A DNA stretch of 64,000 nt from Halobaculum rubrum (GTDB lineage: Archaea > Halobacteriota > Halobacteria > Halobacteriales > Haloferacaceae). Numbering within the stretch: position 1 is the first letter of the stretch; each line of letters starts with the position of its first letter. A program made the translations under genes and the position numbers. Shown piece after piece: positions 1 to 64,000 of the stretch. The notes beneath the pieces are model-generated. The model had not been told where the DNA came from, ran no database searches, and saw nothing but the letters and a program-made list of their open reading frames with translations. The stretch lies in contig NZ_CP082284.1 in the NCBI RefSeq assembly GCF_019880225.1, positions 248,001-312,000 of the forward strand, in the 5' to 3' direction.

Positions 1-275
1 TGCGCGCACTCGAGGACGCGCTCGGCCCGGACGGACTCAACGCCGGGATGAACCTCGGCGGCGACGCCGCCGGCGGCTCCATCGACGACCACCTCCACAC
101 CCACGTCGTCCCGCGGTGGGGCGGCGACACGAACTTCATGCCGGTCATCTCGGACACGAAGGTGATCGTCGAGGCGCTCGAGGACACCTGGGAGCGCCTC
201 CGGGACGCCCTCGCCGAGCAGGAGGGCGCCCGCGCCGGCGACGACGACGAGGCGGTGCGGTTCGCGTTCGAGTAG
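1..275 (+). CDS. HIT family hydrolase, C-terminal part
   Basis: The reading frame enters from the left edge, so the N-terminus is missing. The visible C-terminal part carries the histidine-triad signature H-L-H-T-H followed by V-V-P-R-W (about bases 90-118), the nucleotide-binding and catalytic site of HIT nucleotide hydrolases/transferases. The spacing to the downstream P-R-W-G-G-D-T-N-F motif is that of archaeal HIT proteins. The last residues are acidic, as is usual for haloarchaeal cytosolic proteins. Substrate cannot be told from this fragment. Confidence 0.85.
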   Translation, partial: RALEDALGPDGLNAGMNLGGDAAGGSIDDHLHTHVVPRWGGDTNFMPVISDTKVIVEALEDTWERLRDALAEQEGARAGDDDEAVRFAFE

Positions 276-352
276 GCCGGCGGGTTCGCCACCACCGGGA
301 GGAGTTCACACGCCGGCCGAACCGTCAAGTGTCGACCGACGAAGGCGACGCC

Positions 353-889
353 ATGGAGATCCGACCGCTCCGAGGCGAGGAACTCGAGGCGTTCGTCGAC
401 GACCTCTGGATACCGTTTCAGCGCGAGGCCGCCGCGGACGAGCCGTTCCACCCCCTCGTCGACGACCTCCGGACTCCCGGGATCGACCACCGCGAGGACC
501 GCCTCGCGGACGACGACGCCGCCGACCTCGTCGCGGTCGTCGACGGCGATCGCGTCGGCTTCGCGTCGGCGACCCGGGAGCCGACGGCGCCGGTCTTCGA
601 CCGCGATCCGAACTGCCACGTCTCGGAGCTGTACGTCGCCGAGGCGTATCGCCGTCGGGGCGTCGCGACGGCCCTCCTCGACGCCTGTGTGGATCGGGGC
701 CGCGAGTGGGGCTGCGAGACGGCGTCGATCTCCGTGGCCGTCGACAACGACGCCGCCCTGGCGCTGTACGAGCGCGAGGGCTTCGAGGTACGTCGCCGCC
801 GCCTTCTGCGCGGGATCGACGGCAGGGCCGACACCCGCGTCGATGACGAGGACGGCGACGGCGGGACCGAGCGCGGCGTGGACGCCTAG
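353..889 (+). CDS. GNAT family N-acetyltransferase
   Basis: A 178-residue protein starting at ATG 353, chosen because the frame further upstream is arginine-rich shadow sequence overlapping the HIT gene. It has the GNAT fold hallmarks: the beta4 strand V-S-E-L-Y-V, then the acetyl-CoA pyrophosphate loop R-R-R-G-V-A-T-A-L-L (about residues 100-115), then N-D-A-A-L-A-L-Y-E-R-E-G-F (motif B). GNAT enzymes transfer acetyl from acetyl-CoA to amines, often protein N-termini or small molecules; the acceptor here is unknown. An acidic tail of about 20 residues ends the protein. Confidence 0.85.
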   Translation: MEIRPLRGEELEAFVDDLWIPFQREAAADEPFHPLVDDLRTPGIDHREDRLADDDAADLVAVVDGDRVGFASATREPTAPVFDRDPNCHVSELYVAEAYRRRGVATALLDACVDRGREWGCETASISVAVDNDAALALYEREGFEVRRRRLLRGIDGRADTRVDDEDGDGGTERGVDA

Positions 890-937
890 GGGCGTATCGA
901 CCCAACGACTATGTTCGGCGACGTTCCATGACCCGGC

Positions 938-1963
938 ATGAGCAGATCCGCGGAGGAGGCCGTCGACCACGCGGGGGAGGCGGACCTCGACCCGGCGGAG
1001 GCGTTCGCCCTCCTCGGCAACGAGACCCGCATCGACATCCTCCAGTCGCTGCACGAGGCGACGATCGAGCGCGGCGACGACCAACCGGTCGCGTTCTCCG
1101 AGCTGTACGACCGCACCGACCTGAACGACAGCGCGCACTTCAACTACCACCTGAAGCAGCTACTCGACCACTTCGTCCGCAAGATCGAGTGCGGCGACGA
1201 CGCCGCCGACGGGGACGGTGGTTCCGTCGGCGACACCGCCGGCGCCACGGCGGCCGACGACTGCGTCGAGGGGTACGAGTTCCGCACGCCGGGCTGGAAG
1301 GTCGTGCGCTCGGTGTTCGCGGGGACGTTCACCGGCCGCAGCGAGCTGGGGCCGTTCGACGCGCCAGGGGCGTGTTACGAGTGCGACGGCGACCTGGAGG
1401 CGCGGTACGCGAACGAGCTGCTCACGATCGCGTGTACCGAGTGCGGGCGCACGCCGGTGAACTACTCGTTCCCGCCGGGCGGTCTCGCCGACCGGACGCC
1501 CGCGGAGTTCCTCGACGCGTTCCATCACCACGTCCGCCACCACTACTGTCTCGCCGCCGACGGCGTCTGCCCGGAGTGTATGGGGCGCATGGAGACCGAT
1601 CTGGTCACCGAGACCGCCGTTCCCGGACAGGACGTCGCGGTGCGCCACACCTGCGGCCGCTGTGACAACCGGCTCACCTCCGCCGTCGGCGTGAACCTCC
1701 TCGACACCGCGCCCGTGCTCACGTTCTTCGCCGAGCGCGGCGTCGACCTCACGACCGAGCCGTTCTGGACGCATCCGTGGACCGTCAGCGACGGGCACAC
1801 GAGGGTGGTGAGCGAGGATCCGCTCCGCGTTCGGCTCGATCTCCCCTGCGACGGCGACGTGATCCGCGTCACCGTCGACGAGACGCTCGAGGTGCTCGAC
1901 GCGGAGACGAACGAGCCGACAGAGACGAACACAGCCGACGACGATGTCGAGGCCGACGCGTAG
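938..1963 (+). CDS. ArsR-like winged-helix regulator with zinc ribbons
   Basis: A 341-residue protein. Residues about 20-90 form a winged-helix domain of the ArsR type (A-F-A-L-L-G-N-E-T-R-I-D-I-L, then F-N-Y-H-L-K-Q-L as recognition helix region). After an acidic Gly/Asp linker follow two Cys-pair sites (C-Y-E-C with C-T-E-C, then C-P-E-C with C-G-R-C) typical of the large haloarchaeal ArsR/DUF7351 regulators. Probably a DNA-binding transcription factor; target unknown. The ATG at 938 gives the normal family N-terminus. Confidence 0.8.
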   Translation: MSRSAEEAVDHAGEADLDPAEAFALLGNETRIDILQSLHEATIERGDDQPVAFSELYDRTDLNDSAHFNYHLKQLLDHFVRKIECGDDAADGDGGSVGDTAGATAADDCVEGYEFRTPGWKVVRSVFAGTFTGRSELGPFDAPGACYECDGDLEARYANELLTIACTECGRTPVNYSFPPGGLADRTPAEFLDAFHHHVRHHYCLAADGVCPECMGRMETDLVTETAVPGQDVAVRHTCGRCDNRLTSAVGVNLLDTAPVLTFFAERGVDLTTEPFWTHPWTVSDGHTRVVSEDPLRVRLDLPCDGDVIRVTVDETLEVLDAETNEPTETNTADDDVEADA

Positions 1964-1991
1964 CTCTCACCGACCAACGGTTCCTGGTTTC

Positions 1992-3557
1992 TCACCGACC
2001 GTCGTACACCACGTCGCCGTCGACCGCAGTTAGCGCCACGGCGATCTCGTCGATCCGGTCGGACATCTCCCACGGCGACTCGTCGAGGAGGACGAAGTCC
2101 CCGCGCTTTCCGGTCTCTAGCGTCCCGAGTCGGTCCTCGTCGAAGCCGGCGTACGCGGCGCCCACAGTGTACGCCCGCAGCGCCTCGGTGACGCCGAGCG
2201 ACTGGTCCTCGCTGGGGGCGTTGACCGCGTAGTGAACGCCCAGCAGCGGGTCCAGCGGCATGCAGTCGCTGCCGAACGCCAGCGGCGCGTCGGCGTCGAG
2301 GTAGGCGGGCAGGCGGTTCGCGTCGGTGCGCCGGTCGCCGAGGCGCGCGTCGTACAGTCCCTCCTCGAAGCCCCACTTGTGGAAGTTGGGCTGCATCGAC
2401 GCGATCACGCCCAGATCGGCCATCCGCTCGATCGCCTCGTCGGTCGCGAGTTCGCTGTGCTCGATCCGGTGGCGTGCGGCGCCCGGGTCGTCGGTCTCCT
2501 CGTAGGCGTCGAGCACGGCGTCGATCGCGGCGTCGCCGATCGCGTGTAGCGTCACCTGGAACCCGTGGTCGTCGGCGCGGGTCACGAGGTCGCGGATCTC
2601 GTCGGGATCGAGCACCCACGTCCCGGTCTCGTCGGCGTCGTCGGCGTACGGCTCGTGGAGCTTCGCCGTCCGGCCGCCGAACGTGCCGTCGGTGTAGGAC
2701 TTGACACCGCCGACCTGTACCATGTCGCTGCCGTGGTTCGTGCGGAGACCGGCATCGACGAGGGACTCGTAGTGGTCGGCCCAGTAGTTGATCCGCACGC
2801 GCAGCGTGAGTTCGTCCGCCAGATCGAGGTCGCGATACACCTGCGGCGCCTTCGACTTCCGGACCATGTCGTGGATCGTCGTGACTCCGCGCTCGTTGGC
2901 GGTCGCCTGCGCCGCGCGGATCAGCTCCTCGGCCTCCTCGGCGTCGGGCTCGATCGCCTCGTAGACGGGGTCGACCGCCTCCTCGACGATCACGCCGGTC
3001 GGGTCGCCGCCCTCGGTGTGTACGTCCCCCTCGGGCATCCCGTCGCCGAGGCGGTCGAGGACCGGGTCGTTGACCGCGGCGACGTGCATGTCCTCGCGAA
3101 AGGCGACGACCGGCGTCGTCCCGGAGACCTCGTGGAGATCCTCGCGGGTGAGGTAGCGGGACTCGTCCCACGTCGACTCGTCGTAGCCGAAGCCGAGCAC
3201 CCACTCGTCGCCGCCGTCGTCGTCGCTGTCGGCGTCACCGGCGCCGATCTCGTCGGCGCGTTCGCGAAGCAGCTCGACCGCGTCGCTCGGGGAGCCCGCC
3301 GTCGAGAGATCGGCGTGGACGAGCGAGCGGCCCGCGTTGAGCAGATGCGTGTGCGCGTCGATCAGGCCCGGGATCGCGACGCGGCCGTCGGCATCGATCG
3401 TCTCGGTGTCGGCGCCGGCGAGGAACTCCACGTCGTAGGTGGTGCCGAGCCGGACGACGCGACCGTCGCGGACGGCGAACGCGTCGTACGTCTCGTCGGG
3501 GTCGGCGAGCGTGTGCACCTCGGCGTCGACGACGACGAGGTCGGCGGGGTCGGTCAT
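1992..3557 (-). CDS. YtcJ-like amidohydrolase
   Basis: A 521-residue metal-dependent hydrolase of the Amidohydro_3/YtcJ family. The N-terminal beta-sandwich segment is followed by the metal-binding motif D-A-H-T-H-L (near residue 65), and later by T-L-H-A-I-G-D and H-R-I-E-H-S, both metal/active-site histidine motifs, and F-G-S-D-C near the C-terminus. Start taken at ATG (3555-3557); the longer upstream frame crosses hmgA. Family members hydrolyse amide or formamide-like bonds, but the substrate cannot be told from sequence. Confidence 0.85.
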   Translation of the reverse strand: MTDPADLVVVDAEVHTLADPDETYDAFAVRDGRVVRLGTTYDVEFLAGADTETIDADGRVAIPGLIDAHTHLLNAGRSLVHADLSTAGSPSDAVELLRERADEIGAGDADSDDDGGDEWVLGFGYDESTWDESRYLTREDLHEVSGTTPVVAFREDMHVAAVNDPVLDRLGDGMPEGDVHTEGGDPTGVIVEEAVDPVYEAIEPDAEEAEELIRAAQATANERGVTTIHDMVRKSKAPQVYRDLDLADELTLRVRINYWADHYESLVDAGLRTNHGSDMVQVGGVKSYTDGTFGGRTAKLHEPYADDADETGTWVLDPDEIRDLVTRADDHGFQVTLHAIGDAAIDAVLDAYEETDDPGAARHRIEHSELATDEAIERMADLGVIASMQPNFHKWGFEEGLYDARLGDRRTDANRLPAYLDADAPLAFGSDCMPLDPLLGVHYAVNAPSEDQSLGVTEALRAYTVGAAYAGFDEDRLGTLETGKRGDFVLLDESPWEMSDRIDEIAVALTAVDGDVVYDGR

Positions 3558-3664
3558 GCGCGAAGGCGGGTCCCCACGGGGCAAAACCGTTCGGGAACCG
3601 GGCGGCTGCCGGGCGGGTATGCGGAACCGACACGACTTAGCGGCCGCCGCCGTCACCCGGAGGT

Positions 3665-4885
3665 ATGACCGATACCGACGCCGAGACGCTCGCCGAGCGC
3701 GTGCGCGACGGCGACCTTCGCCTGTACGAGTTGGAGGAGCACGCCGACGCCGACACCGCCGCCGCGGCGCGACGGCTGCTCGTCGAGGAACACTCCGGTG
3801 CCGACCTCTCGACCGGCGGCGAGTACGCCTTCGACGCCGCAGACGCCGAGTCGAACATCGAGAACATGCTGGGCGCGATCCAGATCCCGCTGGGCGTCGT
3901 CGGCCCCGTCGAGATCGACGGCGGCGCCATCTCGGGAGAGCAGTACCTCCCGATGGCGACCACGGAGGGGGCACTGCTCGCGTCGGTCAACCGCGGCTGC
4001 GCGGCGCTCAACACGGCCGGCGGGGCGGGCGCGCGCGTCCTCAAAAACCGGATGACGCGCGCGCCGGCGTTCCGCGTCGCCGACGTTGCCGAGGCGGAGG
4101 CGCTGTCCTCGTGGGTTCGGGACAACGTCGACGCGCTGCGGGAGGCCGCCGAGTCGACGACGAGCCACGGCGAGCTGAAGGAGGCGACGCCGTACGTCGT
4201 CGGCAACACCGTGTTCGTCCGCTTCGCCTACGACACGAAGGACGCGATGGGGATGAACATGGCCACCATCGCCACCGAGGAAGCCTGCGACGTGATAGAA
4301 GCCGAGACGACCGCCTCGCTCGTCGCGCTGTCGGGCAACCTCTGTACCGACAAGAAGCCCGCCGCGATCAACGCCGTCGAAGGTCGGGGGCGGACGGTCG
4401 CCGCCGACGTGACGATCCCCCGCGAGACGGTCGCTGAGACCCTGAAGACGACGCCCGAGGCCGTCGCCGAGGTGAACACCCGCAAGAACCTCGTCGGCTC
4501 CGCGAAGGCCGGCAGTCTGGGATTCAACGCCCACGTCGCCAACAGCGTCGCGGCGATGTTCCTCGCGACCGGACAGGACGCCGCGCAGGTCGTCGAGGGC
4601 GCGAACGCGATCACCACCGCCGAGGTCGACGACGACGGGGACCTCTATGTCTCGGTCACCATCGCGTCGCTGGAGGTCGGGACCGTCGGCGGCGGGACGA
4701 CGCTCCCCACGCAGTCGGAGGCGCTGGACGTGCTCGGGATCCGCGGCGGCGGCGACCCCGCCGGCAGCAACGGCGACGCGCTCGCGGAGGCGGTCGCGGT
4801 CGCGGCGCTGGCGGGCGAACTCTCCCTGCTGTCGGCGCTCGGGTCGCGGAACCTCTCGTCGGCACACGCGAGTCTCGGTCGATAG
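3665..4885 (+). CDS. hmgA: Class I HMG-CoA reductase (NADPH)
   Basis: A 406-residue HMG-CoA reductase, the committed step of mevalonate and thus of archaeal isoprenoid ether-lipid synthesis. Signature motifs are all present: E-N-M-L-G-A-I-Q-I-P, the catalytic Glu in T-T-E-G-A-L-L-A-S, the NADPH-binding D-A-M-G-M-N-M, catalytic Lys in D-K-K-P-A, catalytic Asp in G-Q-D-A-A-Q, G-T-V-G-G-G-T, and the terminal catalytic His in S-A-H-A-S-L-G-R. Length fits the soluble archaeal enzyme without a membrane anchor. In haloarchaea it is the statin target. Confidence 0.97.
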   Translation: MTDTDAETLAERVRDGDLRLYELEEHADADTAAAARRLLVEEHSGADLSTGGEYAFDAADAESNIENMLGAIQIPLGVVGPVEIDGGAISGEQYLPMATTEGALLASVNRGCAALNTAGGAGARVLKNRMTRAPAFRVADVAEAEALSSWVRDNVDALREAAESTTSHGELKEATPYVVGNTVFVRFAYDTKDAMGMNMATIATEEACDVIEAETTASLVALSGNLCTDKKPAAINAVEGRGRTVAADVTIPRETVAETLKTTPEAVAEVNTRKNLVGSAKAGSLGFNAHVANSVAAMFLATGQDAAQVVEGANAITTAEVDDDGDLYVSVTIASLEVGTVGGGTTLPTQSEALDVLGIRGGGDPAGSNGDALAEAVAVAALAGELSLLSALGSRNLSSAHASLGR

Positions 4886-4933
4886 GTCGTCCAGTCCAAC
4901 ACTCGGACTCGGACCCGGCCCTCGGTCCCGACG

Positions 4934-5317
4934 CTACCGCTCGTCCAGTCGCGTCGCGAGCGCTTGGATCGCCCACACTGTCCGTCGCCGGACCGAGAGG
5001 GGGTCTCCCCACAGGTGCGCCGCCATCGGCGTCTGGATCGCGGCCGCGGCGATCAGGAACCCGCCGACCGCGGGGTGGACGTACACCCACGCCGCGATCC
5101 CGGTCGTTCCCTCCCACACGAGCAGCGCGTACGCCGCCGCGCCGTGCATCGTCAGGAACATCCCCAGCAGGGAGACGAAGGCGGCGAGAAACAGGAGGCC
5201 CGCGTACGGCGGGGCGTCCGCCGGCCCGGCGACGGACTGCAACGGCCACGCGAACGGAACGCGGAGCGCACCGGCGGCTTCGACGCCGGCGGCCGCCGCT
5301 CCCGCGATCATCGACAT
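4934..5317 (-). CDS. Small haloarchaeal membrane protein, function unknown
   Basis: A 127-residue protein with three or four hydrophobic segments (around residues 38-60, 62-80 and 83-100) and a charged C-terminus. The sequence is Ala/Gly-rich with no catalytic motif that I recognise. It is convergent with hmgA and lies in a chromosome segment of conserved haloarchaeal genes. Start at the ATG that gives a short polar N-terminus. Confidence 0.65.
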   Translation of the reverse strand: MSMIAGAAAAGVEAAGALRVPFAWPLQSVAGPADAPPYAGLLFLAAFVSLLGMFLTMHGAAAYALLVWEGTTGIAAWVYVHPAVGGFLIAAAAIQTPMAAHLWGDPLSVRRRTVWAIQALATRLDER

Positions 5318-5359
5318 GGTTCGACTGGTTCGGTATCCGATATAAGCGCTCCGCCGTCG

Positions 5360-5884
5360 TTACAGGAGTCGATACTCGCCGCGCGACTCGGACGCCTCGC
5401 CGCGGCGCGTCAGCCGGTCGAGAACGTCCCGCGCCGCCTCGGCGGGGACGCCGTGGTCGGTCGCGTACGCGACGACGGCCTCCTCGGTCGCGTTGCCCTC
5501 CCTGAGCGCGTCGCGGACCACCTCGTCGCGCGAGCGCGACCCACCGGCGTCGTCGGCGCCCGCGGCCGCGACCTCGTCGGCGTCGAGCCCGGACCCCTCC
5601 AGGTACTCCCGGTCGTCGACGGCGCCCTCGAACCCGTCCAGTTCCCGCTCCAGCTCGGCGACCGTCCCCGCACGCTCGAACGCTTCGGACTGTCCGTGCT
5701 TGTCGGCGAGCAGTTTCGCCCGCGCCTGCGCGGCCGCCGCCCGGTCGTCCGACTCGTGGAAGCGGTTCAGCCGGTCGGTCGGGTGCCGCGTCTCACAGCG
5801 CGGGCAGGTCGCCGACTCCTGTCGGTCGGGATCGCTGACGAGCCAGTAGGTGCCACAGGAACGACAACCGACGACCGCGTACAT
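5360..5884 (-). CDS. Zinc-ribbon protein, DUF5817-like
   Basis: A 174-residue protein whose N-terminus has a zinc ribbon (C-R-S-C-G near residue 8 and C-P-R-C near 28), then a charged helical region with H-E-S-D-D-R-A-A-A-A-Q-A-R-A-K-L, and a C-terminal winged-helix-like segment ending R-G-E-A-S-E-S-R-G-E-Y-R-L-L. This layout matches the conserved haloarchaeal DUF5817 family. A role in nucleic-acid binding is plausible but unproven. Confidence 0.7.
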   Translation of the reverse strand: MYAVVGCRSCGTYWLVSDPDRQESATCPRCETRHPTDRLNRFHESDDRAAAAQARAKLLADKHGQSEAFERAGTVAELERELDGFEGAVDDREYLEGSGLDADEVAAAGADDAGGSRSRDEVVRDALREGNATEEAVVAYATDHGVPAEAARDVLDRLTRRGEASESRGEYRLL

Positions 5885-6018
5885 GACCGCGCGTTGCTCG
5901 TCACCGGAGTTGAACCTTGCTCTCGACGGGGTGGCCGTCGCCCCGTGTCGCGTGAGGATCGCCCCCGATCCGAGGAATCGCCGGCGGAGTTAAGACGGTC
6001 GCCGCCGCCGGCAACGGT

Positions 6019-6360
6019 ATGGACCACGAACCGCACGACCCGAGCGCGGACACCGAGGCCGTCCCGGGAGTCAACCTCGCGCAGTTGGCGACCGGCGCCG
6101 AAATGAGCGTCCAACACTTCTCGATCGATCCCGGCGCCGAGGTGCCGTCGCACAGCCACCGTCACGAACAGGCGGGGTACATCACCGCCGGCGCGCTGAC
6201 GTTCCTCCTGGCCGACGGCGAGGAGGTCGTCTGTGAGGCCGGCGACTCGTACGTGCTCGCGGGCGAGGAGGTACACGGCGCCGAGAACCGCGGTGACGAG
6301 CAGGTCGAGGGCGTCGACATCTTCAGCCCGCCTCGGCCGAACCCCGACTGGCAGGAGTAA
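6019..6360 (+). CDS. Cupin-domain protein
   Basis: A 113-residue single-domain cupin. The conserved motif 1 is visible as P-S-H-S-H-R-H-E-Q-A-G-Y and motif 2 as G-D-S-Y-V-L-A-G-E-E-V-H-G-A-E-N, giving the His/His/Glu/His metal site of small beta-barrel cupins. Function (isomerase, dioxygenase or binding protein) cannot be decided. A TATA-like GTTAAG about 30 bp upstream fits a leaderless transcript. Confidence 0.85.
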   Translation: MDHEPHDPSADTEAVPGVNLAQLATGAEMSVQHFSIDPGAEVPSHSHRHEQAGYITAGALTFLLADGEEVVCEAGDSYVLAGEEVHGAENRGDEQVEGVDIFSPPRPNPDWQE

Positions 6361-6382
6361 GACTCAGTCGCAGGGGGAGAAC

Positions 6383-6997
6383 TCAGTCCGCCGTCGCCTC
6401 GGCGTCGTCGTCGACGTCGCTCTCGTCGACGCCCGGCGCGGCGCTCACGTCGACGTCCTCCGGCTCGTCGGTGCCGCCGACGTGGAGTTCGCCGTCGGCG
6501 TCCTCGACGTACGCGTCGTCGGCGAACCCGGCGACGGCGTTCTCGAACTCTCCGTCCTCCATTCGGTCGGGGGTCTCCGGAGCCTCAGTGACGCCGTCGG
6601 CGGGACGGAACTCGCCGAGCGGGTCGTCGATGGTGATGCCGTACCGCCGGAAGAACTCCTCGTAGCGACGGTAGTGTTCCTCCAGTTCGTCGCTGGGGAT
6701 CTCCATCATCTCGGCCCATCCGTGGTTGAAGAAATCGAAGTTCGCCTGCAGGTGGGTGATCTCGCGGGCCTCCGCCTCGGGGTAGCCCGCCTCCAGCGCC
6801 GCGACGTAGGTGTCCATCGTCGCGTCGAAGAAGTCGTCGAGGTGCGCGCGACGTTCCTCGCGACGGTCCTCGTCGGCCTTGTTCAGGAAGATGTCCGTAT
6901 GCATGTCGACGAGCCTGTCGTTGACGTAGTCGCCGACGACCGGCGTGGTGAGCGCGCGCTTGGCGGCCCAGTGGCGGACGTTCTGCCGGAGCTTCAT
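6383..6997 (-). CDS. DUF6149-like conserved haloarchaeal protein
   Basis: A 204-residue protein starting at ATG 6995-6997 (M-K-L-R-Q-N-V-R-H-W). Residues 1-110 are mostly helical with many His/Asp/Glu (for example H-T-D-I-F-L, A-R-E-I-T-H-L-Q-A-N-F-D-F-F-N-H-G-W), and the C-terminus is a long acidic low-complexity tail. It resembles the DUF6149 family of haloarchaea. No enzyme motif recognised. Divergent from the flavoprotein gene at 7185. Confidence 0.7.
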   Translation of the reverse strand: MKLRQNVRHWAAKRALTTPVVGDYVNDRLVDMHTDIFLNKADEDRREERRAHLDDFFDATMDTYVAALEAGYPEAEAREITHLQANFDFFNHGWAEMMEIPSDELEEHYRRYEEFFRRYGITIDDPLGEFRPADGVTEAPETPDRMEDGEFENAVAGFADDAYVEDADGELHVGGTDEPEDVDVSAAPGVDESDVDDDAEATAD

Positions 6998-7184
6998 ACC
7001 AGTTCCTGGGGCCGCGGACCCTTGAATGTGCGGCGCAGCGACACCGGACCGACGATCGCGACCGGCGATCGGATCGGACGCTGTATCGGGTCCCGGAGGA
7101 CCGCGGACTCCCCCTTTGGTACAGGTCCACGTGAATCTCCACGTCGATAGCAACCCACATTAACCCCGAATCCGAATCCCCGGT

Positions 7185-8429
7185 ATGAGCGAGTCGTTCG
7201 TCATCATCGGCGACGGGATCTCCGGTAGCTCTGCCGCCGAGACCCTCCGGGAGGAGGCGCCCGACGCCGACATCACCGTGATCACAGACGAGGGGGAGGC
7301 CCTTTACAATCGCATCCTCATCAAGGAGTTCGCCAAGGGGAAGCTTCCCGAGGCGCCCATCTCCATCCACGAGGAGGGGTGGTACGAGGACCGCGACATC
7401 GATCTCGAGCTCGACACGCTCGTCACGGATATCCGGACCGACGACCACGAGATCGAGACCCACGAGGGCGACGTGCTGGAGTACGACAAGCTGCTCCTCG
7501 CGGTCGGCGGCACGCCCCAGCAGCTCCCCGTCGAGGGGAGCGACGCCGACGGCGTCCACCACTTCTGGACGTTCCAGGACGCCCGGCGCATCCGCGAGTC
7601 GGCCGAGGCGGCCGACGACGCCGTCATCGTCGGCGCCGGCCTGCTCGGGATCGACCTGGCGGCCATCTGCGGCGCCCAGGACATCGAGGGCAAGTACCTG
7701 ATGCGCGGCAACTCCTGGTGGCGCTACGCGCTCAACGAGGAGGGCGCGGAGATCATGCACGAGGCGATGCGCGAGCGCGGCGTCGAGCCCGTCTTCGAGT
7801 CGGGCGTCGACCACTTCGAGACGGACGACGACGGCCACGTGACGGCCGCGATCGACCCCAACGGCGACCGCTTCGAGGCCGACTTCGCGGGCGTCGCCAT
7901 CGGGCTGAACCTCAACACCGAACTCGTCGAGGACACGCCCATCGAGACCGACGACGGGATCCTCGTCGACGAGTTCATGCGGACGAACGACCAGGACGTG
8001 TTCGCCGCCGGCGACATCACCCGGTTCAACGACCTGATCCTCGGCGAGCAGGCACAGAACGGCGCGTGGGGCAGCGCGAAGGAGCAGGGCACCATCGCCG
8101 CGAAGAACATGCTCGAGTACGGGTCCGAGGAGTTCCGCTGGGTCTCCTCGTACTCCATCACGCACTTCGACTTCCCGTTCCTCTCGTTTGGCCATCCGAC
8201 GCTCGGCGACGACGAGGTCATGCGGTCGTTCGGCGACGACGAGTGGCGCCGCCTCGCGCTGAAGGACGGCAAGATCGTCGGCGGCGTCCTCATCGGCAAC
8301 CTCGCGCCCCAGTCGGCGTACAAGCAGCTCATGCGCGAGCAGGTCGACGTGAGCGGGCAGAAGGACCTCCTCATGACCGAGGGCTTCTCCGCCGACGACC
8401 TCGAAACCGAGGGCGCGGCCGCCGAGTAA
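7185..8429 (+). CDS. FAD-dependent pyridine nucleotide-disulfide-type oxidoreductase
   Basis: A 414-residue flavoprotein. The N-terminal FAD-binding motif is I-I-G-D-G-I-S-G-S-S-A-A (residues 7-18), the NAD(P)-binding motif is I-V-G-A-G-L-L-G-I-D (about 150), and the second FAD motif is V-F-A-A-G-D-I-T-R-F (about 275). No redox-active CxxxxC pair is present, so it resembles NAD(P)H:rubredoxin/nitrite-reductase-like subunits rather than a disulfide reductase. The C-terminal domain of about 90 residues is of the Pyr_redox type. The electron acceptor is unknown. Confidence 0.85.
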   Translation: MSESFVIIGDGISGSSAAETLREEAPDADITVITDEGEALYNRILIKEFAKGKLPEAPISIHEEGWYEDRDIDLELDTLVTDIRTDDHEIETHEGDVLEYDKLLLAVGGTPQQLPVEGSDADGVHHFWTFQDARRIRESAEAADDAVIVGAGLLGIDLAAICGAQDIEGKYLMRGNSWWRYALNEEGAEIMHEAMRERGVEPVFESGVDHFETDDDGHVTAAIDPNGDRFEADFAGVAIGLNLNTELVEDTPIETDDGILVDEFMRTNDQDVFAAGDITRFNDLILGEQAQNGAWGSAKEQGTIAAKNMLEYGSEEFRWVSSYSITHFDFPFLSFGHPTLGDDEVMRSFGDDEWRRLALKDGKIVGGVLIGNLAPQSAYKQLMREQVDVSGQKDLLMTEGFSADDLETEGAAAE

Positions 8430-8592
8430 CCGCCCGCTCGCCGCGTTCGATTCCGGCGGAACCCAGACACGCACCTGAGAGTGGCGACGACGATGTCGCC
8501 GGCGACCGCGACGGACAGTGGAGCGCAGTCAGTGGACACGGAGTGAGCGACGGGACCGACACCGTTTTCGGCGCCAGCCCCGGAATGCGACC

Positions 8593-9009
8593 ATGGATGC
8601 CGGCGGTTCGAGCGACATGACGCTCGCTTTCGAGTTGGACGCGCTGCAGTCGTTGGCCGATCCGAACGCGGTGTTCAACGACGCGCGCGGGTGGACGGAG
8701 TACGTCGGCGTGGTCTCGGAGAAGCCCACCTACGTCGTCACCAACTTCACCCGGAAGCACCGCGTCCGACAGGACTTCTTTTCGGGCCCGCGCGGGGTGG
8801 TCGAGTCGCTGGAGAACGTGAAACGCCAGTTCGACACCGGCCGGCACGTGTTCGTCGGAACGACCGACGAGGACCGCGCGGTCGCCGAGGAGACCGGCTG
8901 GGAGTTCCTCCCGCTGGCTCGGGCCGCCGAGGCGGCCGGGTGGACGACGACCGACCCCGACGAGGAGTCCGACCACTTCGGCGACGACACCCGCGACGAC
9001 TGGCCCTGA
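8593..9009 (+). CDS. DUF7124-like conserved haloarchaeal protein
   Basis: A 138-residue protein starting at ATG 8593; a second in-frame ATG (S-S-D-M-T-L-A-F-E-L) 24 bases on is a possible alternative and resembles the family N-terminus better. The body has an alternating strand/helix pattern (Y-V-G-V-V-S-E-K-P-T-Y-V-V-T-N-F-T-R-K-H). Acidic C-terminus. No functional motif recognised. Confidence 0.7.
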   Translation: MDAGGSSDMTLAFELDALQSLADPNAVFNDARGWTEYVGVVSEKPTYVVTNFTRKHRVRQDFFSGPRGVVESLENVKRQFDTGRHVFVGTTDEDRAVAEETGWEFLPLARAAEAAGWTTTDPDEESDHFGDDTRDDWP

Positions 9010-9126
9010 GCGCGCGGGGACTCACGCCACGGTACCGCCGACCGCGGCGCGCGTTCGACGCGTGTGACGACGACCTTCAGGTTCCGAAACCACTAATCAG
9101 CGTCGACCCTTGGGAGTATCTACTCA

Positions 9127-10053
9127 ATGAGTCACCAGTTGCCGGACGTGCAGGCCAGTCGGCCGGACGTCTCAGTCGGGCTCAGTCAGGTCGGCGTCAC
9201 CGGCGTCGACAAACTCGTGAAGATCGACCGCGGCGACCAGCGACCGTGGGTATTCATGGCCGAGTTCTCGGTGTTCGTCGACCTCCCGGGCGAGCGCAAG
9301 GGGATCGACATGAGCCGGAACATGGAGGTCATCGACGAGGTGCTGGAGGCGGCGACGCGCGAGGAGGCGTACCGCATCGAGGACGTCTGCGGCGACGCCG
9401 CCGACCGGCTGCTCGCGAAACACGACTACACGACGACCGCGGAGATCGAGATGACCGCCGAGCTCGCGACCCGTGAGGACACCCCCGCATCCGGCCGGGA
9501 GACCCAGTCGACGTTCACCGTCGTCGCCTCCGCCGTCGCCGACGAGGACGGCACCCGCGAGGAGATCGGCGCCGAGGTGACCGGGATGACCGTCTGTCCG
9601 TGTTCACAGGGCATGTCCGAGTCGCGCGCCCGCGACAAGCTCGCCGAGCTCGGCGTCGACGACGAGGTCGCCGAGGAGTTCCTCGACGCCGTCCCGCAGC
9701 CGGGACACTCCCAGCGCGGCCACGCCACGCTCACGTTCACGGCCGACGGGACGCCCGACGTCGACCTCCTCGACGTGATCGACACCGCGCGTGACGCGAT
9801 GAGCGGGCGGATATACAACTACGCCAAGCGTCCCGACGAGGACTACATGACCTACGAGGCGCACATGGACGCGAAGTTCGTCGAGGACTGCGTCCGCGCG
9901 CTCGCCGAGGACGTGGTCGAGACGTACGACCACCTCGACGACGACGTGGTCGTCCACATGAGGCAGTCGAACGACGAGTCCATCCACCAGCACAACGCAC
10001 ACGCCGAGCGCGAGATCACGATGGGGACCCTGCGCGAGGAACTGGTGCGCTAA
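9127..10053 (+). CDS. mptA: GTP cyclohydrolase MptA (archaeal type IV)
   Basis: A 308-residue member of the FolE2/MptA family. It converts GTP to 7,8-dihydroneopterin 2',3'-cyclic phosphate, the first step of tetrahydromethanopterin/folate-type pterin synthesis; in haloarchaea the product also feeds archaeosine. Seen in sequence: V-G-V-T-G-V-D near the start, M-S-R-N-M-E, the metal-ligand segment [21 protein letters not shown] and the C-terminal [11 protein letters not shown]. Full length for the family. Convergent with the TrmB-like gene. Confidence 0.95.
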
Positions 10054-10116
10054 CGCCGCTCCGATCCGTCCGCCTCAGGGGCCCGGGGCAGCTCGCTCCG
10101 CGGTCTCGCCCGCCGC

Positions 10117-10920
10117 TCACAGCGACAGCGGCGACGATTCTTCCCACCGCTCGCGGAACGTCCGGCGAACGTCGCCGGCGAACTCGGGGTCCTTCAGGTC
10201 GATCATCGCGAACGACTCGTCGGGGTCGACCGGGCTCGGAACCTCCATGCACACCTCCGCGTCGTCGACGAGCGTGAACGTCCCGCGCAGCCCCGGCGCG
10301 GTCCGAACCACGAAGTTCGGGTGGTCGGCCATCCGGTCGAAGTATCGCTCGCCGACGCCCTCGGGGAGCTGCCCGGGGAGCTCCTCCGACAGCAACAGCG
10401 ACACGGCGACGCCGCGTTCGAGCGCCGACTCCAGCTCTTCGGTGATCGCCTCGCCGACGGCGCCGATGTCGAGTCCGGACGCCGGCGCGGCGGCGATCAT
10501 CACGACGCGCTCGTCGGCCGCGGACAGCCGTTCGAGCAGCAGATCGGCCGTCTCCTCGGGGCCAAGCGCGGCCGTCCAGAACTGCTCGTCGGGGGGGTCG
10601 CCGGCATCCAACTCCGTGGAGAGCTCCTCGACGACGGCCTCGTACTGCTCGGCCTGCTCGTCGAGCTCGCGTCGCTTCTCCTCCAAGAGCCGATCGAGGG
10701 CGGCGTCCGGCTCGACCGCGAGGTACTTCTTCGGCCGGCTCGCCGCCTGGCTCCGGGCGAGTCGGTGCCGTTCGAGGCTGTTGAGGACGTCGTACACCCG
10801 TCCCATCGGCACGCCGCTGGACTCGGACAACTCCTTTGCGGTTGCCGGTCCGATATCGAGCAGCGATCGGTACGCGCGGGACTCGTACTCGGAGAGTCCC
10901 AGGTCGCGAAGGTCGGCCAT
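10117..10920 (-). CDS. TrmB-family transcription regulator
   Basis: A 267-residue protein starting at ATG 10918-10920. The N-terminal winged helix (L-G-L-S-E-Y-E-S-R-A-Y, then A-K-E-L-S-E-S-S-G-V-P and R-V-Y-D-V-L-N-S-L-E) is the TrmB signature. It is followed by a coiled-coil linker (about residues 75-100, E-E-K-R-R-E-L-D-E-Q-A-E-Q-Y) and a C-terminal ligand-binding domain. TrmB proteins bind sugars or other metabolites; the ligand here is unknown. Confidence 0.88.
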   Translation of the reverse strand: MADLRDLGLSEYESRAYRSLLDIGPATAKELSESSGVPMGRVYDVLNSLERHRLARSQAASRPKKYLAVEPDAALDRLLEEKRRELDEQAEQYEAVVEELSTELDAGDPPDEQFWTAALGPEETADLLLERLSAADERVVMIAAAPASGLDIGAVGEAITEELESALERGVAVSLLLSEELPGQLPEGVGERYFDRMADHPNFVVRTAPGLRGTFTLVDDAEVCMEVPSPVDPDESFAMIDLKDPEFAGDVRRTFRERWEESSPLSL

Positions 10921-11011
10921 ACAGCCTCCACGAGTGGGGGCGTGAAAAAACACACTCCGGGTTTACCCGAACGTCGCACCGGGAGTGGACGCCGCGCGAC
11001 GACCGTCCGCC

Positions 11012-12574
11012 CTACTGCGCCGCGTCGGCGACCCGACGCATCAGCGCGTCCGGCGACTCGGCGGGGTCGGCCTCGCGGCCGCGGAGGGAGGCGGCGCTCG
11101 CGGGTGCGCGGTCGCTGTCGGGGACGACGACGGCCTCGTGGTCGGCGACCCGCAGCGCCGCCCGGTGAAGGTCCGAACCGACGGCGGTGTTCACGTCGAT
11201 CACGAGCGGGTCACGAGTGAGCCGGCCGGCGACCGAGCCGTACCCCGCCACCTGTGCGCCCATGCGTTCGGTCGCGCCGGCGAAGGCGCCGACTGCGGCC
11301 TCGGCGCGCTCGCGGTAGGCGTCCTCGCCCGTGAGCGCCGCCACGTCGAGCAGCGCGTCGGCGAACTCGACGACGCCGTCGATCGGGCGGAGCGGCCGAT
11401 CGAGCATCCCGGGCCCGGAGGCGGGGCCGTCGCGGAACGCGTCCTCGTCGCCGAGGCGATCGATCCCGCGATCGGCCACCGCGCGGGCGACGTCGACGCC
11501 GTCGCCGAGCACGGATTCGGCGGTACAGAACGCGGCCGTGACGCGGCCGACATCCTCGAGGAGGTCGATCTCGGCGCCGTCGTCGTCGACGTGGCGGACG
11601 ACGCCGTCGTCGACGAGCGTCTCGCGGAGGTACGCGAGCGCGTTCTCGGCGGACTCCCTCGCGGGCTCGTCGTCGGTGTACGCCGCGAGGGTGAGCAGCG
11701 CGTCCGCGGCGAGGGCGTTGCCGCCGGCGTAGGCGGTGAGGTCGGTCCGCTCGCCGTCGGGGCCGACGCTCGCGCCGTAGGCGAACCCCGACCAGAGGTC
11801 GGCGTCGAGGAACGCGCGGATCGACTCGGCGGTCTCGCGGTAGGCCTCGTCGCCGGTGTAGAGGTAGCCGTTGGCGAACGCCCGGAGGACGCCGGCGTCG
11901 TCCGCGAGCAGTTTCTCGCGGGCGGGGGCCGACCAGTCGCGCGCGCCGGCGTACCGGAAGACGCCGCCGTCGTCGTCGAGGAGGTTGCGTTCGATCGCGT
12001 CGAGCGTCTGCGTGGCCTTGTACCGGTCGCGCTTGAGCGCGAACTCGACGGTCCGCGGCATGGGGAACTTCGCGTCGTCGCCCCACCCGGCGAACTCCGG
12101 GTCCCACTGCGCGTCGAGCTGGCCCGCGAGGTGCTCCTCGATGGCGGTCGTGACCGGCCCGCTCGGCGTCTCGTTTCCGGCGAGCGCGCGGGGGACGCGG
12201 CCGGCGTCCTCCCCGTCCGCGTCCCACGTCTCGCGCACGCGGTCGAGCACCGACCGGAAGCCGTCGGGGCCGAGATACGTCGCGCCGGTGAGCAGTTCGC
12301 CCGACGGAGTCGTGAACACCGTCGAGGGGAACCCGCCCATGTTGTACCGCTCGCGGACGCGGGGCTCGCGATCGACGTCCACCGTCACCGGGACGAACCC
12401 GTCGTTGACGTTGGCCGCGATACGCGGCTCGCCGAACGTCTCCACCGACATCCGGTGGCAGTCGTCACACCACGTCGCCGTGAGGAACAGCAGCACCGGC
12501 CGGCCGGTTTCCTCGGCCTCCGCGAAGGCGTCGGCGCCCCAGTCGCGCCACTGCACGCGCGTGTCGTCGGTCAT
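11012..12574 (-). CDS. Thioredoxin-domain DUF255/YyaL-like protein
   Basis: A 520-residue protein starting at ATG 12572-12574. Residues about 10-110 form the DUF255 thioredoxin-like domain with the W-C-D-D-C-H redox motif, followed by N-M-G-G-F-P-S-T-V-F (cis-Pro loop). The rest is an alpha/alpha barrel like that of glycosidase-fold YyaL/spermatogenesis-associated protein 20 homologues. This haloarchaeal form is shorter than the bacterial one of about 680 residues, with part of the middle missing. Biological role is not settled. Confidence 0.85.
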   Translation of the reverse strand: MTDDTRVQWRDWGADAFAEAEETGRPVLLFLTATWCDDCHRMSVETFGEPRIAANVNDGFVPVTVDVDREPRVRERYNMGGFPSTVFTTPSGELLTGATYLGPDGFRSVLDRVRETWDADGEDAGRVPRALAGNETPSGPVTTAIEEHLAGQLDAQWDPEFAGWGDDAKFPMPRTVEFALKRDRYKATQTLDAIERNLLDDDGGVFRYAGARDWSAPAREKLLADDAGVLRAFANGYLYTGDEAYRETAESIRAFLDADLWSGFAYGASVGPDGERTDLTAYAGGNALAADALLTLAAYTDDEPARESAENALAYLRETLVDDGVVRHVDDDGAEIDLLEDVGRVTAAFCTAESVLGDGVDVARAVADRGIDRLGDEDAFRDGPASGPGMLDRPLRPIDGVVEFADALLDVAALTGEDAYRERAEAAVGAFAGATERMGAQVAGYGSVAGRLTRDPLVIDVNTAVGSDLHRAALRVADHEAVVVPDSDRAPASAASLRGREADPAESPDALMRRVADAAQ

Positions 12575-12703
12575 ACTCGCGTTCGGAGGTGCCCGAGGGT
12601 AAAGTCGGCGTTCGCGGACGCTCGACCGCCGCCCGTCCGCTCGGAACTGGACCCGCGAGCCACCCTCCAAAAGGGCTATACAGCGCGCTCGGGTATCCGG
12701 AGT

Positions 12704-13309
12704 ATGCGCATTCGGGTTCGCTACGTGCTCGTGGCCCTGCTCGCGATCCCGCTGGCGGACGCCGCGTTCCTGCTGTGGGTGGCGACGAACCTCCTCACCG
12801 CAGTGCAGACGGTCGCGCTGGTCGTCCTCACCGGGCTGCTCGGGATGCTCCTCGTGCGCGCCGAGGGACGGCACACGCTTCAGGCCGTCCAGCGGAAGCT
12901 CGCGGCGGGTGAAGCTCCGACCGGCGAGGTGCTCGACGGCGGGCTGTTGATCGCCGCGGGCGCGTTCCTGCTCACGCCCGGGTTAGTGACCGACGCGATC
13001 GGATTCCTGCTCGCGATCCCGCCGACGCGGTACCCGATCCGCGAGCTGCTTCGCCGCTACGTCGTCGTTCCGTACGTCGACGCGCGGATGGACGGCTTCG
13101 CGACGGGCGCCGTCTGGACGGGCGGGTTCCCGAACCCGGAGGGGACGGCCGGCGGCGACGGCGCGGCCGGGGGCGGGGCGTCCGGACCCACGGGGTTCGG
13201 CGGCACGGCGACAGCCGCCGACCGCGACGCGTCCGATTCCGCGGACGACGACGTCGTCGACGTCGACTTCGAGGAGGTCGACGACGAGGACGGGGACCGC
13301 CCGCGGTAG
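12704..13309 (+). CDS. FxsA-family membrane protein
   Basis: A 201-residue protein. Residues 1-115 contain three or four membrane segments with the FxsA-type pattern (L-A-I-P-L-A-D-A-A, then G-G-L-L-I-A-A-G-A-F-L-L-T-P-G-L-V-T-D, the most conserved FxsA motif). The C-terminus is an extended Gly-rich then Asp-rich cytoplasmic tail. E. coli FxsA modulates phage exclusion when overexpressed; the archaeal role is unknown. Confidence 0.85.
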   Translation: MRIRVRYVLVALLAIPLADAAFLLWVATNLLTAVQTVALVVLTGLLGMLLVRAEGRHTLQAVQRKLAAGEAPTGEVLDGGLLIAAGAFLLTPGLVTDAIGFLLAIPPTRYPIRELLRRYVVVPYVDARMDGFATGAVWTGGFPNPEGTAGGDGAAGGGASGPTGFGGTATAADRDASDSADDDVVDVDFEEVDDEDGDRPR

Positions 13310-13406
13310 CCCCGTTATCGCGGGGCGTGCAATCGCATGACGTAGCTCCGATGCCGAACGGAAACGCTTAACCAATCCCTTCCACTACTCGAAGATGCGC
13401 TCGCCT

Positions 13407-13480
13407 GGGCCAATAGCTCAGTCAGGTTGAGCGCTCGGCTGATAACCGGGAGGTCCACGGTTCAAATCCGTGTTGGCCCA
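13407..13480 (+). tRNA. tRNA-Ile (GAT anticodon)
   Basis: The 74-nt sequence folds as a cloverleaf: acceptor GGGCCAA/TTGGCCC with discriminator A, D-stem GCTC/GAGC, anticodon stem CTCGG/CCGGG with loop CTGATAA (anticodon GAT at 13441-13443), T-stem CACGG/CCGTG with loop TTCAAAT. CCA is not encoded. It is the integration target: the last 13 bases (13468-13480) are the crossover core shared with the element, so integration leaves the tRNA complete. Confidence 0.97.
13468..13480 (+). other. Attachment core (attL side, inside tRNA-Ile)
   Basis: CCGTGTTGGCCCA is identical to 49938-49950. Upstream of the core the two sites differ at once (AAT versus TTC), downstream they are identical for the rest of the window because the element repeats. 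It covers the 3' half of the T-stem and the acceptor strand, a standard archaeal tyrosine-integrase target. Confidence 0.9.
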
Positions 13481-13486
13481 TATCCG

Positions 13487-13509
13487 GTCCGGACGGCTTC
13501 CGTCCGGAC
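13487..13509. other. Perfect 10-bp hairpin next to the attachment core
   Basis: GTCCGGACGG and CCGTCCGGAC form a perfect inverted repeat with a 3-nt loop, 6 bases after the tRNA. A second inverted repeat (AATTGGG with CCCAATT, around 13512-13544) follows. They may act as tRNA terminator or as integrase arm or excisionase sites; both are inferences from position. Confidence 0.6.
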
Positions 13510-13643
13510 GGAATTGGGGCCGTCGGCTCCCCAGCCACCCAATTTCCGCGTTCTACCAACACTACCGATAAGGGTAGTTTAGCGTCAATTCATCCGTTCA
13601 CCACCCGCGGGTCCACCCCGTACAGCGGTGCCAGTAGCCGGAG

Positions 13644-13919
13644 GTGGGTCGCGTGAACCGGAACTTCACCCGCTCCGGAGGTTCCGAACGGGAGTGTCAA
13701 TTCTGCGGCTGCCACGTCACCGCCCGGTTTGCCCGGGTCTTTGGCGACGAGAACGACGTCGCACATCGCTGTCTCTCGTGTGACTCCACGTTCCGCGTCC
13801 AGAACGGGAGCGCCGCCGGACTCGACGTCGACCATCCCGATCCCGCAGAGAACCCGAACCGAAACCGCGGCCCACGTGTCGGGGCATCTGTCCGAGCCGA
13901 TGGGGGGCCAGACTCTTGA
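13644..13919 (+). CDS. Zinc-finger protein, DUF7563-like
   Basis: A protein of 88-91 residues with GTG start (13644, or GTG 13653). It has C-Q-F-C-G-C-H-V-T then R-V-F-G-D-E-N-D-V-A-H-R-C-L-S-C-D, two Cys pairs as in the small haloarchaeal DUF7563 zinc fingers common in viruses and plasmids. First gene after the attachment site; translationally coupled to the next small ORF by the TTGA overlap. Probably nucleic-acid binding. Confidence 0.75.
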   Translation: MGRVNRNFTRSGGSERECQFCGCHVTARFARVFGDENDVAHRCLSCDSTFRVQNGSAAGLDVDHPDPAENPNRNRGPRVGASVRADGGPDS

Positions 13920-14056
13920 GCCGTACCGAACCTCCTCAGCAGGACAAGCCCAAATGTTCTGATTGCAGTCGATCGACACCGACAACTGCTGAGCGCGCTC
14001 CGTACGATGTCGTCCTCTGTCCGAACTGCTACCTCAAGCGCGAGGGAGTCAAATGA
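13916..14056 (+). CDS. 46-residue zinc-finger microprotein
   Basis: A short frame starting at TTG 13916, overlapping the previous stop (TTGA) and ending TGA inside the ATGA that starts the Rep-like gene. It encodes two Cys pairs, K-C-S-D-C near residue 14 and L-C-P-N-C-Y near residue 35, spaced as one zinc finger. The overlaps on both sides and the zinc motif support a real, translationally coupled gene despite the TTG start. Confidence 0.65.
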   Translation: MSRTEPPQQDKPKCSDCSRSTPTTAERAPYDVVLCPNCYLKREGVK

Positions 14057-15723
14057 GAGCCGTCTCGCCGTCATGGCACGAATTCGCCATGCAACTCAAT
14101 TTCTCCGGCGGGCTCGATCCCTACTTCGCCGCCCACGCTGTTGTTCGCTCGAGCGGAGGATCACGCGAAATTGAGTTCTCTCGCGACGGCAAAACGTGGC
14201 TCGCGAAGCTCTATTACCAGAGTTCGGGTATCGAGCATCCCGGTGTCCGACTCCCGACAGGGACCGAGTGGGATCTGGATCAAGTCCGCGAGTTTCGGGT
14301 CAAGGTCAAGCGCCGCGGCGACGAAGACAAGCCCGGCCAACAGTCGTTCAACGCGCATCTACGCCCCCGCTGGAAGGGAATGTGCGTCGAACGCTCCGAC
14401 GGAGAGACCCAAGAGTTAGCGCTTCCGCCTGGTATGCGCGAGGGAGTGAACCTCCGAGTCACTGGCTCGAACATCCGACCGACGCGGTATCTCCCGCTAC
14501 TCCGCGACGCTGCTCGGGCGCTCGACGTGAATCCGGACTACTTCACCGAGCCCGACGATTCGAGTACTGTCCGCGACGCAGAGCGCTACGTCCGGCTCCT
14601 CGAAGATGCGAGCGGCCCCGTCCACGCGAGAGATGGACCGATCGCGAAACTCGGCCACTTGCTCGAGAACGACCGTAGCGGGTACCGCAAGGTCGTTCAG
14701 AACGATACGGACGGTCAGGGCAACGACGTTCCCGGGTACTACCACACCGCGACGCTTGGACCGGGGCGCGTCGAAGAAGCATGGCCGAACCACCAACTCC
14801 CGAAGGAGATTAAGCACTACCGAGCCCGTCACGCTGAGTCGCTTGATGAGGATAGTCCACTGCGTCACCCGAAGGTCGGAGTCTCGTATCAGGTGAATCG
14901 GTGGGATGGCTCGCTCGGAGTCACCGAGGAAGATCTCGCACGTCTCGAACGCGAGTTGGATGAGGCGCTTCACTCTGTACTCCGTGAAGCCGGACTACCG
15001 CTCGAGCCTCCAGGAGGCGATGGGTCGCCGCCCTACCAGTCCGACCCGTACTTCGATGCAGAGCTCGGCGAGCACACCGAGCCTCCGAAGCTGAATCTGA
15101 CTGAACTTGAGTCGGAACAAGAGCATGTCGTCATTCGTGAGTTGGCGAAGACTGGCGGTGTTTCGCCCGTTGAAGAGGAGATTGTTGAGTACCTGCTCGC
15201 GGACGGCGGAACCGCTAGCCCGGCCGACATCGCCGAGGAACACGGCCGTCACGTCGGCTCGGTCCGCCGCGCGCTCCGTCGTATGGATGAGCTGATCGAC
15301 CGAAAATACGGAGAAGTCGCGCTCGCGTCGAACCACATCGCCGAGATGCTTCACTCGGCCGTCTCCGAGCTCCGCGACGCGAGTACCCGGCTCTCCGAGG
15401 CGACCGGCGAAGCGCTTCTCTCGGCGACACGGGGGCTCGACGAGACCACCAGCGCACTTCGGACGTGGCTCGCTGCGCACGACTGCGAGACGGACTCCCG
15501 CGGTCAAGCGGTCAAGAAGCTCCGACTCGGCGAGTTCGATCCTTCCGGGAAGTACGGCTACGCAGAGGTGATCTCCGAACTCCGGAAAGGACTCCGCTAC
15601 TGGACCGACGCTGACCGTGATCCGGCTGCGTTCAAGCACGCCACCGTTCTGTTCCGTCGGTCTGACCGGCAGAAGCTACAGACGATGGACGCCGCCCGGC
15701 TCCTCGAGCTCCGCGGCGGGTAG
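14053..15723 (+). CDS. DUF7845-like protein, candidate replication initiator
   Basis: A 556-residue protein at the place where betapleolipoviruses carry their putative replication gene. The N-terminal 350 residues are a mixed alpha/beta domain without a motif that I recognise as a polymerase or HUH endonuclease; residues about 375-425 form a winged helix (V-E-Y-L-L-A-D-G-G-T-A-S-P-A-D-I-A-E-E-H, then V-R-R-A-L-R-R-M-D); the C-terminus is helical. Coupled by ATGA overlap to two zinc-finger proteins and followed by a non-coding, hairpin-rich stretch that could be the origin. Role as Rep is inference. Confidence 0.6.
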   Translation: MRAVSPSWHEFAMQLNFSGGLDPYFAAHAVVRSSGGSREIEFSRDGKTWLAKLYYQSSGIEHPGVRLPTGTEWDLDQVREFRVKVKRRGDEDKPGQQSFNAHLRPRWKGMCVERSDGETQELALPPGMREGVNLRVTGSNIRPTRYLPLLRDAARALDVNPDYFTEPDDSSTVRDAERYVRLLEDASGPVHARDGPIAKLGHLLENDRSGYRKVVQNDTDGQGNDVPGYYHTATLGPGRVEEAWPNHQLPKEIKHYRARHAESLDEDSPLRHPKVGVSYQVNRWDGSLGVTEEDLARLERELDEALHSVLREAGLPLEPPGGDGSPPYQSDPYFDAELGEHTEPPKLNLTELESEQEHVVIRELAKTGGVSPVEEEIVEYLLADGGTASPADIAEEHGRHVGSVRRALRRMDELIDRKYGEVALASNHIAEMLHSAVSELRDASTRLSEATGEALLSATRGLDETTSALRTWLAAHDCETDSRGQAVKKLRLGEFDPSGKYGYAEVISELRKGLRYWTDADRDPAAFKHATVLFRRSDRQKLQTMDAARLLELRGG

Positions 15724-16343
15724 CCCGTAGTTGTCCCGTCGGTTCCCGATGAGCGGGGGCCGACGGGTAGTGACGACTCTCTTCTGTACCCCCGAAAACG
15801 GCCGTTTTTCGGCTGATTCGGCCCTTACCTCCGTTTCGTTTGGAGGCTGTGAGTGCAGATCGCTAGCCCTGAGGACCACTCTTCGCGCTCGAACCGAACC
15901 CAGGGGGTTCCGTTCCCGCTTAGGGGTGTGGCTAATGCCACCCCATCAACAGACCACCGCGACCGGATCGCGGTCGCCACCTGAAGCGCCCCTTGCGGGT
16001 GCGCGAAAAAATTTTGAGCTTCAACTGCTGAAATAGTCGATGAGTTAGGTAGCGAGCTTAGCGGTGTGATACGATTCTGATGCGCAAATTTCCGATCTCG
16101 TCGGCGGTGATCGTAACTGTCGTGGAATCCCACTCCAAACATGCAGGTCCTCTTGAGATTGTGCTTGTTGAAGAGTCCATCAAGTGCGTCTGTGTCAATC
16201 ACATCACTAATGAACCACCATTGCGCGAGCAGCCGCTCAGCAGTAGAAAACGATGGCGCGGGCAACTAGTCCGCGCCAGCTGTGTGGAGAACACCAAGTG
16301 GTGTTCAGTTTATTCACGCTATACGGTTACAAAAGTGCACGCA
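15724..16343. other. 620-bp non-coding hairpin-rich stretch, possible origin of replication
   Basis: No credible gene on either strand between the convergent Rep-like gene and the HTH gene. Inverted repeats: CCGAAAA/TTTTTCGG around a GGCC centre (15792-15812), TGGC-TAAT-GCCA extended by GGGG/CCCC (15923-15944), GCGACCG-GATCG-CGGTCGC (15959-15977), then a short A/T run at 16008-16018. The first may be a terminator; the cluster as a whole resembles a replication origin. Confidence 0.45.
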
Positions 16344-17150
16344 TTACCGAAAGACGCTAGGAAGTGTTCGTGCTGCGGCAGCACTGATGACAACATTTTG
16401 CTCTGTGGCGGTAACGGCTCCATCGACGATCTCTCGGATGAGATCAGCCACGGTTCTCCGGTAGAACTCGCCCCGATATCTCCCTTGTATCATGAGCGTG
16501 TCTTTATCGTCTTGGGCAGTTGCGCGCTCACACACCCACAGGAGCGCGAGCGTCCGGCGAGTCCCAGTCGAGAGCTGGTCGAACCAGTTCGGAAGTGACT
16601 TGACCATCGTGAAATCGCCTTGGGGGATGCCAAGACACACGAGAACCCGCCCAAAGACGCTCGCGTTGGTAGCAGGGATGATCTCGGTGGGCCGATCAGA
16701 CTCGCCAGCGTGGCGAAGACTGTATCCGGTTCCAACGACCTCGAGCCCGTGTATGATGAGCTGCCTAGCGATTCGTGTACTCGGATTCCACGCTGGGACG
16801 ATGCGATCGTTGTCAATACTCCCGCAGGTATAGATCCCTGCTGCGAGCACTGCACATGCGTCACCAATCGCGTCTTGGAGTGTTGCATCAAGCCAGCCCA
16901 ATTCTCGCGCAGTTTCCACAGCGTGAACGGCATCGGGCTTCCCGCCCTCGATCCATGTTCGGACGCGACTTGGCGGGAGTTCGAGTGCCGTCCCGACACG
17001 AGTCCGACCGTGGTCTGGATGCTTCGATGCGTACTCCATCACACGGTCATAATCCTCGAGTAGGTTTGCTGGGTCTGGATACGACTGCGGATTGTACGTA
17101 CGGGCGAGGGACTGGACGTCGACAAGAGGCGTTGTCTGATCCTCGAGCAC
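16344..17150 (-). CDS. HTH protein with a LAGLIDADG-like C-terminal domain
   Basis: A 268-residue protein. Residues about 35-75 look like a helix-turn-helix (G-T-A-L-E-L-P-P-S-R-V-R-T-W-I-E-G-G) found at the front of a group of haloarchaeal regulators. The middle part (A-G-I-Y-T-C-G-S-I then I-V-P-A-W, followed by L-I-I-H-G-L-E-V-V-G) recalls the pattern of LAGLIDADG-type or WhiA-like domains, but no catalytic Asp is convincing. Most likely a DNA-binding regulator located next to the pilin genes. Domain assignment is tentative. Confidence 0.6.
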   Translation of the reverse strand: MLEDQTTPLVDVQSLARTYNPQSYPDPANLLEDYDRVMEYASKHPDHGRTRVGTALELPPSRVRTWIEGGKPDAVHAVETARELGWLDATLQDAIGDACAVLAAGIYTCGSIDNDRIVPAWNPSTRIARQLIIHGLEVVGTGYSLRHAGESDRPTEIIPATNASVFGRVLVCLGIPQGDFTMVKSLPNWFDQLSTGTRRTLALLWVCERATAQDDKDTLMIQGRYRGEFYRRTVADLIREIVDGAVTATEQNVVISAAAARTLPSVFR

Positions 17151-17181
17151 TGTAGTAAAAAACGGCTACTGATCTGTAGCC

Positions 17182-17622
17182 TTAGTTCGGCGTGTCTTCG
17201 CTCGCGAGTGCTTGGGAGGTATCGCCGTTGGACGATGTCCAAAGCACGCGAACCGTCTCTCCAGCGGGCACGGCCCCGCCGGTGTCAGCACTAAGATTTG
17301 CTGTCGTTCCTGCACTTACTGGGAGTTCGAATGGAGTCGACTGACCACTGGTGGCATTCAGCGACAGTGAGCCAGTGTTCTGGTCGTTGATCGTGGCGCC
17401 TCCGGTGTGAGTAGCGGTGACATTGTAGTCACCGGCAGTCGCCGTCTCATTGAAATCGAATTGGAAGTTCGCATTCGGCGTCGTCTGCTGAACGCTGTTA
17501 CCCAATCCGAGGACGAACGATCCGATGACGGCCGCGAGGATCACAGTGATCGCGACCATAAGGATGACTCCGATGACAGGGGAGACGGCGCGATCGTCGT
17601 CGAGTAGTTGGTTAAAATTCAT
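17182..17622 (-). CDS. Type IV pilin-like protein 1
   Basis: A 146-residue protein with an archaeal class III signal peptide: [12 protein letters not shown] followed by a hydrophobic helix ([15 protein letters not shown]). The prepilin peptidase PibD would cut before the A-V-S-P segment. The rest is a Ser/Thr/Asn-rich surface domain with N-glycosylation sequons. The first 47 residues are almost the same as in the next gene. Pilins are not part of known pleolipovirion sets, so this pair may be lysogenic conversion genes. Confidence 0.85.
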
Positions 17623-17628
17623 TTGTGG

Positions 17629-18042
17629 TCAGGGCGCGGTTTCCTCAGCGAGTGCTTGCGAAGTATCTCCATTTTGGGAGACCCAGAGGACGCGAACCGT
17701 CTCACCTGAAGAGTACGTCACATTGGTAATACTATCTCCAGCGCTCATTTCACCACCACTGTAAGGGGCAGAATCGACACTCGTGTTCAGTGAGACGCGC
17801 TCATTTGCAGGGATTGTGTCTCCACCAGTGTGCGTTGCGTTAACAACGGCGGTGTCGGAAGCGTTCTCGCCAAACTCGAATTGGAAGTTTGCGTTCGGTG
17901 CGGTCTGCTGCACGGAGTTTCCGAGGCCGAGGACGAACGAGCCGATTACGGCCGCGAGAATCACGGTGATCGCGACCATAAGGATGACTCCGATGACCGG
18001 AGACACGGCACGATCGTCGTCAAGTAGTTGCTTGAATTGCAT
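17629..18042 (-). CDS. Type IV pilin-like protein 2
   Basis: A 137-residue paralogue of the neighbouring pilin, starting at ATG 18040-18042. It shares the H-domain [12 protein letters not shown] and the C-terminal V-R-V-L-W plus N-G-D-T-S-Q-A-L-A, while the middle differs. Likely exported through Sec and assembled by host pilus machinery. It is first of the two-gene unit; about 220 bp of AT-rich DNA upstream would carry the promoter. Confidence 0.85.
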   Translation of the reverse strand: MQFKQLLDDDRAVSPVIGVILMVAITVILAAVIGSFVLGLGNSVQQTAPNANFQFEFGENASDTAVVNATHTGGDTIPANERVSLNTSVDSAPYSGGEMSAGDSITNVTYSSGETVRVLWVSQNGDTSQALAEETAP

Positions 18043-18264
18043 TGTTAGTAGTTTCCACACAGCGTTGTCCAGCCGGGATCCCCCCGACACTGCTGTGATA
18101 ACTAAATTACGGTGTGCTTACTTAATAAGTATTTCCTCCTAGGTTTCAAGAATGAAAATGACAATTAGACAGAATTCGCCTAAACCAATAGTAGAGCCGT
18201 ATACTACAAACGGCGACACAGTAATGTTGGTAAGGCTAGTCATCCAACCTAACTGATAGAGATC

Positions 18265-18645
18265 CTACCCAAGTACTCGAGACGGAGCGATCTTCGCTTG
18301 CTCACCCTTCTGATGTGACCCTGCTCCGTAGAACCGGAGCCGGAGCGATCGTGCCCAAACCGTTCGCGTTTCGAGCACGCGAATTCCACGCCCGACTGGC
18401 CGGTACGCAACGAACACGTACCCACCAGAGGCGCGCACAAGCCGCGTGTGTTGGTCCTTCCAGAGGCGGAACCGCGGCGCCTTCCGCGTCATCATCGCTG
18501 CCTTCACGTCCCATGGGTCACCCTCCGAGTCTCTCGCGTCGGTCCACGACGAGTGATCTACCTCGAGCCCGTACAACTCGCGAGCCACCTGCTCTGCCAG
18601 CGCCCCGTACCGAGCTGCGTTCTGCGAGCGATTCGTCCTCACCAT
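18265..18645 (-). CDS. PD-(D/E)XK nuclease-like protein
   Basis: A protein of about 126 residues from ATG 18643-18645 (an upstream in-frame start at 18711 is possible). The core reads Y-G-A-L-A-E-Q-V-A-R-E-L, D-S-S-W-T-D-A-R-D-S-like segment, then D-P-W-D-V-K-A-A, which fits the E...D...x-V-K pattern of Hjc/restriction-endonuclease-like folds, followed by a strand G-G-Y-V-F-V-A-Y. The basic C-terminus would suit DNA binding. Catalytic assignment is inference from motif spacing. Confidence 0.55.
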   Translation of the reverse strand: MVRTNRSQNAARYGALAEQVARELYGLEVDHSSWTDARDSEGDPWDVKAAMMTRKAPRFRLWKDQHTRLVRASGGYVFVAYRPVGRGIRVLETRTVWARSLRLRFYGAGSHQKGEQAKIAPSRVLG

Positions 18646-18820
18646 GACGTCTTTTGACCCATGACCTCGCTTCGAGTTCGATTCTTGACCGTGACCCCGA
18701 TTTTCCCACACCGATCACCCCGGGTTTCCGCCCGGTGCTTCCGCAGACCCATCACGTAGTAAGTAGGTATATGACAGCCGGGGGGAGGGGAGCGGACGGA
18801 ACGCACGGAACACAGTGCAG

Positions 18821-19990
18821 TCATACGGTTTCCCCTTCCGACGGTTCCGGTACGTCCTCTAATTCGTTCCACTCGCCGCGTTCCCACTCCTTCTTTCGGT
18901 CCGTCGCCCACGATGTACCGTATCCGGCCTTTGCAGCCGCGTCCTTCTGCGAGATTCCCTCAGAGTCAGACCACGGTTTGCTATCCAGCAGGTACGACCG
19001 GACCCGCTCGCGACGCCGTATCTCGTCCGGGCTCGGTCCATCCTCTGTATCGTCATCGTCGCCGTCCGCGCCGAGAATCCGGAACTCGGACGCTTCGTGT
19101 TCCGAATAAGACTCACGCGTATCCGTGAGCCCCTGATAATCCGCTCCGTTCTCGAAGGTGTCTTGTCCGCCCTCGGTTTCGAGCAGCCGGGCGAATCCCG
19201 GATCGTCACGCTTGGGTTTCTCGATCGCGAACGTCGCGAGCCGCCGGAACGCCGCCGCCGTTCGCTTGCGCGTGTGGTTCACCATCAGCACCGAGCCGCG
19301 CTTTGCGTGCGGCCCGTGGCTTCCCTCCTTCTTCCGGATGAACGTCAGCGCGTTCGCGAACGTCTCGGCTTTCGGTCCGTCTTCTCCATAGCCCGAAAGT
19401 TCCTGTGCCGTCTCATCGATCACCGCGAGCACTTGACCTTCTACCGATGCCATCGCTTCGAGCATCTCTCGGTCTGACCGAACGATCTGGTCGAACCCGT
19501 CCCACGCGGTATTTCCGATGATGTGCCCGCCCGTGCGCGCCGCCCAGGTCCGCGCCACATCGAGCGTTGTCGCGGTCTTCCCCGAACCCGGTGGGCCGAG
19601 GACGAGCCCGATCGCGCCCTCGTGTTCCAGCTGCTCCGCGGCCGACGTGAGCAGGTCTTTTCCGTCCCGTGAGCGGTTCGTCAGTCCGACCATTCCCTGC
19701 ATTTGCGAGACGTTCCCCTCCGTGAAGGCACGATCCGCCATACGCGTACTCGCTGACCGGATGATGTTCCGCGCCAGCGCCGACTCGAGAAACGCCCCGT
19801 GCTCGTCAGGGACGAGCCCGCTCTCCCATAGACTCGCGTAATAATTGAGCAGATCGAGCGTCTCCGCGTCGTCAATCAGCCCAGCGAACTCGCGCACCCA
19901 CTCGTTTGGCTTGTCCTCGAGCGCCCCGCGGAGGAACTCGCGCCCCTGCGCCGCCGCGTACACCGACGAGTCCGACGACTTACCGGGCAT
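18821..19990 (-). CDS. P-loop ATPase (pleolipovirus VP8-like)
   Basis: A 389-residue ATPase starting at ATG 19988-19990. Walker A is G-P-P-G-S-G-K-T (residues about 132-139), Walker B is V-L-A-V-I-D-E-T (187-194), and a sensor-like N-H-T-R-K-R follows. The C-terminus has a helix-turn-helix (I-S-Q-K-D-A-A-A-K-A-G-Y-G). It is last of the virion-type operon, the same place as the VP8-type ATPase in pleolipoviruses, where an assembly or genome-handling role is assumed. Start overlaps the upstream gene by 11 bases. Confidence 0.8.
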   Translation of the reverse strand: MPGKSSDSSVYAAAQGREFLRGALEDKPNEWVREFAGLIDDAETLDLLNYYASLWESGLVPDEHGAFLESALARNIIRSASTRMADRAFTEGNVSQMQGMVGLTNRSRDGKDLLTSAAEQLEHEGAIGLVLGPPGSGKTATTLDVARTWAARTGGHIIGNTAWDGFDQIVRSDREMLEAMASVEGQVLAVIDETAQELSGYGEDGPKAETFANALTFIRKKEGSHGPHAKRGSVLMVNHTRKRTAAAFRRLATFAIEKPKRDDPGFARLLETEGGQDTFENGADYQGLTDTRESYSEHEASEFRILGADGDDDDTEDGPSPDEIRRRERVRSYLLDSKPWSDSEGISQKDAAAKAGYGTSWATDRKKEWERGEWNELEDVPEPSEGETV

Positions 19991-20234
19991 CGTACCCCCG
20001 CGTCTCCCACCACAGTACCAGCCGGTTCCCTGCTTCGGCGGCGTAGGGAATTCCCGCCAGCGCCGCGAGGAACACCAACAGCACGATCGCCGCCAGCGGC
20101 TCCGGTAGTTGCCCGCCACCGAACGCCTCCGGTATCCCGAGCGCGACTCCCCAACCGAGCAGATCAGCCGCCGCCCATGTCGCCACTCGGCGCGTCGTCA
20201 TCTCCCGGCGGTCCGGAAGCACTAGTAGACTCAT
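19980..20234 (-). CDS. Small two-TM membrane protein of the virion operon
   Basis: An 84-residue protein with two hydrophobic segments (about residues 18-38 and 48-66) and charged ends. It overlaps both neighbours (ATPase gene and 278-residue gene), so it is translationally coupled within the structural operon. No homologue recognised. Confidence 0.7.
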   Translation of the reverse strand: MSLLVLPDRREMTTRRVATWAAADLLGWGVALGIPEAFGGGQLPEPLAAIVLLVFLAALAGIPYAAEAGNRLVLWWETRGYDAR

Positions 20235-21067
20235 TCGACACGCCCCCCGTCGTTGGCGATCGATCCGGTCGGCTCGAGCGCCTCGTCATCTTCCAAGAGA
20301 TCTAGCGAGAACATCTCGCCGTTCTCATCGTCGTCGAGATCGTCGCCGGTGCCGTCGTCGTCAGGTGCGAGGTGCGACGGGAGCGACTCCGCCGGGAGTT
20401 CCTCCGCGATCACGTCGTCGATTGTCTCGTCACCGAACGACGGCGACAGGTGCGGTTCGAGCGCCGCGTTCTGGTCCGTCGCCCGCCGCGCGTCGAGTCG
20501 CCGGAGGATCGACGGGATACGCCGCCGCAGCGCCCGAGCGTGTCTCGCGTCTTCCTCGTACTGGTCCCGCAGTTCACCCACCATCGCCCGCACCGCCGAT
20601 TCCTCCGTTTCCCCGAGCACGCGCGACGCGGGCGCCGCTTCCCGCCAGTTGGCGACCGCCGCATTCGCCTCCGGGTTGTAGATCCGCGCCTCGTAGGTAT
20701 CCAGCGGCGAGTCCGTCCACGGGTACAGCGTCCCCTCGTGCACGTCCAGTTCCTCCCACGCTCGATCGTTCAACTCCCACGCTCCGAGCCCCATGTCCGT
20801 CGTCTCGTCCAGCGCGACGATGATGTGGCCCGGCGGGTCCGGCAGCAGGTCGGCTATCTTGTCCCCGACCATCCACGCGACGAGCAGCGTGCCCAGGAAC
20901 GCGAGCGCCCCGAGCGTCCACCACCCCGGCAGCGATGGCACCGATGGGTACCCCGCGTCGATCACGTCCATCTCGACTGCGAGCACGTACCCGCCGCCGA
21001 CCGCGATGATCGTCCGGAGGTTGTCCGAAACCAGATTGATGAGTGATTCTCTCGCGGTCATGGTCAT
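20231..21067 (-). CDS. Membrane-anchored virion-operon protein
   Basis: A 278-residue protein with two N-terminal membrane segments (about 15-35 and 48-68), a soluble domain with W-E-L-N-D-R-A-W-E-E-L and Y-E-A-R-I-Y-N-P-E-A-N, a charged coiled-coil-like region (about 165-205), and a very acidic tail. Position after the spike gene matches the conserved unnamed ORFs (ORF6/7 type) in pleolipoviruses. Overlaps the next upstream gene by 4 bases. Confidence 0.7.
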   Translation of the reverse strand: MTMTARESLINLVSDNLRTIIAVGGGYVLAVEMDVIDAGYPSVPSLPGWWTLGALAFLGTLLVAWMVGDKIADLLPDPPGHIIVALDETTDMGLGAWELNDRAWEELDVHEGTLYPWTDSPLDTYEARIYNPEANAAVANWREAAPASRVLGETEESAVRAMVGELRDQYEEDARHARALRRRIPSILRRLDARRATDQNAALEPHLSPSFGDETIDDVIAEELPAESLPSHLAPDDDGTGDDLDDDENGEMFSLDLLEDDEALEPTGSIANDGGRVE

Positions 21068-21663
21068 GCGATCCGGTCTATCTCGGGCTCGTCCGATTCC
21101 TCGAGCTTCTCTCGCGAGCGCTTGAACGAGAGGTATCCCGTGCCGACCGCCGCGCTCGCGGTGAGTGCTCCGGCGGTCGAATACGTCACCGTCGCCGCGC
21201 CCGCTTCGACCGAATCCGTCCGGAGCAACGCCGCGCCCTTCGCCGACGCGACCGTGATCGCATACGCCCCGTCAAACTCTACGGGCTCGAACGTGATCCG
21301 CGTCGTGTCGCTCCCGAGCGAGTAGCCCCGCGTGGGGATCTTCGTCGCCGTCGCCCCGCTTCCCTCGGTCATCGCCCGCATCACCGCTCCCGTGTCGGTG
21401 ATCTTGATGCTCGTTGGGTAGTCCGCTTCGAGTTCGAGCACGAAACTCCCGTCCGTGTACTCCCATGTCCGCACCTTCACCACCGGCCCGAGTTCGACCG
21501 CTATCTCCGGACCTTCTGGTGTGTCTGTCGGCGCCGTCTCGTTCGCTTCCTGCGCGCTCGCCGTTCCCGCTCCGGCGACCGTCGCGGCCGCTCCGCCGAG
21601 CGCCGCGAGCACTGTTCTCCGTGTCGTTCCCGTCGCTTCTGAGTTGTCGGTATTGTCGGTCAT
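21064..21663 (-). CDS. Tat-exported protein with C-terminal anchor
   Basis: A 199-residue protein, ATG at 21661-21663 (a TTG 6 bases earlier is in frame). The N-terminus has a twin-arginine signal (T-T-R-R-T-V-L-A-A-L-G-G-A-A) with an A-S-A cleavage-like site. The mature part is beta-rich; a hydrophobic stretch (A-G-A-L-T-A-S-A-A-V-G-T-G-Y-L) near the C-terminus followed by K-R-S-R-E-K would anchor it. It follows the spike-like gene and probably is a folded envelope protein. Confidence 0.75.
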   Translation of the reverse strand: MTDNTDNSEATGTTRRTVLAALGGAAATVAGAGTASAQEANETAPTDTPEGPEIAVELGPVVKVRTWEYTDGSFVLELEADYPTSIKITDTGAVMRAMTEGSGATATKIPTRGYSLGSDTTRITFEPVEFDGAYAITVASAKGAALLRTDSVEAGAATVTYSTAGALTASAAVGTGYLSFKRSREKLEESDEPEIDRIA

Positions 21664-21688
21664 GGTCAAGAAATGGGATCGCCGATAT

Positions 21689-23437
21689 CTAGCTCGGCGT
21701 CGTCACTTTGAGATACACGAGCCCGGCCACCGCGAGGATCGCCGCCGCCCCGCCGACGGATATCCCGAGCAGCGCCGCGAGCCTCTCAAAGAGCCCCTCG
21801 TTTGTCTCGGCGGCGCCGCCCGACGCCTTCGGTTCGCGACTCTCGATCTCCTCGCGGAGTTCGAGGATACGATTCATCTTTTCGAGTTGTTCACTCGTGT
21901 TGCTCGTCTTGTAGACGACTTTCTTGGTTGTCACCTCGTTTATTTGACCTCCTTCCTCATTGGTGATTGAGGAAACAGTGAACTCTCCAGAGAGTTCCGT
22001 AGTCTTACCACCAGTGTGGGCGAGTAGGACCGGTCCGGTGATGTTCGACGTGTTGTACGTGGTTCCAGCCTGCCACGAGCCATTCGGCGCGTTGCGCGCC
22101 ATCAGGAACCCGTTGTACGTCGCGCCCTTGTACTGGACTTCCATCGTCCCGGTCCCGTTGAGTTCCGGAGAATCGAGTCCCATGGATGAGAGCGCAGCCA
22201 CCACGTCGTAGGTGGAGTTCGTCCCGTCGACAGCCGACTGCCCGTAGCGGAACATCTGTGTGTTCCGACTCAGCACGTCAGCCGCGTCGATCTGTCCCGA
22301 CTCGTACGCTTGCCACGTGTTTTCAACGAAAACATCCACCTCGCTCTGCAGGGCGGAGTTTTGAGATTCAATCCGATCCCACCGATTTGCGTAATCGGCG
22401 AAGCGGATGTATGTCACCTGATCGTAATCAGAATTCGGCGGTTTGATCCGGAGGTAAGTCACATTCTGTCCGTGGTAGTAACTCCCCTCTTGAGTCTCGC
22501 CCTGCGCGGAAACCTGATTGACAGTTACAGAGTCGGTCCTCGTTCTGCCGTTCAGAGATTCCTTCTCTTTGAACCTGTACGCTTTCACACCGTGAGCGGT
22601 GCCGTTGGCAAGTGTGACAGACGTATCGACGGTGCCGATGAAGTACGAATTAGCCGAATTCGCATTCGTGTAGGCCGCACCGGCGTTAGCGTCGAGGACG
22701 TTTTCGGCAGTCAACGCAGATTCGTTCTGAGCGACGCCGAGCATCACATCAGCCGACTTCGCAGACGCATTGTAGGACTCGATGAGATTGATCTGCTTGA
22801 CAACGTAGTACTCCTGAATTGCCTGTTGCGCTTTGGACTTCGCTAGCGCCTTCGAAGAGCCGTTTTCATACGCTTGAGCGATCGCCATTTCTGCCTGCAT
22901 CCACGCGGCGGATTCGGTGTCGTTGAGGTAGTTGTCGTACACAGCGGATCGAGTCTCAGTCTCCGCTTTTTGCTGTAATCCGGAGTTGTAGATGTCGAGA
23001 TGCGTTTGATTAGCATCCGAATCTTGCATGTCCTCAATCGCCTGCGCGCGGTGCGAGTCGGTACACTTGCCATCGAACAGGAACTGATCGGTGGCGTAGC
23101 CGCCGAGGCCAAAGGAGAACGTCGCGAGCCGCTGTGTCTCCGAGCAGTCGTGCGTCGCGGACGCCGGTGCAACCGGCGACCCGGCGAACGGCGCCCCGAT
23201 CGCCGCCATCACGAGCAGCCCCACGACAAGCACGCCGCCAACCCGCTCGCGCCTCGGCGTGATCGAGGCGACGAGCCCGCGCAGATCAGCGTCGAGCCCG
23301 ACGCGAGCCATGACTATGACCAGCGCTGCGATAGAGAGGACGGTCGGAGCGATCCACTCGCCCCGGAGTGTCAGGAACCCGGCCGCCGCGAGCGATGCGA
23401 CGGCCGAGTATGTGAGCAGCAACCGATTCCAGATCAT
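21689..23437 (-). CDS. Spike-like membrane glycoprotein (VP4-type)
   Basis: A 582-residue protein with N-terminal membrane segments (three hydrophobic stretches in residues 5-95), a large exported domain rich in N-x-S/T sequons (for example Y-N-A-S, N-G-T-A, N-V-T-Y), two cysteines near residues 98 and 124, a coiled coil near the C-terminus (E-Q-L-E-K-M-N-R-I-L-E-L-R-E-E-I-E-S) and a final membrane helix. Coiled coil plus C-terminal anchor on a protein of this size is the pleolipovirus spike layout. The spike mediates receptor binding and fusion. Confidence 0.75.
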   Translation of the reverse strand: MIWNRLLLTYSAVASLAAAGFLTLRGEWIAPTVLSIAALVIVMARVGLDADLRGLVASITPRRERVGGVLVVGLLVMAAIGAPFAGSPVAPASATHDCSETQRLATFSFGLGGYATDQFLFDGKCTDSHRAQAIEDMQDSDANQTHLDIYNSGLQQKAETETRSAVYDNYLNDTESAAWMQAEMAIAQAYENGSSKALAKSKAQQAIQEYYVVKQINLIESYNASAKSADVMLGVAQNESALTAENVLDANAGAAYTNANSANSYFIGTVDTSVTLANGTAHGVKAYRFKEKESLNGRTRTDSVTVNQVSAQGETQEGSYYHGQNVTYLRIKPPNSDYDQVTYIRFADYANRWDRIESQNSALQSEVDVFVENTWQAYESGQIDAADVLSRNTQMFRYGQSAVDGTNSTYDVVAALSSMGLDSPELNGTGTMEVQYKGATYNGFLMARNAPNGSWQAGTTYNTSNITGPVLLAHTGGKTTELSGEFTVSSITNEEGGQINEVTTKKVVYKTSNTSEQLEKMNRILELREEIESREPKASGGAAETNEGLFERLAALLGISVGGAAAILAVAGLVYLKVTTPS

Positions 23438-23441
23438 CGGC

Positions 23442-23960
23442 TTACTCGTCTCCCTCCCGACCGAGCAGCACGTAGCCCCCGACGAGCACGATCGCGACGA
23501 GCCCGCCCGTTCCGATCGAGCCGAGCGACGAGCCGATCCCGCCCCCGCCGCCCGAGCCGGCGACCATCTGGATCGTCCCGACCTCTGCCGAGACGTTCGC
23601 CGTCGATGCGGTCGTGTTGTCCACGTGGACCATGACCTTGACCTGAGAGTACGCCGAGGCGTTCACGTCCGTGTACTCCACCAGCGACGTGTTCCCCGAG
23701 TCCACCGTCACGTTCCTAGTGTCCAGCGTTCCCGTTTCGTTGCCGTCCGCGTCGATCCCGACGAACTCCACCGTGAAGTTCGCCGATGTGTTCACGTCGC
23801 TAGTCGCGTTCAGGTCCGCGTACACACTCCGTGTATCGCCATCGACGGCGACCGTTTCGTTTGTGAGCTCAACATCGGCGGCGACCGCGCCGCCGGTCGC
23901 TCCGATCAGGCCGGCCGCCGCGACGAGCACGGCCGCCAGCAGCGCGAGCCCGCGCTTCAT
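23442..23960 (-). CDS. Secreted, C-terminally anchored envelope protein
   Basis: A 172-residue protein with a Sec signal peptide (K-R-G-L-A-L-L-A-A-V-L-V-A-A-A-G-L), an Asn/Thr-rich beta domain with several N-glycosylation sequons, a Gly-rich hinge and a C-terminal membrane helix (V-A-I-V-L-V-G-G-Y-V-L-L) ending in charged residues. It lies between the VP3-like genes and the spike gene. Overlaps the upstream gene by 4 bases. Confidence 0.75.
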   Translation of the reverse strand: MKRGLALLAAVLVAAAGLIGATGGAVAADVELTNETVAVDGDTRSVYADLNATSDVNTSANFTVEFVGIDADGNETGTLDTRNVTVDSGNTSLVEYTDVNASAYSQVKVMVHVDNTTASTANVSAEVGTIQMVAGSGGGGGIGSSLGSIGTGGLVAIVLVGGYVLLGREGDE

Positions 23961-24196
23961 GCGTCATTACCTCCGAGCACGTCGAGCCCGATGTTTCCCG
24001 CTAGCGACAGCGCGCCCGCGGCGCCGATCACGATGTAGACCAGCCCCGCCGACCCGGAACCGAGTAGTTCCGTAACGAGGTTCAGGTCGGCCGCTTCCAT
24101 CAGGCCCCAGTTGAGTGCGCCGAGCCCCGCCAGCAGCCACACTGTGACCTTGACCGCGGACTCGTCCGACTCGTAGGGGTTGCGAAGGTCGGCCAT
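23957..24196 (-). CDS. DUF378-like two-TM protein
   Basis: A 79-residue protein from ATG 24194-24196. Two membrane segments carry the pattern L-N-W-G-L-M-E-A-A-D-L-N-L-V-T-E-L-L-G and V-Y-I-V-I-G-A-A-G-A-L, which matches the small DUF378 family. Start overlaps the stop of the next upstream gene, so the two are coupled. Could be an envelope protein. Confidence 0.7.
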   Translation of the reverse strand: MADLRNPYESDESAVKVTVWLLAGLGALNWGLMEAADLNLVTELLGSGSAGLVYIVIGAAGALSLAGNIGLDVLGGNDA

Positions 24197-24609
24197 CAGC
24201 GCACCCACCCCAGTCCGATCTGTGCGACCGCCACGCCGAGGATGTAGAGCACGCCCCACAGGTCCGTACTCTGGAAGAACGAGGCAACGTCAGGGAACAG
24301 CACCCAGCCGACGAGCAGCGCCGCCGAGCCAAGCACGGCGTAGGCGTACACGTCGTCCATGTCCTCCTTCATCCGGTCGAGCCCGTCTGCGCTCAACAGG
24401 TCTGTGTGGTCGTTTGTGATCACGACCGCCGCGAACGTCCCGACCGTCACCAGCCACGCGATTGAACTCTCAATACCTGCGACTGTGAACGTATCAGACA
24501 TCGACACGCCGAACGCCGACACTGTCGCGATCCCGGTCATCACCGCGGCCGAGAAGATCGCGAGCACCAGCGCCCCGATGTCCTCCGCGTCAAATTCTTG
24601 GTATGCCAT
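24196..24609 (-). CDS. Four-TM protein (VP3-like internal membrane protein)
   Basis: A 137-residue protein from ATG 24607-24609. Four hydrophobic helices are visible (about 10-30, 45-65, 88-106 and 115-135), the topology of the VP3-type internal membrane protein that lines the pleolipovirus envelope. First gene of the long structural operon on the minus strand; all downstream genes overlap or nearly overlap. Confidence 0.7.
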
Positions 24610-24829
24610 GTTGTGAGTGTGAGTTCTACCAGGACGCCCGCCGCGTCGTCGGTTCGCTACTGTGCTCCACGTCCGTTGTAGGGGCGTCAGCCCCACCTTT
24701 GGCCTTCATAGGTACCTCGTCGGCCGACCACGGGCCGATACGGCCGCCGAACCCTCCCCCTCACAAATACCCTAACTTGAACAGCGGGTTCCCCTCAGGG
24801 GTTCCCCCCGGGGTACCCACCTCTCGGAC

Positions 24830-24847
24830 GGGGTTTTATCAAACCCC
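24830..24847. promoter_or_regulatory. Palindrome over the TATA region of the AbrB-like gene
   Basis: GGGGTTT-TATC-AAACCCC is a perfect inverted repeat whose centre lies about 26 bp before ATG 24865, the place of the TATA box of a leaderless haloarchaeal promoter. A repressor bound here would block TBP. It lies between the divergent structural operon and the small regulator-like gene, so autoregulation is a good guess. Confidence 0.55.
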
Positions 24848-24864
24848 GAGGGTAGCGCCCGGAT

Positions 24865-25146
24865 ATGCCCCACAGACGGCTACGGAAGATCGGGACCGAC
24901 TCCGTCGGGATCGTGCTGGAGCGGTCGGACTTTCTGGAGCGGGACGGGATCCTCGACGAGGACGGAGAACTCCCCGAGAACACTACCGCGTTCACCGAGC
25001 GGTTGGGAGAACGAACCTACCTCGTCCGCGTCCCCGAGAACGGACACGTTCCGGAACTACACGAGTGCGCACCGATTCGGCGGGTCGCCGGACAGCTCTA
25101 TCTGGAGAACACGACGGGCGGGGCGGAAGCGTCACGGGCGGATTGA
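24865..25146 (+). CDS. AbrB-like small DNA-binding protein candidate
   Basis: A 93-residue protein. The first 50 residues (R-K-I-G-T-D-S-V-G-I-V-L, then F-L-E-R-D-G-I-L-D-E-D-G-E-L) resemble the swapped-hairpin AbrB/SpoVT pattern of haloarchaeal proteins. It is divergent from the structural operon and preceded by a palindromic operator-like site. A regulator of the virion genes is inferred. Confidence 0.6.
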   Translation: MPHRRLRKIGTDSVGIVLERSDFLERDGILDEDGELPENTTAFTERLGERTYLVRVPENGHVPELHECAPIRRVAGQLYLENTTGGAEASRAD

Positions 25147-25167
25147 CCAAACGGGGAGGTCGAAAGT

Positions 25168-25710
25168 CTACGTTGTGCCTTTCGGGAATGCAACATGGGT
25201 AGAATAGTCCTCACTCACAATCACTCTGGTTCCGGTCGGCCATGTGAGTCGACGGATACTCGATAAGACATCGGAGTAAGACCCGATGATATTCTGGAAC
25301 AATCCCCAACCAAGGATCAGCTCCAAAGTCAGGTTCACACCACTCAAAAGGAGCAACAGAGAAGCCAGAGATAAGAGTTGAGGCGCAAGCAACATCGGGA
25401 GTATATGCTTTACTGGTAGGCTTTCTTCAGGCACATAAACCATAGTTGGCCACACATAGACGGGGTCGTATCCGAGCGCGGAAGCGGTGACATAGTGTAG
25501 AGATTCATGAATGAATATAAAGGAGACAAGCCCGATTCCAAAGCTCAGAACATACAGCTTTAGATCATTTGGAATAAGAATAATCGACTCTGAGAAGACC
25601 AGACCAACAGCAACTGCCAGTAACACCAGTCTTGCAACAAAGGTGGCCCACTTTGGGAGATTGTATTTTTTATACTCGGTATACCCATTTGGAGAGTCTA
25701 CCGTCGCCAT
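25168..25710 (-). CDS. DUF3267-like membrane metalloprotease
   Basis: A 180-residue protein with about four membrane helices. In the second helix it has H-E-S-L-H-Y-V, an HExxH zinc-protease motif as in DUF3267/site-2-protease-like small membrane proteins; a third ligand could be the N or D in the last helix region (N-I-I-G-S-Y-S-D). The gene is clearly AT-richer than its viral neighbours, so it may be a later acquisition. Confidence 0.7.
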   Translation of the reverse strand: MATVDSPNGYTEYKKYNLPKWATFVARLVLLAVAVGLVFSESIILIPNDLKLYVLSFGIGLVSFIFIHESLHYVTASALGYDPVYVWPTMVYVPEESLPVKHILPMLLAPQLLSLASLLLLLSGVNLTLELILGWGLFQNIIGSYSDVLSSIRRLTWPTGTRVIVSEDYSTHVAFPKGTT

Positions 25711-25767
25711 TCTTTGGCGTTTGCAACTATTTATTTCAGTATAAATTCACCTGTCGAGACGTTTTGA

Positions 25768-26031
25768 CTACCGCCACCGACTCTCGATACTCGTCCGATA
25801 GTACAACCCGAGAACGTCGGTATTCGCGATATCTTGGATCGTCCGCGGGTTGTATTCCTCCCTCGCGTCCTCGACGTTCCGCGCCGACTGGACGAGGTGG
25901 GTAAGCGCCGCGTCGATCACGTCGGACCGCGGAGGATCGTCGCCGTCGCCGGCCGCGACGATCCCGGCCGCTTGGTCCAGTAGTCGTTTCCGTTCGTCCG
26001 ACAGCCGCAGGGTCGTTCGTTCAGTCCCCAT
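25768..26031 (-). CDS. Small ribbon-helix-helix-like protein (DUF7386-like)
   Basis: An 87-residue protein. The start T-T-L-R-L-S-D-E-R-K-R-L-L-D resembles RHH-type regulators, then R-S-D-V-I-D-A-A-L-T-H-L-V-Q-S as the second helix. It is the last gene before the cargo region and has its own leaderless-type promoter. DNA binding is inferred. Confidence 0.65.
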   Translation of the reverse strand: MGTERTTLRLSDERKRLLDQAAGIVAAGDGDDPPRSDVIDAALTHLVQSARNVEDAREEYNPRTIQDIANTDVLGLYYRTSIESRWR

Positions 26032-26053
26032 ATCCGGCGGCTGACCTCCCCCC

Positions 26054-26060
26054 TTTATAA
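26054..26060 (-). promoter_or_regulatory. TATA box for the RHH-like gene
   Basis: TTATAAA on the minus strand lies 23 bp before the ATG at 26029-26031, the expected distance for a leaderless haloarchaeal transcript. Confidence 0.5.
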
Positions 26061-26213
26061 TCGCATGTATGAGCGGAGTCCGGATCGCGTCGATCTGGAG
26101 TCACCGGAGGGGTCCCGCATTATATACCCCCGGCCGCGCGGCCGCTCGGAGCTGCGGACTCGACGCGAGGGACCGTCCGGATGTATGCACGAGGACCCCC
26201 GCTCGCCTGGGGT

Positions 26214-26274
26214 GTGCATACGCTGGGTGTGCATACATCGCGGATCCCCGTGACATTGGCGCGCGACCCCGTGG
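26214..26274 (+). repeat. Cassette-border repeat R1
   Basis: Two GTGCATAC boxes 15 bp apart (26214 and 26229), then ATCGCGGATCCCC, then GTGACATTGGCG and GCGACCCCGTG. The same order and spacing is found at 30309 and 37591 and, degraded, at 34708. An inverted GTATGCAC also lies at 26183-26190. It sits in a 400-bp intergenic stretch (26032-26433) that otherwise holds only a short GC palindrome (around 26132-26143). Confidence 0.85.
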
Positions 26275-26433
26275 ATACGGAGCAAGACCACTCATCAAAG
26301 CCACTAGCGGTCTTACCACTCACTTTTCCTCCCTCATATTTGTAGAAATGGGTATGAGTGCCTCCACAGATTCCTCAGATGAATTATATTTGAAAACAAT
26401 AATGTAACCGGAAGATGGTTTTTGACTACTGGA

Positions 26434-29214
26434 ATGTCGGAGCCTCAATCACCACTGACTGATATCCCCGCTGTCGGAGCAACTCGTTCGAAGCGTCTCC
26501 AAGAGGCGGGATTTGCGACCATTTCCGACATTGGCGATGCAGAAACAAATGAACTGGCCAATGTCCCGGCGATAAACCCGGATATCGCACGCTGTGTCAG
26601 GCAGGGAGCTAGGGAGTTACGGGGTGATGATGACACGATTCAGAACCAGATAGCGACCGACTGCGGTGTGCCGAGAGAAGCAGTCGCCGAAGCGTTCGCC
26701 GAGATCGCTTATCGGGGAGGGTCGTTCGAGACTAAAAGAACCGCCCTCCGGGAGGTGTTCTGCAAGGCTAATGAGGAATCCATCCTGCACCTCAACGGAC
26801 ACTCGCTAAGATTTCTTTTTCTGCTGTACAACGCCGGCTTTCGTGATCTCGACGCCGTCGCGAGCGCCTCTCTCAGCGAGCTCATTAACGTAAGTTACTT
26901 CGATAAACAGCGGGCCCAAGAGGTCAGAGCAACCGCACGCAACGCGAAGGCCGACATGCGGGGGCGCTCCTCTGAGGAACAGTCGAGCGAGGAAGGCGTC
27001 GGGACGGAGTTCATCTGCGAGGAATGCGGCGAAACGTTCGAGTCCGAATCCCATATCCAACAGCACAGCCACCGCAATACCGAAGCTAAGGACGCATCTC
27101 GACAGTCCGACTCGAATCCGGGAGGTACGTCCTTCGAAACGTCACCACGCGTTACAAGGGATCAGGCGCAGAAACTCCTTGAAGAGAGCATCGGCCCCGA
27201 GGCCGAGTTCCGGCCACAGCAACGGGAGGCCATCAGCAGACTGGTTAACCAGAAGGAACGCCTATTTATCGTCCAGCGAACGGGGTGGGGGAAGAGCACC
27301 GTTTACTTTATTGCGACACGGTTGCTCCGAGACCAAGGTTCAGGGCCGACCCTCATCATCAGTCCACTCCTATCGCTGATGCGAAATCAAATCTCGAATG
27401 CCGAACAGCACCTGAACCTCAACGCAATCACCATCAACTCCAACAATGAAGGGGAATGGGACGAGGCCAAAAGGGCGGTGATCGAGGGGAACTGCGATTT
27501 GCTGCTTATATCACCTGAACGACTCGCGAATCCGGAATTCCGGCAGGATGTCCTCAACGAGATGGAGCAGGGATTCGGGATGCTCGTCATCGACGAGGCC
27601 CACTGTATCTCCGACTGGGGCCACGACTTCCGCCCTGACTATCGGCGTATCAAGCGCATCATCAAACGGTTGCCGGAGAATATCCCGGTCGCTGCAACGA
27701 CCGCGACGGCGAACGACCGGGTGGTCGAGGACGTTACCACACAACTCCCAGACCTAAACCCGATTCGCGGCACGCTTGTCCGCGACTCACTCAAAATCCA
27801 GACAATCAACCTGGGCTCCCGGGAAAGGCGCCTGGCGTGGCTAGCCGAAAACGTGACCGAAACCCCAGTCTCCGGCATCATCTACTGTCTCACCACCAAT
27901 GAGGTCGAACAAGTCGCCGACTGGTTAACCGACCAGGGCCTCGACGTCCTCCCGTATCACGGGCGGCTCGACAACGAAGTCCGCCGAGAGCGCGAACAGA
28001 AGCTCCTGGACAACGAAGTCGACGCTCTGGTCGCGACCAACGCGCTCGGAATGGGATTCGACAAACCTGATCTCGGCTTCGTCATCCACTTCCAGCGTCC
28101 ACCTAACCTCATCCGATACTATCAAGAAATCGGACGTGCCGGGCGAGACATCGACGAGGCGTACGCCATCCTCCTTTCTGGCGAAGAAGACGACGACATC
28201 GCCGAGTACTTCATCGAGAGCGCATTTCCGGAGCCCGAGGATTTCGAGAGCGTGCTCTCGACAATCGGGACGAGCGACGGGCCAGTTTATCGCCGCGCGA
28301 TCCTGAGACGGACGGACATCAGCTGGAGGCGGATGAACAAGTGCCTCGATATCCTCCAGGTGGAGGGAGCCATCAGCAGGGAGGATGAGGGCTATGTGAG
28401 AACTGCAAACTCGTGGCAGTACGACTACGAGCGGTTCGAGCAGGTTACAGAACGGCGTTGGGAAGAGCTCGAACGAATTAAAGAGTTTGTCAGAACGGAT
28501 GAGTGCCTCACCCAGTTCGTTGATGACGAACTCGACGGGGACCTGGAAGAGCCCTGCGGGCACTGTGCGAACTGCGCCGGCAACTTCCTCCCATCCGCCG
28601 TTCAGAACGAGGAGTTGATTCAGGAGGCAATTGAGCACTACCAAAGCGAGGGATGGAACGTGATCGAGCCCCGAAAGCAGCGGCACAAACAAGGTGGCGG
28701 TCGCGAACGAATCCCTGAGAGGGTACGCATGGAGGCTGGTCGGGCACTGTGTGTCTGGGACGACCCCGGCTGGGGAACGGACGTTCGGGAAGGCAAGTAC
28801 GAACAGGGCCGCTTCGGCGACGATCTCGTCGAGGCAGCCGCCGCGTTCATCCGTGAGGAATGGAATCCATCCCCGGAGCCGAAGTGGATTGCAGCTGTGC
28901 CCTCGACATCGACCGAAGGAGTGGTCACCGACTTCGCCAGCCGGCTGGCAGAGAAGTTGGACATTCCATTTATCGATCGCATCAAGAAGGTGGAGAACAC
29001 GCGTCCTCAGAAGGACATGGAAAACTCGTACCAGAAGTGCTGGAACGTCGAGGGGGCGTTCAATACAACCGACGAAGTCCGCGGCGATGCAGTCCTTCTC
29101 GTCGACGACGTAGTTGCATCCAAGTGGACGTTGACAGAGACAGCAAAGGAGCTTCGCTTGGCCGGAAGTGGGCCGGTATATCCCTTCGCCTTAGCCAAGC
29201 GCCGAGGCGGGTAA
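26434..29214 (+). CDS. RecQ-family helicase fused to a phosphoribosyltransferase-like domain
   Basis: A 926-residue protein from ATG 26434 (a TTG 12 bases earlier is in frame). Order: helix-hairpin-helix-like segments (residues 1-170, two repeats), a C2H2 zinc finger (F-I-C-E-E-C-G-E-T-F ending H-S-H-R, about 190-215), a RecQ helicase core with unusual Walker A R-T-G-W-G-K-S-T, D-E-A-H box and helicase C domain (G-M-G-F-D-K-P-D; R-P-P-N-L-I-R-Y-Y-Q-E-I-G-R-A-G-R), a zinc cluster C-G-H-C-A-N-C, and a ComF/PRTase-like C-terminus with V-L-L-V-D-D-V-V-A-S-K-W-T. Paired with the DprA-like gene 6 bp downstream; defence or DNA-uptake processing is the likely job. Confidence 0.85.
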   Translation: MSEPQSPLTDIPAVGATRSKRLQEAGFATISDIGDAETNELANVPAINPDIARCVRQGARELRGDDDTIQNQIATDCGVPREAVAEAFAEIAYRGGSFETKRTALREVFCKANEESILHLNGHSLRFLFLLYNAGFRDLDAVASASLSELINVSYFDKQRAQEVRATARNAKADMRGRSSEEQSSEEGVGTEFICEECGETFESESHIQQHSHRNTEAKDASRQSDSNPGGTSFETSPRVTRDQAQKLLEESIGPEAEFRPQQREAISRLVNQKERLFIVQRTGWGKSTVYFIATRLLRDQGSGPTLIISPLLSLMRNQISNAEQHLNLNAITINSNNEGEWDEAKRAVIEGNCDLLLISPERLANPEFRQDVLNEMEQGFGMLVIDEAHCISDWGHDFRPDYRRIKRIIKRLPENIPVAATTATANDRVVEDVTTQLPDLNPIRGTLVRDSLKIQTINLGSRERRLAWLAENVTETPVSGIIYCLTTNEVEQVADWLTDQGLDVLPYHGRLDNEVRREREQKLLDNEVDALVATNALGMGFDKPDLGFVIHFQRPPNLIRYYQEIGRAGRDIDEAYAILLSGEEDDDIAEYFIESAFPEPEDFESVLSTIGTSDGPVYRRAILRRTDISWRRMNKCLDILQVEGAISREDEGYVRTANSWQYDYERFEQVTERRWEELERIKEFVRTDECLTQFVDDELDGDLEEPCGHCANCAGNFLPSAVQNEELIQEAIEHYQSEGWNVIEPRKQRHKQGGGRERIPERVRMEAGRALCVWDDPGWGTDVREGKYEQGRFGDDLVEAAAAFIREEWNPSPEPKWIAAVPSTSTEGVVTDFASRLAEKLDIPFIDRIKKVENTRPQKDMENSYQKCWNVEGAFNTTDEVRGDAVLLVDDVVASKWTLTETAKELRLAGSGPVYPFALAKRRGG

Positions 29215-29220
29215 GTCCAA

Positions 29221-30282
29221 ATGGAGCAACCCGACCTCTCCCGTGATAGCCATGTGGTCCTCCTCCTTGCCTCCCACCTCGGAGGGGAACCAGATGGCGA
29301 GGGCTCGGATAGCGGCCTCGGGCCGGCTGGCTGGCAGGATTTCGCCACCAACGTCGCCGACTCCTCCCTCGACTCGCCCGGTTCACTGCTAGAACTGGAA
29401 CCAGACGAGTGGCCCACGGACATCTGGACGAATCAAGCCAATCGAGAGTGGGTGACACAGCGACTCGGTCGATCGACGCGTTTAGCGATGTCACTTGAAG
29501 ATCTCAACAATCGGGGCATTTGGGTTACGACTGTCTACGAGCCATCGTATCCATCTCGGCTTGCTGAAAACCTCGGTCGAAAGGTACCACCATTCCTCTA
29601 CGTGGCTGGCGAGGAAGAACACCTCTCGACTACTGCGGTCGGATTCGTCGGGTCCCGGGACGCAGACGAGACCGATCGAGGCCACACTCGCCGACTGGTC
29701 GAGAAGGTGAGCGACGATGGATTTGGGATTGTCTCGGGTGGTGCGAAGGGAATCGACGAAACGTCCGAAAAGACAGGATTGGAGTACGGTGGCCCTGTAA
29801 TTGAGTTTCCCGCGGAGGGGATTCATCACTGCCTCCAAGATGGGACCATCCGAGATGCGGTGATGGAAGGCCAGATGACACTCGCCTCGCACTACCATCC
29901 GCGTGCATCATGGAACGTTGGGGCGGCGATGGGACGGAACAAGCTGATTCATGGCTTCGGGAAGTATACAGTCGTCGTGCGGTCCGGAGACGAAACTGGG
30001 GGGACGTGGGAGGGTTCAATCGAGAATCTCAAGCACGGATGGTCGCCACTCCTCGTCTGCAAGGATGACGACACACCCCCGGGAAATGAGGCCTTAATCA
30101 AAGAGGGTGGAATACCGATCGACCCGACTACAATCCCAAAAGAGGAATCGCTTGACGAGTGGATAAGTGCGCAAAGGCAGAACGTATCTGATTCGGTCGG
30201 GCATGACGACCGGCCAACGCGCTCAGTCGACGAAATAAATTTGCCGAACGACACGCAGTCCTCCCTCAACGACTTCGAGTAG
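29221..30282 (+). CDS. DprA/Smf-like DNA-processing protein
   Basis: A 353-residue protein with a DprA-type Rossmann fold: F-V-G-S-R-D-A-D (about 143-150), S-G-G-A-K-G-I-D (about 175-182), and T-G-G-T-W-E-G in place of the usual S-G-T. DprA loads RecA on single-stranded DNA in bacteria; stand-alone DprA-like proteins also occur in defence loci. The N-terminal 100 residues are not conserved DprA sequence. Starts 6 bp after the helicase gene stop, so one operon. Confidence 0.8.
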   Translation: MEQPDLSRDSHVVLLLASHLGGEPDGEGSDSGLGPAGWQDFATNVADSSLDSPGSLLELEPDEWPTDIWTNQANREWVTQRLGRSTRLAMSLEDLNNRGIWVTTVYEPSYPSRLAENLGRKVPPFLYVAGEEEHLSTTAVGFVGSRDADETDRGHTRRLVEKVSDDGFGIVSGGAKGIDETSEKTGLEYGGPVIEFPAEGIHHCLQDGTIRDAVMEGQMTLASHYHPRASWNVGAAMGRNKLIHGFGKYTVVVRSGDETGGTWEGSIENLKHGWSPLLVCKDDDTPPGNEALIKEGGIPIDPTTIPKEESLDEWISAQRQNVSDSVGHDDRPTRSVDEINLPNDTQSSLNDFE

Positions 30283-30308
30283 TTCAACACCGGTCATGTA
30301 CTTCTTGT

Positions 30309-30370
30309 GGGCATACACTGGGCGTGCATATATCGCGGATTCCCGTGACATTGGCGTGCGACCCCGTGGG
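30309..30370 (+). repeat. Cassette-border repeat R2
   Basis: GGGCATAC then GTGCATAT 15 bp apart, ATCGCGGATTCCC, then GTGACATTGGCG and TGCGACCCCGTG. It starts 27 bp after the DprA-like gene and lies before the EVE-like gene. Apart from it, the stretch 30283-30589 shows only a TATA-like TACTATACTC at about 30557. Confidence 0.85.
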
Positions 30371-30589
30371 TTCACTTATTGATCCCTCACCACAGGACTA
30401 TAGGCCGTTAGGCTTGTTGAAGGCCTTCGCAGGAGATAGATCCTAGCCGCCGTGCTGAATAGAGGACGCGAATCGGTTATGCAGATCCAATGACCCACAA
30501 AAATCTTGACGCGGTCTCATACGTACTATGGCCACCCAAGACTTATTTGGGAGGCTACTATACTCATGAGACGGGTTCCAAGATTACCT

Positions 30590-31189
30590 ATGACCAAAGA
30601 CGAAGAACAGGAACGAGAACGAATAACGACCACCATCAGTCCAAAAACTAAGATGAACCTCAAAGAGGGAGAAGGGGCGATGGGCGTACAGATCGATAGA
30701 TTGGTTAACAACGGGTCTGAGATGGATTTCCACATCGTCAATACAAATGCTCAACATCTCAATGACGACGGTGCGAAAATCTATCAAGCAGGGAAAGTCG
30801 TAACATACGGCCCCGAGAAATTTGAAAAGAAGCTGAATAACATCAACCCAGGTGATGGGGTTTTCTCTTATGTTAGCAAGGGGGAAGTGAATTATCCAGG
30901 AGGATTCAAAGCCTTCGGGATCGCTCGCGCACCATACGACGGGGTTCCAACTGAAGGAGATGCAAGGATTTACCCGAACGACGGTCACGAATATGAGTAT
31001 CACGTCCCCGTTACTTGGCTAGCAGTCCTTCCGGACAATCGGACGGTTACAGTTCCCGAGAAACGCCGATTTGTCGGTGAACAACCCACGGACACGAAAA
31101 TAAAGGCCCGCGACCAAGAGCTTCGTCAGGGATGCCGGCTACTTGCTGAGGTTATGCTCGGGCGATCCGGCTATCCACTAACCTGGTAG
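30590..31189 (+). CDS. EVE/PUA-like domain protein (tentative)
   Basis: A 199-residue protein taken from ATG 30590; the frame is open to 30506. After a polar N-terminus, the segment G-D-G-V-F-S-Y-V-S-K-G, F-K-A-F-G-I-A-R-A, then Y-E-Y-H-V-P-V-T-W resembles the EVE fold (PUA superfamily), which reads modified bases in DNA or RNA and occurs in defence proteins. Similarity is by pattern only. AT-richer than the polymerase genes that follow. Confidence 0.45.
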   Translation: MTKDEEQERERITTTISPKTKMNLKEGEGAMGVQIDRLVNNGSEMDFHIVNTNAQHLNDDGAKIYQAGKVVTYGPEKFEKKLNNINPGDGVFSYVSKGEVNYPGGFKAFGIARAPYDGVPTEGDARIYPNDGHEYEYHVPVTWLAVLPDNRTVTVPEKRRFVGEQPTDTKIKARDQELRQGCRLLAEVMLGRSGYPLTW

Positions 31190-31432
31190 CCATCTGCTGA
31201 ATAGATTCTCTGTATCCCGCATGCCGATCCTATCAGTTTTTGAGGTTTCAACAGAACCGGAGCGTTCACTTACACATCGGAATCATCATTGATGGGATAA
31301 ACGGGGGTTGCTGAGATGATCGCAGGACAGCACTGCTTTTGATCCCTCAATCAGCACCGTCATTTGGCCGTGTTTTACTTCCACTGAGCATGGACGGCTC
31401 GCGACTATTGTCCAGTAGTCTACCCATGAAGT

Positions 31433-32185
31433 ATGCAACGCGACTGGTCGAACGGTGGGGTCGAGCTACCGTCACTCCAGCCGGGAGTAACGCTACTCGA
31501 TATCGACTCGTCCCTTGGCGTCGAACCGCTGTGTGCGGTCGTCCTCGATCATTTGCTCGGGGAGTCCGGTCGGGCGTTTTGGGTTGACGCCGGCGGACAC
31601 GCTCGAACCCGAACGCTTCACCGGCTCGCTCCCCATTCGAGATACCTCGACCGGATTACGGTCGGGCGGGGGTTCACCGCCTATCAGCACGCTTCTCTAC
31701 TGGATCGACTCCCGCGGATCGTCTCGAATAGTGCCCTCGATAGGGAGCCGCCAGCCCTTGTCGTTGTGCCGGGCATGGACCGACTTTATCGAGACGACGA
31801 TATCCCTCGCGAACAAGCGCGGGATCTCCTCGTTCGCCGACTCGCGACGCTCGCTGCTATCGCTCGGGAACGCGAGGTCCCCGTAGTCCTCACCCGGTCA
31901 CGTGAGGACGAATTGAGCGAGCCGCTCGTGGCCGCCGCTCGCGAGACACTGACCTGTGAGGCAACGAAATTCGGACCGCGGTTCACCGACGAGGAGGGTG
32001 AAGACGAGACGTTGGTCTACCACCTCGGTGACGGCTGGATGCAAACCACGCTCGCGTTCTGGCAGGAAATCCTCCAACACCGTGCCCGTGCTGCCGGCGC
32101 TCTGGTCGACGAGGACGGTCCCGCGGCGGACACACCAGGTAACGTCCCGAGCCCATCCACACCCGTGACCCCGGAGGGATGGTGA
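31433..32185 (+). CDS. RecA/RadA-like protein lacking Walker A
   Basis: A 250-residue protein with the strand order of a RecA-like core: T-L-L-D-I-D where the P-loop should begin, then L-C-A-V-V-L-D-H-L-L, G-R-A-F-W-V-D-A-G-G, and a Walker-B-like strand A-L-V-V-V-P-G-M-D-R-L-Y. No G-x4-G-K-S/T is present, so ATP hydrolysis is unlikely. The C-terminus is Pro-rich. It overlaps the next gene by 7 bases and is two genes before the polymerase, recalling bacterial ImuA, a RecA-like partner of mutagenic polymerases. Confidence 0.65.
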   Translation: MQRDWSNGGVELPSLQPGVTLLDIDSSLGVEPLCAVVLDHLLGESGRAFWVDAGGHARTRTLHRLAPHSRYLDRITVGRGFTAYQHASLLDRLPRIVSNSALDREPPALVVVPGMDRLYRDDDIPREQARDLLVRRLATLAAIAREREVPVVLTRSREDELSEPLVAAARETLTCEATKFGPRFTDEEGEDETLVYHLGDGWMQTTLAFWQEILQHRARAAGALVDEDGPAADTPGNVPSPSTPVTPEGW

Positions 32186-32505
32186 CTGTGGGCCGGACGA
32201 ACCCGACGTTCCGCGATATTCTCTCGCGGATGGAAGACGAGTGGGGCGACTTCCGGCGTGCGCTCCGTCGACGACACCAACCGCTATTCGATCGGCTCTG
32301 GACCTACGCCAGAGAGCACGCCGACGCGGCGGGGAATCTCAACCATCCCGACCGACTCGCTCCCGTGCTCGTGAGTATCGACATCGAACAGGAGGACCGG
32401 ATCGACGAACTCGAACGCCGCGTCTCGGAACTGGAGGCGGAGGTTTCGGACGAGGAGTCAACGGCGGACCGATCCTCCGAGGTGGCCGCCACCGACGACG
32501 AATAG
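32179..32505 (+). CDS. DUF8156-like small protein with C-terminal coiled coil
   Basis: A 108-residue protein. Its N-terminus (G-R-T-N-P-T-F-R-D-I-L, then Y-A-R-E-H-A-D-A-A-G-N-L-N-H) is typical of the haloarchaeal DUF8156 family; the C-terminus has a coiled coil (I-D-E-L-E-R-R-V-S-E-L-E-A-E) and an acidic tail. Start at ATG 32179, or GTG 32188 which gives the usual M-G-R-T-N start. Sits between RecA-like and polymerase genes in one operon. Confidence 0.75.
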   Translation: MVTVGRTNPTFRDILSRMEDEWGDFRRALRRRHQPLFDRLWTYAREHADAAGNLNHPDRLAPVLVSIDIEQEDRIDELERRVSELEAEVSDEESTADRSSEVAATDDE

Positions 32506-32511
32506 CCCCAG

Positions 32512-34719
32512 ATGGTACTCGCGATAGACTACGACAACGATTCCGTTACCGAATGGCGACTTACAGCGGACGGAGTGGAGCGGACAGTCGTCGACGACTA
32601 CCGGCCTACTCTGTTCGTCGGATCCCCAGTCTCCGAGCTATACGGCCGGGACGGCGGCCCGAACCCGGAGCCGAAGCTGGCGAGACGCGGCGCTATCCCT
32701 GAATCACTTCGTGACCTCCGGTCGTTCCTCGACGGACAAGACGCGGTCGCGGATCTGACGATCGACGTGTGGCGGCAGACGTTCCGGTCGAGCGCGCGGC
32801 CGGTCCTCCGTGTTGATTGTCGACGGATCGAGGACATCCGATCGGTCGCGCGCCGGATCCACCAATTCGGAGATCCCGACGCCTATACCTGCTACAACGT
32901 CGATCTCACGCGGCAATTACGCTACACCCTCGAAACCGATACCGAGGCGGCCCCCGATACCTCGATTCGGGACCTCCGCACTCTCCGTATCCAGTTCCCG
33001 GCTCACGAGTCGGATCACTCGGCGCTGAGTCAGCTCCGGGTCAACGGAGAACAAGTCGGGTCTTCCCCACGAGAGGTCGTGGAGGCCGTCGAACAGCGCG
33101 TTTCATCTGTCGATCCCGATGTTCTAATCGTCGATACGGCCCGCGTGGTTCCGTTGCTGTTCGAGGCGGCCGCGGAATACGGGCTGGAGCCGTATTCACT
33201 CGGGCGTGAATTCGGATACACACAGTTGGCCTCGGAGTCGACGTACACGAGCTACGGGAAGGTCGGTCACTCCCCGGCACGGTACTCCGTTCCCGGACGG
33301 GTCATTCTGGACCGTGCAAACACGTTCTTCTACGGCGAATCAGGGCTTGACGGGTGTCTAGACTTGGTTGAGCGTGCGGGCTTACCGTTGCAGGAACTCG
33401 GGTGGGCGTCGATTGGGCGCGTGCTGACGGCCATGCAAATCCGCGAGGCGCGGTCTCGGGGCGTCCTCGTCCCCTGGCGGGCATGGCGTCCCGAGTTCTT
33501 CCGTTCCGCCTCGACGCTGGACACCGCTGATCGAGGCGGAACGACGCTCGCGCCGGAGGTCGGCGTTCACGAGGACGTCCACGAACTCGACTTCGCGTCG
33601 ATGTACCCGAACATCATCCGCGAGTACAACATCTCGCCGGAGACGGTCCGTTGTGGCTGTTGTGACAACGATGCGGTCCCGAAGATCGGCTACTCCATCT
33701 GCGAGCGAGACGGCTATCTCCCGGACGTTCTCGGGCCACTCATCGACGGGCGGAGCGATATCAAACGGCGGATCCGCGAGACGAACGATCCCGATGAACG
33801 GGCGACGCTGGAGGCCCGTTCCTCCGCGATCAAGTGGATTCTCGTGTCTTGCTTCGGATATCAGGGGTTCTCGAACGCCAAGTTCGGGCGTATCGAGTGC
33901 CACGAGTCGATCAACGCCTTCGCTCGCGAGATCCTACTGGATGCGAAAGCCGCACTCGAAGAAGGTGGCTGGCGTGTGCTTCACGGGATCGTTGATTCGA
34001 TCTGGGTGACGCCCGCACCCGAGGTCGCCGAGAGCGACAGACGGTCGCTCGACGACATCGCCGCGGAGGTGTCCGGGGAGACACAGATCGAGTTGGAGTA
34101 TGAGGGTGCGTTCGACTGGGTCGCGTTCTGTCCACGTCGCGGCGGCGACGGCGGGGCACTGACACGGTACTTCGGCCGGCGACGGGGCGTCGAGTATCCC
34201 GACGACGGGCTCGGAGACGCGGTGAAGACACGCGGGATCGAGTCGCGACAGGACGACACCCCGGCATGGATCGCGCAGCTCCAGTCGACGCTGATTCGGA
34301 CCCTCGACCGGACCCACGACGTGGAGGCGGTCGTGTCGAAACTCGCGTCGGCGCTCGGTCGACTGGAGCGCGAGGAGCTCCCGCCGACGGACCTTCTCAT
34401 CACACAGCGCGTGTCGAAGCGGGCCGAACAGTACCGTCACGAGACGGTGACGGTCGCCGCGCTCAAGCGCGCGAAGTGGAAGAACTGTGCGTTAGCGCCG
34501 GGACAGCGCGTCGAGTATCTGGTGTTCGACGACGCCGCCCACGGGCTGGGGCGGGTCCGGTTAAGTCACGAGGAGTTGCGGTCCTACGATACCGGCTGGT
34601 ATCGCAAGCAAGCGATCCGGGCCGCCGAAAGTGTGTTGTCACCGCTCGGGTGGGACCGTGAGCGGATCCGGCGGTCCCTGTCGGGGTATTCGGACAGCCG
34701 ACTTTCGGCATACGAATAG
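32512..34719 (+). CDS. Family-B DNA polymerase, exonuclease-inactivated
   Basis: A 735-residue family-B polymerase. Motif A is L-D-F-A-S-M-Y-P-N-I (about residue 360), motif B is K-W-I-L-V-S-C-F-G-Y-Q-G (about 441), motif C is G-I-V-D-S-I-W-V (about 493), with the catalytic Asp kept but the usual first Asp of D-T-D-S replaced. In the exonuclease domain the D-I-E site reads R-I-Q and the N-x3-F-D site reads D-T-A-R-V-V within D-P-D-V-L-I-V, so proofreading should be lost. It is the end of a three-gene operon and its last codons overlap repeat R3. A translesion or repair role fits better than replication. Confidence 0.85.
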   Translation: MVLAIDYDNDSVTEWRLTADGVERTVVDDYRPTLFVGSPVSELYGRDGGPNPEPKLARRGAIPESLRDLRSFLDGQDAVADLTIDVWRQTFRSSARPVLRVDCRRIEDIRSVARRIHQFGDPDAYTCYNVDLTRQLRYTLETDTEAAPDTSIRDLRTLRIQFPAHESDHSALSQLRVNGEQVGSSPREVVEAVEQRVSSVDPDVLIVDTARVVPLLFEAAAEYGLEPYSLGREFGYTQLASESTYTSYGKVGHSPARYSVPGRVILDRANTFFYGESGLDGCLDLVERAGLPLQELGWASIGRVLTAMQIREARSRGVLVPWRAWRPEFFRSASTLDTADRGGTTLAPEVGVHEDVHELDFASMYPNIIREYNISPETVRCGCCDNDAVPKIGYSICERDGYLPDVLGPLIDGRSDIKRRIRETNDPDERATLEARSSAIKWILVSCFGYQGFSNAKFGRIECHESINAFAREILLDAKAALEEGGWRVLHGIVDSIWVTPAPEVAESDRRSLDDIAAEVSGETQIELEYEGAFDWVAFCPRRGGDGGALTRYFGRRRGVEYPDDGLGDAVKTRGIESRQDDTPAWIAQLQSTLIRTLDRTHDVEAVVSKLASALGRLEREELPPTDLLITQRVSKRAEQYRHETVTVAALKRAKWKNCALAPGQRVEYLVFDDAAHGLGRVRLSHEELRSYDTGWYRKQAIRAAESVLSPLGWDRERIRRSLSGYSDSRLSAYE

Positions 34720-34757
34720 AATGTGTGCATATCGAAGTTCTTCGTGACATTGGCGCG
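34708..34757 (+). repeat. Cassette-border repeat R3 (degenerate)
   Basis: GGCATAC overlaps the last codons of the polymerase gene, then GTGCATATCGAAG, then CGTGACATTGGCGCG. The spacing between the boxes is 19 instead of 15, two bases are missing after the second box, and the GACCCCGTG tail is lost. Same orientation as R1, R2 and R4. Confidence 0.7.
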
Positions 34758-34822
34758 TAGGGTCGGGAGTATGAGACTCATGACCTGGTACGAACAACAC
34801 GTGAGCGTGTAGGACTAGAAGA

Positions 34823-34975
34823 GTGCGAGCCGTGTGGCCCCAGCCGTGGGCGCGGGCCGCTGGGGTCGGGCACAAGACCGAGGTGACGGCGGTGGTGCAC
34901 GTGCCCACCGGCGCGATGGTGTCTCTGCCGCCGGAGCTATCGCTGGAGGAATTCTTGGCTGCAATTGAGGTCTGA
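34823..34975 (+). CDS. 50-residue small protein candidate
   Basis: A short frame with GTG start and the plausible C-terminal half V-T-A-V-V-H-V-P-T-G-A-M-V-S-L-P-P-E-L followed by E-E-F-L-A-A-I-E. This looks like a strand-turn-helix of a small haloarchaeal protein rather than random frame. GC-rich, between R3 and an AT-richer stretch. No family recognised. Confidence 0.4.
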   Translation: MRAVWPQPWARAAGVGHKTEVTAVVHVPTGAMVSLPPELSLEEFLAAIEV

Positions 34976-34991
34976 GAGGACCGCTGTCAGT

Positions 34992-35309
34992 ATGTGGACA
35001 AAGTACTTACCTGTCAATCAGGTGGGTGCCAGTATGCCCTCGCTGGGTTCCCTGAGTCCCAAAACACTCCTTGCACTGGGGTGTGCTGTGTTCGCCGCAA
35101 TCACGATCGGGATGCCACTGTCGAGTGCACGGAACGAAGCGGCGGCGCCGCTCCTTGGTAAATGCCCCGCTGCCTTAGGAATCTTGGCGTCTGAGCCCAG
35201 CTTAGGTTCGCTTCAAGCGTTCATTGGCTGCTCGGTTGGGGCAATGATACTAGTGGGAATCACGGGAACCTTGGGTGTAGGTCTGACCGTATTCAAATCC
35301 ATGAGATAG
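34992..35309 (+). CDS. Small two-TM membrane protein
   Basis: A 105-residue protein from ATG 34992. Two hydrophobic helices (L-L-A-L-G-C-A-V-F-A-A-I-T-I-G and I-G-C-S-V-G-A-M-I-L-V-G-I-T-G) with four cysteines in total, one pair of which (C-P-A-A-L-G and I-G-C) could face outside. No known family. Small membrane proteins next to defence genes may be effectors, but nothing here proves that. Confidence 0.5.
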   Translation: MWTKYLPVNQVGASMPSLGSLSPKTLLALGCAVFAAITIGMPLSSARNEAAAPLLGKCPAALGILASEPSLGSLQAFIGCSVGAMILVGITGTLGVGLTVFKSMR

Positions 35310-35405
35310 TCTAGCAGATTTCAAAAACCACAAGATCTCATATAATTGGATATCAAGATAGGCTCATCGGAACACGATGTCATTCTATTTCCAAGCTAAA
35401 TATTT

Positions 35406-36739
35406 CTACTCTGAGAAAACTTCCCTCAACAAAGCTATCTCCATATCATAAAGAGTATGTTTGAACTTGTCTCTCTTATGTACTCTCGTACCTTCTTCAT
35501 CAACGTACTGTTGTGCCGATTTCAACGCTGAGGCGACTTGCGGAATCTTATCCAGTATCTCCGCTTTCGATGCAGTCCCTAAGTCAATACTGACAGACGT
35601 GTCATCAAAAGCTACACGATGCTTCCGTTCGTTCATCAGGAAATCAGCTCTGTTCACGGCTGAGTTAGAGATCTTCGATTGCATCGTCTCAATCTTACCA
35701 GATGTCCCAAATCCACTCAGTGAAGTACTCTCAATGAACTGTTCATATTCATCTCTATCTCCCCTCATAAATAACAGCTCACAGGCTGTCTTGGAATTAC
35801 TGGCTTTACGGCCGATATTTGAGAGTGTTTCTAAGATACTTGGGTATTCTGCAAGTTCAATCCAGTATGATCCTGTAAGGCCGTACTCAATAGACGATGC
35901 CACTAGAAACTCTGCAGCCTCATCGTCAATATTCAATTCAGAAGACCGATTATAATAACTCCACAGAGGGTGTCGAGCGATACGGTATGACGGCCTTTGA
36001 CGCCATAGACTTATCTCGCTATTTAATTCTTCATCGCCTGTCGTAGGTGCGGTTCTAGTGAACTTCTGCTCCACTGCTACCCCCGAATCAGGATCTTCTG
36101 CAACGGGAACTCCACCGGTCGCAACCTGCTTCTTCATAGCATCAATGACCTCAGGGCCTAACTCCACGGCTTTATGAACGGAATCGAGAATGTCTTCTCG
36201 ATACTTCTCAATTCGATATTGTAGCATCTCCTCAACGTCTTCCCTGTTTGCGATTTTTTCCCCGAGCCAGATCTAAGATAGATCTCTCCGTTTCTCAGAT
36301 GTGTCGTGCTATCTTCTTGGATTTCCTTGCTGACTACCGCGGGAGGCTCAGCTACCTGTGATATTTGAATGGCAGCGAACCTTTTCCCATCATTCTCGAA
36401 TGTATGAATCGAGAAGTCAGGACTAGGCGAGAGATGGCTGGTTACTGTCTCTTGTAAGTTTGATTCGTCCATGTCGAACAAGTGCTTTCTACTATCACCT
36501 TCGTCACCTACCTTGCTTTCTGTGATACCAATGAGGTCACCCCCGTCGGTTACACCTACCAGAATGTATCGGGGAGACCTTGTGTGGACCGTGTTTGCAA
36601 TAGAGGCGATATCCTTGATGAATTCGGCTTTCTGATAGAGGACGCCACCAACGAAATAGTCCTCTTTGAAATCAATCCAATCCTGCTCATCAGCTCCTAC
36701 TTCAGTTAGCAGTTCGGTGAAGTCTTCCTTATTCATCAA
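35406..36739 (-). pseudogene. AlbA_2/Schlafen-like protein gene with a frameshift
   Basis: Two overlapping minus-strand frames make one protein of about 443 residues. Part 1 (36158-36739) has the AlbA_2 domain: W-I-D-F-K-E-D-Y, I-A-S-I-A-N-T, Y-I-L-V-G-V-T-D-G-G, and I-Y-L-R-S-G-S-G. There the frame changes; part 2 (35406-36227 frame) would continue G-E-K-I-A-N-R-E-D-V-E-E-M-L-Q-Y-R-I. One base is missing at a homopolymer (T6C4 at 36254-36263 on the plus strand). It may be a sequencing error, real decay, or programmed frameshifting. Family members are often nucleases or regulators in defence loci. Both copies of the element beyond the window would be needed to test it. Confidence 0.7.
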
Positions 36740-36822
36740 GTAAGTCGTATCATCTACGCTGTAATTATTGTTGATATTTCTCTGGAAACCCTATCGTACA
36801 CTTTCTGATAAAAATTCGGCAG

Positions 36823-37479
36823 TCAAAGACCGTACAGATCTGCACGCTGAGTAATTGCTCGCCTGATTGTCTTCCTCCCAGCGTCAAGTTCCTGGGCTGC
36901 TGCACGCTGACTCATCTCGTCGGTCGCGACCTGCTCCAGTACAGTAACGACGCGGTGGTAGTCGGCGCCCTCGATGAGCCGACCGTCGTCCTTCTCGAAC
37001 CCGAGCGGCGCCGGTCCGTGTCGATACTCGTCGGAGTCCTGGCGCGCGGCGATCCCCTCGCGGATGTTCTGACGCTTGATCCGCGCCTCCAGCTCGCCGA
37101 ACACTCCGAGCATCTGAAAGAGCGCGCGTTGATAGGGGTCTTCCTCGTCCGGTTTCATCACGAGCGACTCGGAGACGATGTGCAGCTCGACGCCGGCCTC
37201 GCGGAGTCGATCGGCGGTGCGTTCGAGGTCAGAGATCGAGCGGGCGACGCGCGACACCTCGTGGGCGATGACGGCGTCGATCTCGCCGGCTTCGGCGTCG
37301 GACATGAGCCGCTGGTAGGCGTCGCGGGCGGTGTTGGTGCCGCTCGACTTGTCGCGGTACACCTCGATGTCGGCGAGCGAGGCGCCGAGGGTGTCCTCTG
37401 CGTACTGCTGGGTTGAGGTGAGTTGGCGATCGAGGTTCTGCTTCGCGGTGGAAACGCGGGTGTAACAAGCGACGGTCAT
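36823..37479 (-). CDS. Small serine recombinase (resolvase/invertase type)
   Basis: A 218-residue protein from ATG 37477-37479. The N-terminal catalytic domain starts A-C-Y-T-R-V-S-T-A-K-Q-N-L-D-R-Q with nucleophile Ser10, then S-R-V-A-R-S-I-S-D-L (catalytic Arg region), a long E helix (Y-Q-R-A-L-F-Q-M-L-G-V-F-G-E-L-E), and a C-terminal helix-turn-helix (S-Q-R-A-A-A-Q-E-L-D-A-G-R-K-T-I). About 110 bp upstream of its start lies repeat R4; resolvases usually have their res site in that position. GC-rich although its neighbours are AT-rich. Confidence 0.9.
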   Translation of the reverse strand: MTVACYTRVSTAKQNLDRQLTSTQQYAEDTLGASLADIEVYRDKSSGTNTARDAYQRLMSDAEAGEIDAVIAHEVSRVARSISDLERTADRLREAGVELHIVSESLVMKPDEEDPYQRALFQMLGVFGELEARIKRQNIREGIAARQDSDEYRHGPAPLGFEKDDGRLIEGADYHRVVTVLEQVATDEMSQRAAAQELDAGRKTIRRAITQRADLYGL

Positions 37480-37590
37480 GCCCACCGCTACGCTGTCTTA
37501 ATGTCTAGTCTTTACGCCCAGTCTGGGCAGGTACTACAGTATTGATCTCAGGTGAGAATGGTCAGGCCGGTATCCACGCTCACCGCAAGT

Positions 37591-37651
37591 GTGCATACAA
37601 TCTACGTGCATACATCGAAGATTCCCGTGACATTGGCGTGCGACCCCGTGA
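37591..37651 (+). repeat. Cassette-border repeat R4, next to the serine recombinase
   Basis: GTGCATAC at 37591 and 37606 (15 bp apart), ATCGAAGATTCCC, GTGACATTGGCG, TGCGACCCCGTG. It is the best conserved copy and lies between the recombinase start and the end of the HTH gene. Candidate res site; it may also control the recombinase promoter. Confidence 0.85.
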
Positions 37652-37766
37652 TGCAGTTGATGTCGGACCCTCTGGTTGAGCCGTTCTGAGTAATTGGCTG
37701 CGATAGGAAAAGTACACTAAAACTGAGCCGCTTGCATAAGAGCAGCCTCAGATTTTAAACCAGTTC

Positions 37767-38192
37767 TTAGTCTGTAGCAGTAGAGTCCTCTTGTCTCAAC
37801 TCTCGCCCAATCTTTTTCTCTATTCTCTTAATATTAGTTTGGACGTTACCGGGAGAGTACCCGATCATTCGAGCGATTTCGGTTTGACCATATCCTCCCT
37901 CCTCATAGAGATATCGGATAATCGCCTGTGTCGGACTTAGATCGCCTCGGAACGCTAATTTGCTTATAGGGACCGGTGATCTACTTCTAACCGTCTTGTT
38001 TCTACCCGAATTATCGATGTCAACGAGATATTTGGTGGCAAGTTCTGACATCGCATCGCGTAATTCGGAATTATCGCCGTCGATTTTATCTACTACTTCT
38101 GATAGTTTCATTTCTCCTCCTTGCTCAAGAGTTTCAAGAATTTTTTTCTGCAAGTCGGCGCTGGCCATCAATCCTTTTTCGTTCATCGACAT
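37767..38192 (-). CDS. HTH regulator upstream of the restriction-modification genes
   Basis: A 141-residue protein from ATG 38190-38192 (another ATG at 38184-38186). The first half looks like a winged helix (K-I-L-E-T-L-E-Q-G-G-E-M-K-L-S-E-V-V-D-K-I), the second a sigma-like HTH (S-P-T-Q-A-I-I-R-Y-L-Y, then G-Y-G-Q-T-E-I-A-R-M-I-G-Y-S-P-G-N-V). It is divergent from the methyltransferase unit, so a control protein for it is a reasonable inference. Confidence 0.7.
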   Translation of the reverse strand: MSMNEKGLMASADLQKKILETLEQGGEMKLSEVVDKIDGDNSELRDAMSELATKYLVDIDNSGRNKTVRSRSPVPISKLAFRGDLSPTQAIIRYLYEEGGYGQTEIARMIGYSPGNVQTNIKRIEKKIGRELRQEDSTATD

Positions 38193-38276
38193 CAAAGGAA
38201 CTACCTACTAAGATACCACATTGTGGTAAGAGTTAATGCGAGGCAGCGAGTAGCCAGGCTCACTTGGGAGAGAAAA

Positions 38277-38447
38277 ATGACTGAGAGATGGAAAATAGAA
38301 CTAACGGAGGCGATAAAACAAATCGCGGAAGAGTTGCCGAGACTCACCGCGGAACTACGGGACCTCAACTGTCGGCCAGATGCCGAAAACCAGCTGGGGC
38401 AAACCGAAAACGACACCACTGACTCTCCCATTCGAGGAGATAACTAA
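38277..38447 (+). CDS. 56-residue small protein before the methyltransferase
   Basis: Starts at ATG 38277 and ends 3 bp before the methyltransferase start. The sequence is a predicted amphipathic helix (W-K-I-E-L-T-E-A-I-K-Q-I-A-E-E-L) with a polar tail. Close spacing suggests co-translation. Function unknown. Confidence 0.55.
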   Translation: MTERWKIELTEAIKQIAEELPRLTAELRDLNCRPDAENQLGQTENDTTDSPIRGDN

Positions 38448-38450
38448 TAC

Positions 38451-40133
38451 ATGGCTGAAAAGGACGACTCTCGAAATATCAAACCACGCTCAGATATTCC
38501 TGCAAGTGCTGATGAAATCATTGCTGGCGCTCCTGATCAGAATCTCAGCACCGATATCGCTGCTAATATTGTTGGAATGCGGAGCGCTCACTTCAGAAAG
38601 ATCGTTCGAGAGGGGCTCGGTGGGACTATCGGAAAGACGACCTCCTTCGAGACATTAGCGAAAGTATATGCACGGTCCCGACCTTCACCTTCTGTTCTCA
38701 CAGACAAGCACTTCACCACGGAGGAGGGTCAAACGGGCCTAATCGACTTGGTCGAATATCTTGAAGATCCGGCCGACCCACCGAATCAAAGCAGATGGTC
38801 TTCAGACGAATTTGAGACCAACCAGATTTTCCTTGGTTCCGTTTTCGATCATTTCTCACAGATCCCGTTGAACTCCATCCAATCTGTGATTACATCTCCC
38901 CCCTACTGGGGAATGAGAGTTTATTCAGAGGAGTTTGAGGTTCAGTGGTCAGACGGAACGGAGGTACCGTTTGGTGGGGAACAAACACCAGAAGATTACA
39001 TTCGACACACTCTTGAGCTTTTCCTCCGACTCAGACCAATTCTTACTGATTCAGCAACTATCTGGTGGAATGTAGGAGATGTTTATAACACCAGAACAGA
39101 AATCAGGGAAACTTCGATGGATCGGAAAAAAGCGGTCGTTAACAACGAAGAGCGCTCTTGGGCGAATCTGGATGCGAAGCGTGATTCATACGGACATGAA
39201 TACCTAAAAGATAAAGACCTCACGCTGATCCCATTTCGAATCGCACAGGGATTGCAGCGGTGTGGGTTTTATGCCCGATCTGTAATCACCTGGAGAAAAG
39301 AGAAAGTCGTCCCTGAAACAGTCAGCGATCGACCCACGACTGGGCACGAAAATCTGCTACTAATAAGCAATTCGAGTACTTACCAATTCAATGAGAAAAG
39401 GTGGAGAGAGGAAGAGAGAAAATCATTCGGAGGGCGTTCTCGACACGAAAATAAAGATCTGAGGACTGTATGGGAACTGGATCACATTAAAGGCGGGTTG
39501 AAGGAACAAGAAGCCGCGATTATCGACGAGCTGGGCAATATAATGGATGTCCTGTCAGAGACGAACAAAAAGGACACCTCAGAGATGTTACCGGCGGAAA
39601 CAGAGAAGCAACTTCAAGAGCGGCTGAAACAATTATTGGCCTTGCTCGCGGAAGAACGAGATAGCATTCAGCAATCGATACTGGATCCAGAAGAGCACGA
39701 AGTCGTCGCTAAACGGGATTCCCCGAACCACTTCTCAGAGGGAAGTGAATTAGAACGAAGCCCCTCTAACCAAGACCTGAGAAGAGGTCCGCCCGTCTGG
39801 TCTATGCCTGTTGCTGATGGGAAATATAAGCACGCAGCACCTTTCCCAGTTCAGTTACCAGCTCGATGCATCTTATTGAGCATTGCAAGGAGTGCTTCCG
39901 GGGATTCCGACCAAGAAGTAGTATATGACCCCTTCATGGGTTCAGGAACGACTGCTGTGGCGGCAGAGAATATCAAAAGACTGGACAGCGGATTTAACTT
40001 CTCTTGGATAGGGTCAGAAATCGTTCCTAAGTACAAGAAACTCGCGGAGGACCGTATCAGCCAGATGAGAACAGATGAAGACCCAGATGAATGGATCACG
40101 ATCGATCAGACTACGATGAAGGACTTCAGTTGA
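38451..40133 (+). CDS. DNA methyltransferase, beta class (N4C or N6A)
   Basis: A 560-residue methyltransferase. Motif IV is T-S-P-P-Y-W-G-M-R (about residue 150) and motif I is D-P-F-M-G-S-G-T-T (about 492), so the order IV before I puts it in the beta class. A 100-residue coiled-coil insert (about 340-430, K-E-Q-E-A-A-I-I-D-E-L and E-K-Q-L-Q-E-R-L-K-Q-L-L) could be a recognition spacer. Followed by McrB- and McrC-like genes on the same strand, it would protect self DNA in a LlaJI-like system. AT-rich compared with the rest. Confidence 0.88.
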   Translation: MAEKDDSRNIKPRSDIPASADEIIAGAPDQNLSTDIAANIVGMRSAHFRKIVREGLGGTIGKTTSFETLAKVYARSRPSPSVLTDKHFTTEEGQTGLIDLVEYLEDPADPPNQSRWSSDEFETNQIFLGSVFDHFSQIPLNSIQSVITSPPYWGMRVYSEEFEVQWSDGTEVPFGGEQTPEDYIRHTLELFLRLRPILTDSATIWWNVGDVYNTRTEIRETSMDRKKAVVNNEERSWANLDAKRDSYGHEYLKDKDLTLIPFRIAQGLQRCGFYARSVITWRKEKVVPETVSDRPTTGHENLLLISNSSTYQFNEKRWREEERKSFGGRSRHENKDLRTVWELDHIKGGLKEQEAAIIDELGNIMDVLSETNKKDTSEMLPAETEKQLQERLKQLLALLAEERDSIQQSILDPEEHEVVAKRDSPNHFSEGSELERSPSNQDLRRGPPVWSMPVADGKYKHAAPFPVQLPARCILLSIARSASGDSDQEVVYDPFMGSGTTAVAAENIKRLDSGFNFSWIGSEIVPKYKKLAEDRISQMRTDEDPDEWITIDQTTMKDFS

Positions 40134-40256
40134 GGAGATAGAAGCATATTTTTATTCTACAATATAGCTCCGGAATTAGTATAGGCATCTCACCGTATCC
40201 TTGAGCATCGGTTCGAAAGAACCAGGTCCCCACAAAGAAAGGAACCAGGAAGACGG

Positions 40257-41930
40257 ATGTCCAACGAGCATGAAGGGTCCTCCCCTCCCTATCATATCAG
40301 CCTGGATCGCCTGAAGAGTTCGGTCGAGAATCTGCTAGTACGTGCTAATAGATACGGACCAGCTACATATGTGACTTTCTGGTTCATCCTCAAGATGAGA
40401 GGGTTGAAACCTGGTGGGGACCGCGTCTTGATTAATGAGGAAAATGGAGAGCCTTTACTTGATCATCTACTGAGAGTCGAAGATCTAACAGACTATATCG
40501 ACGCTGACGATACTCCCTATTATGACATATTTGTGGGTGCAACTCGAAAAGAATCCGCTGACAAAAACTATTGGCAGAATAATATTGGAAATTTCTATCA
40601 GAACCAGAATGCATCTAACCCGGAGAAATGGCTCAATATAGAGGAGGTCGATGGGGAATATTACGCCTCTTATACCGACGAATTCGCCGATTATCTCGGA
40701 AGGGGAAAAGACGGATTCGCTCCAAAAGGAAAGCAGCTGGAAATCCCCCTTATCGATATGATGGCGTGGTACTTTCGGTATCGGTCCTTTGACAAAAAGC
40801 CGTCATACGATGAGCTGCTAGAAGAATTCACAAACGATCTCCATCTCAGCCAGATTGAGCTCAATCTGGTTTTTGACCGGTCAAACACAGATATTGATGG
40901 GCTATTTGAAGAGAACCTCCGTATGGGGGAGAAGAAGAAAGAGCTAGCAAGGTTCTTGGCGGATCATCTGGAAGAGCAGCAAAGCGGATACAGTGTTGAC
41001 ATTGAACCGAGCGAACAACCGGACAAATTCAGCGAACGAAAAAGAGATACGATAATTTACTCATCAAGGAACACAATGTATGACACATTTGATCCGTCAG
41101 TTGACCCGAGTGAGGATCTACATGATGCGGTTGTCGAGGACGGGAAACGAAATCTGATCCTCGTTGGACCGCCCGGAACTGGAAAAACCCACACTGCAAT
41201 ACGAACTGCGGAAAAGCTCGGTGAAGAGACCTTCTTCTTCCAATTCCATGAGTCATACACGTACGAGGACTTTGTTGAGTCATATGAACCGACGTTTAAG
41301 GGAGGAGAAATTGTCGGATTCGAACCGATACAGAAAGGCTTCATAAAGTCTTGCCAGAAAGCTCAGGAAATATCTGATGATAAGTATGTGTTTGTAGTTC
41401 TTGACGAAATCAACCGAGCGAAAGTATCCAGAGTATTTGGAGAACTGTTTTCTCTTATAGAATATCGAGAAGACATAACAGAAATGGATGTGAACTTGCA
41501 GACATTGTATTCAGGAGGATCTATCGTTGTTCCAGATAATCTAGTTATCATAGGTACCATGAACAATTTAGACAAGTCAACTGAAGATATTGAATTTGCA
41601 CTCAGACGTCGATTCTCTGAGATAGAAGTTCCACCGTCTACGAATCTACTAAGAGAGCTTCTGCGTGAACAGAGTGATTACGACTGGGAACAAGAAGAGA
41701 TAGACGAGTTAGCACGATTACTCAACATAGTCAACGAGAAAGGAGACTATCCACTCGGGCCTACGTATTTCAGAGGGATGCAAGGCATTGATGACTTATT
41801 GAAAGTCTATAGAAGAGAAATAAGGCCTTCAATAAAGCAGTATTTTGGAGAATATAGAGAAGAGCAACTCGAAACAGTAGATGGATTCTTCGAACTCGCC
41901 TCTGATTTGGAGCTGTCGGAGGACAGTTGA
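40257..41930 (+). CDS. McrB-like AAA+ NTPase, restriction subunit
   Basis: A 557-residue protein. The N-terminal 280 residues are a probable DNA-recognition domain (Y-W-Q-N-N-I-G-N-F-Y-Q-N-Q shows an adenine-rich helix). The C-terminal AAA+ core has Walker A G-P-P-G-T-G-K-T (about 303), Walker B F-V-V-L-D-E-I-N-R-A-K (about 379) and the McrB signature M-N-N-L-D-K-S (about 436), with arginine finger segment F-A-L-R-R-R-F. It would drive DNA translocation with the McrC-like partner whose gene overlaps by TGATG. Confidence 0.88.
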   Translation: MSNEHEGSSPPYHISLDRLKSSVENLLVRANRYGPATYVTFWFILKMRGLKPGGDRVLINEENGEPLLDHLLRVEDLTDYIDADDTPYYDIFVGATRKESADKNYWQNNIGNFYQNQNASNPEKWLNIEEVDGEYYASYTDEFADYLGRGKDGFAPKGKQLEIPLIDMMAWYFRYRSFDKKPSYDELLEEFTNDLHLSQIELNLVFDRSNTDIDGLFEENLRMGEKKKELARFLADHLEEQQSGYSVDIEPSEQPDKFSERKRDTIIYSSRNTMYDTFDPSVDPSEDLHDAVVEDGKRNLILVGPPGTGKTHTAIRTAEKLGEETFFFQFHESYTYEDFVESYEPTFKGGEIVGFEPIQKGFIKSCQKAQEISDDKYVFVVLDEINRAKVSRVFGELFSLIEYREDITEMDVNLQTLYSGGSIVVPDNLVIIGTMNNLDKSTEDIEFALRRRFSEIEVPPSTNLLRELLREQSDYDWEQEEIDELARLLNIVNEKGDYPLGPTYFRGMQGIDDLLKVYRREIRPSIKQYFGEYREEQLETVDGFFELASDLELSEDS

Positions 41931-43234
41931 TGAGTGGACTACAAAGCTACAAGATAGAATTCCCCCCTGGGGCCTCACGTCCATTAGTAGAAAACTGCTC
42001 AGACGATAGAAATCAGCTGTCAAGTGAATTCAACCCGTCAATATTACCTGACGACTATCAAGACTACCTTACATTAGAACTTAGCTCATCTGGGGAATAC
42101 AGGGCCAATACCGGACCATACGTGGGAATACTGTCGTGCAAGGATGGGTCATACCTCCCAATAAGACCAAAAACAGAGGTGGGGAACATGACATATTTCC
42201 TTCGCGAAAGCGGCAGAATTGCCCAAGATCTTGACACACCATTCGACGAAGATGTTCCCTATCAGACAGTGACAGACAACCTGATAGGAATGCGTGAATT
42301 GTATGTTCAACATTTTCTAAATCAACTGGACAAACTCAAGCGAGATGGTCTACTTAAGCAATCTATAGTAACAAGCATTGAATCTAGCCGAGTAGAGGGA
42401 CGAATAAATGTGAACAGATACAGCAAGAATATTCTCTCGGGGAAACCCAATAAAATACCTCAGTCCGTCAAAAGCCAAAGTATTGATAATATTCCAAATA
42501 TGTTCCTGAAGCTTGCACTCAGATACCTAATGAATATGAGGCTCATAGGGATTGATCGAAGAGAAATTGCAGATAGACTGGATTATTTTCGTCCCGTATC
42601 AGAGTTCGATAGATCGGCGAAAATAGACGAGATCAAAGCTCAGATTCGAGAAGTAATTGCAGAGAACGAACTCCCGCCGTCCCGGTCATATTATTATCCC
42701 CCTCTTGATTCTGCTTTACTCATCCTTGACCAGAGCGGGATAACAGTTGATAAAATCGTGGATAGCAAGGCCCAGAGTTTTATGTTTAATATGCAAAGTG
42801 CATTTGAAGACTACATACGTAGAACTGTTCGGCGCCTTCTCAAGCCAAAAGGCTACGATGTTTACAACGGTGTCAGCCAGGCACATAGATTAGACCTATA
42901 TGATTCTCAAAGTTACAGCCGTTTACCTCTAGAACCAGATATTTTGGTAGCTGACGGAATGAACAATATCGGCGTGATCGACGTTAAGTACAAAGATGAA
43001 TTATCAAGCTCCGACCATTATCAGATTTGGACTTACAAGCAACAATACGATGTAGAATTAGCAGCGTTCGTGTCTATACCAAAGAATCCCTCACAGAGAC
43101 TCGACGTAGAAAAATACAATCGTAATGGGTCTGGCAATCAGATCTCGAATTTCCGCTTCTGGTTGGGAGACTTTAGTGCGTCTGAAAACTCTCTTTCTGA
43201 ATTTTTGAGCAACTCCGAAGCAGTAGGCCCGTAG
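41930..43234 (+). CDS. McrC-like nuclease subunit
   Basis: A 434-residue protein, ATG 41930 overlapping the McrB stop. The N-terminal domain (Y-V-G-I-L-S-C-K-D-G, L-P-I-R-P-K) is a McrC-type DUF2357-like region. The C-terminus has a PD-(D/E)XK site: E-P-D-I-L-V-A-D-G then I-G-V-I-D-V-K-Y-K (about 337-355), followed by Y-Q-I-W-T-Y-K-Q-Q-Y. With the McrB-like subunit it would form the endonuclease. Confidence 0.85.
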   Translation: MSGLQSYKIEFPPGASRPLVENCSDDRNQLSSEFNPSILPDDYQDYLTLELSSSGEYRANTGPYVGILSCKDGSYLPIRPKTEVGNMTYFLRESGRIAQDLDTPFDEDVPYQTVTDNLIGMRELYVQHFLNQLDKLKRDGLLKQSIVTSIESSRVEGRINVNRYSKNILSGKPNKIPQSVKSQSIDNIPNMFLKLALRYLMNMRLIGIDRREIADRLDYFRPVSEFDRSAKIDEIKAQIREVIAENELPPSRSYYYPPLDSALLILDQSGITVDKIVDSKAQSFMFNMQSAFEDYIRRTVRRLLKPKGYDVYNGVSQAHRLDLYDSQSYSRLPLEPDILVADGMNNIGVIDVKYKDELSSSDHYQIWTYKQQYDVELAAFVSIPKNPSQRLDVEKYNRNGSGNQISNFRFWLGDFSASENSLSEFLSNSEAVGP

Positions 43235-43419
43235 GCAGATCTCAACGGAACAGCGACCAGAGTTGATTACCGTTTGGAGCTTAGCGGGTGAAGTCTATAG
43301 AATTCCAATTGTGAGTCGGTTCACTTCCACCGCTAATCCCCCGCCCGCATCCGGGTGCATTTCACTTTCACTCTGCCCATGGCTCGCTTCTAATACCAGA
43401 CCGTGTCGCTAATGAATTG

Positions 43420-43776
43420 ATGTCAGGAACAACCGAGAACCGGGGGACGTTCACGCACGTCCAAGGCGAACTCGCGTGGACTATCGCCGAACAACGCTCC
43501 CCGAGCGAAGCGATCACTCTGACCCGCCACCTCACAGAAGCCGACGAAGGCCGGTACGAACTACTCGGACTCATCAACGAGTGCGAGGTCGCTCTCTACT
43601 GGGACTACTTCTGGAACCACGTCGTCGCCGCGAACTTCGACGAAACCGGCGTCGACGATCTCGCCCGGGATACTCCTGAGGAGATCCGGTACACCGGACT
43701 CGGCGCGTACTTCGCCGAAGTTGAACTCGACGACTGGGACTGGATCCACCCCCGTCACCAATGGCACGCGGAGTGA
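43420..43776 (+). CDS. Conserved-looking small protein before the Orc1/Cdc6 gene
   Basis: A 118-residue acidic protein (W-T-I-A-E-Q-R-S-P-S-E-A-I-T-L-T-R-H, later Y-E-L-L-G-L-I-N-E-C-E-V-A-L-Y-W-D-Y-F-W). The first part could be a small wHTH, but this is not clear. GC returns to high here. Its end overlaps the Orc1/Cdc6 gene, so they form an operon. Confidence 0.6.
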   Translation: MSGTTENRGTFTHVQGELAWTIAEQRSPSEAITLTRHLTEADEGRYELLGLINECEVALYWDYFWNHVVAANFDETGVDDLARDTPEEIRYTGLGAYFAEVELDDWDWIHPRHQWHAE

Positions 43777-44774
43777 CCGCGTCGGTCCCGCGGGTCCTGG
43801 AACTCGACCGCGTCCCGGAACGGATGCCCCACAGGGACGCCACGCTCGGCCAGTTGGCGAACGCTCTCGACCCGCTCCGCTCGGACCGACCAGCGTACCC
43901 GATCTGTCTCTCCGGCCCGACCGGCGCCGGCAAGACGGCCGTCTCTCAGTTTGCCGTCGGAGAACTCCGCCGAGAGACGGCGGTGAACACTGCGCACGTC
44001 GACTGTCTCCGAACACGCTCGCGGGCCGCGATACTGCAAGAGGCGCTCGTCGATGCCGGACTCAAGACACGGTCGTCGCCGAAGGCGGACGCCGCATCGT
44101 CGTACCTCGCGCAGATGGAGGACGCCGACGCGCCGCTCGTCCTCACGCTCGACGAGGCGGAACACATCGAGGACGAGCACCTCCCGCACGTCCTCTTCGA
44201 GGCGGAGGGCGTGACGCCGATATTCGTCGTCCACGAGTACGAGCGGTTCGCGGCGCGCCTCGACGCCGCGACGGCGTCGCGGCTCCGCACCGGCCCGCAT
44301 ATCGAACTGAGCCGGTACAGTCAGTCGGAACTCGTTGACATCCTCCAGGCACGCGTCGACGCGGGCGACCTCTCCGGGATCACGGGCGGGACGCTGGAAC
44401 TGATCGCGGACACCGCCGCCGGAAACGCGCGGGAGGCGATCTCGATCCTCCGGGAGGCCTACGTTGAGGGGAAGACCCGCGACGAACGGGTCACGCCGGC
44501 GTTGATCGCCGACGTTCGCGAACCAGCGATGGAGTCGATCCGGCGATACAACGTCGAGCGCCTGGACACGCCGCATCGACTACTGAAGCACATGATCGAC
44601 GACGCGGGCGAGATCCGGGCCGGGGAGTTGGCAGACCTCTTCGAGGCGGAGTACCCGGACGCGAACGGTCGCGACCGTCGCCGGTATCTGAACGTCCTCG
44701 TTCGCTACGGGTGTATCCGGAAGCAGGGGAGTGGGCGGGGAACGCGGTATCTCTCAATTGGAGCCACTGAATAG
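43761..44774 (+). CDS. Orc1/Cdc6-like replication initiator ATPase
   Basis: A 337-residue AAA+ protein (ATG 43761, or GTG 43773 giving a GTGA overlap with the gene before it). Walker A is S-G-P-T-G-A-G-K-T, Walker B is V-L-T-L-D-E-A-E-H, followed by sensor and lid segments, with a C-terminal winged helix (L-N-V-L-V-R-Y-G-C-I-R-K). Such orphan Orc1/Cdc6 proteins are frequent on haloarchaeal plasmids where they start replication or regulate locally. It gives this element a second possible replication system beside the Rep-like protein. Confidence 0.85.
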   Translation: MARGVTASVPRVLELDRVPERMPHRDATLGQLANALDPLRSDRPAYPICLSGPTGAGKTAVSQFAVGELRRETAVNTAHVDCLRTRSRAAILQEALVDAGLKTRSSPKADAASSYLAQMEDADAPLVLTLDEAEHIEDEHLPHVLFEAEGVTPIFVVHEYERFAARLDAATASRLRTGPHIELSRYSQSELVDILQARVDAGDLSGITGGTLELIADTAAGNAREAISILREAYVEGKTRDERVTPALIADVREPAMESIRRYNVERLDTPHRLLKHMIDDAGEIRAGELADLFEAEYPDANGRDRRRYLNVLVRYGCIRKQGSGRGTRYLSIGATE

Positions 44775-44782
44775 CGGGCAAT

Positions 44783-44823
44783 CCGGCTCCAGAGAAACCT
44801 CGAAATTGAAACCCACTGGATGA
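44783..44823. promoter_or_regulatory. Possible Orc-binding half sites after the Orc1/Cdc6 gene
   Basis: CTCCAGAGAAAC and, in inverted orientation about 12 bp away, CATCCAGTGGGTTTC recall the haloarchaeal ORB core (TCCAGTGGAAAC) but each has mismatches. The 130-bp gap (44775-44905) has no gene. Weak evidence. Confidence 0.3.
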
Positions 44824-44905
44824 TACGTACAGAGAATGAACACAGTATATCCTCTCTGTTTGTATTCTACCAGTGACAACCGAATCGACTAGCGTTTTTA
44901 GGTAC

Positions 44906-45862
44906 TCATAGTATAGTGACCGACTTTATTTCGCCAACTATTTCTGATCCTCCATCTCTGGGGTCAATCATTTCTAAATACACAGGTGTGAAAGGCTCAG
45001 TATTCCTGAGCCGGTGTGGGAACTGGCTGTCATCTTGGGGTGTCACTCTAGTGTCTAACGGTTTAGTATGGTCTTGTGATACCTGACCTAGATCCAGTTC
45101 CATACTCCCACCCTCTTCAAATTCTACTTCAACATTTTCTCCCGAATTTTTTCGAATCTTTTCACTAATTGGCTCCCAAGTTCCAAATTCTTGCTGGATT
45201 GTTTGATTAGATTCGATACTTTCGAATTCTCTTTCGAGAGTGTTTATTTTCAGTATTAAATCTGCCAAATCAGGGTTTACTGTAACGGTATCTGGATCTA
45301 TGTCAGATAGTCTTTGTTGTAATTCCTGTGCCTCATATTGAAGATCAGCTAGTTCCTCCTCATCACTCACATATGACTGAATATTAGCTGATGAAATAGA
45401 CTGAAGATCTTGTTGAAGCTGAGTTACCAACCGTTCTTCGGCACCAAGTTCCTCAATTGTCTCATAGTATTTTTGACCCTGTGTGATTAGCCATTCACGC
45501 CAATCCGGCGCTGTTTCCACTAGTCCATTGAGAGGGCCCTCGGGAATTCCTTCGGTCACGTCATGCACGATGTCATTTCTCCGCTGACCCAGGACACCGC
45601 AGAACTTGTCGTATTTCGGTGGCGCTTCTACATCGATCACTCTTTCGATAGCGCTGGTGATCGTGTCCCAGTTTTGGGTTATTTTCGAAGGATCATGTGG
45701 TTTAGTCATATTCAGGTCTTCAAAATAGCTTTTCCTGACCTCATGAAGGACGACAGTTCCAAAGTCTAGAATATTTAAATAAGCGACTCGCCGTTCCACC
45801 ATTGATTGGAGTGATAATGATTCCACATTTTCCAGATATTCCTCACCAAGTGCAGTTGACAT
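44906..45862 (-). CDS. HEPN-like protein with coiled coil, candidate RNase effector
   Basis: A 318-residue protein from ATG 45860-45862 (frame open to 45931). The N-terminal 110 residues are helical and end in L-G-Q-R-R-N-D-I-V-H-D, an R-x4-H motif (R95, H100) as in HEPN RNases. A central coiled coil (about 150-215) and a C-terminal beta-rich domain (about 240-318) follow. It is an AT-rich solitary gene at the edge of the cargo. An RNase or toxin role is inference from the motif. Confidence 0.55.
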   Translation of the reverse strand: MSTALGEEYLENVESLSLQSMVERRVAYLNILDFGTVVLHEVRKSYFEDLNMTKPHDPSKITQNWDTITSAIERVIDVEAPPKYDKFCGVLGQRRNDIVHDVTEGIPEGPLNGLVETAPDWREWLITQGQKYYETIEELGAEERLVTQLQQDLQSISSANIQSYVSDEEELADLQYEAQELQQRLSDIDPDTVTVNPDLADLILKINTLEREFESIESNQTIQQEFGTWEPISEKIRKNSGENVEVEFEEGGSMELDLGQVSQDHTKPLDTRVTPQDDSQFPHRLRNTEPFTPVYLEMIDPRDGGSEIVGEIKSVTIL

Positions 45863-46083
45863 AAATAAAACCCTGTAGCCGCCCATCATGAATCTGATGC
45901 TAAACAGCCTGCCGGGAATGAGGGCAAACACAATATTCGTGTTCGGAAGTCCCGCAATTTGGCCCTCGTTTGTCCGGAAGTGAACCCCGAAGTCGGCGCT
46001 GTATGGTAATTCTGCTCTTGAGATGCGGAAGATAGTCGGCTTCTCTCACCTATTCAAACCCGAAACGGCACTCTGTTCGCTCG

Positions 46084-46335
46084 ATGTCGACGAGAGATCG
46101 CGTCCTGTCCCCGCAGGACACCGACGACGACGCGCCGGAGATCCGGTTCAGCATCGACGAAGAGGCGTATCAGTCCGACGAAGTCGGGCTGACGCTCTGG
46201 CGCGGGAACGGCCGCGAACGGTTCCGTGTCACCGACGAGGACGAAGCTATCTACGAGGATGCCGGCGTCGAGCCGACGTGGTGTGAGGTGACGATCCGGC
46301 GGCTCGGACTACACCTCGACGTGATCACGGAGTGA
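46084..46335 (+). CDS. Small acidic protein, function unknown
   Basis: An 83-residue protein with strand-rich pattern (I-R-F-S-I-D-E-E-A-Y, G-L-T-L-W-R-G, F-R-V-T-D-E-D-E-A-I-Y, C-E-V-T-I-R-R-L). First gene after the cargo where base composition returns to that of the viral arms. No family recognised. Confidence 0.6.
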   Translation: MSTRDRVLSPQDTDDDAPEIRFSIDEEAYQSDEVGLTLWRGNGRERFRVTDEDEAIYEDAGVEPTWCEVTIRRLGLHLDVITE

Positions 46336-46372
46336 TCAAGATGTGCGAAGTACACCAGAACTCGCCGATTCG

Positions 46373-46483
46373 TTACGTCCGTTCGCGAACCTCGCAGACG
46401 GATTCGACGGGGTCCACGTCGAGATCTCCGGCCATGCCGAGGAGCCGATCTCCGAGTGGTCGGTTGTCTCGATTCGCACTCAT
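46373..46483 (-). CDS. 36-residue microprotein candidate
   Basis: A short minus-strand frame, ATG 46481-46483, encoding M-S-A-N-R-D-N-R-P-L-G-D-R-L-L-G-M-A-G and ending V-E-S-V-C-E-V-R-E-R-T. The composition looks like a small haloarchaeal protein. It lies just downstream of the repressor gene on the same strand and fills an otherwise empty gap. Confidence 0.4.
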   Translation of the reverse strand: MSANRDNRPLGDRLLGMAGDLDVDPVESVCEVRERT

Positions 46484-46520
46484 ACCCTATGGCTGTCCAA
46501 AATCGGGCAAAAGCCTTCGG

Positions 46521-46862
46521 TCAGTCCTCGTCGTCGAGGTAGGCGTCTATCACCGCGTCGAAGTCGTCCGCATCCTCGTACTCGTCCCGCAGCTCCAGCG
46601 CGGCGCGGCCCCGCTCCGTGATCTCGTAGAGGCCGGCGTTCTCGTTGGGTCCGATACGGCGGACGAGACCGTAGTCCGCCATTTGTCCGAGCCGACTGTT
46701 CACGTAAGGACGCGACACATCAAGTGTCATGTGGAGATTCGCGGCCACGTTCCGCCCGTCGACAAGTGCGTCCAAGATGGAGAAGTCCACGGGACGGAGA
46801 ATCATTGGTTCGCTATTCTTTCCGGTCGTAACTTGACTTTGAGTGGTTGTCAGCGTATTCAT
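46521..46862 (-). CDS. PhiH1-repressor-like winged-helix protein
   Basis: A 113-residue protein. After a polar N-terminus (an ATG at 46803-46805 is an alternative start giving M-I-L-R-P-V-D-F-S), a winged helix is visible: I-L-D-A-L-V-D-G-R-N-V-A-A-N-L, V-N-S-R-L-G-Q-M-A-D-Y-G-L-V, I-G-P-N-E-N-A-G-L-Y-E-I-T-E-R-G. This is the form of halovirus PhiH repressor family proteins. It is divergent from the integrase operon and inverted repeats lie between them, as in an immunity region. Confidence 0.8.
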   Translation of the reverse strand: MNTLTTTQSQVTTGKNSEPMILRPVDFSILDALVDGRNVAANLHMTLDVSRPYVNSRLGQMADYGLVRRIGPNENAGLYEITERGRAALELRDEYEDADDFDAVIDAYLDDED

Positions 46863-46881
46863 GCTAGCGGTTCAAACGCGT

Positions 46882-46918
46882 TGATACTTAGCTATCAATA
46901 TCTTATCACCGGTAAGAT
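46882..46918. promoter_or_regulatory. Operator-like inverted repeats between repressor and integrase operon
   Basis: TGATA-CTTAGC-TATCA (46882-46897) and ATCTTA-TCACCGG-TAAGAT (46900-46918) are adjacent inverted repeats 20-56 bp before the repressor start in an AT-rich patch. They are good binding sites for the winged-helix repressor or the PadR protein. Confidence 0.5.
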
Positions 46919-46962
46919 TATCAGTAACCCGTTCACTTGGACGTGCAACGAAGGTGCTTCGC

Positions 46963-47027
46963 GGACCCGTCGCTGTCCGATGGGTCCGGCAGTAAGATGC
47001 GGACCCGACGTTTGGGCGTCGGTCCGC
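46963..47027. other. Nested GC hairpins before the right-arm operon
   Basis: GGACCC/GGGTCC (46963-46987) and GCGGACCCGACG with CGTCGGTCCGC (46999-47027, one bulge) form two stem-loops, 31 bp before ATG 47058. They may be a terminator for incoming transcripts, a structured leader or an integrase/excisionase arm site. Confidence 0.45.
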
Positions 47028-47057
47028 GCGGGCCTTCGTGAGTGGAGCACGAAAGCC

Positions 47058-47303
47058 ATGTACGACGACAGCACACCGGGGCTTGAAACCCCCGAACGAG
47101 AAGACGTACCGCTTTTCCTGAGAACCGATTGTCCCGAGTGCGGCCGCGCGCTCGCGGATCACGGCCTATCGACGGCCGGACCCGGACGGACGACGCTCGC
47201 GCCGTGCGGGTTCGACGTGGCCGGCGTAACGCTTCGCGAGGTCGCGTTCGTCCTCGACGATGGCGCGTGCCGGGTCGCGACCGACGGAGGTGAACCGGCA
47301 TGA
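47058..47303 (+). CDS. Zinc-ribbon small protein
   Basis: An 81-residue protein from ATG 47058. It has D-C-P-E-C-G-R-A-L and further on A-P-C-G-F-D-V-A, a partial zinc ribbon. First gene of the right-arm operon; ATGA overlap with the PadR-like gene. The longer upstream frame runs through the repressor gene and is rejected. Confidence 0.65.
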   Translation: MYDDSTPGLETPEREDVPLFLRTDCPECGRALADHGLSTAGPGRTTLAPCGFDVAGVTLREVAFVLDDGACRVATDGGEPA

Positions 47304-47641
47304 GTGTCGAGGTGGACGTTGGCGATGACCGGAGCACGAACTGGACGGACCTCACCGCGTTCGAGGGGGATGTCCTCTACGCGCTCGCTCGCCTCGAAGC
47401 CGACGAGGAGACGTCCTACGGACTCGCGGTGAAGCGCGTCCTGCAGGACCTTTACAACCAAGAGATCAACCACGGCCGTCTCTACCCGGCACTGGACGAC
47501 CTTGCAAAACACGGCCTCGTCGAGAAGTCCGCTCTTGACAAGCGAACCAACGAGTACGTCCTCACGGATACCGGGCGGGAGCTTCTCCGCGGCCGGATCG
47601 ACTTGCTCGCCGACGCGTTCGCTGGGGGTGCGTCTGCGTGA
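47300..47641 (+). CDS. PadR-family winged-helix regulator
   Basis: A 113-residue protein with the PadR pattern: D-V-L-Y-A-L-A-R-L-E, S-Y-G-L-A-V-K-R-V-L, then H-G-R-L-Y-P-A-L-D-D-L-A-K-H-G-L-V and Y-V-L-T-D-T-G-R-E-L-L. Haloviruses and proviruses often carry one near the integrase. Starts in an ATGA overlap and ends in a GTGA overlap with the next gene. Confidence 0.85.
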   Translation: MSVEVDVGDDRSTNWTDLTAFEGDVLYALARLEADEETSYGLAVKRVLQDLYNQEINHGRLYPALDDLAKHGLVEKSALDKRTNEYVLTDTGRELLRGRIDLLADAFAGGASA

Positions 47642-47991
47642 ACAAGAGCGACCTACAGCGGCTGGCCGACGAACTCGATCGTCGGGCTGATCAGCACGCC
47701 CTCTGCGCGAACAACCCGCTGAACCCCGCTTCGTCACTTCTCGCGGACGTCCGCGCCGATGCGTTCGGTGAGGCGGCCGAGCTCGCCCGCGAGATGGACG
47801 ACGAGAACGGCGAGAACCGCGACGACAGATCCCAGTGCGAGATCTGCGGCGGCGACGTCGAGGACCCGCACATCACGAACGACGGTCACCCCGAGGGTCC
47901 GAATCTGTGGGCGTGCGCCGCCTGTGCGTCGGAGGAGCCGGGTGTGAATCCCGACATGGACGACGAAGCCGACGGAGGTGAGACAGCGTGA
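47638..47991 (+). CDS. Zinc-ribbon protein of the right-arm operon (117 aa)
   Basis: Starts at GTG in a GTGA overlap. Residues about 1-55 are helical (L-A-D-E-L-D-R-R-A-D-Q-H-A), residues 65-100 carry C-E-I-C-G-G and W-A-C-A-A-C, one zinc ribbon. Function unknown; probably DNA- or RNA-binding. Confidence 0.65.
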   Translation: MNKSDLQRLADELDRRADQHALCANNPLNPASSLLADVRADAFGEAAELAREMDDENGENRDDRSQCEICGGDVEDPHITNDGHPEGPNLWACAACASEEPGVNPDMDDEADGGETA

Positions 47992-48521
47992 GCGACGTGG
48001 ACGTTACCGCGCCGGTCGGCTACGTGTGCCGCGTCTGCGGCCACGAACAGACGGTCCACGTTTACCCCGTCGTTCGCGACGACGGCGCGACGCTGGACGT
48101 GGAGTCGACCCACCGCCTCGTGCAAGCCGGGTGTCCGGAGTGCGACGAACGCCGAACCCACGTCGCGGCGGTGACGCTGTCGGACCACGAGGGGGAGAAC
48201 GACGCCGATCCGGGGGTGGCCCTCGACGGCGGGACGGCTGACCGGACGCTGACCCTCGACGGTGACGGGATCGAGGTTCCCGACGACGTGGACGTGTCCG
48301 AGGGCGTCGTGTTCCGCGCCCGCGGCGCGACGGTGGACATGAAGCCGGGCACGGCGGATCGCGACCGCTACCCGCTCATCAAGCGCCGGAGTCTGGAGGC
48401 CGACGGCCGGCGCGTCGTGAACCAACACCTCGGGATCCGTGAGGTGACGGTGAAGCCCTACGGAGAGGACGCGCGGACCTACCGCGTGGAGGTCGCGGAG
48501 GACGGAGGTGCGGTCCGGTGA
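47988..48521 (+). CDS. Zinc-ribbon protein of the right-arm operon (177 aa)
   Basis: Starts at GTG (GTGA overlap). The N-terminus has C-R-V-C-G-H and C-P-E-C-D, a zinc ribbon; the rest is beta-rich and acidic with I-K-R-R-S-L-E-A-D-G. No known family recognised. Confidence 0.65.
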   Translation: MSDVDVTAPVGYVCRVCGHEQTVHVYPVVRDDGATLDVESTHRLVQAGCPECDERRTHVAAVTLSDHEGENDADPGVALDGGTADRTLTLDGDGIEVPDDVDVSEGVVFRARGATVDMKPGTADRDRYPLIKRRSLEADGRRVVNQHLGIREVTVKPYGEDARTYRVEVAEDGGAVR

Positions 48522-48829
48522 CGCTGGACGTGACGCGGTACATCGTCGGCCGGACGGCGTCGATCTCCTACGGGCCGACGGGCGCGAACGTCGAGGCGTG
48601 GGAACTCCGCTTCTCGACCCGAGAGGACGAGCGGATCGTGATCCGGTTGGACCGCGCGGACATGTACGAACTCTGGACGGAGGTCCGCGGCGTTCCGTGG
48701 CCGACGGTTCACAACGATCCGGAGCGTCGCGAGAAGGACGAACTCGTCCGTGAACTCGTGGAGCGGGCGAACGTCGCGGACGCCGCGCAGCTCCGTGAGG
48801 CGCTGGACACGCTCGGGGGACGAGAGTGA
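48518..48829 (+). CDS. Small protein before the integrase (103 aa)
   Basis: Starts at GTG (GTGA overlap) and is coupled to the integrase by another GTGA. Strand-rich first half (Y-I-V-G-R-T-A-S-I-S-Y, W-E-L-R-F-S-T-R-E-D-E-R-I-V-I-R-L) and helical second half (R-R-E-K-D-E-L-V-R-E-L-V-E-R). SNJ2-type viruses need small partner proteins near their integrase for recombination; this could be one, but only position supports it. Confidence 0.6.
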   Translation: MTLDVTRYIVGRTASISYGPTGANVEAWELRFSTREDERIVIRLDRADMYELWTEVRGVPWPTVHNDPERREKDELVRELVERANVADAAQLREALDTLGGRE

Positions 48830-49878
48830 GCGACGATCTCGATCCCATGACGCCGGAGGCCGCGCTGGACTACTACGTCGACACGCGGCGGTACAACCTC
48901 GCGGACGAGACGTTGAAGTCTCACAAGTACCGCCTCGGGTCGTTCGTTCGGTGGCTGGTTTCCGAGGACCACGGCGGCGGTCCGATCATGAACATGAACG
49001 ACGTGGACCTCCGGGATGTCCACGCCTACCGCGTGTTCAAGCGGGAGGAGAATTGGCCCGACATGGAGCCGTGCAACGCCGTCTCCATGCAGGGACAGGT
49101 GTCCACGCTCCGGGTGTTCTTCGACCACTTGGCCGACGTGAAAGCCGTCTCCCCGGATTTCAGCGACCGGATCCGGCTCCCGCAGGTCCGCGACGGTGAG
49201 GGCGTGGACACGCGGTTGCTGGAGGCCGAACGCGCACACGCGATCCTCGACTACCTGCGAGAGTGGGAGTATGCGACGCCCCAACACGTCGCCATGCTGT
49301 TGTTCTGGCGGACCTCGTGCCGCCTCGGAGGACTTCGATCCCTCGACGTCGAGGATTTCGACCGGGACGACGGCGCGCTCCAGTTCCGCCACCGCCCGCA
49401 ACAGGGGACGCCCCTCAAGAACGGGACGAACGGGGAACGGGACGTCTCCCTGATCCCGCGCGTCGTCGGTGTCATCGAGGACTACATAGACGGCCCGCGC
49501 CGTCGCGAGGTCCAAGACGACTACGGGCGGAACCCGCTGATCACGACGGCCCGCGGCCGCCCGGCAACGACGACGTATCGCGATTGGGTCTACTTCTGGA
49601 CGCAACCCTGCCGGATCGGTGAGGAGTGTCCGGAGGGCCGCGACCCGAACGAGTGTGAGGCGACAGCTCACGATACACTCAGTAAGTGCCCGGTGAATCG
49701 GTCGCCTCACCCCGTTCGCGCGGGGTCGATCACGGCCCACCGTGACGCCGGAACGCCGCGCGAGGTCGTCAGCGATCGCGGCGACGTTTCGGAGAAGATC
49801 TTGGAAGCGCACTATGACCAAGCCTCGAAGCGCCAGCGGATGCGCCGTCGGCGCGAGTTCATCCCCGACGAACTATGA
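48826..49878 (+). CDS. Tyrosine integrase (SNJ2-type)
   Basis: A 350-residue tyrosine recombinase starting at GTG. A SAM-like core-binding domain (residues 10-115) is followed by the catalytic domain: Arg I in T-S-C-R-L-G-G-L-R-S-L (about 165), Lys in P-L-K-N-G, H-P-V-R-A-G (HxxR, about 296), and the nucleophile in A-H-Y-D-Q-A-S-K-R (about 330). A Cys-rich loop (C-R-I-G-E-E-C ... C-E-A-T-A-H ... C-P) before the HxxR box may bind zinc. It ends 59 bp before the attachment core, so it stays in the element and recombines tRNA-Ile. Confidence 0.92.
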   Translation: MSDDLDPMTPEAALDYYVDTRRYNLADETLKSHKYRLGSFVRWLVSEDHGGGPIMNMNDVDLRDVHAYRVFKREENWPDMEPCNAVSMQGQVSTLRVFFDHLADVKAVSPDFSDRIRLPQVRDGEGVDTRLLEAERAHAILDYLREWEYATPQHVAMLLFWRTSCRLGGLRSLDVEDFDRDDGALQFRHRPQQGTPLKNGTNGERDVSLIPRVVGVIEDYIDGPRRREVQDDYGRNPLITTARGRPATTTYRDWVYFWTQPCRIGEECPEGRDPNECEATAHDTLSKCPVNRSPHPVRAGSITAHRDAGTPREVVSDRGDVSEKILEAHYDQASKRQRMRRRREFIPDEL

Positions 49879-49937
49879 CACGTTACAAAATCGTAATGTC
49901 CCGTATCTCCCCGCGTCAGTCGCTTAGAACCGCGTTC

Positions 49938-49950
49938 CCGTGTTGGCCCA
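49938..49950 (+). other. Attachment core at the copy/copy junction (attP-like)
   Basis: CCGTGTTGGCCCA joins the end of copy 1 to the start of copy 2. Because integrase-side sequence is on the left and element-start sequence on the right, this junction has the same sequence as the attP of the free circle. No complete tRNA is present here. Confidence 0.9.
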
Positions 49951-49956
49951 TATCCG

Positions 49957-49979
49957 GTCCGGACGGCTTCCGTCCGGAC
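49957..49979. other. Hairpin next to the junction core (copy 2)
   Basis: Same 10-bp stem and 3-nt loop as at 13487. Here it is not next to a complete tRNA, which shows that it belongs to the element. Confidence 0.6.
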
Positions 49980-50113
49980 GGAATTGGGGCCGTCGGCTCC
50001 CCAGCCACCCAATTTCCGCGTTCTACCAACACTACCGATAAGGGTAGTTTAGCGTCAATTCATCCGTTCACCACCCGCGGGTCCACCCCGTACAGCGGTG
50101 CCAGTAGCCGGAG

Positions 50114-50389
50114 GTGGGTCGCGTGAACCGGAACTTCACCCGCTCCGGAGGTTCCGAACGGGAGTGTCAATTCTGCGGCTGCCACGTCACCGCCCGGTTT
50201 GCCCGGGTCTTTGGCGACGAGAACGACGTCGCACATCGCTGTCTCTCGTGTGACTCCACGTTCCGCGTCCAGAACGGGAGCGCCGCCGGACTCGACGTCG
50301 ACCATCCCGATCCCGCAGAGAACCCGAACCGAAACCGCGGCCCACGTGTCGGGGCATCTGTCCGAGCCGATGGGGGGCCAGACTCTTGA
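50114..50389 (+). CDS. Zinc-finger protein, DUF7563-like (copy 2)
   Basis: Same product as 13644-13919, GTG start, C-Q-F-C-G-C and C-L-S-C-D zinc ligands. Confidence 0.75.
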   Translation: MGRVNRNFTRSGGSERECQFCGCHVTARFARVFGDENDVAHRCLSCDSTFRVQNGSAAGLDVDHPDPAENPNRNRGPRVGASVRADGGPDS

Positions 50390-50526
50390 GCCGTACCGAA
50401 CCTCCTCAGCAGGACAAGCCCAAATGTTCTGATTGCAGTCGATCGACACCGACAACTGCTGAGCGCGCTCCGTACGATGTCGTCCTCTGTCCGAACTGCT
50501 ACCTCAAGCGCGAGGGAGTCAAATGA
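50386..50526 (+). CDS. 46-residue zinc-finger microprotein (copy 2)
   Basis: Same TTG-started frame as 13916-14056, coupled by TTGA and ATGA overlaps. Confidence 0.65.
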   Translation: MSRTEPPQQDKPKCSDCSRSTPTTAERAPYDVVLCPNCYLKREGVK

Positions 50527-52193
50527 GAGCCGTCTCGCCGTCATGGCACGAATTCGCCATGCAACTCAATTTCTCCGGCGGGCTCGATCCCTACTTCGCC
50601 GCCCACGCTGTTGTTCGCTCGAGCGGAGGATCACGCGAAATTGAGTTCTCTCGCGACGGCAAAACGTGGCTCGCGAAGCTCTATTACCAGAGTTCGGGTA
50701 TCGAGCATCCCGGTGTCCGACTCCCGACAGGGACCGAGTGGGATCTGGATCAAGTCCGCGAGTTTCGGGTCAAGGTCAAGCGCCGCGGCGACGAAGACAA
50801 GCCCGGCCAACAGTCGTTCAACGCGCATCTACGCCCCCGCTGGAAGGGAATGTGCGTCGAACGCTCCGACGGAGAGACCCAAGAGTTAGCGCTTCCGCCT
50901 GGTATGCGCGAGGGAGTGAACCTCCGAGTCACTGGCTCGAACATCCGACCGACGCGGTATCTCCCGCTACTCCGCGACGCTGCTCGGGCGCTCGACGTGA
51001 ATCCGGACTACTTCACCGAGCCCGACGATTCGAGTACTGTCCGCGACGCAGAGCGCTACGTCCGGCTCCTCGAAGATGCGAGCGGCCCCGTCCACGCGAG
51101 AGATGGACCGATCGCGAAACTCGGCCACTTGCTCGAGAACGACCGTAGCGGGTACCGCAAGGTCGTTCAGAACGATACGGACGGTCAGGGCAACGACGTT
51201 CCCGGGTACTACCACACCGCGACGCTTGGACCGGGGCGCGTCGAAGAAGCATGGCCGAACCACCAACTCCCGAAGGAGATTAAGCACTACCGAGCCCGTC
51301 ACGCTGAGTCGCTTGATGAGGATAGTCCACTGCGTCACCCGAAGGTCGGAGTCTCGTATCAGGTGAATCGGTGGGATGGCTCGCTCGGAGTCACCGAGGA
51401 AGATCTCGCACGTCTCGAACGCGAGTTGGATGAGGCGCTTCACTCTGTACTCCGTGAAGCCGGACTACCGCTCGAGCCTCCAGGAGGCGATGGGTCGCCG
51501 CCCTACCAGTCCGACCCGTACTTCGATGCAGAGCTCGGCGAGCACACCGAGCCTCCGAAGCTGAATCTGACTGAACTTGAGTCGGAACAAGAGCATGTCG
51601 TCATTCGTGAGTTGGCGAAGACTGGCGGTGTTTCGCCCGTTGAAGAGGAGATTGTTGAGTACCTGCTCGCGGACGGCGGAACCGCTAGCCCGGCCGACAT
51701 CGCCGAGGAACACGGCCGTCACGTCGGCTCGGTCCGCCGCGCGCTCCGTCGTATGGATGAGCTGATCGACCGAAAATACGGAGAAGTCGCGCTCGCGTCG
51801 AACCACATCGCCGAGATGCTTCACTCGGCCGTCTCCGAGCTCCGCGACGCGAGTACCCGGCTCTCCGAGGCGACCGGCGAAGCGCTTCTCTCGGCGACAC
51901 GGGGGCTCGACGAGACCACCAGCGCACTTCGGACGTGGCTCGCTGCGCACGACTGCGAGACGGACTCCCGCGGTCAAGCGGTCAAGAAGCTCCGACTCGG
52001 CGAGTTCGATCCTTCCGGGAAGTACGGCTACGCAGAGGTGATCTCCGAACTCCGGAAAGGACTCCGCTACTGGACCGACGCTGACCGTGATCCGGCTGCG
52101 TTCAAGCACGCCACCGTTCTGTTCCGTCGGTCTGACCGGCAGAAGCTACAGACGATGGACGCCGCCCGGCTCCTCGAGCTCCGCGGCGGGTAG
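50523..52193 (+). CDS. DUF7845-like candidate replication protein (copy 2)
   Basis: Same 556-residue product as 14053-15723. Two identical initiators in one array could allow replication from either copy if the protein acts in this way. Confidence 0.6.
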   Translation: MRAVSPSWHEFAMQLNFSGGLDPYFAAHAVVRSSGGSREIEFSRDGKTWLAKLYYQSSGIEHPGVRLPTGTEWDLDQVREFRVKVKRRGDEDKPGQQSFNAHLRPRWKGMCVERSDGETQELALPPGMREGVNLRVTGSNIRPTRYLPLLRDAARALDVNPDYFTEPDDSSTVRDAERYVRLLEDASGPVHARDGPIAKLGHLLENDRSGYRKVVQNDTDGQGNDVPGYYHTATLGPGRVEEAWPNHQLPKEIKHYRARHAESLDEDSPLRHPKVGVSYQVNRWDGSLGVTEEDLARLERELDEALHSVLREAGLPLEPPGGDGSPPYQSDPYFDAELGEHTEPPKLNLTELESEQEHVVIRELAKTGGVSPVEEEIVEYLLADGGTASPADIAEEHGRHVGSVRRALRRMDELIDRKYGEVALASNHIAEMLHSAVSELRDASTRLSEATGEALLSATRGLDETTSALRTWLAAHDCETDSRGQAVKKLRLGEFDPSGKYGYAEVISELRKGLRYWTDADRDPAAFKHATVLFRRSDRQKLQTMDAARLLELRGG

Positions 52194-52813
52194 CCCGTAG
52201 TTGTCCCGTCGGTTCCCGATGAGCGGGGGCCGACGGGTAGTGACGACTCTCTTCTGTACCCCCGAAAACGGCCGTTTTTCGGCTGATTCGGCCCTTACCT
52301 CCGTTTCGTTTGGAGGCTGTGAGTGCAGATCGCTAGCCCTGAGGACCACTCTTCGCGCTCGAACCGAACCCAGGGGGTTCCGTTCCCGCTTAGGGGTGTG
52401 GCTAATGCCACCCCATCAACAGACCACCGCGACCGGATCGCGGTCGCCACCTGAAGCGCCCCTTGCGGGTGCGCGAAAAAATTTTGAGCTTCAACTGCTG
52501 AAATAGTCGATGAGTTAGGTAGCGAGCTTAGCGGTGTGATACGATTCTGATGCGCAAATTTCCGATCTCGTCGGCGGTGATCGTAACTGTCGTGGAATCC
52601 CACTCCAAACATGCAGGTCCTCTTGAGATTGTGCTTGTTGAAGAGTCCATCAAGTGCGTCTGTGTCAATCACATCACTAATGAACCACCATTGCGCGAGC
52701 AGCCGCTCAGCAGTAGAAAACGATGGCGCGGGCAACTAGTCCGCGCCAGCTGTGTGGAGAACACCAAGTGGTGTTCAGTTTATTCACGCTATACGGTTAC
52801 AAAAGTGCACGCA
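52194..52813. other. Hairpin-rich non-coding stretch (copy 2)
   Basis: Same sequence as 15724-16343 with hairpins at 52262, 52393 and 52429. Possible origin. Confidence 0.45.
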
Positions 52814-53620
52814 TTACCGAAAGACGCTAGGAAGTGTTCGTGCTGCGGCAGCACTGATGACAACATTTTGCTCTGTGGCGGTAACGGCTCCATCGACGAT
52901 CTCTCGGATGAGATCAGCCACGGTTCTCCGGTAGAACTCGCCCCGATATCTCCCTTGTATCATGAGCGTGTCTTTATCGTCTTGGGCAGTTGCGCGCTCA
53001 CACACCCACAGGAGCGCGAGCGTCCGGCGAGTCCCAGTCGAGAGCTGGTCGAACCAGTTCGGAAGTGACTTGACCATCGTGAAATCGCCTTGGGGGATGC
53101 CAAGACACACGAGAACCCGCCCAAAGACGCTCGCGTTGGTAGCAGGGATGATCTCGGTGGGCCGATCAGACTCGCCAGCGTGGCGAAGACTGTATCCGGT
53201 TCCAACGACCTCGAGCCCGTGTATGATGAGCTGCCTAGCGATTCGTGTACTCGGATTCCACGCTGGGACGATGCGATCGTTGTCAATACTCCCGCAGGTA
53301 TAGATCCCTGCTGCGAGCACTGCACATGCGTCACCAATCGCGTCTTGGAGTGTTGCATCAAGCCAGCCCAATTCTCGCGCAGTTTCCACAGCGTGAACGG
53401 CATCGGGCTTCCCGCCCTCGATCCATGTTCGGACGCGACTTGGCGGGAGTTCGAGTGCCGTCCCGACACGAGTCCGACCGTGGTCTGGATGCTTCGATGC
53501 GTACTCCATCACACGGTCATAATCCTCGAGTAGGTTTGCTGGGTCTGGATACGACTGCGGATTGTACGTACGGGCGAGGGACTGGACGTCGACAAGAGGC
53601 GTTGTCTGATCCTCGAGCAC
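52814..53620 (-). CDS. HTH protein with LAGLIDADG-like domain (copy 2)
   Basis: Same 268-residue product as 16344-17150. Confidence 0.6.
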   Translation of the reverse strand: MLEDQTTPLVDVQSLARTYNPQSYPDPANLLEDYDRVMEYASKHPDHGRTRVGTALELPPSRVRTWIEGGKPDAVHAVETARELGWLDATLQDAIGDACAVLAAGIYTCGSIDNDRIVPAWNPSTRIARQLIIHGLEVVGTGYSLRHAGESDRPTEIIPATNASVFGRVLVCLGIPQGDFTMVKSLPNWFDQLSTGTRRTLALLWVCERATAQDDKDTLMIQGRYRGEFYRRTVADLIREIVDGAVTATEQNVVISAAAARTLPSVFR

Positions 53621-53651
53621 TGTAGTAAAAAACGGCTACTGATCTGTAGCC

Positions 53652-54092
53652 TTAGTTCGGCGTGTCTTCGCTCGCGAGTGCTTGGGAGGTATCGCCGTTG
53701 GACGATGTCCAAAGCACGCGAACCGTCTCTCCAGCGGGCACGGCCCCGCCGGTGTCAGCACTAAGATTTGCTGTCGTTCCTGCACTTACTGGGAGTTCGA
53801 ATGGAGTCGACTGACCACTGGTGGCATTCAGCGACAGTGAGCCAGTGTTCTGGTCGTTGATCGTGGCGCCTCCGGTGTGAGTAGCGGTGACATTGTAGTC
53901 ACCGGCAGTCGCCGTCTCATTGAAATCGAATTGGAAGTTCGCATTCGGCGTCGTCTGCTGAACGCTGTTACCCAATCCGAGGACGAACGATCCGATGACG
54001 GCCGCGAGGATCACAGTGATCGCGACCATAAGGATGACTCCGATGACAGGGGAGACGGCGCGATCGTCGTCGAGTAGTTGGTTAAAATTCAT
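53652..54092 (-). CDS. Type IV pilin-like protein 1 (copy 2)
   Basis: Same product as 17182-17622, class III signal peptide present. Confidence 0.85.
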
Positions 54093-54098
54093 TTGTGG

Positions 54099-54512
54099 TC
54101 AGGGCGCGGTTTCCTCAGCGAGTGCTTGCGAAGTATCTCCATTTTGGGAGACCCAGAGGACGCGAACCGTCTCACCTGAAGAGTACGTCACATTGGTAAT
54201 ACTATCTCCAGCGCTCATTTCACCACCACTGTAAGGGGCAGAATCGACACTCGTGTTCAGTGAGACGCGCTCATTTGCAGGGATTGTGTCTCCACCAGTG
54301 TGCGTTGCGTTAACAACGGCGGTGTCGGAAGCGTTCTCGCCAAACTCGAATTGGAAGTTTGCGTTCGGTGCGGTCTGCTGCACGGAGTTTCCGAGGCCGA
54401 GGACGAACGAGCCGATTACGGCCGCGAGAATCACGGTGATCGCGACCATAAGGATGACTCCGATGACCGGAGACACGGCACGATCGTCGTCAAGTAGTTG
54501 CTTGAATTGCAT
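54099..54512 (-). CDS. Type IV pilin-like protein 2 (copy 2)
   Basis: Same product as 17629-18042. Confidence 0.85.
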   Translation of the reverse strand: MQFKQLLDDDRAVSPVIGVILMVAITVILAAVIGSFVLGLGNSVQQTAPNANFQFEFGENASDTAVVNATHTGGDTIPANERVSLNTSVDSAPYSGGEMSAGDSITNVTYSSGETVRVLWVSQNGDTSQALAEETAP

Positions 54513-54734
54513 TGTTAGTAGTTTCCACACAGCGTTGTCCAGCCGGGATCCCCCCGACACTGCTGTGATAACTAAATTACGGTGTGCTTACTTAATAAGT
54601 ATTTCCTCCTAGGTTTCAAGAATGAAAATGACAATTAGACAGAATTCGCCTAAACCAATAGTAGAGCCGTATACTACAAACGGCGACACAGTAATGTTGG
54701 TAAGGCTAGTCATCCAACCTAACTGATAGAGATC

Positions 54735-55115
54735 CTACCCAAGTACTCGAGACGGAGCGATCTTCGCTTGCTCACCCTTCTGATGTGACCCTGCTCCGTA
54801 GAACCGGAGCCGGAGCGATCGTGCCCAAACCGTTCGCGTTTCGAGCACGCGAATTCCACGCCCGACTGGCCGGTACGCAACGAACACGTACCCACCAGAG
54901 GCGCGCACAAGCCGCGTGTGTTGGTCCTTCCAGAGGCGGAACCGCGGCGCCTTCCGCGTCATCATCGCTGCCTTCACGTCCCATGGGTCACCCTCCGAGT
55001 CTCTCGCGTCGGTCCACGACGAGTGATCTACCTCGAGCCCGTACAACTCGCGAGCCACCTGCTCTGCCAGCGCCCCGTACCGAGCTGCGTTCTGCGAGCG
55101 ATTCGTCCTCACCAT
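54735..55115 (-). CDS. PD-(D/E)XK nuclease-like protein (copy 2)
   Basis: Same product as 18265-18645. Confidence 0.55.
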   Translation of the reverse strand: MVRTNRSQNAARYGALAEQVARELYGLEVDHSSWTDARDSEGDPWDVKAAMMTRKAPRFRLWKDQHTRLVRASGGYVFVAYRPVGRGIRVLETRTVWARSLRLRFYGAGSHQKGEQAKIAPSRVLG

Positions 55116-55290
55116 GACGTCTTTTGACCCATGACCTCGCTTCGAGTTCGATTCTTGACCGTGACCCCGATTTTCCCACACCGATCACCCCGGGTTTCCG
55201 CCCGGTGCTTCCGCAGACCCATCACGTAGTAAGTAGGTATATGACAGCCGGGGGGAGGGGAGCGGACGGAACGCACGGAACACAGTGCAG

Positions 55291-56460
55291 TCATACGGTT
55301 TCCCCTTCCGACGGTTCCGGTACGTCCTCTAATTCGTTCCACTCGCCGCGTTCCCACTCCTTCTTTCGGTCCGTCGCCCACGATGTACCGTATCCGGCCT
55401 TTGCAGCCGCGTCCTTCTGCGAGATTCCCTCAGAGTCAGACCACGGTTTGCTATCCAGCAGGTACGACCGGACCCGCTCGCGACGCCGTATCTCGTCCGG
55501 GCTCGGTCCATCCTCTGTATCGTCATCGTCGCCGTCCGCGCCGAGAATCCGGAACTCGGACGCTTCGTGTTCCGAATAAGACTCACGCGTATCCGTGAGC
55601 CCCTGATAATCCGCTCCGTTCTCGAAGGTGTCTTGTCCGCCCTCGGTTTCGAGCAGCCGGGCGAATCCCGGATCGTCACGCTTGGGTTTCTCGATCGCGA
55701 ACGTCGCGAGCCGCCGGAACGCCGCCGCCGTTCGCTTGCGCGTGTGGTTCACCATCAGCACCGAGCCGCGCTTTGCGTGCGGCCCGTGGCTTCCCTCCTT
55801 CTTCCGGATGAACGTCAGCGCGTTCGCGAACGTCTCGGCTTTCGGTCCGTCTTCTCCATAGCCCGAAAGTTCCTGTGCCGTCTCATCGATCACCGCGAGC
55901 ACTTGACCTTCTACCGATGCCATCGCTTCGAGCATCTCTCGGTCTGACCGAACGATCTGGTCGAACCCGTCCCACGCGGTATTTCCGATGATGTGCCCGC
56001 CCGTGCGCGCCGCCCAGGTCCGCGCCACATCGAGCGTTGTCGCGGTCTTCCCCGAACCCGGTGGGCCGAGGACGAGCCCGATCGCGCCCTCGTGTTCCAG
56101 CTGCTCCGCGGCCGACGTGAGCAGGTCTTTTCCGTCCCGTGAGCGGTTCGTCAGTCCGACCATTCCCTGCATTTGCGAGACGTTCCCCTCCGTGAAGGCA
56201 CGATCCGCCATACGCGTACTCGCTGACCGGATGATGTTCCGCGCCAGCGCCGACTCGAGAAACGCCCCGTGCTCGTCAGGGACGAGCCCGCTCTCCCATA
56301 GACTCGCGTAATAATTGAGCAGATCGAGCGTCTCCGCGTCGTCAATCAGCCCAGCGAACTCGCGCACCCACTCGTTTGGCTTGTCCTCGAGCGCCCCGCG
56401 GAGGAACTCGCGCCCCTGCGCCGCCGCGTACACCGACGAGTCCGACGACTTACCGGGCAT
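55291..56460 (-). CDS. P-loop ATPase, VP8-like (copy 2)
   Basis: Same product as 18821-19990, with Walker A G-P-P-G-S-G-K-T. Confidence 0.8.
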   Translation of the reverse strand: MPGKSSDSSVYAAAQGREFLRGALEDKPNEWVREFAGLIDDAETLDLLNYYASLWESGLVPDEHGAFLESALARNIIRSASTRMADRAFTEGNVSQMQGMVGLTNRSRDGKDLLTSAAEQLEHEGAIGLVLGPPGSGKTATTLDVARTWAARTGGHIIGNTAWDGFDQIVRSDREMLEAMASVEGQVLAVIDETAQELSGYGEDGPKAETFANALTFIRKKEGSHGPHAKRGSVLMVNHTRKRTAAAFRRLATFAIEKPKRDDPGFARLLETEGGQDTFENGADYQGLTDTRESYSEHEASEFRILGADGDDDDTEDGPSPDEIRRRERVRSYLLDSKPWSDSEGISQKDAAAKAGYGTSWATDRKKEWERGEWNELEDVPEPSEGETV

Positions 56461-56704
56461 CGTACCCCCGCGTCTCCCACCACAGTACCAGCCGGTTCCC
56501 TGCTTCGGCGGCGTAGGGAATTCCCGCCAGCGCCGCGAGGAACACCAACAGCACGATCGCCGCCAGCGGCTCCGGTAGTTGCCCGCCACCGAACGCCTCC
56601 GGTATCCCGAGCGCGACTCCCCAACCGAGCAGATCAGCCGCCGCCCATGTCGCCACTCGGCGCGTCGTCATCTCCCGGCGGTCCGGAAGCACTAGTAGAC
56701 TCAT
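56450..56704 (-). CDS. Small two-TM membrane protein (copy 2)
   Basis: Same product as 19980-20234. Confidence 0.7.
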   Translation of the reverse strand: MSLLVLPDRREMTTRRVATWAAADLLGWGVALGIPEAFGGGQLPEPLAAIVLLVFLAALAGIPYAAEAGNRLVLWWETRGYDAR

Positions 56705-57537
56705 TCGACACGCCCCCCGTCGTTGGCGATCGATCCGGTCGGCTCGAGCGCCTCGTCATCTTCCAAGAGATCTAGCGAGAACATCTCGCCGTTCTCATCG
56801 TCGTCGAGATCGTCGCCGGTGCCGTCGTCGTCAGGTGCGAGGTGCGACGGGAGCGACTCCGCCGGGAGTTCCTCCGCGATCACGTCGTCGATTGTCTCGT
56901 CACCGAACGACGGCGACAGGTGCGGTTCGAGCGCCGCGTTCTGGTCCGTCGCCCGCCGCGCGTCGAGTCGCCGGAGGATCGACGGGATACGCCGCCGCAG
57001 CGCCCGAGCGTGTCTCGCGTCTTCCTCGTACTGGTCCCGCAGTTCACCCACCATCGCCCGCACCGCCGATTCCTCCGTTTCCCCGAGCACGCGCGACGCG
57101 GGCGCCGCTTCCCGCCAGTTGGCGACCGCCGCATTCGCCTCCGGGTTGTAGATCCGCGCCTCGTAGGTATCCAGCGGCGAGTCCGTCCACGGGTACAGCG
57201 TCCCCTCGTGCACGTCCAGTTCCTCCCACGCTCGATCGTTCAACTCCCACGCTCCGAGCCCCATGTCCGTCGTCTCGTCCAGCGCGACGATGATGTGGCC
57301 CGGCGGGTCCGGCAGCAGGTCGGCTATCTTGTCCCCGACCATCCACGCGACGAGCAGCGTGCCCAGGAACGCGAGCGCCCCGAGCGTCCACCACCCCGGC
57401 AGCGATGGCACCGATGGGTACCCCGCGTCGATCACGTCCATCTCGACTGCGAGCACGTACCCGCCGCCGACCGCGATGATCGTCCGGAGGTTGTCCGAAA
57501 CCAGATTGATGAGTGATTCTCTCGCGGTCATGGTCAT
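56701..57537 (-). CDS. Membrane-anchored virion-operon protein (copy 2)
   Basis: Same product as 20231-21067. Confidence 0.7.
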   Translation of the reverse strand: MTMTARESLINLVSDNLRTIIAVGGGYVLAVEMDVIDAGYPSVPSLPGWWTLGALAFLGTLLVAWMVGDKIADLLPDPPGHIIVALDETTDMGLGAWELNDRAWEELDVHEGTLYPWTDSPLDTYEARIYNPEANAAVANWREAAPASRVLGETEESAVRAMVGELRDQYEEDARHARALRRRIPSILRRLDARRATDQNAALEPHLSPSFGDETIDDVIAEELPAESLPSHLAPDDDGTGDDLDDDENGEMFSLDLLEDDEALEPTGSIANDGGRVE

Positions 57538-58133
57538 GCGATCCGGTCTATCTCGGGCTCGTCCGATTCCTCGAGCTTCTCTCGCGAGCGCTTGAACGAG
57601 AGGTATCCCGTGCCGACCGCCGCGCTCGCGGTGAGTGCTCCGGCGGTCGAATACGTCACCGTCGCCGCGCCCGCTTCGACCGAATCCGTCCGGAGCAACG
57701 CCGCGCCCTTCGCCGACGCGACCGTGATCGCATACGCCCCGTCAAACTCTACGGGCTCGAACGTGATCCGCGTCGTGTCGCTCCCGAGCGAGTAGCCCCG
57801 CGTGGGGATCTTCGTCGCCGTCGCCCCGCTTCCCTCGGTCATCGCCCGCATCACCGCTCCCGTGTCGGTGATCTTGATGCTCGTTGGGTAGTCCGCTTCG
57901 AGTTCGAGCACGAAACTCCCGTCCGTGTACTCCCATGTCCGCACCTTCACCACCGGCCCGAGTTCGACCGCTATCTCCGGACCTTCTGGTGTGTCTGTCG
58001 GCGCCGTCTCGTTCGCTTCCTGCGCGCTCGCCGTTCCCGCTCCGGCGACCGTCGCGGCCGCTCCGCCGAGCGCCGCGAGCACTGTTCTCCGTGTCGTTCC
58101 CGTCGCTTCTGAGTTGTCGGTATTGTCGGTCAT
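57534..58133 (-). CDS. Tat-exported anchored protein (copy 2)
   Basis: Same product as 21064-21663. Confidence 0.75.
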   Translation of the reverse strand: MTDNTDNSEATGTTRRTVLAALGGAAATVAGAGTASAQEANETAPTDTPEGPEIAVELGPVVKVRTWEYTDGSFVLELEADYPTSIKITDTGAVMRAMTEGSGATATKIPTRGYSLGSDTTRITFEPVEFDGAYAITVASAKGAALLRTDSVEAGAATVTYSTAGALTASAAVGTGYLSFKRSREKLEESDEPEIDRIA

Positions 58134-58158
58134 GGTCAAGAAATGGGATCGCCGATAT

Positions 58159-59907
58159 CTAGCTCGGCGTCGTCACTTTGAGATACACGAGCCCGGCCAC
58201 CGCGAGGATCGCCGCCGCCCCGCCGACGGATATCCCGAGCAGCGCCGCGAGCCTCTCAAAGAGCCCCTCGTTTGTCTCGGCGGCGCCGCCCGACGCCTTC
58301 GGTTCGCGACTCTCGATCTCCTCGCGGAGTTCGAGGATACGATTCATCTTTTCGAGTTGTTCACTCGTGTTGCTCGTCTTGTAGACGACTTTCTTGGTTG
58401 TCACCTCGTTTATTTGACCTCCTTCCTCATTGGTGATTGAGGAAACAGTGAACTCTCCAGAGAGTTCCGTAGTCTTACCACCAGTGTGGGCGAGTAGGAC
58501 CGGTCCGGTGATGTTCGACGTGTTGTACGTGGTTCCAGCCTGCCACGAGCCATTCGGCGCGTTGCGCGCCATCAGGAACCCGTTGTACGTCGCGCCCTTG
58601 TACTGGACTTCCATCGTCCCGGTCCCGTTGAGTTCCGGAGAATCGAGTCCCATGGATGAGAGCGCAGCCACCACGTCGTAGGTGGAGTTCGTCCCGTCGA
58701 CAGCCGACTGCCCGTAGCGGAACATCTGTGTGTTCCGACTCAGCACGTCAGCCGCGTCGATCTGTCCCGACTCGTACGCTTGCCACGTGTTTTCAACGAA
58801 AACATCCACCTCGCTCTGCAGGGCGGAGTTTTGAGATTCAATCCGATCCCACCGATTTGCGTAATCGGCGAAGCGGATGTATGTCACCTGATCGTAATCA
58901 GAATTCGGCGGTTTGATCCGGAGGTAAGTCACATTCTGTCCGTGGTAGTAACTCCCCTCTTGAGTCTCGCCCTGCGCGGAAACCTGATTGACAGTTACAG
59001 AGTCGGTCCTCGTTCTGCCGTTCAGAGATTCCTTCTCTTTGAACCTGTACGCTTTCACACCGTGAGCGGTGCCGTTGGCAAGTGTGACAGACGTATCGAC
59101 GGTGCCGATGAAGTACGAATTAGCCGAATTCGCATTCGTGTAGGCCGCACCGGCGTTAGCGTCGAGGACGTTTTCGGCAGTCAACGCAGATTCGTTCTGA
59201 GCGACGCCGAGCATCACATCAGCCGACTTCGCAGACGCATTGTAGGACTCGATGAGATTGATCTGCTTGACAACGTAGTACTCCTGAATTGCCTGTTGCG
59301 CTTTGGACTTCGCTAGCGCCTTCGAAGAGCCGTTTTCATACGCTTGAGCGATCGCCATTTCTGCCTGCATCCACGCGGCGGATTCGGTGTCGTTGAGGTA
59401 GTTGTCGTACACAGCGGATCGAGTCTCAGTCTCCGCTTTTTGCTGTAATCCGGAGTTGTAGATGTCGAGATGCGTTTGATTAGCATCCGAATCTTGCATG
59501 TCCTCAATCGCCTGCGCGCGGTGCGAGTCGGTACACTTGCCATCGAACAGGAACTGATCGGTGGCGTAGCCGCCGAGGCCAAAGGAGAACGTCGCGAGCC
59601 GCTGTGTCTCCGAGCAGTCGTGCGTCGCGGACGCCGGTGCAACCGGCGACCCGGCGAACGGCGCCCCGATCGCCGCCATCACGAGCAGCCCCACGACAAG
59701 CACGCCGCCAACCCGCTCGCGCCTCGGCGTGATCGAGGCGACGAGCCCGCGCAGATCAGCGTCGAGCCCGACGCGAGCCATGACTATGACCAGCGCTGCG
59801 ATAGAGAGGACGGTCGGAGCGATCCACTCGCCCCGGAGTGTCAGGAACCCGGCCGCCGCGAGCGATGCGACGGCCGAGTATGTGAGCAGCAACCGATTCC
59901 AGATCAT
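58159..59907 (-). CDS. Spike-like glycoprotein (copy 2)
   Basis: Same product as 21689-23437. Confidence 0.75.
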   Translation of the reverse strand: MIWNRLLLTYSAVASLAAAGFLTLRGEWIAPTVLSIAALVIVMARVGLDADLRGLVASITPRRERVGGVLVVGLLVMAAIGAPFAGSPVAPASATHDCSETQRLATFSFGLGGYATDQFLFDGKCTDSHRAQAIEDMQDSDANQTHLDIYNSGLQQKAETETRSAVYDNYLNDTESAAWMQAEMAIAQAYENGSSKALAKSKAQQAIQEYYVVKQINLIESYNASAKSADVMLGVAQNESALTAENVLDANAGAAYTNANSANSYFIGTVDTSVTLANGTAHGVKAYRFKEKESLNGRTRTDSVTVNQVSAQGETQEGSYYHGQNVTYLRIKPPNSDYDQVTYIRFADYANRWDRIESQNSALQSEVDVFVENTWQAYESGQIDAADVLSRNTQMFRYGQSAVDGTNSTYDVVAALSSMGLDSPELNGTGTMEVQYKGATYNGFLMARNAPNGSWQAGTTYNTSNITGPVLLAHTGGKTTELSGEFTVSSITNEEGGQINEVTTKKVVYKTSNTSEQLEKMNRILELREEIESREPKASGGAAETNEGLFERLAALLGISVGGAAAILAVAGLVYLKVTTPS

Positions 59908-59911
59908 CGGC

Positions 59912-60430
59912 TTACTCGTCTCCCTCCCGACCGAGCAGCACGTAGCCCCCGACGAGCACGATCGCGACGAGCCCGCCCGTTCCGATCGAGCCGAGCGACG
60001 AGCCGATCCCGCCCCCGCCGCCCGAGCCGGCGACCATCTGGATCGTCCCGACCTCTGCCGAGACGTTCGCCGTCGATGCGGTCGTGTTGTCCACGTGGAC
60101 CATGACCTTGACCTGAGAGTACGCCGAGGCGTTCACGTCCGTGTACTCCACCAGCGACGTGTTCCCCGAGTCCACCGTCACGTTCCTAGTGTCCAGCGTT
60201 CCCGTTTCGTTGCCGTCCGCGTCGATCCCGACGAACTCCACCGTGAAGTTCGCCGATGTGTTCACGTCGCTAGTCGCGTTCAGGTCCGCGTACACACTCC
60301 GTGTATCGCCATCGACGGCGACCGTTTCGTTTGTGAGCTCAACATCGGCGGCGACCGCGCCGCCGGTCGCTCCGATCAGGCCGGCCGCCGCGACGAGCAC
60401 GGCCGCCAGCAGCGCGAGCCCGCGCTTCAT
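59912..60430 (-). CDS. Secreted anchored envelope protein (copy 2)
   Basis: Same product as 23442-23960. Confidence 0.75.
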   Translation of the reverse strand: MKRGLALLAAVLVAAAGLIGATGGAVAADVELTNETVAVDGDTRSVYADLNATSDVNTSANFTVEFVGIDADGNETGTLDTRNVTVDSGNTSLVEYTDVNASAYSQVKVMVHVDNTTASTANVSAEVGTIQMVAGSGGGGGIGSSLGSIGTGGLVAIVLVGGYVLLGREGDE

Positions 60431-60666
60431 GCGTCATTACCTCCGAGCACGTCGAGCCCGATGTTTCCCGCTAGCGACAGCGCGCCCGCGGCGCCGATCA
60501 CGATGTAGACCAGCCCCGCCGACCCGGAACCGAGTAGTTCCGTAACGAGGTTCAGGTCGGCCGCTTCCATCAGGCCCCAGTTGAGTGCGCCGAGCCCCGC
60601 CAGCAGCCACACTGTGACCTTGACCGCGGACTCGTCCGACTCGTAGGGGTTGCGAAGGTCGGCCAT
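60427..60666 (-). CDS. DUF378-like two-TM protein (copy 2)
   Basis: Same product as 23957-24196. Confidence 0.7.
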   Translation of the reverse strand: MADLRNPYESDESAVKVTVWLLAGLGALNWGLMEAADLNLVTELLGSGSAGLVYIVIGAAGALSLAGNIGLDVLGGNDA

Positions 60667-61079
60667 CAGCGCACCCACCCCAGTCCGATCTGTGCGACCG
60701 CCACGCCGAGGATGTAGAGCACGCCCCACAGGTCCGTACTCTGGAAGAACGAGGCAACGTCAGGGAACAGCACCCAGCCGACGAGCAGCGCCGCCGAGCC
60801 AAGCACGGCGTAGGCGTACACGTCGTCCATGTCCTCCTTCATCCGGTCGAGCCCGTCTGCGCTCAACAGGTCTGTGTGGTCGTTTGTGATCACGACCGCC
60901 GCGAACGTCCCGACCGTCACCAGCCACGCGATTGAACTCTCAATACCTGCGACTGTGAACGTATCAGACATCGACACGCCGAACGCCGACACTGTCGCGA
61001 TCCCGGTCATCACCGCGGCCGAGAAGATCGCGAGCACCAGCGCCCCGATGTCCTCCGCGTCAAATTCTTGGTATGCCAT
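60666..61079 (-). CDS. Four-TM VP3-like protein (copy 2)
   Basis: Same product as 24196-24609. Confidence 0.7.
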
Positions 61080-61299
61080 GTTGTGAGTGTGAGTTCTACC
61101 AGGACGCCCGCCGCGTCGTCGGTTCGCTACTGTGCTCCACGTCCGTTGTAGGGGCGTCAGCCCCACCTTTGGCCTTCATAGGTACCTCGTCGGCCGACCA
61201 CGGGCCGATACGGCCGCCGAACCCTCCCCCTCACAAATACCCTAACTTGAACAGCGGGTTCCCCTCAGGGGTTCCCCCCGGGGTACCCACCTCTCGGAC

Positions 61300-61317
61300 G
61301 GGGTTTTATCAAACCCC
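61300..61317. promoter_or_regulatory. Operator-like palindrome over TATA region (copy 2)
   Basis: Same inverted repeat as 24830-24847, before the AbrB-like gene. Confidence 0.55.
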
Positions 61318-61334
61318 GAGGGTAGCGCCCGGAT

Positions 61335-61616
61335 ATGCCCCACAGACGGCTACGGAAGATCGGGACCGACTCCGTCGGGATCGTGCTGGAGCGGTCGGAC
61401 TTTCTGGAGCGGGACGGGATCCTCGACGAGGACGGAGAACTCCCCGAGAACACTACCGCGTTCACCGAGCGGTTGGGAGAACGAACCTACCTCGTCCGCG
61501 TCCCCGAGAACGGACACGTTCCGGAACTACACGAGTGCGCACCGATTCGGCGGGTCGCCGGACAGCTCTATCTGGAGAACACGACGGGCGGGGCGGAAGC
61601 GTCACGGGCGGATTGA
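61335..61616 (+). CDS. AbrB-like small protein (copy 2)
   Basis: Same product as 24865-25146. Confidence 0.6.
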   Translation: MPHRRLRKIGTDSVGIVLERSDFLERDGILDEDGELPENTTAFTERLGERTYLVRVPENGHVPELHECAPIRRVAGQLYLENTTGGAEASRAD

Positions 61617-61637
61617 CCAAACGGGGAGGTCGAAAGT

Positions 61638-62180
61638 CTACGTTGTGCCTTTCGGGAATGCAACATGGGTAGAATAGTCCTCACTCACAATCACTCTGGT
61701 TCCGGTCGGCCATGTGAGTCGACGGATACTCGATAAGACATCGGAGTAAGACCCGATGATATTCTGGAACAATCCCCAACCAAGGATCAGCTCCAAAGTC
61801 AGGTTCACACCACTCAAAAGGAGCAACAGAGAAGCCAGAGATAAGAGTTGAGGCGCAAGCAACATCGGGAGTATATGCTTTACTGGTAGGCTTTCTTCAG
61901 GCACATAAACCATAGTTGGCCACACATAGACGGGGTCGTATCCGAGCGCGGAAGCGGTGACATAGTGTAGAGATTCATGAATGAATATAAAGGAGACAAG
62001 CCCGATTCCAAAGCTCAGAACATACAGCTTTAGATCATTTGGAATAAGAATAATCGACTCTGAGAAGACCAGACCAACAGCAACTGCCAGTAACACCAGT
62101 CTTGCAACAAAGGTGGCCCACTTTGGGAGATTGTATTTTTTATACTCGGTATACCCATTTGGAGAGTCTACCGTCGCCAT
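61638..62180 (-). CDS. DUF3267-like membrane metalloprotease (copy 2)
   Basis: Same product as 25168-25710, with H-E-S-L-H. Confidence 0.7.
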   Translation of the reverse strand: MATVDSPNGYTEYKKYNLPKWATFVARLVLLAVAVGLVFSESIILIPNDLKLYVLSFGIGLVSFIFIHESLHYVTASALGYDPVYVWPTMVYVPEESLPVKHILPMLLAPQLLSLASLLLLLSGVNLTLELILGWGLFQNIIGSYSDVLSSIRRLTWPTGTRVIVSEDYSTHVAFPKGTT

Positions 62181-62237
62181 TCTTTGGCGTTTGCAACTAT
62201 TTATTTCAGTATAAATTCACCTGTCGAGACGTTTTGA

Positions 62238-62501
62238 CTACCGCCACCGACTCTCGATACTCGTCCGATAGTACAACCCGAGAACGTCGGTATTCGCGAT
62301 ATCTTGGATCGTCCGCGGGTTGTATTCCTCCCTCGCGTCCTCGACGTTCCGCGCCGACTGGACGAGGTGGGTAAGCGCCGCGTCGATCACGTCGGACCGC
62401 GGAGGATCGTCGCCGTCGCCGGCCGCGACGATCCCGGCCGCTTGGTCCAGTAGTCGTTTCCGTTCGTCCGACAGCCGCAGGGTCGTTCGTTCAGTCCCCA
62501 T
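62238..62501 (-). CDS. RHH-like small protein (copy 2)
   Basis: Same product as 25768-26031; its TATA box is at 62524-62530. Confidence 0.65.
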   Translation of the reverse strand: MGTERTTLRLSDERKRLLDQAAGIVAAGDGDDPPRSDVIDAALTHLVQSARNVEDAREEYNPRTIQDIANTDVLGLYYRTSIESRWR

Positions 62502-62683
62502 ATCCGGCGGCTGACCTCCCCCCTTTATAATCGCATGTATGAGCGGAGTCCGGATCGCGTCGATCTGGAGTCACCGGAGGGGTCCCGCATTATATACCCC
62601 CGGCCGCGCGGCCGCTCGGAGCTGCGGACTCGACGCGAGGGACCGTCCGGATGTATGCACGAGGACCCCCGCTCGCCTGGGGT

Positions 62684-62744
62684 GTGCATACGCTGGGTGT
62701 GCATACATCGCGGATCCCCGTGACATTGGCGCGCGACCCCGTGG
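62684..62744 (+). repeat. Cassette-border repeat R1 (copy 2)
   Basis: Same sequence as 26214-26274. Confidence 0.85.
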
Positions 62745-62903
62745 ATACGGAGCAAGACCACTCATCAAAGCCACTAGCGGTCTTACCACTCACTTTTCCT
62801 CCCTCATATTTGTAGAAATGGGTATGAGTGCCTCCACAGATTCCTCAGATGAATTATATTTGAAAACAATAATGTAACCGGAAGATGGTTTTTGACTACT
62901 GGA

Positions 62904-64000
62904 ATGTCGGAGCCTCAATCACCACTGACTGATATCCCCGCTGTCGGAGCAACTCGTTCGAAGCGTCTCCAAGAGGCGGGATTTGCGACCATTTCCGACA
63001 TTGGCGATGCAGAAACAAATGAACTGGCCAATGTCCCGGCGATAAACCCGGATATCGCACGCTGTGTCAGGCAGGGAGCTAGGGAGTTACGGGGTGATGA
63101 TGACACGATTCAGAACCAGATAGCGACCGACTGCGGTGTGCCGAGAGAAGCAGTCGCCGAAGCGTTCGCCGAGATCGCTTATCGGGGAGGGTCGTTCGAG
63201 ACTAAAAGAACCGCCCTCCGGGAGGTGTTCTGCAAGGCTAATGAGGAATCCATCCTGCACCTCAACGGACACTCGCTAAGATTTCTTTTTCTGCTGTACA
63301 ACGCCGGCTTTCGTGATCTCGACGCCGTCGCGAGCGCCTCTCTCAGCGAGCTCATTAACGTAAGTTACTTCGATAAACAGCGGGCCCAAGAGGTCAGAGC
63401 AACCGCACGCAACGCGAAGGCCGACATGCGGGGGCGCTCCTCTGAGGAACAGTCGAGCGAGGAAGGCGTCGGGACGGAGTTCATCTGCGAGGAATGCGGC
63501 GAAACGTTCGAGTCCGAATCCCATATCCAACAGCACAGCCACCGCAATACCGAAGCTAAGGACGCATCTCGACAGTCCGACTCGAATCCGGGAGGTACGT
63601 CCTTCGAAACGTCACCACGCGTTACAAGGGATCAGGCGCAGAAACTCCTTGAAGAGAGCATCGGCCCCGAGGCCGAGTTCCGGCCACAGCAACGGGAGGC
63701 CATCAGCAGACTGGTTAACCAGAAGGAACGCCTATTTATCGTCCAGCGAACGGGGTGGGGGAAGAGCACCGTTTACTTTATTGCGACACGGTTGCTCCGA
63801 GACCAAGGTTCAGGGCCGACCCTCATCATCAGTCCACTCCTATCGCTGATGCGAAATCAAATCTCGAATGCCGAACAGCACCTGAACCTCAACGCAATCA
63901 CCATCAACTCCAACAATGAAGGGGAATGGGACGAGGCCAAAAGGGCGGTGATCGAGGGGAACTGCGATTTGCTGCTTATATCACCTGAACGACTCGCGAA
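62904..64000 (+). CDS. RecQ helicase/PRTase-like protein (copy 2, cut by the window end)
   Basis: N-terminal 365 residues of the same product as 26434-29214; the window stops shortly before the DEAH box. The HhH-like part, C2H2 finger and Walker A R-T-G-W-G-K-S-T are visible. Confidence 0.85.
   Translation, partial: MSEPQSPLTDIPAVGATRSKRLQEAGFATISDIGDAETNELANVPAINPDIARCVRQGARELRGDDDTIQNQIATDCGVPREAVAEAFAEIAYRGGSFETKRTALREVFCKANEESILHLNGHSLRFLFLLYNAGFRDLDAVASASLSELINVSYFDKQRAQEVRATARNAKADMRGRSSEEQSSEEGVGTEFICEECGETFESESHIQQHSHRNTEAKDASRQSDSNPGGTSFETSPRVTRDQAQKLLEESIGPEAEFRPQQREAISRLVNQKERLFIVQRTGWGKSTVYFIATRLLRDQGSGPTLIISPLLSLMRNQISNAEQHLNLNAITINSNNEGEWDEAKRAVIEGNCDLLLISPERLA

Follow-up and report, generated by a model that had tools for sequence, protein, structure and literature searches.

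The RqlHI pair of extraintestinal Escherichia coli has been described experimentally (Russell & Mulvey 2015, PMC4670107). Mutations of K49, D148 and D663 alter the effects of the helicase protein RqlH, D663A abolishes growth inhibition and SOS induction, and the last Asp of its DIVD motif belongs to a four-residue mutant (PMC4670107). The authors weighed DNA uptake as a role, detected no transformation, and proposed an undefined beneficial DNA function for RqlHI (PMC4670107). The Pseudomonas syringae counterpart, PsyrTA, goes back to Sberro 2013, as cited in PMC8790059 and PMC9122126. In the native host NILS69, overexpression of PsyrTA reportedly brought no detectable protection. ShosTA combines a ComF-like phosphoribosyltransferase (PRTase) with DprA, and Iyer et al. 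point out the parallel with the ComF-like PRTase and DprA of bacterial transformation.

Makeup of the gene pair and its described relatives

The window analysed here is a stretch of 64,000 nucleotides from Halobaculum rubrum. It contains two uninterrupted open reading frames on the same strand, separated by 6 bp, with the following features:

26434-29214, + strand: PsyrT/RqlH homologue (putative toxin) with HhH module, RecQ-like helicase and PRTase, 926 aa (PADLOC PsyrT, identity to RqlH)
26455-26946, + strand: N-terminal double helix-hairpin-helix (HhH) module, aa ~8-171 (two stretches of PF14520; helical in the AF2 model)
27010-27072, + strand: doubtful C2H2-like finger, C195, C198, H211, H213 (PF00096, E 0.06)
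27277-27297, + strand: Walker A RTGWGKS with K287, equivalent to RqlH K49 (family-wide motif, alignment mapping)
28591-29196, + strand: PRTase domain with motif LLVDDVVASKWT; D892 is equivalent to RqlH D663 (Pribosyltran 5e-5, alignment mapping)
29221-30282, + strand: PsyrA/RqlI homologue (putative DprA-like antitoxin), 353 aa (PADLOC PsyrA, AF2, Foldseek)

Judged from its sequence, the pair is almost certainly a haloarchaeal PsyrTA (RqlHI). The PADLOC PsyrT model matched the helicase protein over nearly the full profile (E 2e-263, aa 242-924, profile 5-685 of 689), and PsyrA matched the DprA-like protein over profile positions 3-310 of 398 (E 7e-84). Against E. coli RqlH, the 926-aa protein presented 45% identity over 688 residues, and the alignment placed K49, D148 and D663 at K287, D387 and D892; the numbering was checked on E. 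coli RqlH (K at 49, D at 148, DIVD starting at 663). The first-pass annotation knew of no named and experimentally described system of this composition; PsyrTA/RqlHI has it, as PADLOC and PMC4670107 indicate. The makeup of the pair is that of a family and is therefore not a chance composition.

With RqlHI the pair shares gene order, close spacing, a RecQ-like helicase with a C-terminal PRTase and a DprA-like partner. However, RqlHI has no N-terminal HhH module, its genes overlap, and it is chromosomal –between gntU and yhgN in two strains– whereas the haloarchaeal genes lie 6 bp apart in a provirus. RqlHI also has Asp at the last DIVD position, where the haloarchaeal protein has Ala895. Compared to PsyrTA of P. 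syringae, the haloarchaeal PsyrT has 241 extra N-terminal residues, PsyrA is shorter, and the host of the pair is an archaeal provirus. Thus, the PsyrTA/RqlHI composition was already known, and what is particular here is the HhH module, the DprA partner among haloarchaeal copies and the provirus carrier.

For the helicase protein, Pfam matches to DEAD (9e-25), Helicase_C (2e-18) and HHH_5 (3e-10), together with a TIGR00614 recQ_fam match exceeding its cut-off, bore out the initial description of a helicase with HhH-like repeats. BLM/RecQ catalytic cores were the best PDB matches of its model (Foldseek). The AF2 model was mediocre (pLDDT 71.6, pTM 0.49), so we left the domain arrangement unread from it. 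The N-terminal HhH module was common to six of the 23 other haloarchaeal homologues (L040, L047-L050, L230). Within its own genome, the profile of this module had full-length matches in the two PsyrT copies only; eight further matches were partial, mostly single-HhH.

The PRTase end proposed at first pass was recovered by the PsyrT match and by Pribosyltran at E 5e-5, a score slightly below the curated Pfam cut-off. Adenine PRTases matched the domain in PDB at E 0.008.

Two other details of that annotation fell away. The C2H2 zinc finger has the spacing C-x2-4-C-x12-H-x3-5-H. In the candidate finger, called eukaryote-like at first, Cys-x2-Cys-x12-His is present, with a single residue before the next His in place of three to five. 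PF00096 scored 14.3 bits, short of its 25.2-bit cut-off (E 0.06, profile positions 1-19 of 23), AF2 pLDDT across it was mostly <50, and the other 17 rows of the 18-row homologue alignment had no zf-C2H2 match at E 0.1. Being below cut-off and absent from the other rows, the finger is ruled out as a defining domain. Nor is the Walker A an altered form: (R/K)TGWGKS is the family signature, found in nearly every homologue examined, and its lysine (K287) is conserved.

The DprA-like partner, adjacent on the same strand, matched DNA_processg_A at 1e-28 (Pfam), in agreement with the predicted two-gene operon. Its AF2 model was good (pLDDT 90.4), and the best PDB matches in Foldseek were DprA and ShosA structures (3maj, 3uqz, ShosA 8zva). 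ShosTA likewise has a DprA-like antitoxin adjoining a PRTase, but it has no helicase, whereas the PRTase here is fused to one. In the tree, the DprA of the pair clustered with PsyrA, apart from haloarchaeal ShosA-like DprAs (100/99). With this fusion, and with a DprA outside the ShosA-like clade, the pair does not belong to ShosTA. No close relatives of this DprA were found in viral contigs.

The carrier provirus

The pair is cargo of an integrated betapleolipovirus-like provirus, as predicted from its genes. The assembly contains two tandem copies of this 36,470-bp element with 0 mismatches between them, and the attachment repeat CCGTGTTGGCCCAT occurs at 13468, 49938 and 86408. The features of the element are:

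13468-49937, no strand: betapleolipovirus-like integrated element, first of two tandem copies (repeats, copy comparison)
13406-13481, + strand: tRNA-Ile (GAT), integration target, with its 3' end as attachment core (ARAGORN; repeat CCGTGTTGGCCCAT)
14053-15723, + strand: HGPV-1 ORF14-like regulator (48%, 5e-146; phrog_3288)
18821-20119, - strand: pleolipovirus ATPase, HGPV-1 ORF7 (60% over 88%)
21689-23437, - strand: pleolipovirus VP4-like spike (43% to HRPV-1 VP4 over 70% of the query)
31433-32185: Rad51-like gene, downstream of the pair
32512-34719, + strand: family B DNA polymerase, which may be cargo or serve replication (PF00136, 4e-26)
38451-40133, + strand: N4/N6 DNA methyltransferase, cargo (PF01555, 2e-34; PADLOC MTase_II)
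40257-43234, + strand: McrB-like AAA ATPase and McrC-like gene, cargo (PF07728, 2e-20; PF10117, 5e-30)
43761-44774, + strand: Orc1/Cdc6-like protein of SNJ2 type (35%, 2e-49 to SNJ2 gp8)
47327-47620, + strand: SNJ2 recombination accessory protein homologue (62%, 1e-33)
48826-49878, + strand: SNJ2-type integrase (46% to SNJ2 integrase, 1e-97)

Provirus markers comprised the spike, the ATPase, an ORF5/ORF6 cluster, the integrase and the attachment repeats. Homologues of the integrase, accessory protein, Orc1/Cdc6, spike, ATPase and regulator are shared with SNJ2 and HGPV-1. At 36.5 kb, the haloarchaeal element is larger than these viruses (17.0 and 9.7 kb), and it differs from them by ~18 kb of cargo genes, among them PsyrTA, PolB, the methyltransferase and McrBC. 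The element is thus a pleolipovirus-like provirus whose cargo includes several defence-type genes. The pleolipovirus HHPV4 is reported to encode the restriction enzyme HHPV4I. Among the papers listed on pleolipoviruses and defense systems, the opening lines of the abstracts mention no toxin-antitoxin cargo of the PsyrTA kind; the main text of the 2023 pleolipovirus family survey contains none of the words 'toxin', 'defense' and 'restriction', and among the papers found to name PsyrTA, no title concerned haloarchaea.

The proximity of the Rad51-like and polymerase genes, shortly downstream of the pair, could mean that helicase, DprA, Rad51-like protein and PolB serve the replication and recombination of the element itself, and another homologue locus, L048, also has a PolB homologue ~1.7 kb downstream of PsyrT. 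We regard this as very unlikely: the Rad51-like/PolB neighbourhood did not recur among the other clustered loci, such genes are not annotated in SNJ2 or HGPV-1, and the PRTase helicase and DprA keep the gene order of the bacterial toxin-antitoxin pair.

The first-pass annotation had also suggested handling of foreign DNA, either as defence or uptake. A conserved operon of helicase-PRTase and DprA, linked to mobile elements and conflict, is borne out. Competence-like uptake machinery, brought to mind by the transformation proteins ComF and DprA and the parallel drawn by Iyer et al., is hardly credible given the location of the pair inside a provirus, the undetected transformation in the RqlHI study, and the lack of any further uptake gene in the part of the element's gene set that was scanned.

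DprA linkage and proposed role

A constant linkage to DprA, which had been put forward as a check, was ruled out by the locus counts. DprA lay within the examined stretch at 37/78 non-haloarchaeal homologue loci (41/78 had none) and was adjacent at 0/23 other haloarchaeal loci; 38 of the 41 actinobacterial homologues had no adjacent DprA. Since so many homologues are DprA-free (23/23 other haloarchaeal, 38/41 actinobacterial), toxicity of the protein by itself is not a given. The initial idea was to be abandoned if homologues proved to be ordinary repair genes, with neither DprA nor mobile context; DprA-free homologues do exist, and the copy in the window is plainly in a mobile context.

These solo relatives agree with a RecQ-type repair or maintenance helicase whose PRTase and DprA tune single-stranded DNA processing, any toxicity being a by-product of an unbalanced pair. 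Russell & Mulvey's own proposal (PMC4670107) and the lack of observed protection in NILS69 point the same way. We consider it rather unlikely, as homologues are rare and patchy in haloarchaea (19/391 class genomes, and none among the 10 same-genus genomes listed), and the pair sits on a provirus beside restriction genes.

We favour, with a probability of roughly 0.7 and on sequence grounds, a haloarchaeal PsyrTA toxin-antitoxin module carried as cargo by the betapleolipovirus-like provirus. Its most likely role, by analogy, would be that of an abortive-infection or addiction module in which DprA restrains the PRTase toxin; carriage as provirus cargo suggests protection or maintenance of that virus in its host. 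For the toxin-antitoxin reading we counted the PADLOC matches, the conserved RqlH residues, the DprA-PsyrA grouping, the provirus context, the methyltransferase and the McrBC-like genes carried alongside the pair, the HHPV4 enzyme, a viral contig (L169) that likewise has a PsyrT and DprA pair, and one E. coli PsyrTA pair located within a type I restriction operon. Against it we counted the NILS69 result, the DprA-free homologues and Ala895 in DIVD.

For the mode of action, we give about even odds to a scheme extended from E. coli. The PRTase would be a genotoxic effector, presumably acting with PRPP; the helicase part may contribute to restraining it, and the DprA-like partner would bind the helicase protein and hold the PRTase off. 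During replication of a rival virus, single-stranded DNA or odd DNA structures could lure DprA away or engage the HhH/helicase part, freeing the toxin; alternatively, loss of the provirus could free it. The freed toxin would stop the cell, and either trigger would benefit the resident provirus.

A bolder version, which we consider improbable, is that the toxin family was re-wired in haloarchaea. In this view, the HhH module would be a DNA-structure sensor by which the provirus detects and aborts rival viruses, with DprA as safety catch; sister lineages would have dropped DprA, some adopting an ADP-ribosylglycohydrolase antidote. If so, the PRTase reaction would leave a ribosyl mark removable by such an enzyme. 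One DprA-free haloarchaeal PsyrT, at locus L033, has an ADP-ribosylglycohydrolase gene downstream. The placement of a toxin-antitoxin family known from bacteria in a haloarchaeon sets a DprA-bearing copy beside numerous relatives that lack DprA, which offers a setting for asking when the DprA partner is needed.

Among 61 viral-contig relatives, only L169 and L170 extended to the PRTase end (45-46% identity); L171 and L172 were partial. A PsyrT query of the phage collection gave 20 records, all below 80% query coverage, and the 15 matches listed covered the helicase part only, mostly in unannotated Listeria records.

Identity and domains of the gene pair

The two genes of the pair are the following:

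26434-29214, + strand: first ORF, PsyrT, ATG start, 926 aa, open frame
29221-30282, + strand: second ORF, PsyrA, 353 aa, open frame

It is near certain that this pair is PsyrTA/RqlHI. The PADLOC profile of PsyrT matched the first ORF (2e-263, aa 242-924) and that of PsyrA the second one (7e-84, aa 6-319). In Pfam, the first ORF presented HHH_5, DEAD, Helicase_C, and a weak match to the RecQ zinc-binding domain, with a Pribosyltran match slightly under the cut-off, and the second ORF presented DNA_processg_A. The first ORF also exceeded the RecQ family cut-off of NCBIfam. The structure model of the DprA-like protein was confident (pLDDT 90.4), and its top PDB matches were the DprA proteins of Rhodopseudomonas and Streptococcus, and E. 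coli ShosA.

The first-pass annotation held that no named, experimentally described system had this composition. This was not borne out, because PADLOC names PsyrTA and the combination is published: passages of Russell and Mulvey (PMC4670107) describe RqlHI by experiment, and an excerpt of Iyer et al. 2017 (PMC5512222) also couples a helicase-PRTase with DprA. The finding is less surprising than that annotation held: the system is of a known type, here in a host setting that is new for it and with a haloarchaeal N-terminal addition. According to the same passages (PMC4670107), RqlH without RqlI is toxic in E. coli, this toxicity requires the PRTase and is partly held back by the helicase domain, both proteins interact, and rqlH is always upstream of rqlI where both genes occur. 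An excerpt of Rousset et al. 2022 (PMC9122126) counts shosTA, psyrTA (printed syrTA), and rqlHI among the toxin-antitoxin systems whose antitoxin is a DprA homologue.

At the residue level, we used the chromosomal rqlHI from two E. coli strains as the reference. In both RqlH, K is residue 49, the DEAH Asp is 148, and DIVD starts at 663, so the numbering in PMC4670107 fits if D663 is taken as the second Asp of the DD pair. PsyrT of the window shares 45% identity with E. coli RqlH over 688 residues and conserves these three residues as K287, D387, and D892; the final Asp of DIVD is replaced by A895. Within the family, this last position is Asp in 61 of the 78 tallied non-haloarchaeal motifs, and Gly, Asp, Asn, or Ala in the 20 haloarchaeal ones (a further three haloarchaeal entries, two being the same genome, yielded no motif).

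At the PsyrT N-terminus, a helical stretch separates two HhH units (Pfam and structure model), a module that the PsyrT profile does not include. It also heads PsyrT in six of the 23 other haloarchaeal loci fetched for comparison (L040, L047-L050, and L230, the latter at 1e-33; phmmer, E <= 1e-3) and in 0/78 non-haloarchaeal loci. Judging from the HhH fold, it may sense DNA structure. The C2H2 finger previously proposed here (aa 193-213) proved weak, with 14.3 bits vs. a cut-off of 25.2: its residues are C195, C198, H211, and H213, the last His of the profile is absent, and none of the 17 other aligned homologues matched zf-C2H2 at E 0.1.

In L050:1-18000, PsyrT is interrupted and the gene downstream of it also encodes a double HhH module of similar type, as if the module circulated among proteins of such islands. 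Directly after the window pair, a 227-aa ORF (30506-31189) presented no match in Pfam or PHROGs and only a marginal one in PADLOC (PDC-S11, E 0.007); by eye, we take it to resemble EVE/PUA-like proteins.

The carrier provirus

The segment 13468-49937 recurs exactly and in tandem at 49938-86407 (36,470 bp, zero mismatches), the second copy covering 49938-64000 of the window and continuing to position 334407 of the contig (C1). The core is the 3' end of tRNA-Ile (GAT), present at all three junctions (13468, 49938, and 86408). The duplication is either a true tandem or an assembly product of the excised circle. Using tblastn with SNJ2 and HGPV-1 proteins, we found an integrase homologue adjoining the right end, together with homologues of the accessory protein, Orc1/Cdc6, VP2, VP3, VP4, ORF5, ORF6, ORF7, ORF9, and ORF14. 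The spike displayed 43% identity to HRPV-1 VP4, and the ATPase 60% to HGPV-1 ORF7. The element is a betapleolipovirus-like provirus and roughly double SNJ2 in size.

PsyrTA lies between the virion cluster and Orc1/Cdc6, together with a Rad51-like gene, a family B polymerase, a Schlafen AlbA_2 gene, a resolvase, a DNA methyltransferase, and McrB-like and McrC-like genes. Mobile traits were also found at other haloarchaeal PsyrT loci: SNJ2-type integrases in L043, an accessory protein in L232, a plasmid location in Halanaeroarchaeum, and a related polymerase in L048. On an E. coli plasmid (L235, NZ_OX030731.1, 35852-40960), another PsyrTA pair lies within a type I restriction system, flanked by its S and R genes.

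Distribution, DprA linkage, and descent

In overlapping genome sets, PsyrT was found at E <= 1e-100 in 19/391 genomes of the class (including the window's genome), 8/146 of another family, and 4/125 of a third, and at E <= 1e-60 in 10/170 of its own family. Constant linkage to DprA, first proposed as a check, did not hold. With the window DprA (phmmer, E <= 1e-4), none of the 23 other haloarchaeal loci (a first set of 20 and three later ones; two are near copies of each other, two are interrupted by stops) had a DprA within the fetched stretch, which in L049 offers only 782 bp downstream of PsyrT. This search was not blind, since with a single truncated exception it recovered every bacterial PsyrA at E 1e-31 or better. 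DprA was present in 37 of the 78 non-haloarchaeal loci, which are the 80 top-ranked among at least 588 minus two haloarchaeal ones and not an even sample. The 41 without it comprise 38 from actinobacteria, two from Planctomycetes, and one on a Chloroflexi contig that leaves only 1 kb of space. This pattern agrees with that in the passages of Russell and Mulvey on RqlHI (PMC4670107). DprA-bearing pairs occur in other archaea of the phylum: PsyrA was found at E <= 1e-38 in nine further genomes among 392, beside PsyrT in six of the nine loci (the other contigs are short or cut).

A quick IQ-TREE was built from 99 PsyrT cores, after five rows that were interrupted, duplicate, or cut had been excluded by name. 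In it, 19 haloarchaeal rows and the window grouped together (SH-aLRT 100, no bootstrap); the window lies close to the base of this group and is its sole DprA-linked row. The simplest reading is that the pair was inherited and the sampled sister lineages lost the DprA partner. A more careful tree of 61 DprAs grouped the window DprA with PsyrA, separate from 15 haloarchaeal ShosA-like rows (100/99). Its branch is long and joins an equally unplaced long branch from Clostridium, which makes its exact placement unsure. DprA could also have been gained here rather than lost by the sister lineages.

Those 15 other haloarchaeal DprA-like genes (L052-L064, L066, and L067) form one clade; 12 have a PRTase-like ORF just upstream, and they look like haloarchaeal ShosTA pairs.

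Possible role and neighbouring genes

By analogy with E. coli RqlHI, the PRTase would be toxic and restrained by the DprA-like partner. The PRTase may attack DNA or nucleotides in a PRPP-dependent manner, with DprA as both sensor and safety catch, and the toxin would be released upon foreign DNA replication or loss of the provirus. We rate an abortive-infection or addiction role as about even, because PMC12409345 reports no detectable protective effect of PsyrTA in NILS69, which counts against defence; the PsyrTA-expressing strain showed a growth defect. The finding is useful in that the provirus-borne, DprA-bearing copy can be compared with many DprA-free relatives in tractable archaea.

An ADP-ribosylglycohydrolase gene was found in the fetched stretch of 6/23 DprA-free haloarchaeal PsyrT loci, but in none of the three later ones among the 23 and in none of the bacterial loci. 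It lies directly downstream (L033, L034), upstream and divergent (L049, L050), or farther off (L032, L038). This association was noticed post hoc and several of its loci are related; with 20 PF03747 matches in 21 whole genomes, hand arithmetic gives about 0.1 expected vs. the six found.

Follow-up and report, generated by a model that had tools for sequence, protein, structure and literature searches.

The window analysed here is a 64,000-nt stretch of the Halobaculum rubrum genome (NZ_CP082284.1:248001-312000), which consists of two contigs. ORF calling in the window finds at 31433-34719 three intact ORFs, in one orientation and almost gapless, which encode a RadA-like protein (iRadA, 31433..32185, plus strand), a small helical polymerase partner (PPB2, 32188..32505, plus strand) and a family-B DNA polymerase (PolB2, 32512..34719, plus strand). 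Judged by sequence, the operon is an archaeal PolB2 mutasome, iRadA-PPB2-PolB2, in the published gene order. The PolB2 operon was described in 2014 (Makarova 2014, PMC4104785) and was modelled in 2025 as a heteropentameric mutasome, with PolB2, iRadA and PPB2 in a 1:1:3 ratio (Timinskas 2025, PMC11791011). The window copy has in common with the published mutasome of archaea and bacteria, to which the Sulfolobus Dpo2 operon belongs, the gene set and its order, a P-loop-less iRadA, the MGRT arm of the small protein, the substituted first Asp of DxD, the dead exonuclease and an Orc/Cdc6 gene nearby. All the sequence-level hallmarks tested are present (order, inactive RadA-like protein, MGRT arm, DxD substitution, dead exonuclease and the D(K/R) motif). 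The reading proposed in the first-pass annotation, namely a mutasome made of a P-loop-less RecA-like protein, a small partner and an exonuclease-dead PolB on a virus-like element, is upheld wherever sequence or fold can test it; its main claim is confirmed but is not new, the protein module being already described.

The three proteins

iRadA (250 residues) adopts the RadA/Rad51 fold without its N-terminal helical domain, which is missing from the AlphaFold2 (AF2) model (pLDDT 87). As a single sequence it matches Pfam Rad51 weakly (E=1.4e-3), while a profile of 32 members retrieves the RadA structures of the PDB with E=9e-13. The top Foldseek matches of the model are RadA, DMC1 and RAD51 cores (best E=2e-12), so that the possibility that the first protein has no RecA fold, which the annotation had named as fatal to its reading, is answered by the fold found. 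The Walker A pattern GxxxxGK[ST] is absent from iRadA and from its 31 relatives (pattern search, n=32), and the proposed RecA/RadA paralogue without P-loop is borne out by profile, model and motif search alike. The identity of an ATPase-type RadA/RadB recombinase was rejected, given the missing Walker A motif and a score of 19 bits against the RadB family TIGR02237, the cut-off of which is 172. iRadA contains QTTLAFW, the spacing of which is one short of the clamp-binding QxxLxxFF, making it non-canonical, and the PolB2 C-terminus, which ends in [LIV]xx[FY] in 24 of 24 sequences, is not a canonical clamp-binding motif either; in the published family such a motif is found in iRadA or PolB2 of only part of the members (PMC11791011).

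The true start of PPB2 is the GTG at 32188, from which the protein reads MGRTNPTFRD. The MGRT arm is found in 68 of 73 relatives and matches the PPB2/arCOG07300 signature, with M1, G2, R3, T4 and R9 invariant in the aligned family. The label 'DUF8156-like', initially given to this protein, finds no support in a Pfam search with 21 members.

PolB2 scores 924 bits against NF004418 (type B DNA polymerase, NCBIfam), and close relatives in Halobaculum are 77-80% identical to it. The AF2 model (pLDDT 83.7, pTM 0.80) aligns over its full length with archaeal PolB, the Foldseek match to 9N/KOD PolB having E=4e-39. As the annotation had stated, the polymerase has kept motif A (DFxxxYP) and motif B (K...SCFGY); D360, K441 and Y450 are conserved. 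Its further statement that motif C keeps the catalytic Asp holds for the second Asp of DxD alone: the window protein has HGIVDS and each of its 24 aligned relatives GIVDS, the first Asp being gone.

The exonuclease was aligned by profile with Pyrococcus PolB, the comparison that the annotation had proposed, and the acids of both Exo I and Exo II are lost, no substitute acid being found by sequence. The DIE of Exo I aligns to QFP, not to the R-I-Q first read there, both readings being devoid of the acids, and the N...(F/Y)D of Exo II is lost. In a rough alignment with PolB3 of the same genome the Exo III segment seems to be deleted, and the DR motif of PolB2 is suggested to correspond to the GRxxFD stretch of PolB3. 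This D(K/R) motif (GRVILDR, residues 262-268) is DR in the window and DR, DK or DE in most relatives; in the published mutasome it contacts the PPB2 arm (PMC11791011).

The loss of the first Asp of DxD in all 24 relatives, along with the dead exonuclease, is what favours the 2014 proposal that PolB2 is catalytically inactive and that the complex regulates replication or repair structurally, the family having been termed inactivated owing to that very residue (PMC4104785). However, motifs A and B and the second Asp of motif C are conserved, and Sulfolobus PolB2, which carries a similar substitution (IID), is active and needed for targeted mutagenesis (PMC11791011), so that a purely structural role is considered unlikely.

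The carrier element

The operon lies within an integrative element of 36,470 bp (13468..49937, delimited by self-BLAST and att comparison), inserted at the 3' end of a tRNA-Ile gene (13406-13481). A second, identical copy (0 differences) follows in tandem at 49938-86407 in window numbering, past the window end, and the core CCGTGTTGGCCCAT is present at all three element junctions; the tandem pair in the assembly may be a true duplication or an assembled circular form. An integrase-like gene (48826..49878, plus strand; phrog_1 integrase, E=3e-22) adjoins the right end, and a gene at 21689..23437 (minus strand) encodes a pleolipovirus spike (VP4)-like protein (phrog_2231; 42.9% identity over 70% to HRPV-1 VP4), in agreement with the virus-like carrier suspected at first. 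The cargo includes a PsyrTA-type defence pair recognized by PADLOC (26422..30282, plus strand), consisting of PsyrT (RecQ-PRTase; 26422-29214, plus strand, 873.7 bits) and PsyrA (DprA-like; 29221-30282, plus strand, 280.3 bits), an Orc1/Cdc6-family AAA+ protein (43761..44774, plus strand; TIGR02928, E=6e-30; Pfam AAA_22/Cdc6_lid), a methyltransferase with McrBC-like genes, a serine recombinase and a Schlafen-AlbA protein. The mutasome lies directly downstream of PsyrTA and near McrBC, and differs from the published one in being carried, twice in tandem, by a tRNA-integrated pleolipovirus-like element together with these genes. As the element measures 36.5 kb against 7-17 kb for the pleolipovirus records matched by its spike, a defective or hybrid pleolipovirus-related element is possible.

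Pleolipovirus spike genes were detected in 219 of the 391 haloarchaeal genomes sampled. The 10 kb on either side of 80 PolB2 loci contain none; since the window's own spike is some 8-10 kb away from its mutasome, these flanks exclude spike linkage only partly. The idea that PolB2 is generally carried by pleolipoviruses was rejected on this count.

The second contig (C2, 93.7 kb) carries a divergent third PolB2, 77% identical, with iRadA-PPB2 located 3.4 kb upstream of polB2 and an insert that includes MarR-like and PemK-like genes. Other haloarchaeal PolB2 genes also reside on a secondary replicon, namely HVO_A0065 of H. volcanii, with a radA-like gene nearby, and polB2 of Halobacterium pNRC200. 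The latter is 49% identical, and the gene in front of it is itself preceded by TTTTACTTTCA; its locus differs in the truncated PPB2 and in an IS605-type insertion before polB2.

Promoter motifs and a candidate Orc/Cdc6 regulator

The window promoter differs from that of the published mutasome in bearing a variant of the haloarchaeal UV-B motif: TTTTACTTCCACT is found at 31373..31385 (plus strand), 60 bp ahead of the iRadA start, and a motif of the same type, TTTCACTTTCACT, at 43360..43372 (plus strand), upstream of the element's operon formed by ORF 43417 and the Orc/Cdc6 gene. According to Boubriak et al. 2008, TTTCACTTTCA precedes the UV-B-induced radA1 and other genes of Halobacterium, and npa has a near match, TTTTACTTTCA, in its upstream region (PMC2556686). 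On pNRC200 TTTTACTTTCA precedes the IS605-type gene directly upstream of polB2, which, from its position, is probably npa. The literature searched yielded no link between the UV-B motif and polB2.

Exactly two exact matches to TTYCACTTCCACT exist in the H. rubrum genome, at the promoters of radA and of the C2 iRadA. The motif of the window iRadA is one base off this form, and one-mismatch matches of the 13-mer arise by chance too (7 with the reversed pattern). Because the exact pattern ACTTYCACTTYC returned the C2 site alone, a broader form was used. TTTYACTTYCAC gives ten genome matches against one for its reversed pattern. Five of them mark both tandem copies of the mutasome, both tandem Orc operons of the element and the C2 mutasome, and the other five stand at radA, a chromosomal orc1 (NF001626, 740 bits), a small acidic protein, a 62-aa ORF and a threonine dehydratase-like gene. 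For the composite ACTTYCAC-N2-10-ATGGCT there are five matches and zero reversed ones, and one of the five is a second promoter that immediately precedes polB2 on C2.

Across species, 57 non-redundant iRadA upstream regions were compared. The UV-B motif, with at most one mismatch, is found in 13 of them versus 0.3 expected from shuffles; only two of these 13 come from outside the Halobaculum/Halorubrum group. Reversed, the motif is almost unchanged, and the reversed pattern, which scores 10 of 57 at the same threshold, is for that reason a weak control in this set; better controls are the shuffles and the genome-wide counts, in which 152 matches stand against 50 for the reversed pattern (29 genomes). 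A GGAA-N4-6-GGAA direct repeat, usually as T-TCGGAAnT-TCGGAA followed by the TATA box, is instead present in 26 of the 57 promoters (0.6 expected from shuffles), with zero overlap between the two sets. At 40 of the PolB2 loci an Orc/Cdc6 relative is found no more than 10 kb from PolB2, and the same repeat marks 21 of 35 neighbouring Orc/Cdc6 promoters (0.4 expected from shuffles), both the mutasome and the Orc/Cdc6 promoter carrying it at 12 loci. A supposed resemblance of the GGAA repeat to origin recognition boxes found no confirmation; one ORB-like element does contain GGAAAC (PMC3528665), which is suggestive at most.

A precedent is provided by Sulfolobus Orc1-2, a damage-response regulator that recognizes ANTTTC at its own promoter and is an activator of Dpo2, the PolB2 of that organism (PMC9738581). 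The haloarchaeal protein is a putative counterpart, encoded by an Orc/Cdc6-family gene that may likewise be tied to PolB2 control, and here too an element stands on its own promoter and on that of the polymerase; the ACTTTC inside the haloarchaeal motif fits ANTTTC, a fit that may be due to chance. Taken together, the shared motif, the repeats at Orc promoters and the Sulfolobus case suggest that the polB2-linked haloarchaeal Orc proteins may be damage-response regulators. For the window, the element-encoded Orc/Cdc6 would be the best candidate for such a regulator, on the grounds of neighbourhood, shared motif and analogy with Orc1-2, the promoter motifs being correlational.

It is possible, if on balance doubtful, that these pieces form an SOS-like haloarchaeal circuit, in which an Orc1-2-like Orc/Cdc6 paralogue would bind an operator at its own and at the mutasome promoter. 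The operator would be the 9-bp GGAA direct repeat immediately before the TATA box or, in Halobaculum/Halorubrum, the UV-B motif TTTCACTTTCA, which radA has as well, and the pleolipovirus-like element would have captured the mutasome together with its regulator to form a portable module for mutagenesis.

Spread, proposed function and significance

PolB2 scores above the curated family cut-off in 241 of the 391 sampled haloarchaeal genomes, and the three-gene set recurs in the same order in most of the 80 PolB2 loci fetched, indicating that the observation in the window is not due to chance. The operon is broken at some of the other loci, among them L068, L084 and L086. In PLSDB 158 records, which include distant matches to other PolB, contain a PolB2 match, and 88 of them cover at least 80% of the query; on these sequence matches many members of the family are plasmid-borne. 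A viral scan (IMG/VR) found no PolB2 homologue and no close viral relative, and the matches in phage collections are distant (30-33% identity for Leptospira LE1-type, lower for others).

The genes are most probably those of a PolB2 mutasome, carried as cargo by a pleolipovirus-related element, with a putative role in damage-induced, error-prone translesion synthesis and with Orc/Cdc6 as candidate regulator. Gene identity and order, the folds of iRadA and PolB2, the loss of P-loop and exonuclease residues, the MGRT arm, purifying selection and the shared promoter motifs are directly supported, while complex formation, activity, induction and the identity of the regulator are inferred from the Sulfolobus work, where PolB2 is required for damage-induced mutagenesis (PMC11791011), and from the published models. 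DNA damage would derepress or activate the promoter of the iRadA operon; PolB2 would then dock on iRadA through a Rad51-like oligomerization contact, and the N-terminal arm of a PPB2 trimer would lock the polymerase in place. The PolB2 complex would extend distorted or mismatched primer ends past lesions and, doing so without proofreading, would generate mutations while raising survival. A benefit to incoming DNA, as suggested in the annotation, is hypothetical.

The first-pass annotation had likened the module to ImuA-ImuB-DnaE2, which combines a RecA-like protein with a mutagenic polymerase. The likeness holds for a functional analogue and not for a relative, DnaE2 being of family C and ImuB Y-family-like, whereas the window polymerase belongs to family B and no C- or Y-family polymerase gene is found in its operon. 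The parallel drawn in the literature is E. coli Pol V (UmuD'2C-RecA; PMC11791011), also a functional analogy in that a RecA-family subunit, the arm of a small subunit and an error-prone polymerase are combined, but with a Y-family polymerase, an active RecA and an unrelated small subunit.

That PolB2 and an Orc/Cdc6-like protein are both encoded by the element, polymerases of family B being common in archaeal viruses and elements, could also point to the element's own replication module and not to a damage response. This appears quite unlikely with a mutasome that occurs in 241 of the 391 genomes and that, in the 10-kb flanks of the loci compared, is not accompanied by the remainder of the element, with a polymerase the absent proofreading and abnormal motif C of which would be odd for a replicase, and with a UV-response promoter motif in common with radA. 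A working part in a defence island against invading DNA (PsyrTA, Schlafen-AlbA, McrBC and methyltransferase), as the position directly 3' of PsyrTA and near McrBC on the same element might suggest, is very improbable, since relatives of PsyrT and PsyrA are all but missing within 10 kb of 80 other PolB2 loci; a functional tie of the mutasome to PsyrTA/McrBC was dropped, as those genes do not recur near other PolB2 loci. Finally, decaying cargo or relic genes, to which the lost P-loop and exonuclease residues and the breakage of some other loci could be ascribed, can hardly be meant here, since the ORFs are intact, the losses are family-wide hallmarks and dN/dS is 0.09-0.16 for all three genes (against three relatives), a low value by which they are maintained under purifying selection.

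For the PolB2 mutasome, what is new is the carrier element and the regulatory signature found around a known module. The promoter element common to radA, Orc/Cdc6 and mutasome genes, detected statistically over many genomes, offers a concrete candidate operator for the question of what factor drives the haloarchaeal damage response, and the setting of the locus raises the question of whether inducible mutagenesis is disseminated by archaeal viruses and plasmids in the way that umuDC-type genes are by bacterial plasmids.

Tandem copies and accessory genes of the element

The tRNA-Ile-integrated, pleolipovirus-related element that carries the mutasome operon (iRadA-PPB2-PolB2) is duplicated in its entirety: in window numbering, a 36,470-bp copy at 13468-49937 is directly followed by an identical one at 49938-86407. 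This arrangement is either the product of double integration in tandem or an assembly artefact originating from an excised circle. Its genes include an adjacent pair encoding archaeal type IV pilin-like proteins on the reverse strand (17182-17622 and 17629-18090), with almost identical N-termini; a Pilin_N match is shown for the first, and the two have this start and an 85% DNA repeat in common. A PsyrTA-like defence pair, here in an archaeal provirus, is found at 26422-30282, its PsyrT being endowed with a helix-hairpin-helix extension at the N-terminus and a C2H2-like finger ahead of the helicase. The consecutive genes at 38451-43234, for an N4/N6 DNA methyltransferase, a McrB-like AAA+ protein and a McrBC component, probably form a modification-dependent restriction cassette.

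The PolB2 C-terminus and the PPB2-polB2 interval

In all 24 aligned proteins, PolB2, the exonuclease-dead family-B polymerase, ends in [LIV]xx[FY] followed by at most one residue (window ~34685-34716), resembling the end of the PCNA-binding box, but without its Gln. The interval between polB2 and the gene of its small partner PPB2 is an insertion hot spot that hosts toxin-antitoxin-like, HTH and other genes, as in the second replicon, C2 (31888-38510), and in the PolB2 loci L007, L008, L009, L032, L034, L040, L047 and L070; the separated polB2 of C2 carries its own copy of the UV-B-type promoter motif.

An exonuclease-like neighbour of PPB2

In some of these operons, the gene directly 3' of PPB2 encodes a protein resembling DEDD-type exonucleases that stands alone (RNase_H_2, with the sequence DIETTGF...YNGERWNGGFDLPFLR), as observed in L034 (6393-7040), L069 (Halovenus salina plasmid), L032 (Halopenitus, 1144-1788) and L029 (6292-7044, reverse strand), with a relic in L040 (7754-7927) and a fragment in L111 (12789-13028; pNRC200 VNG_RS11795). 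This protein may possibly provide proofreading or trimming in trans for the exonuclease-dead PolB2.
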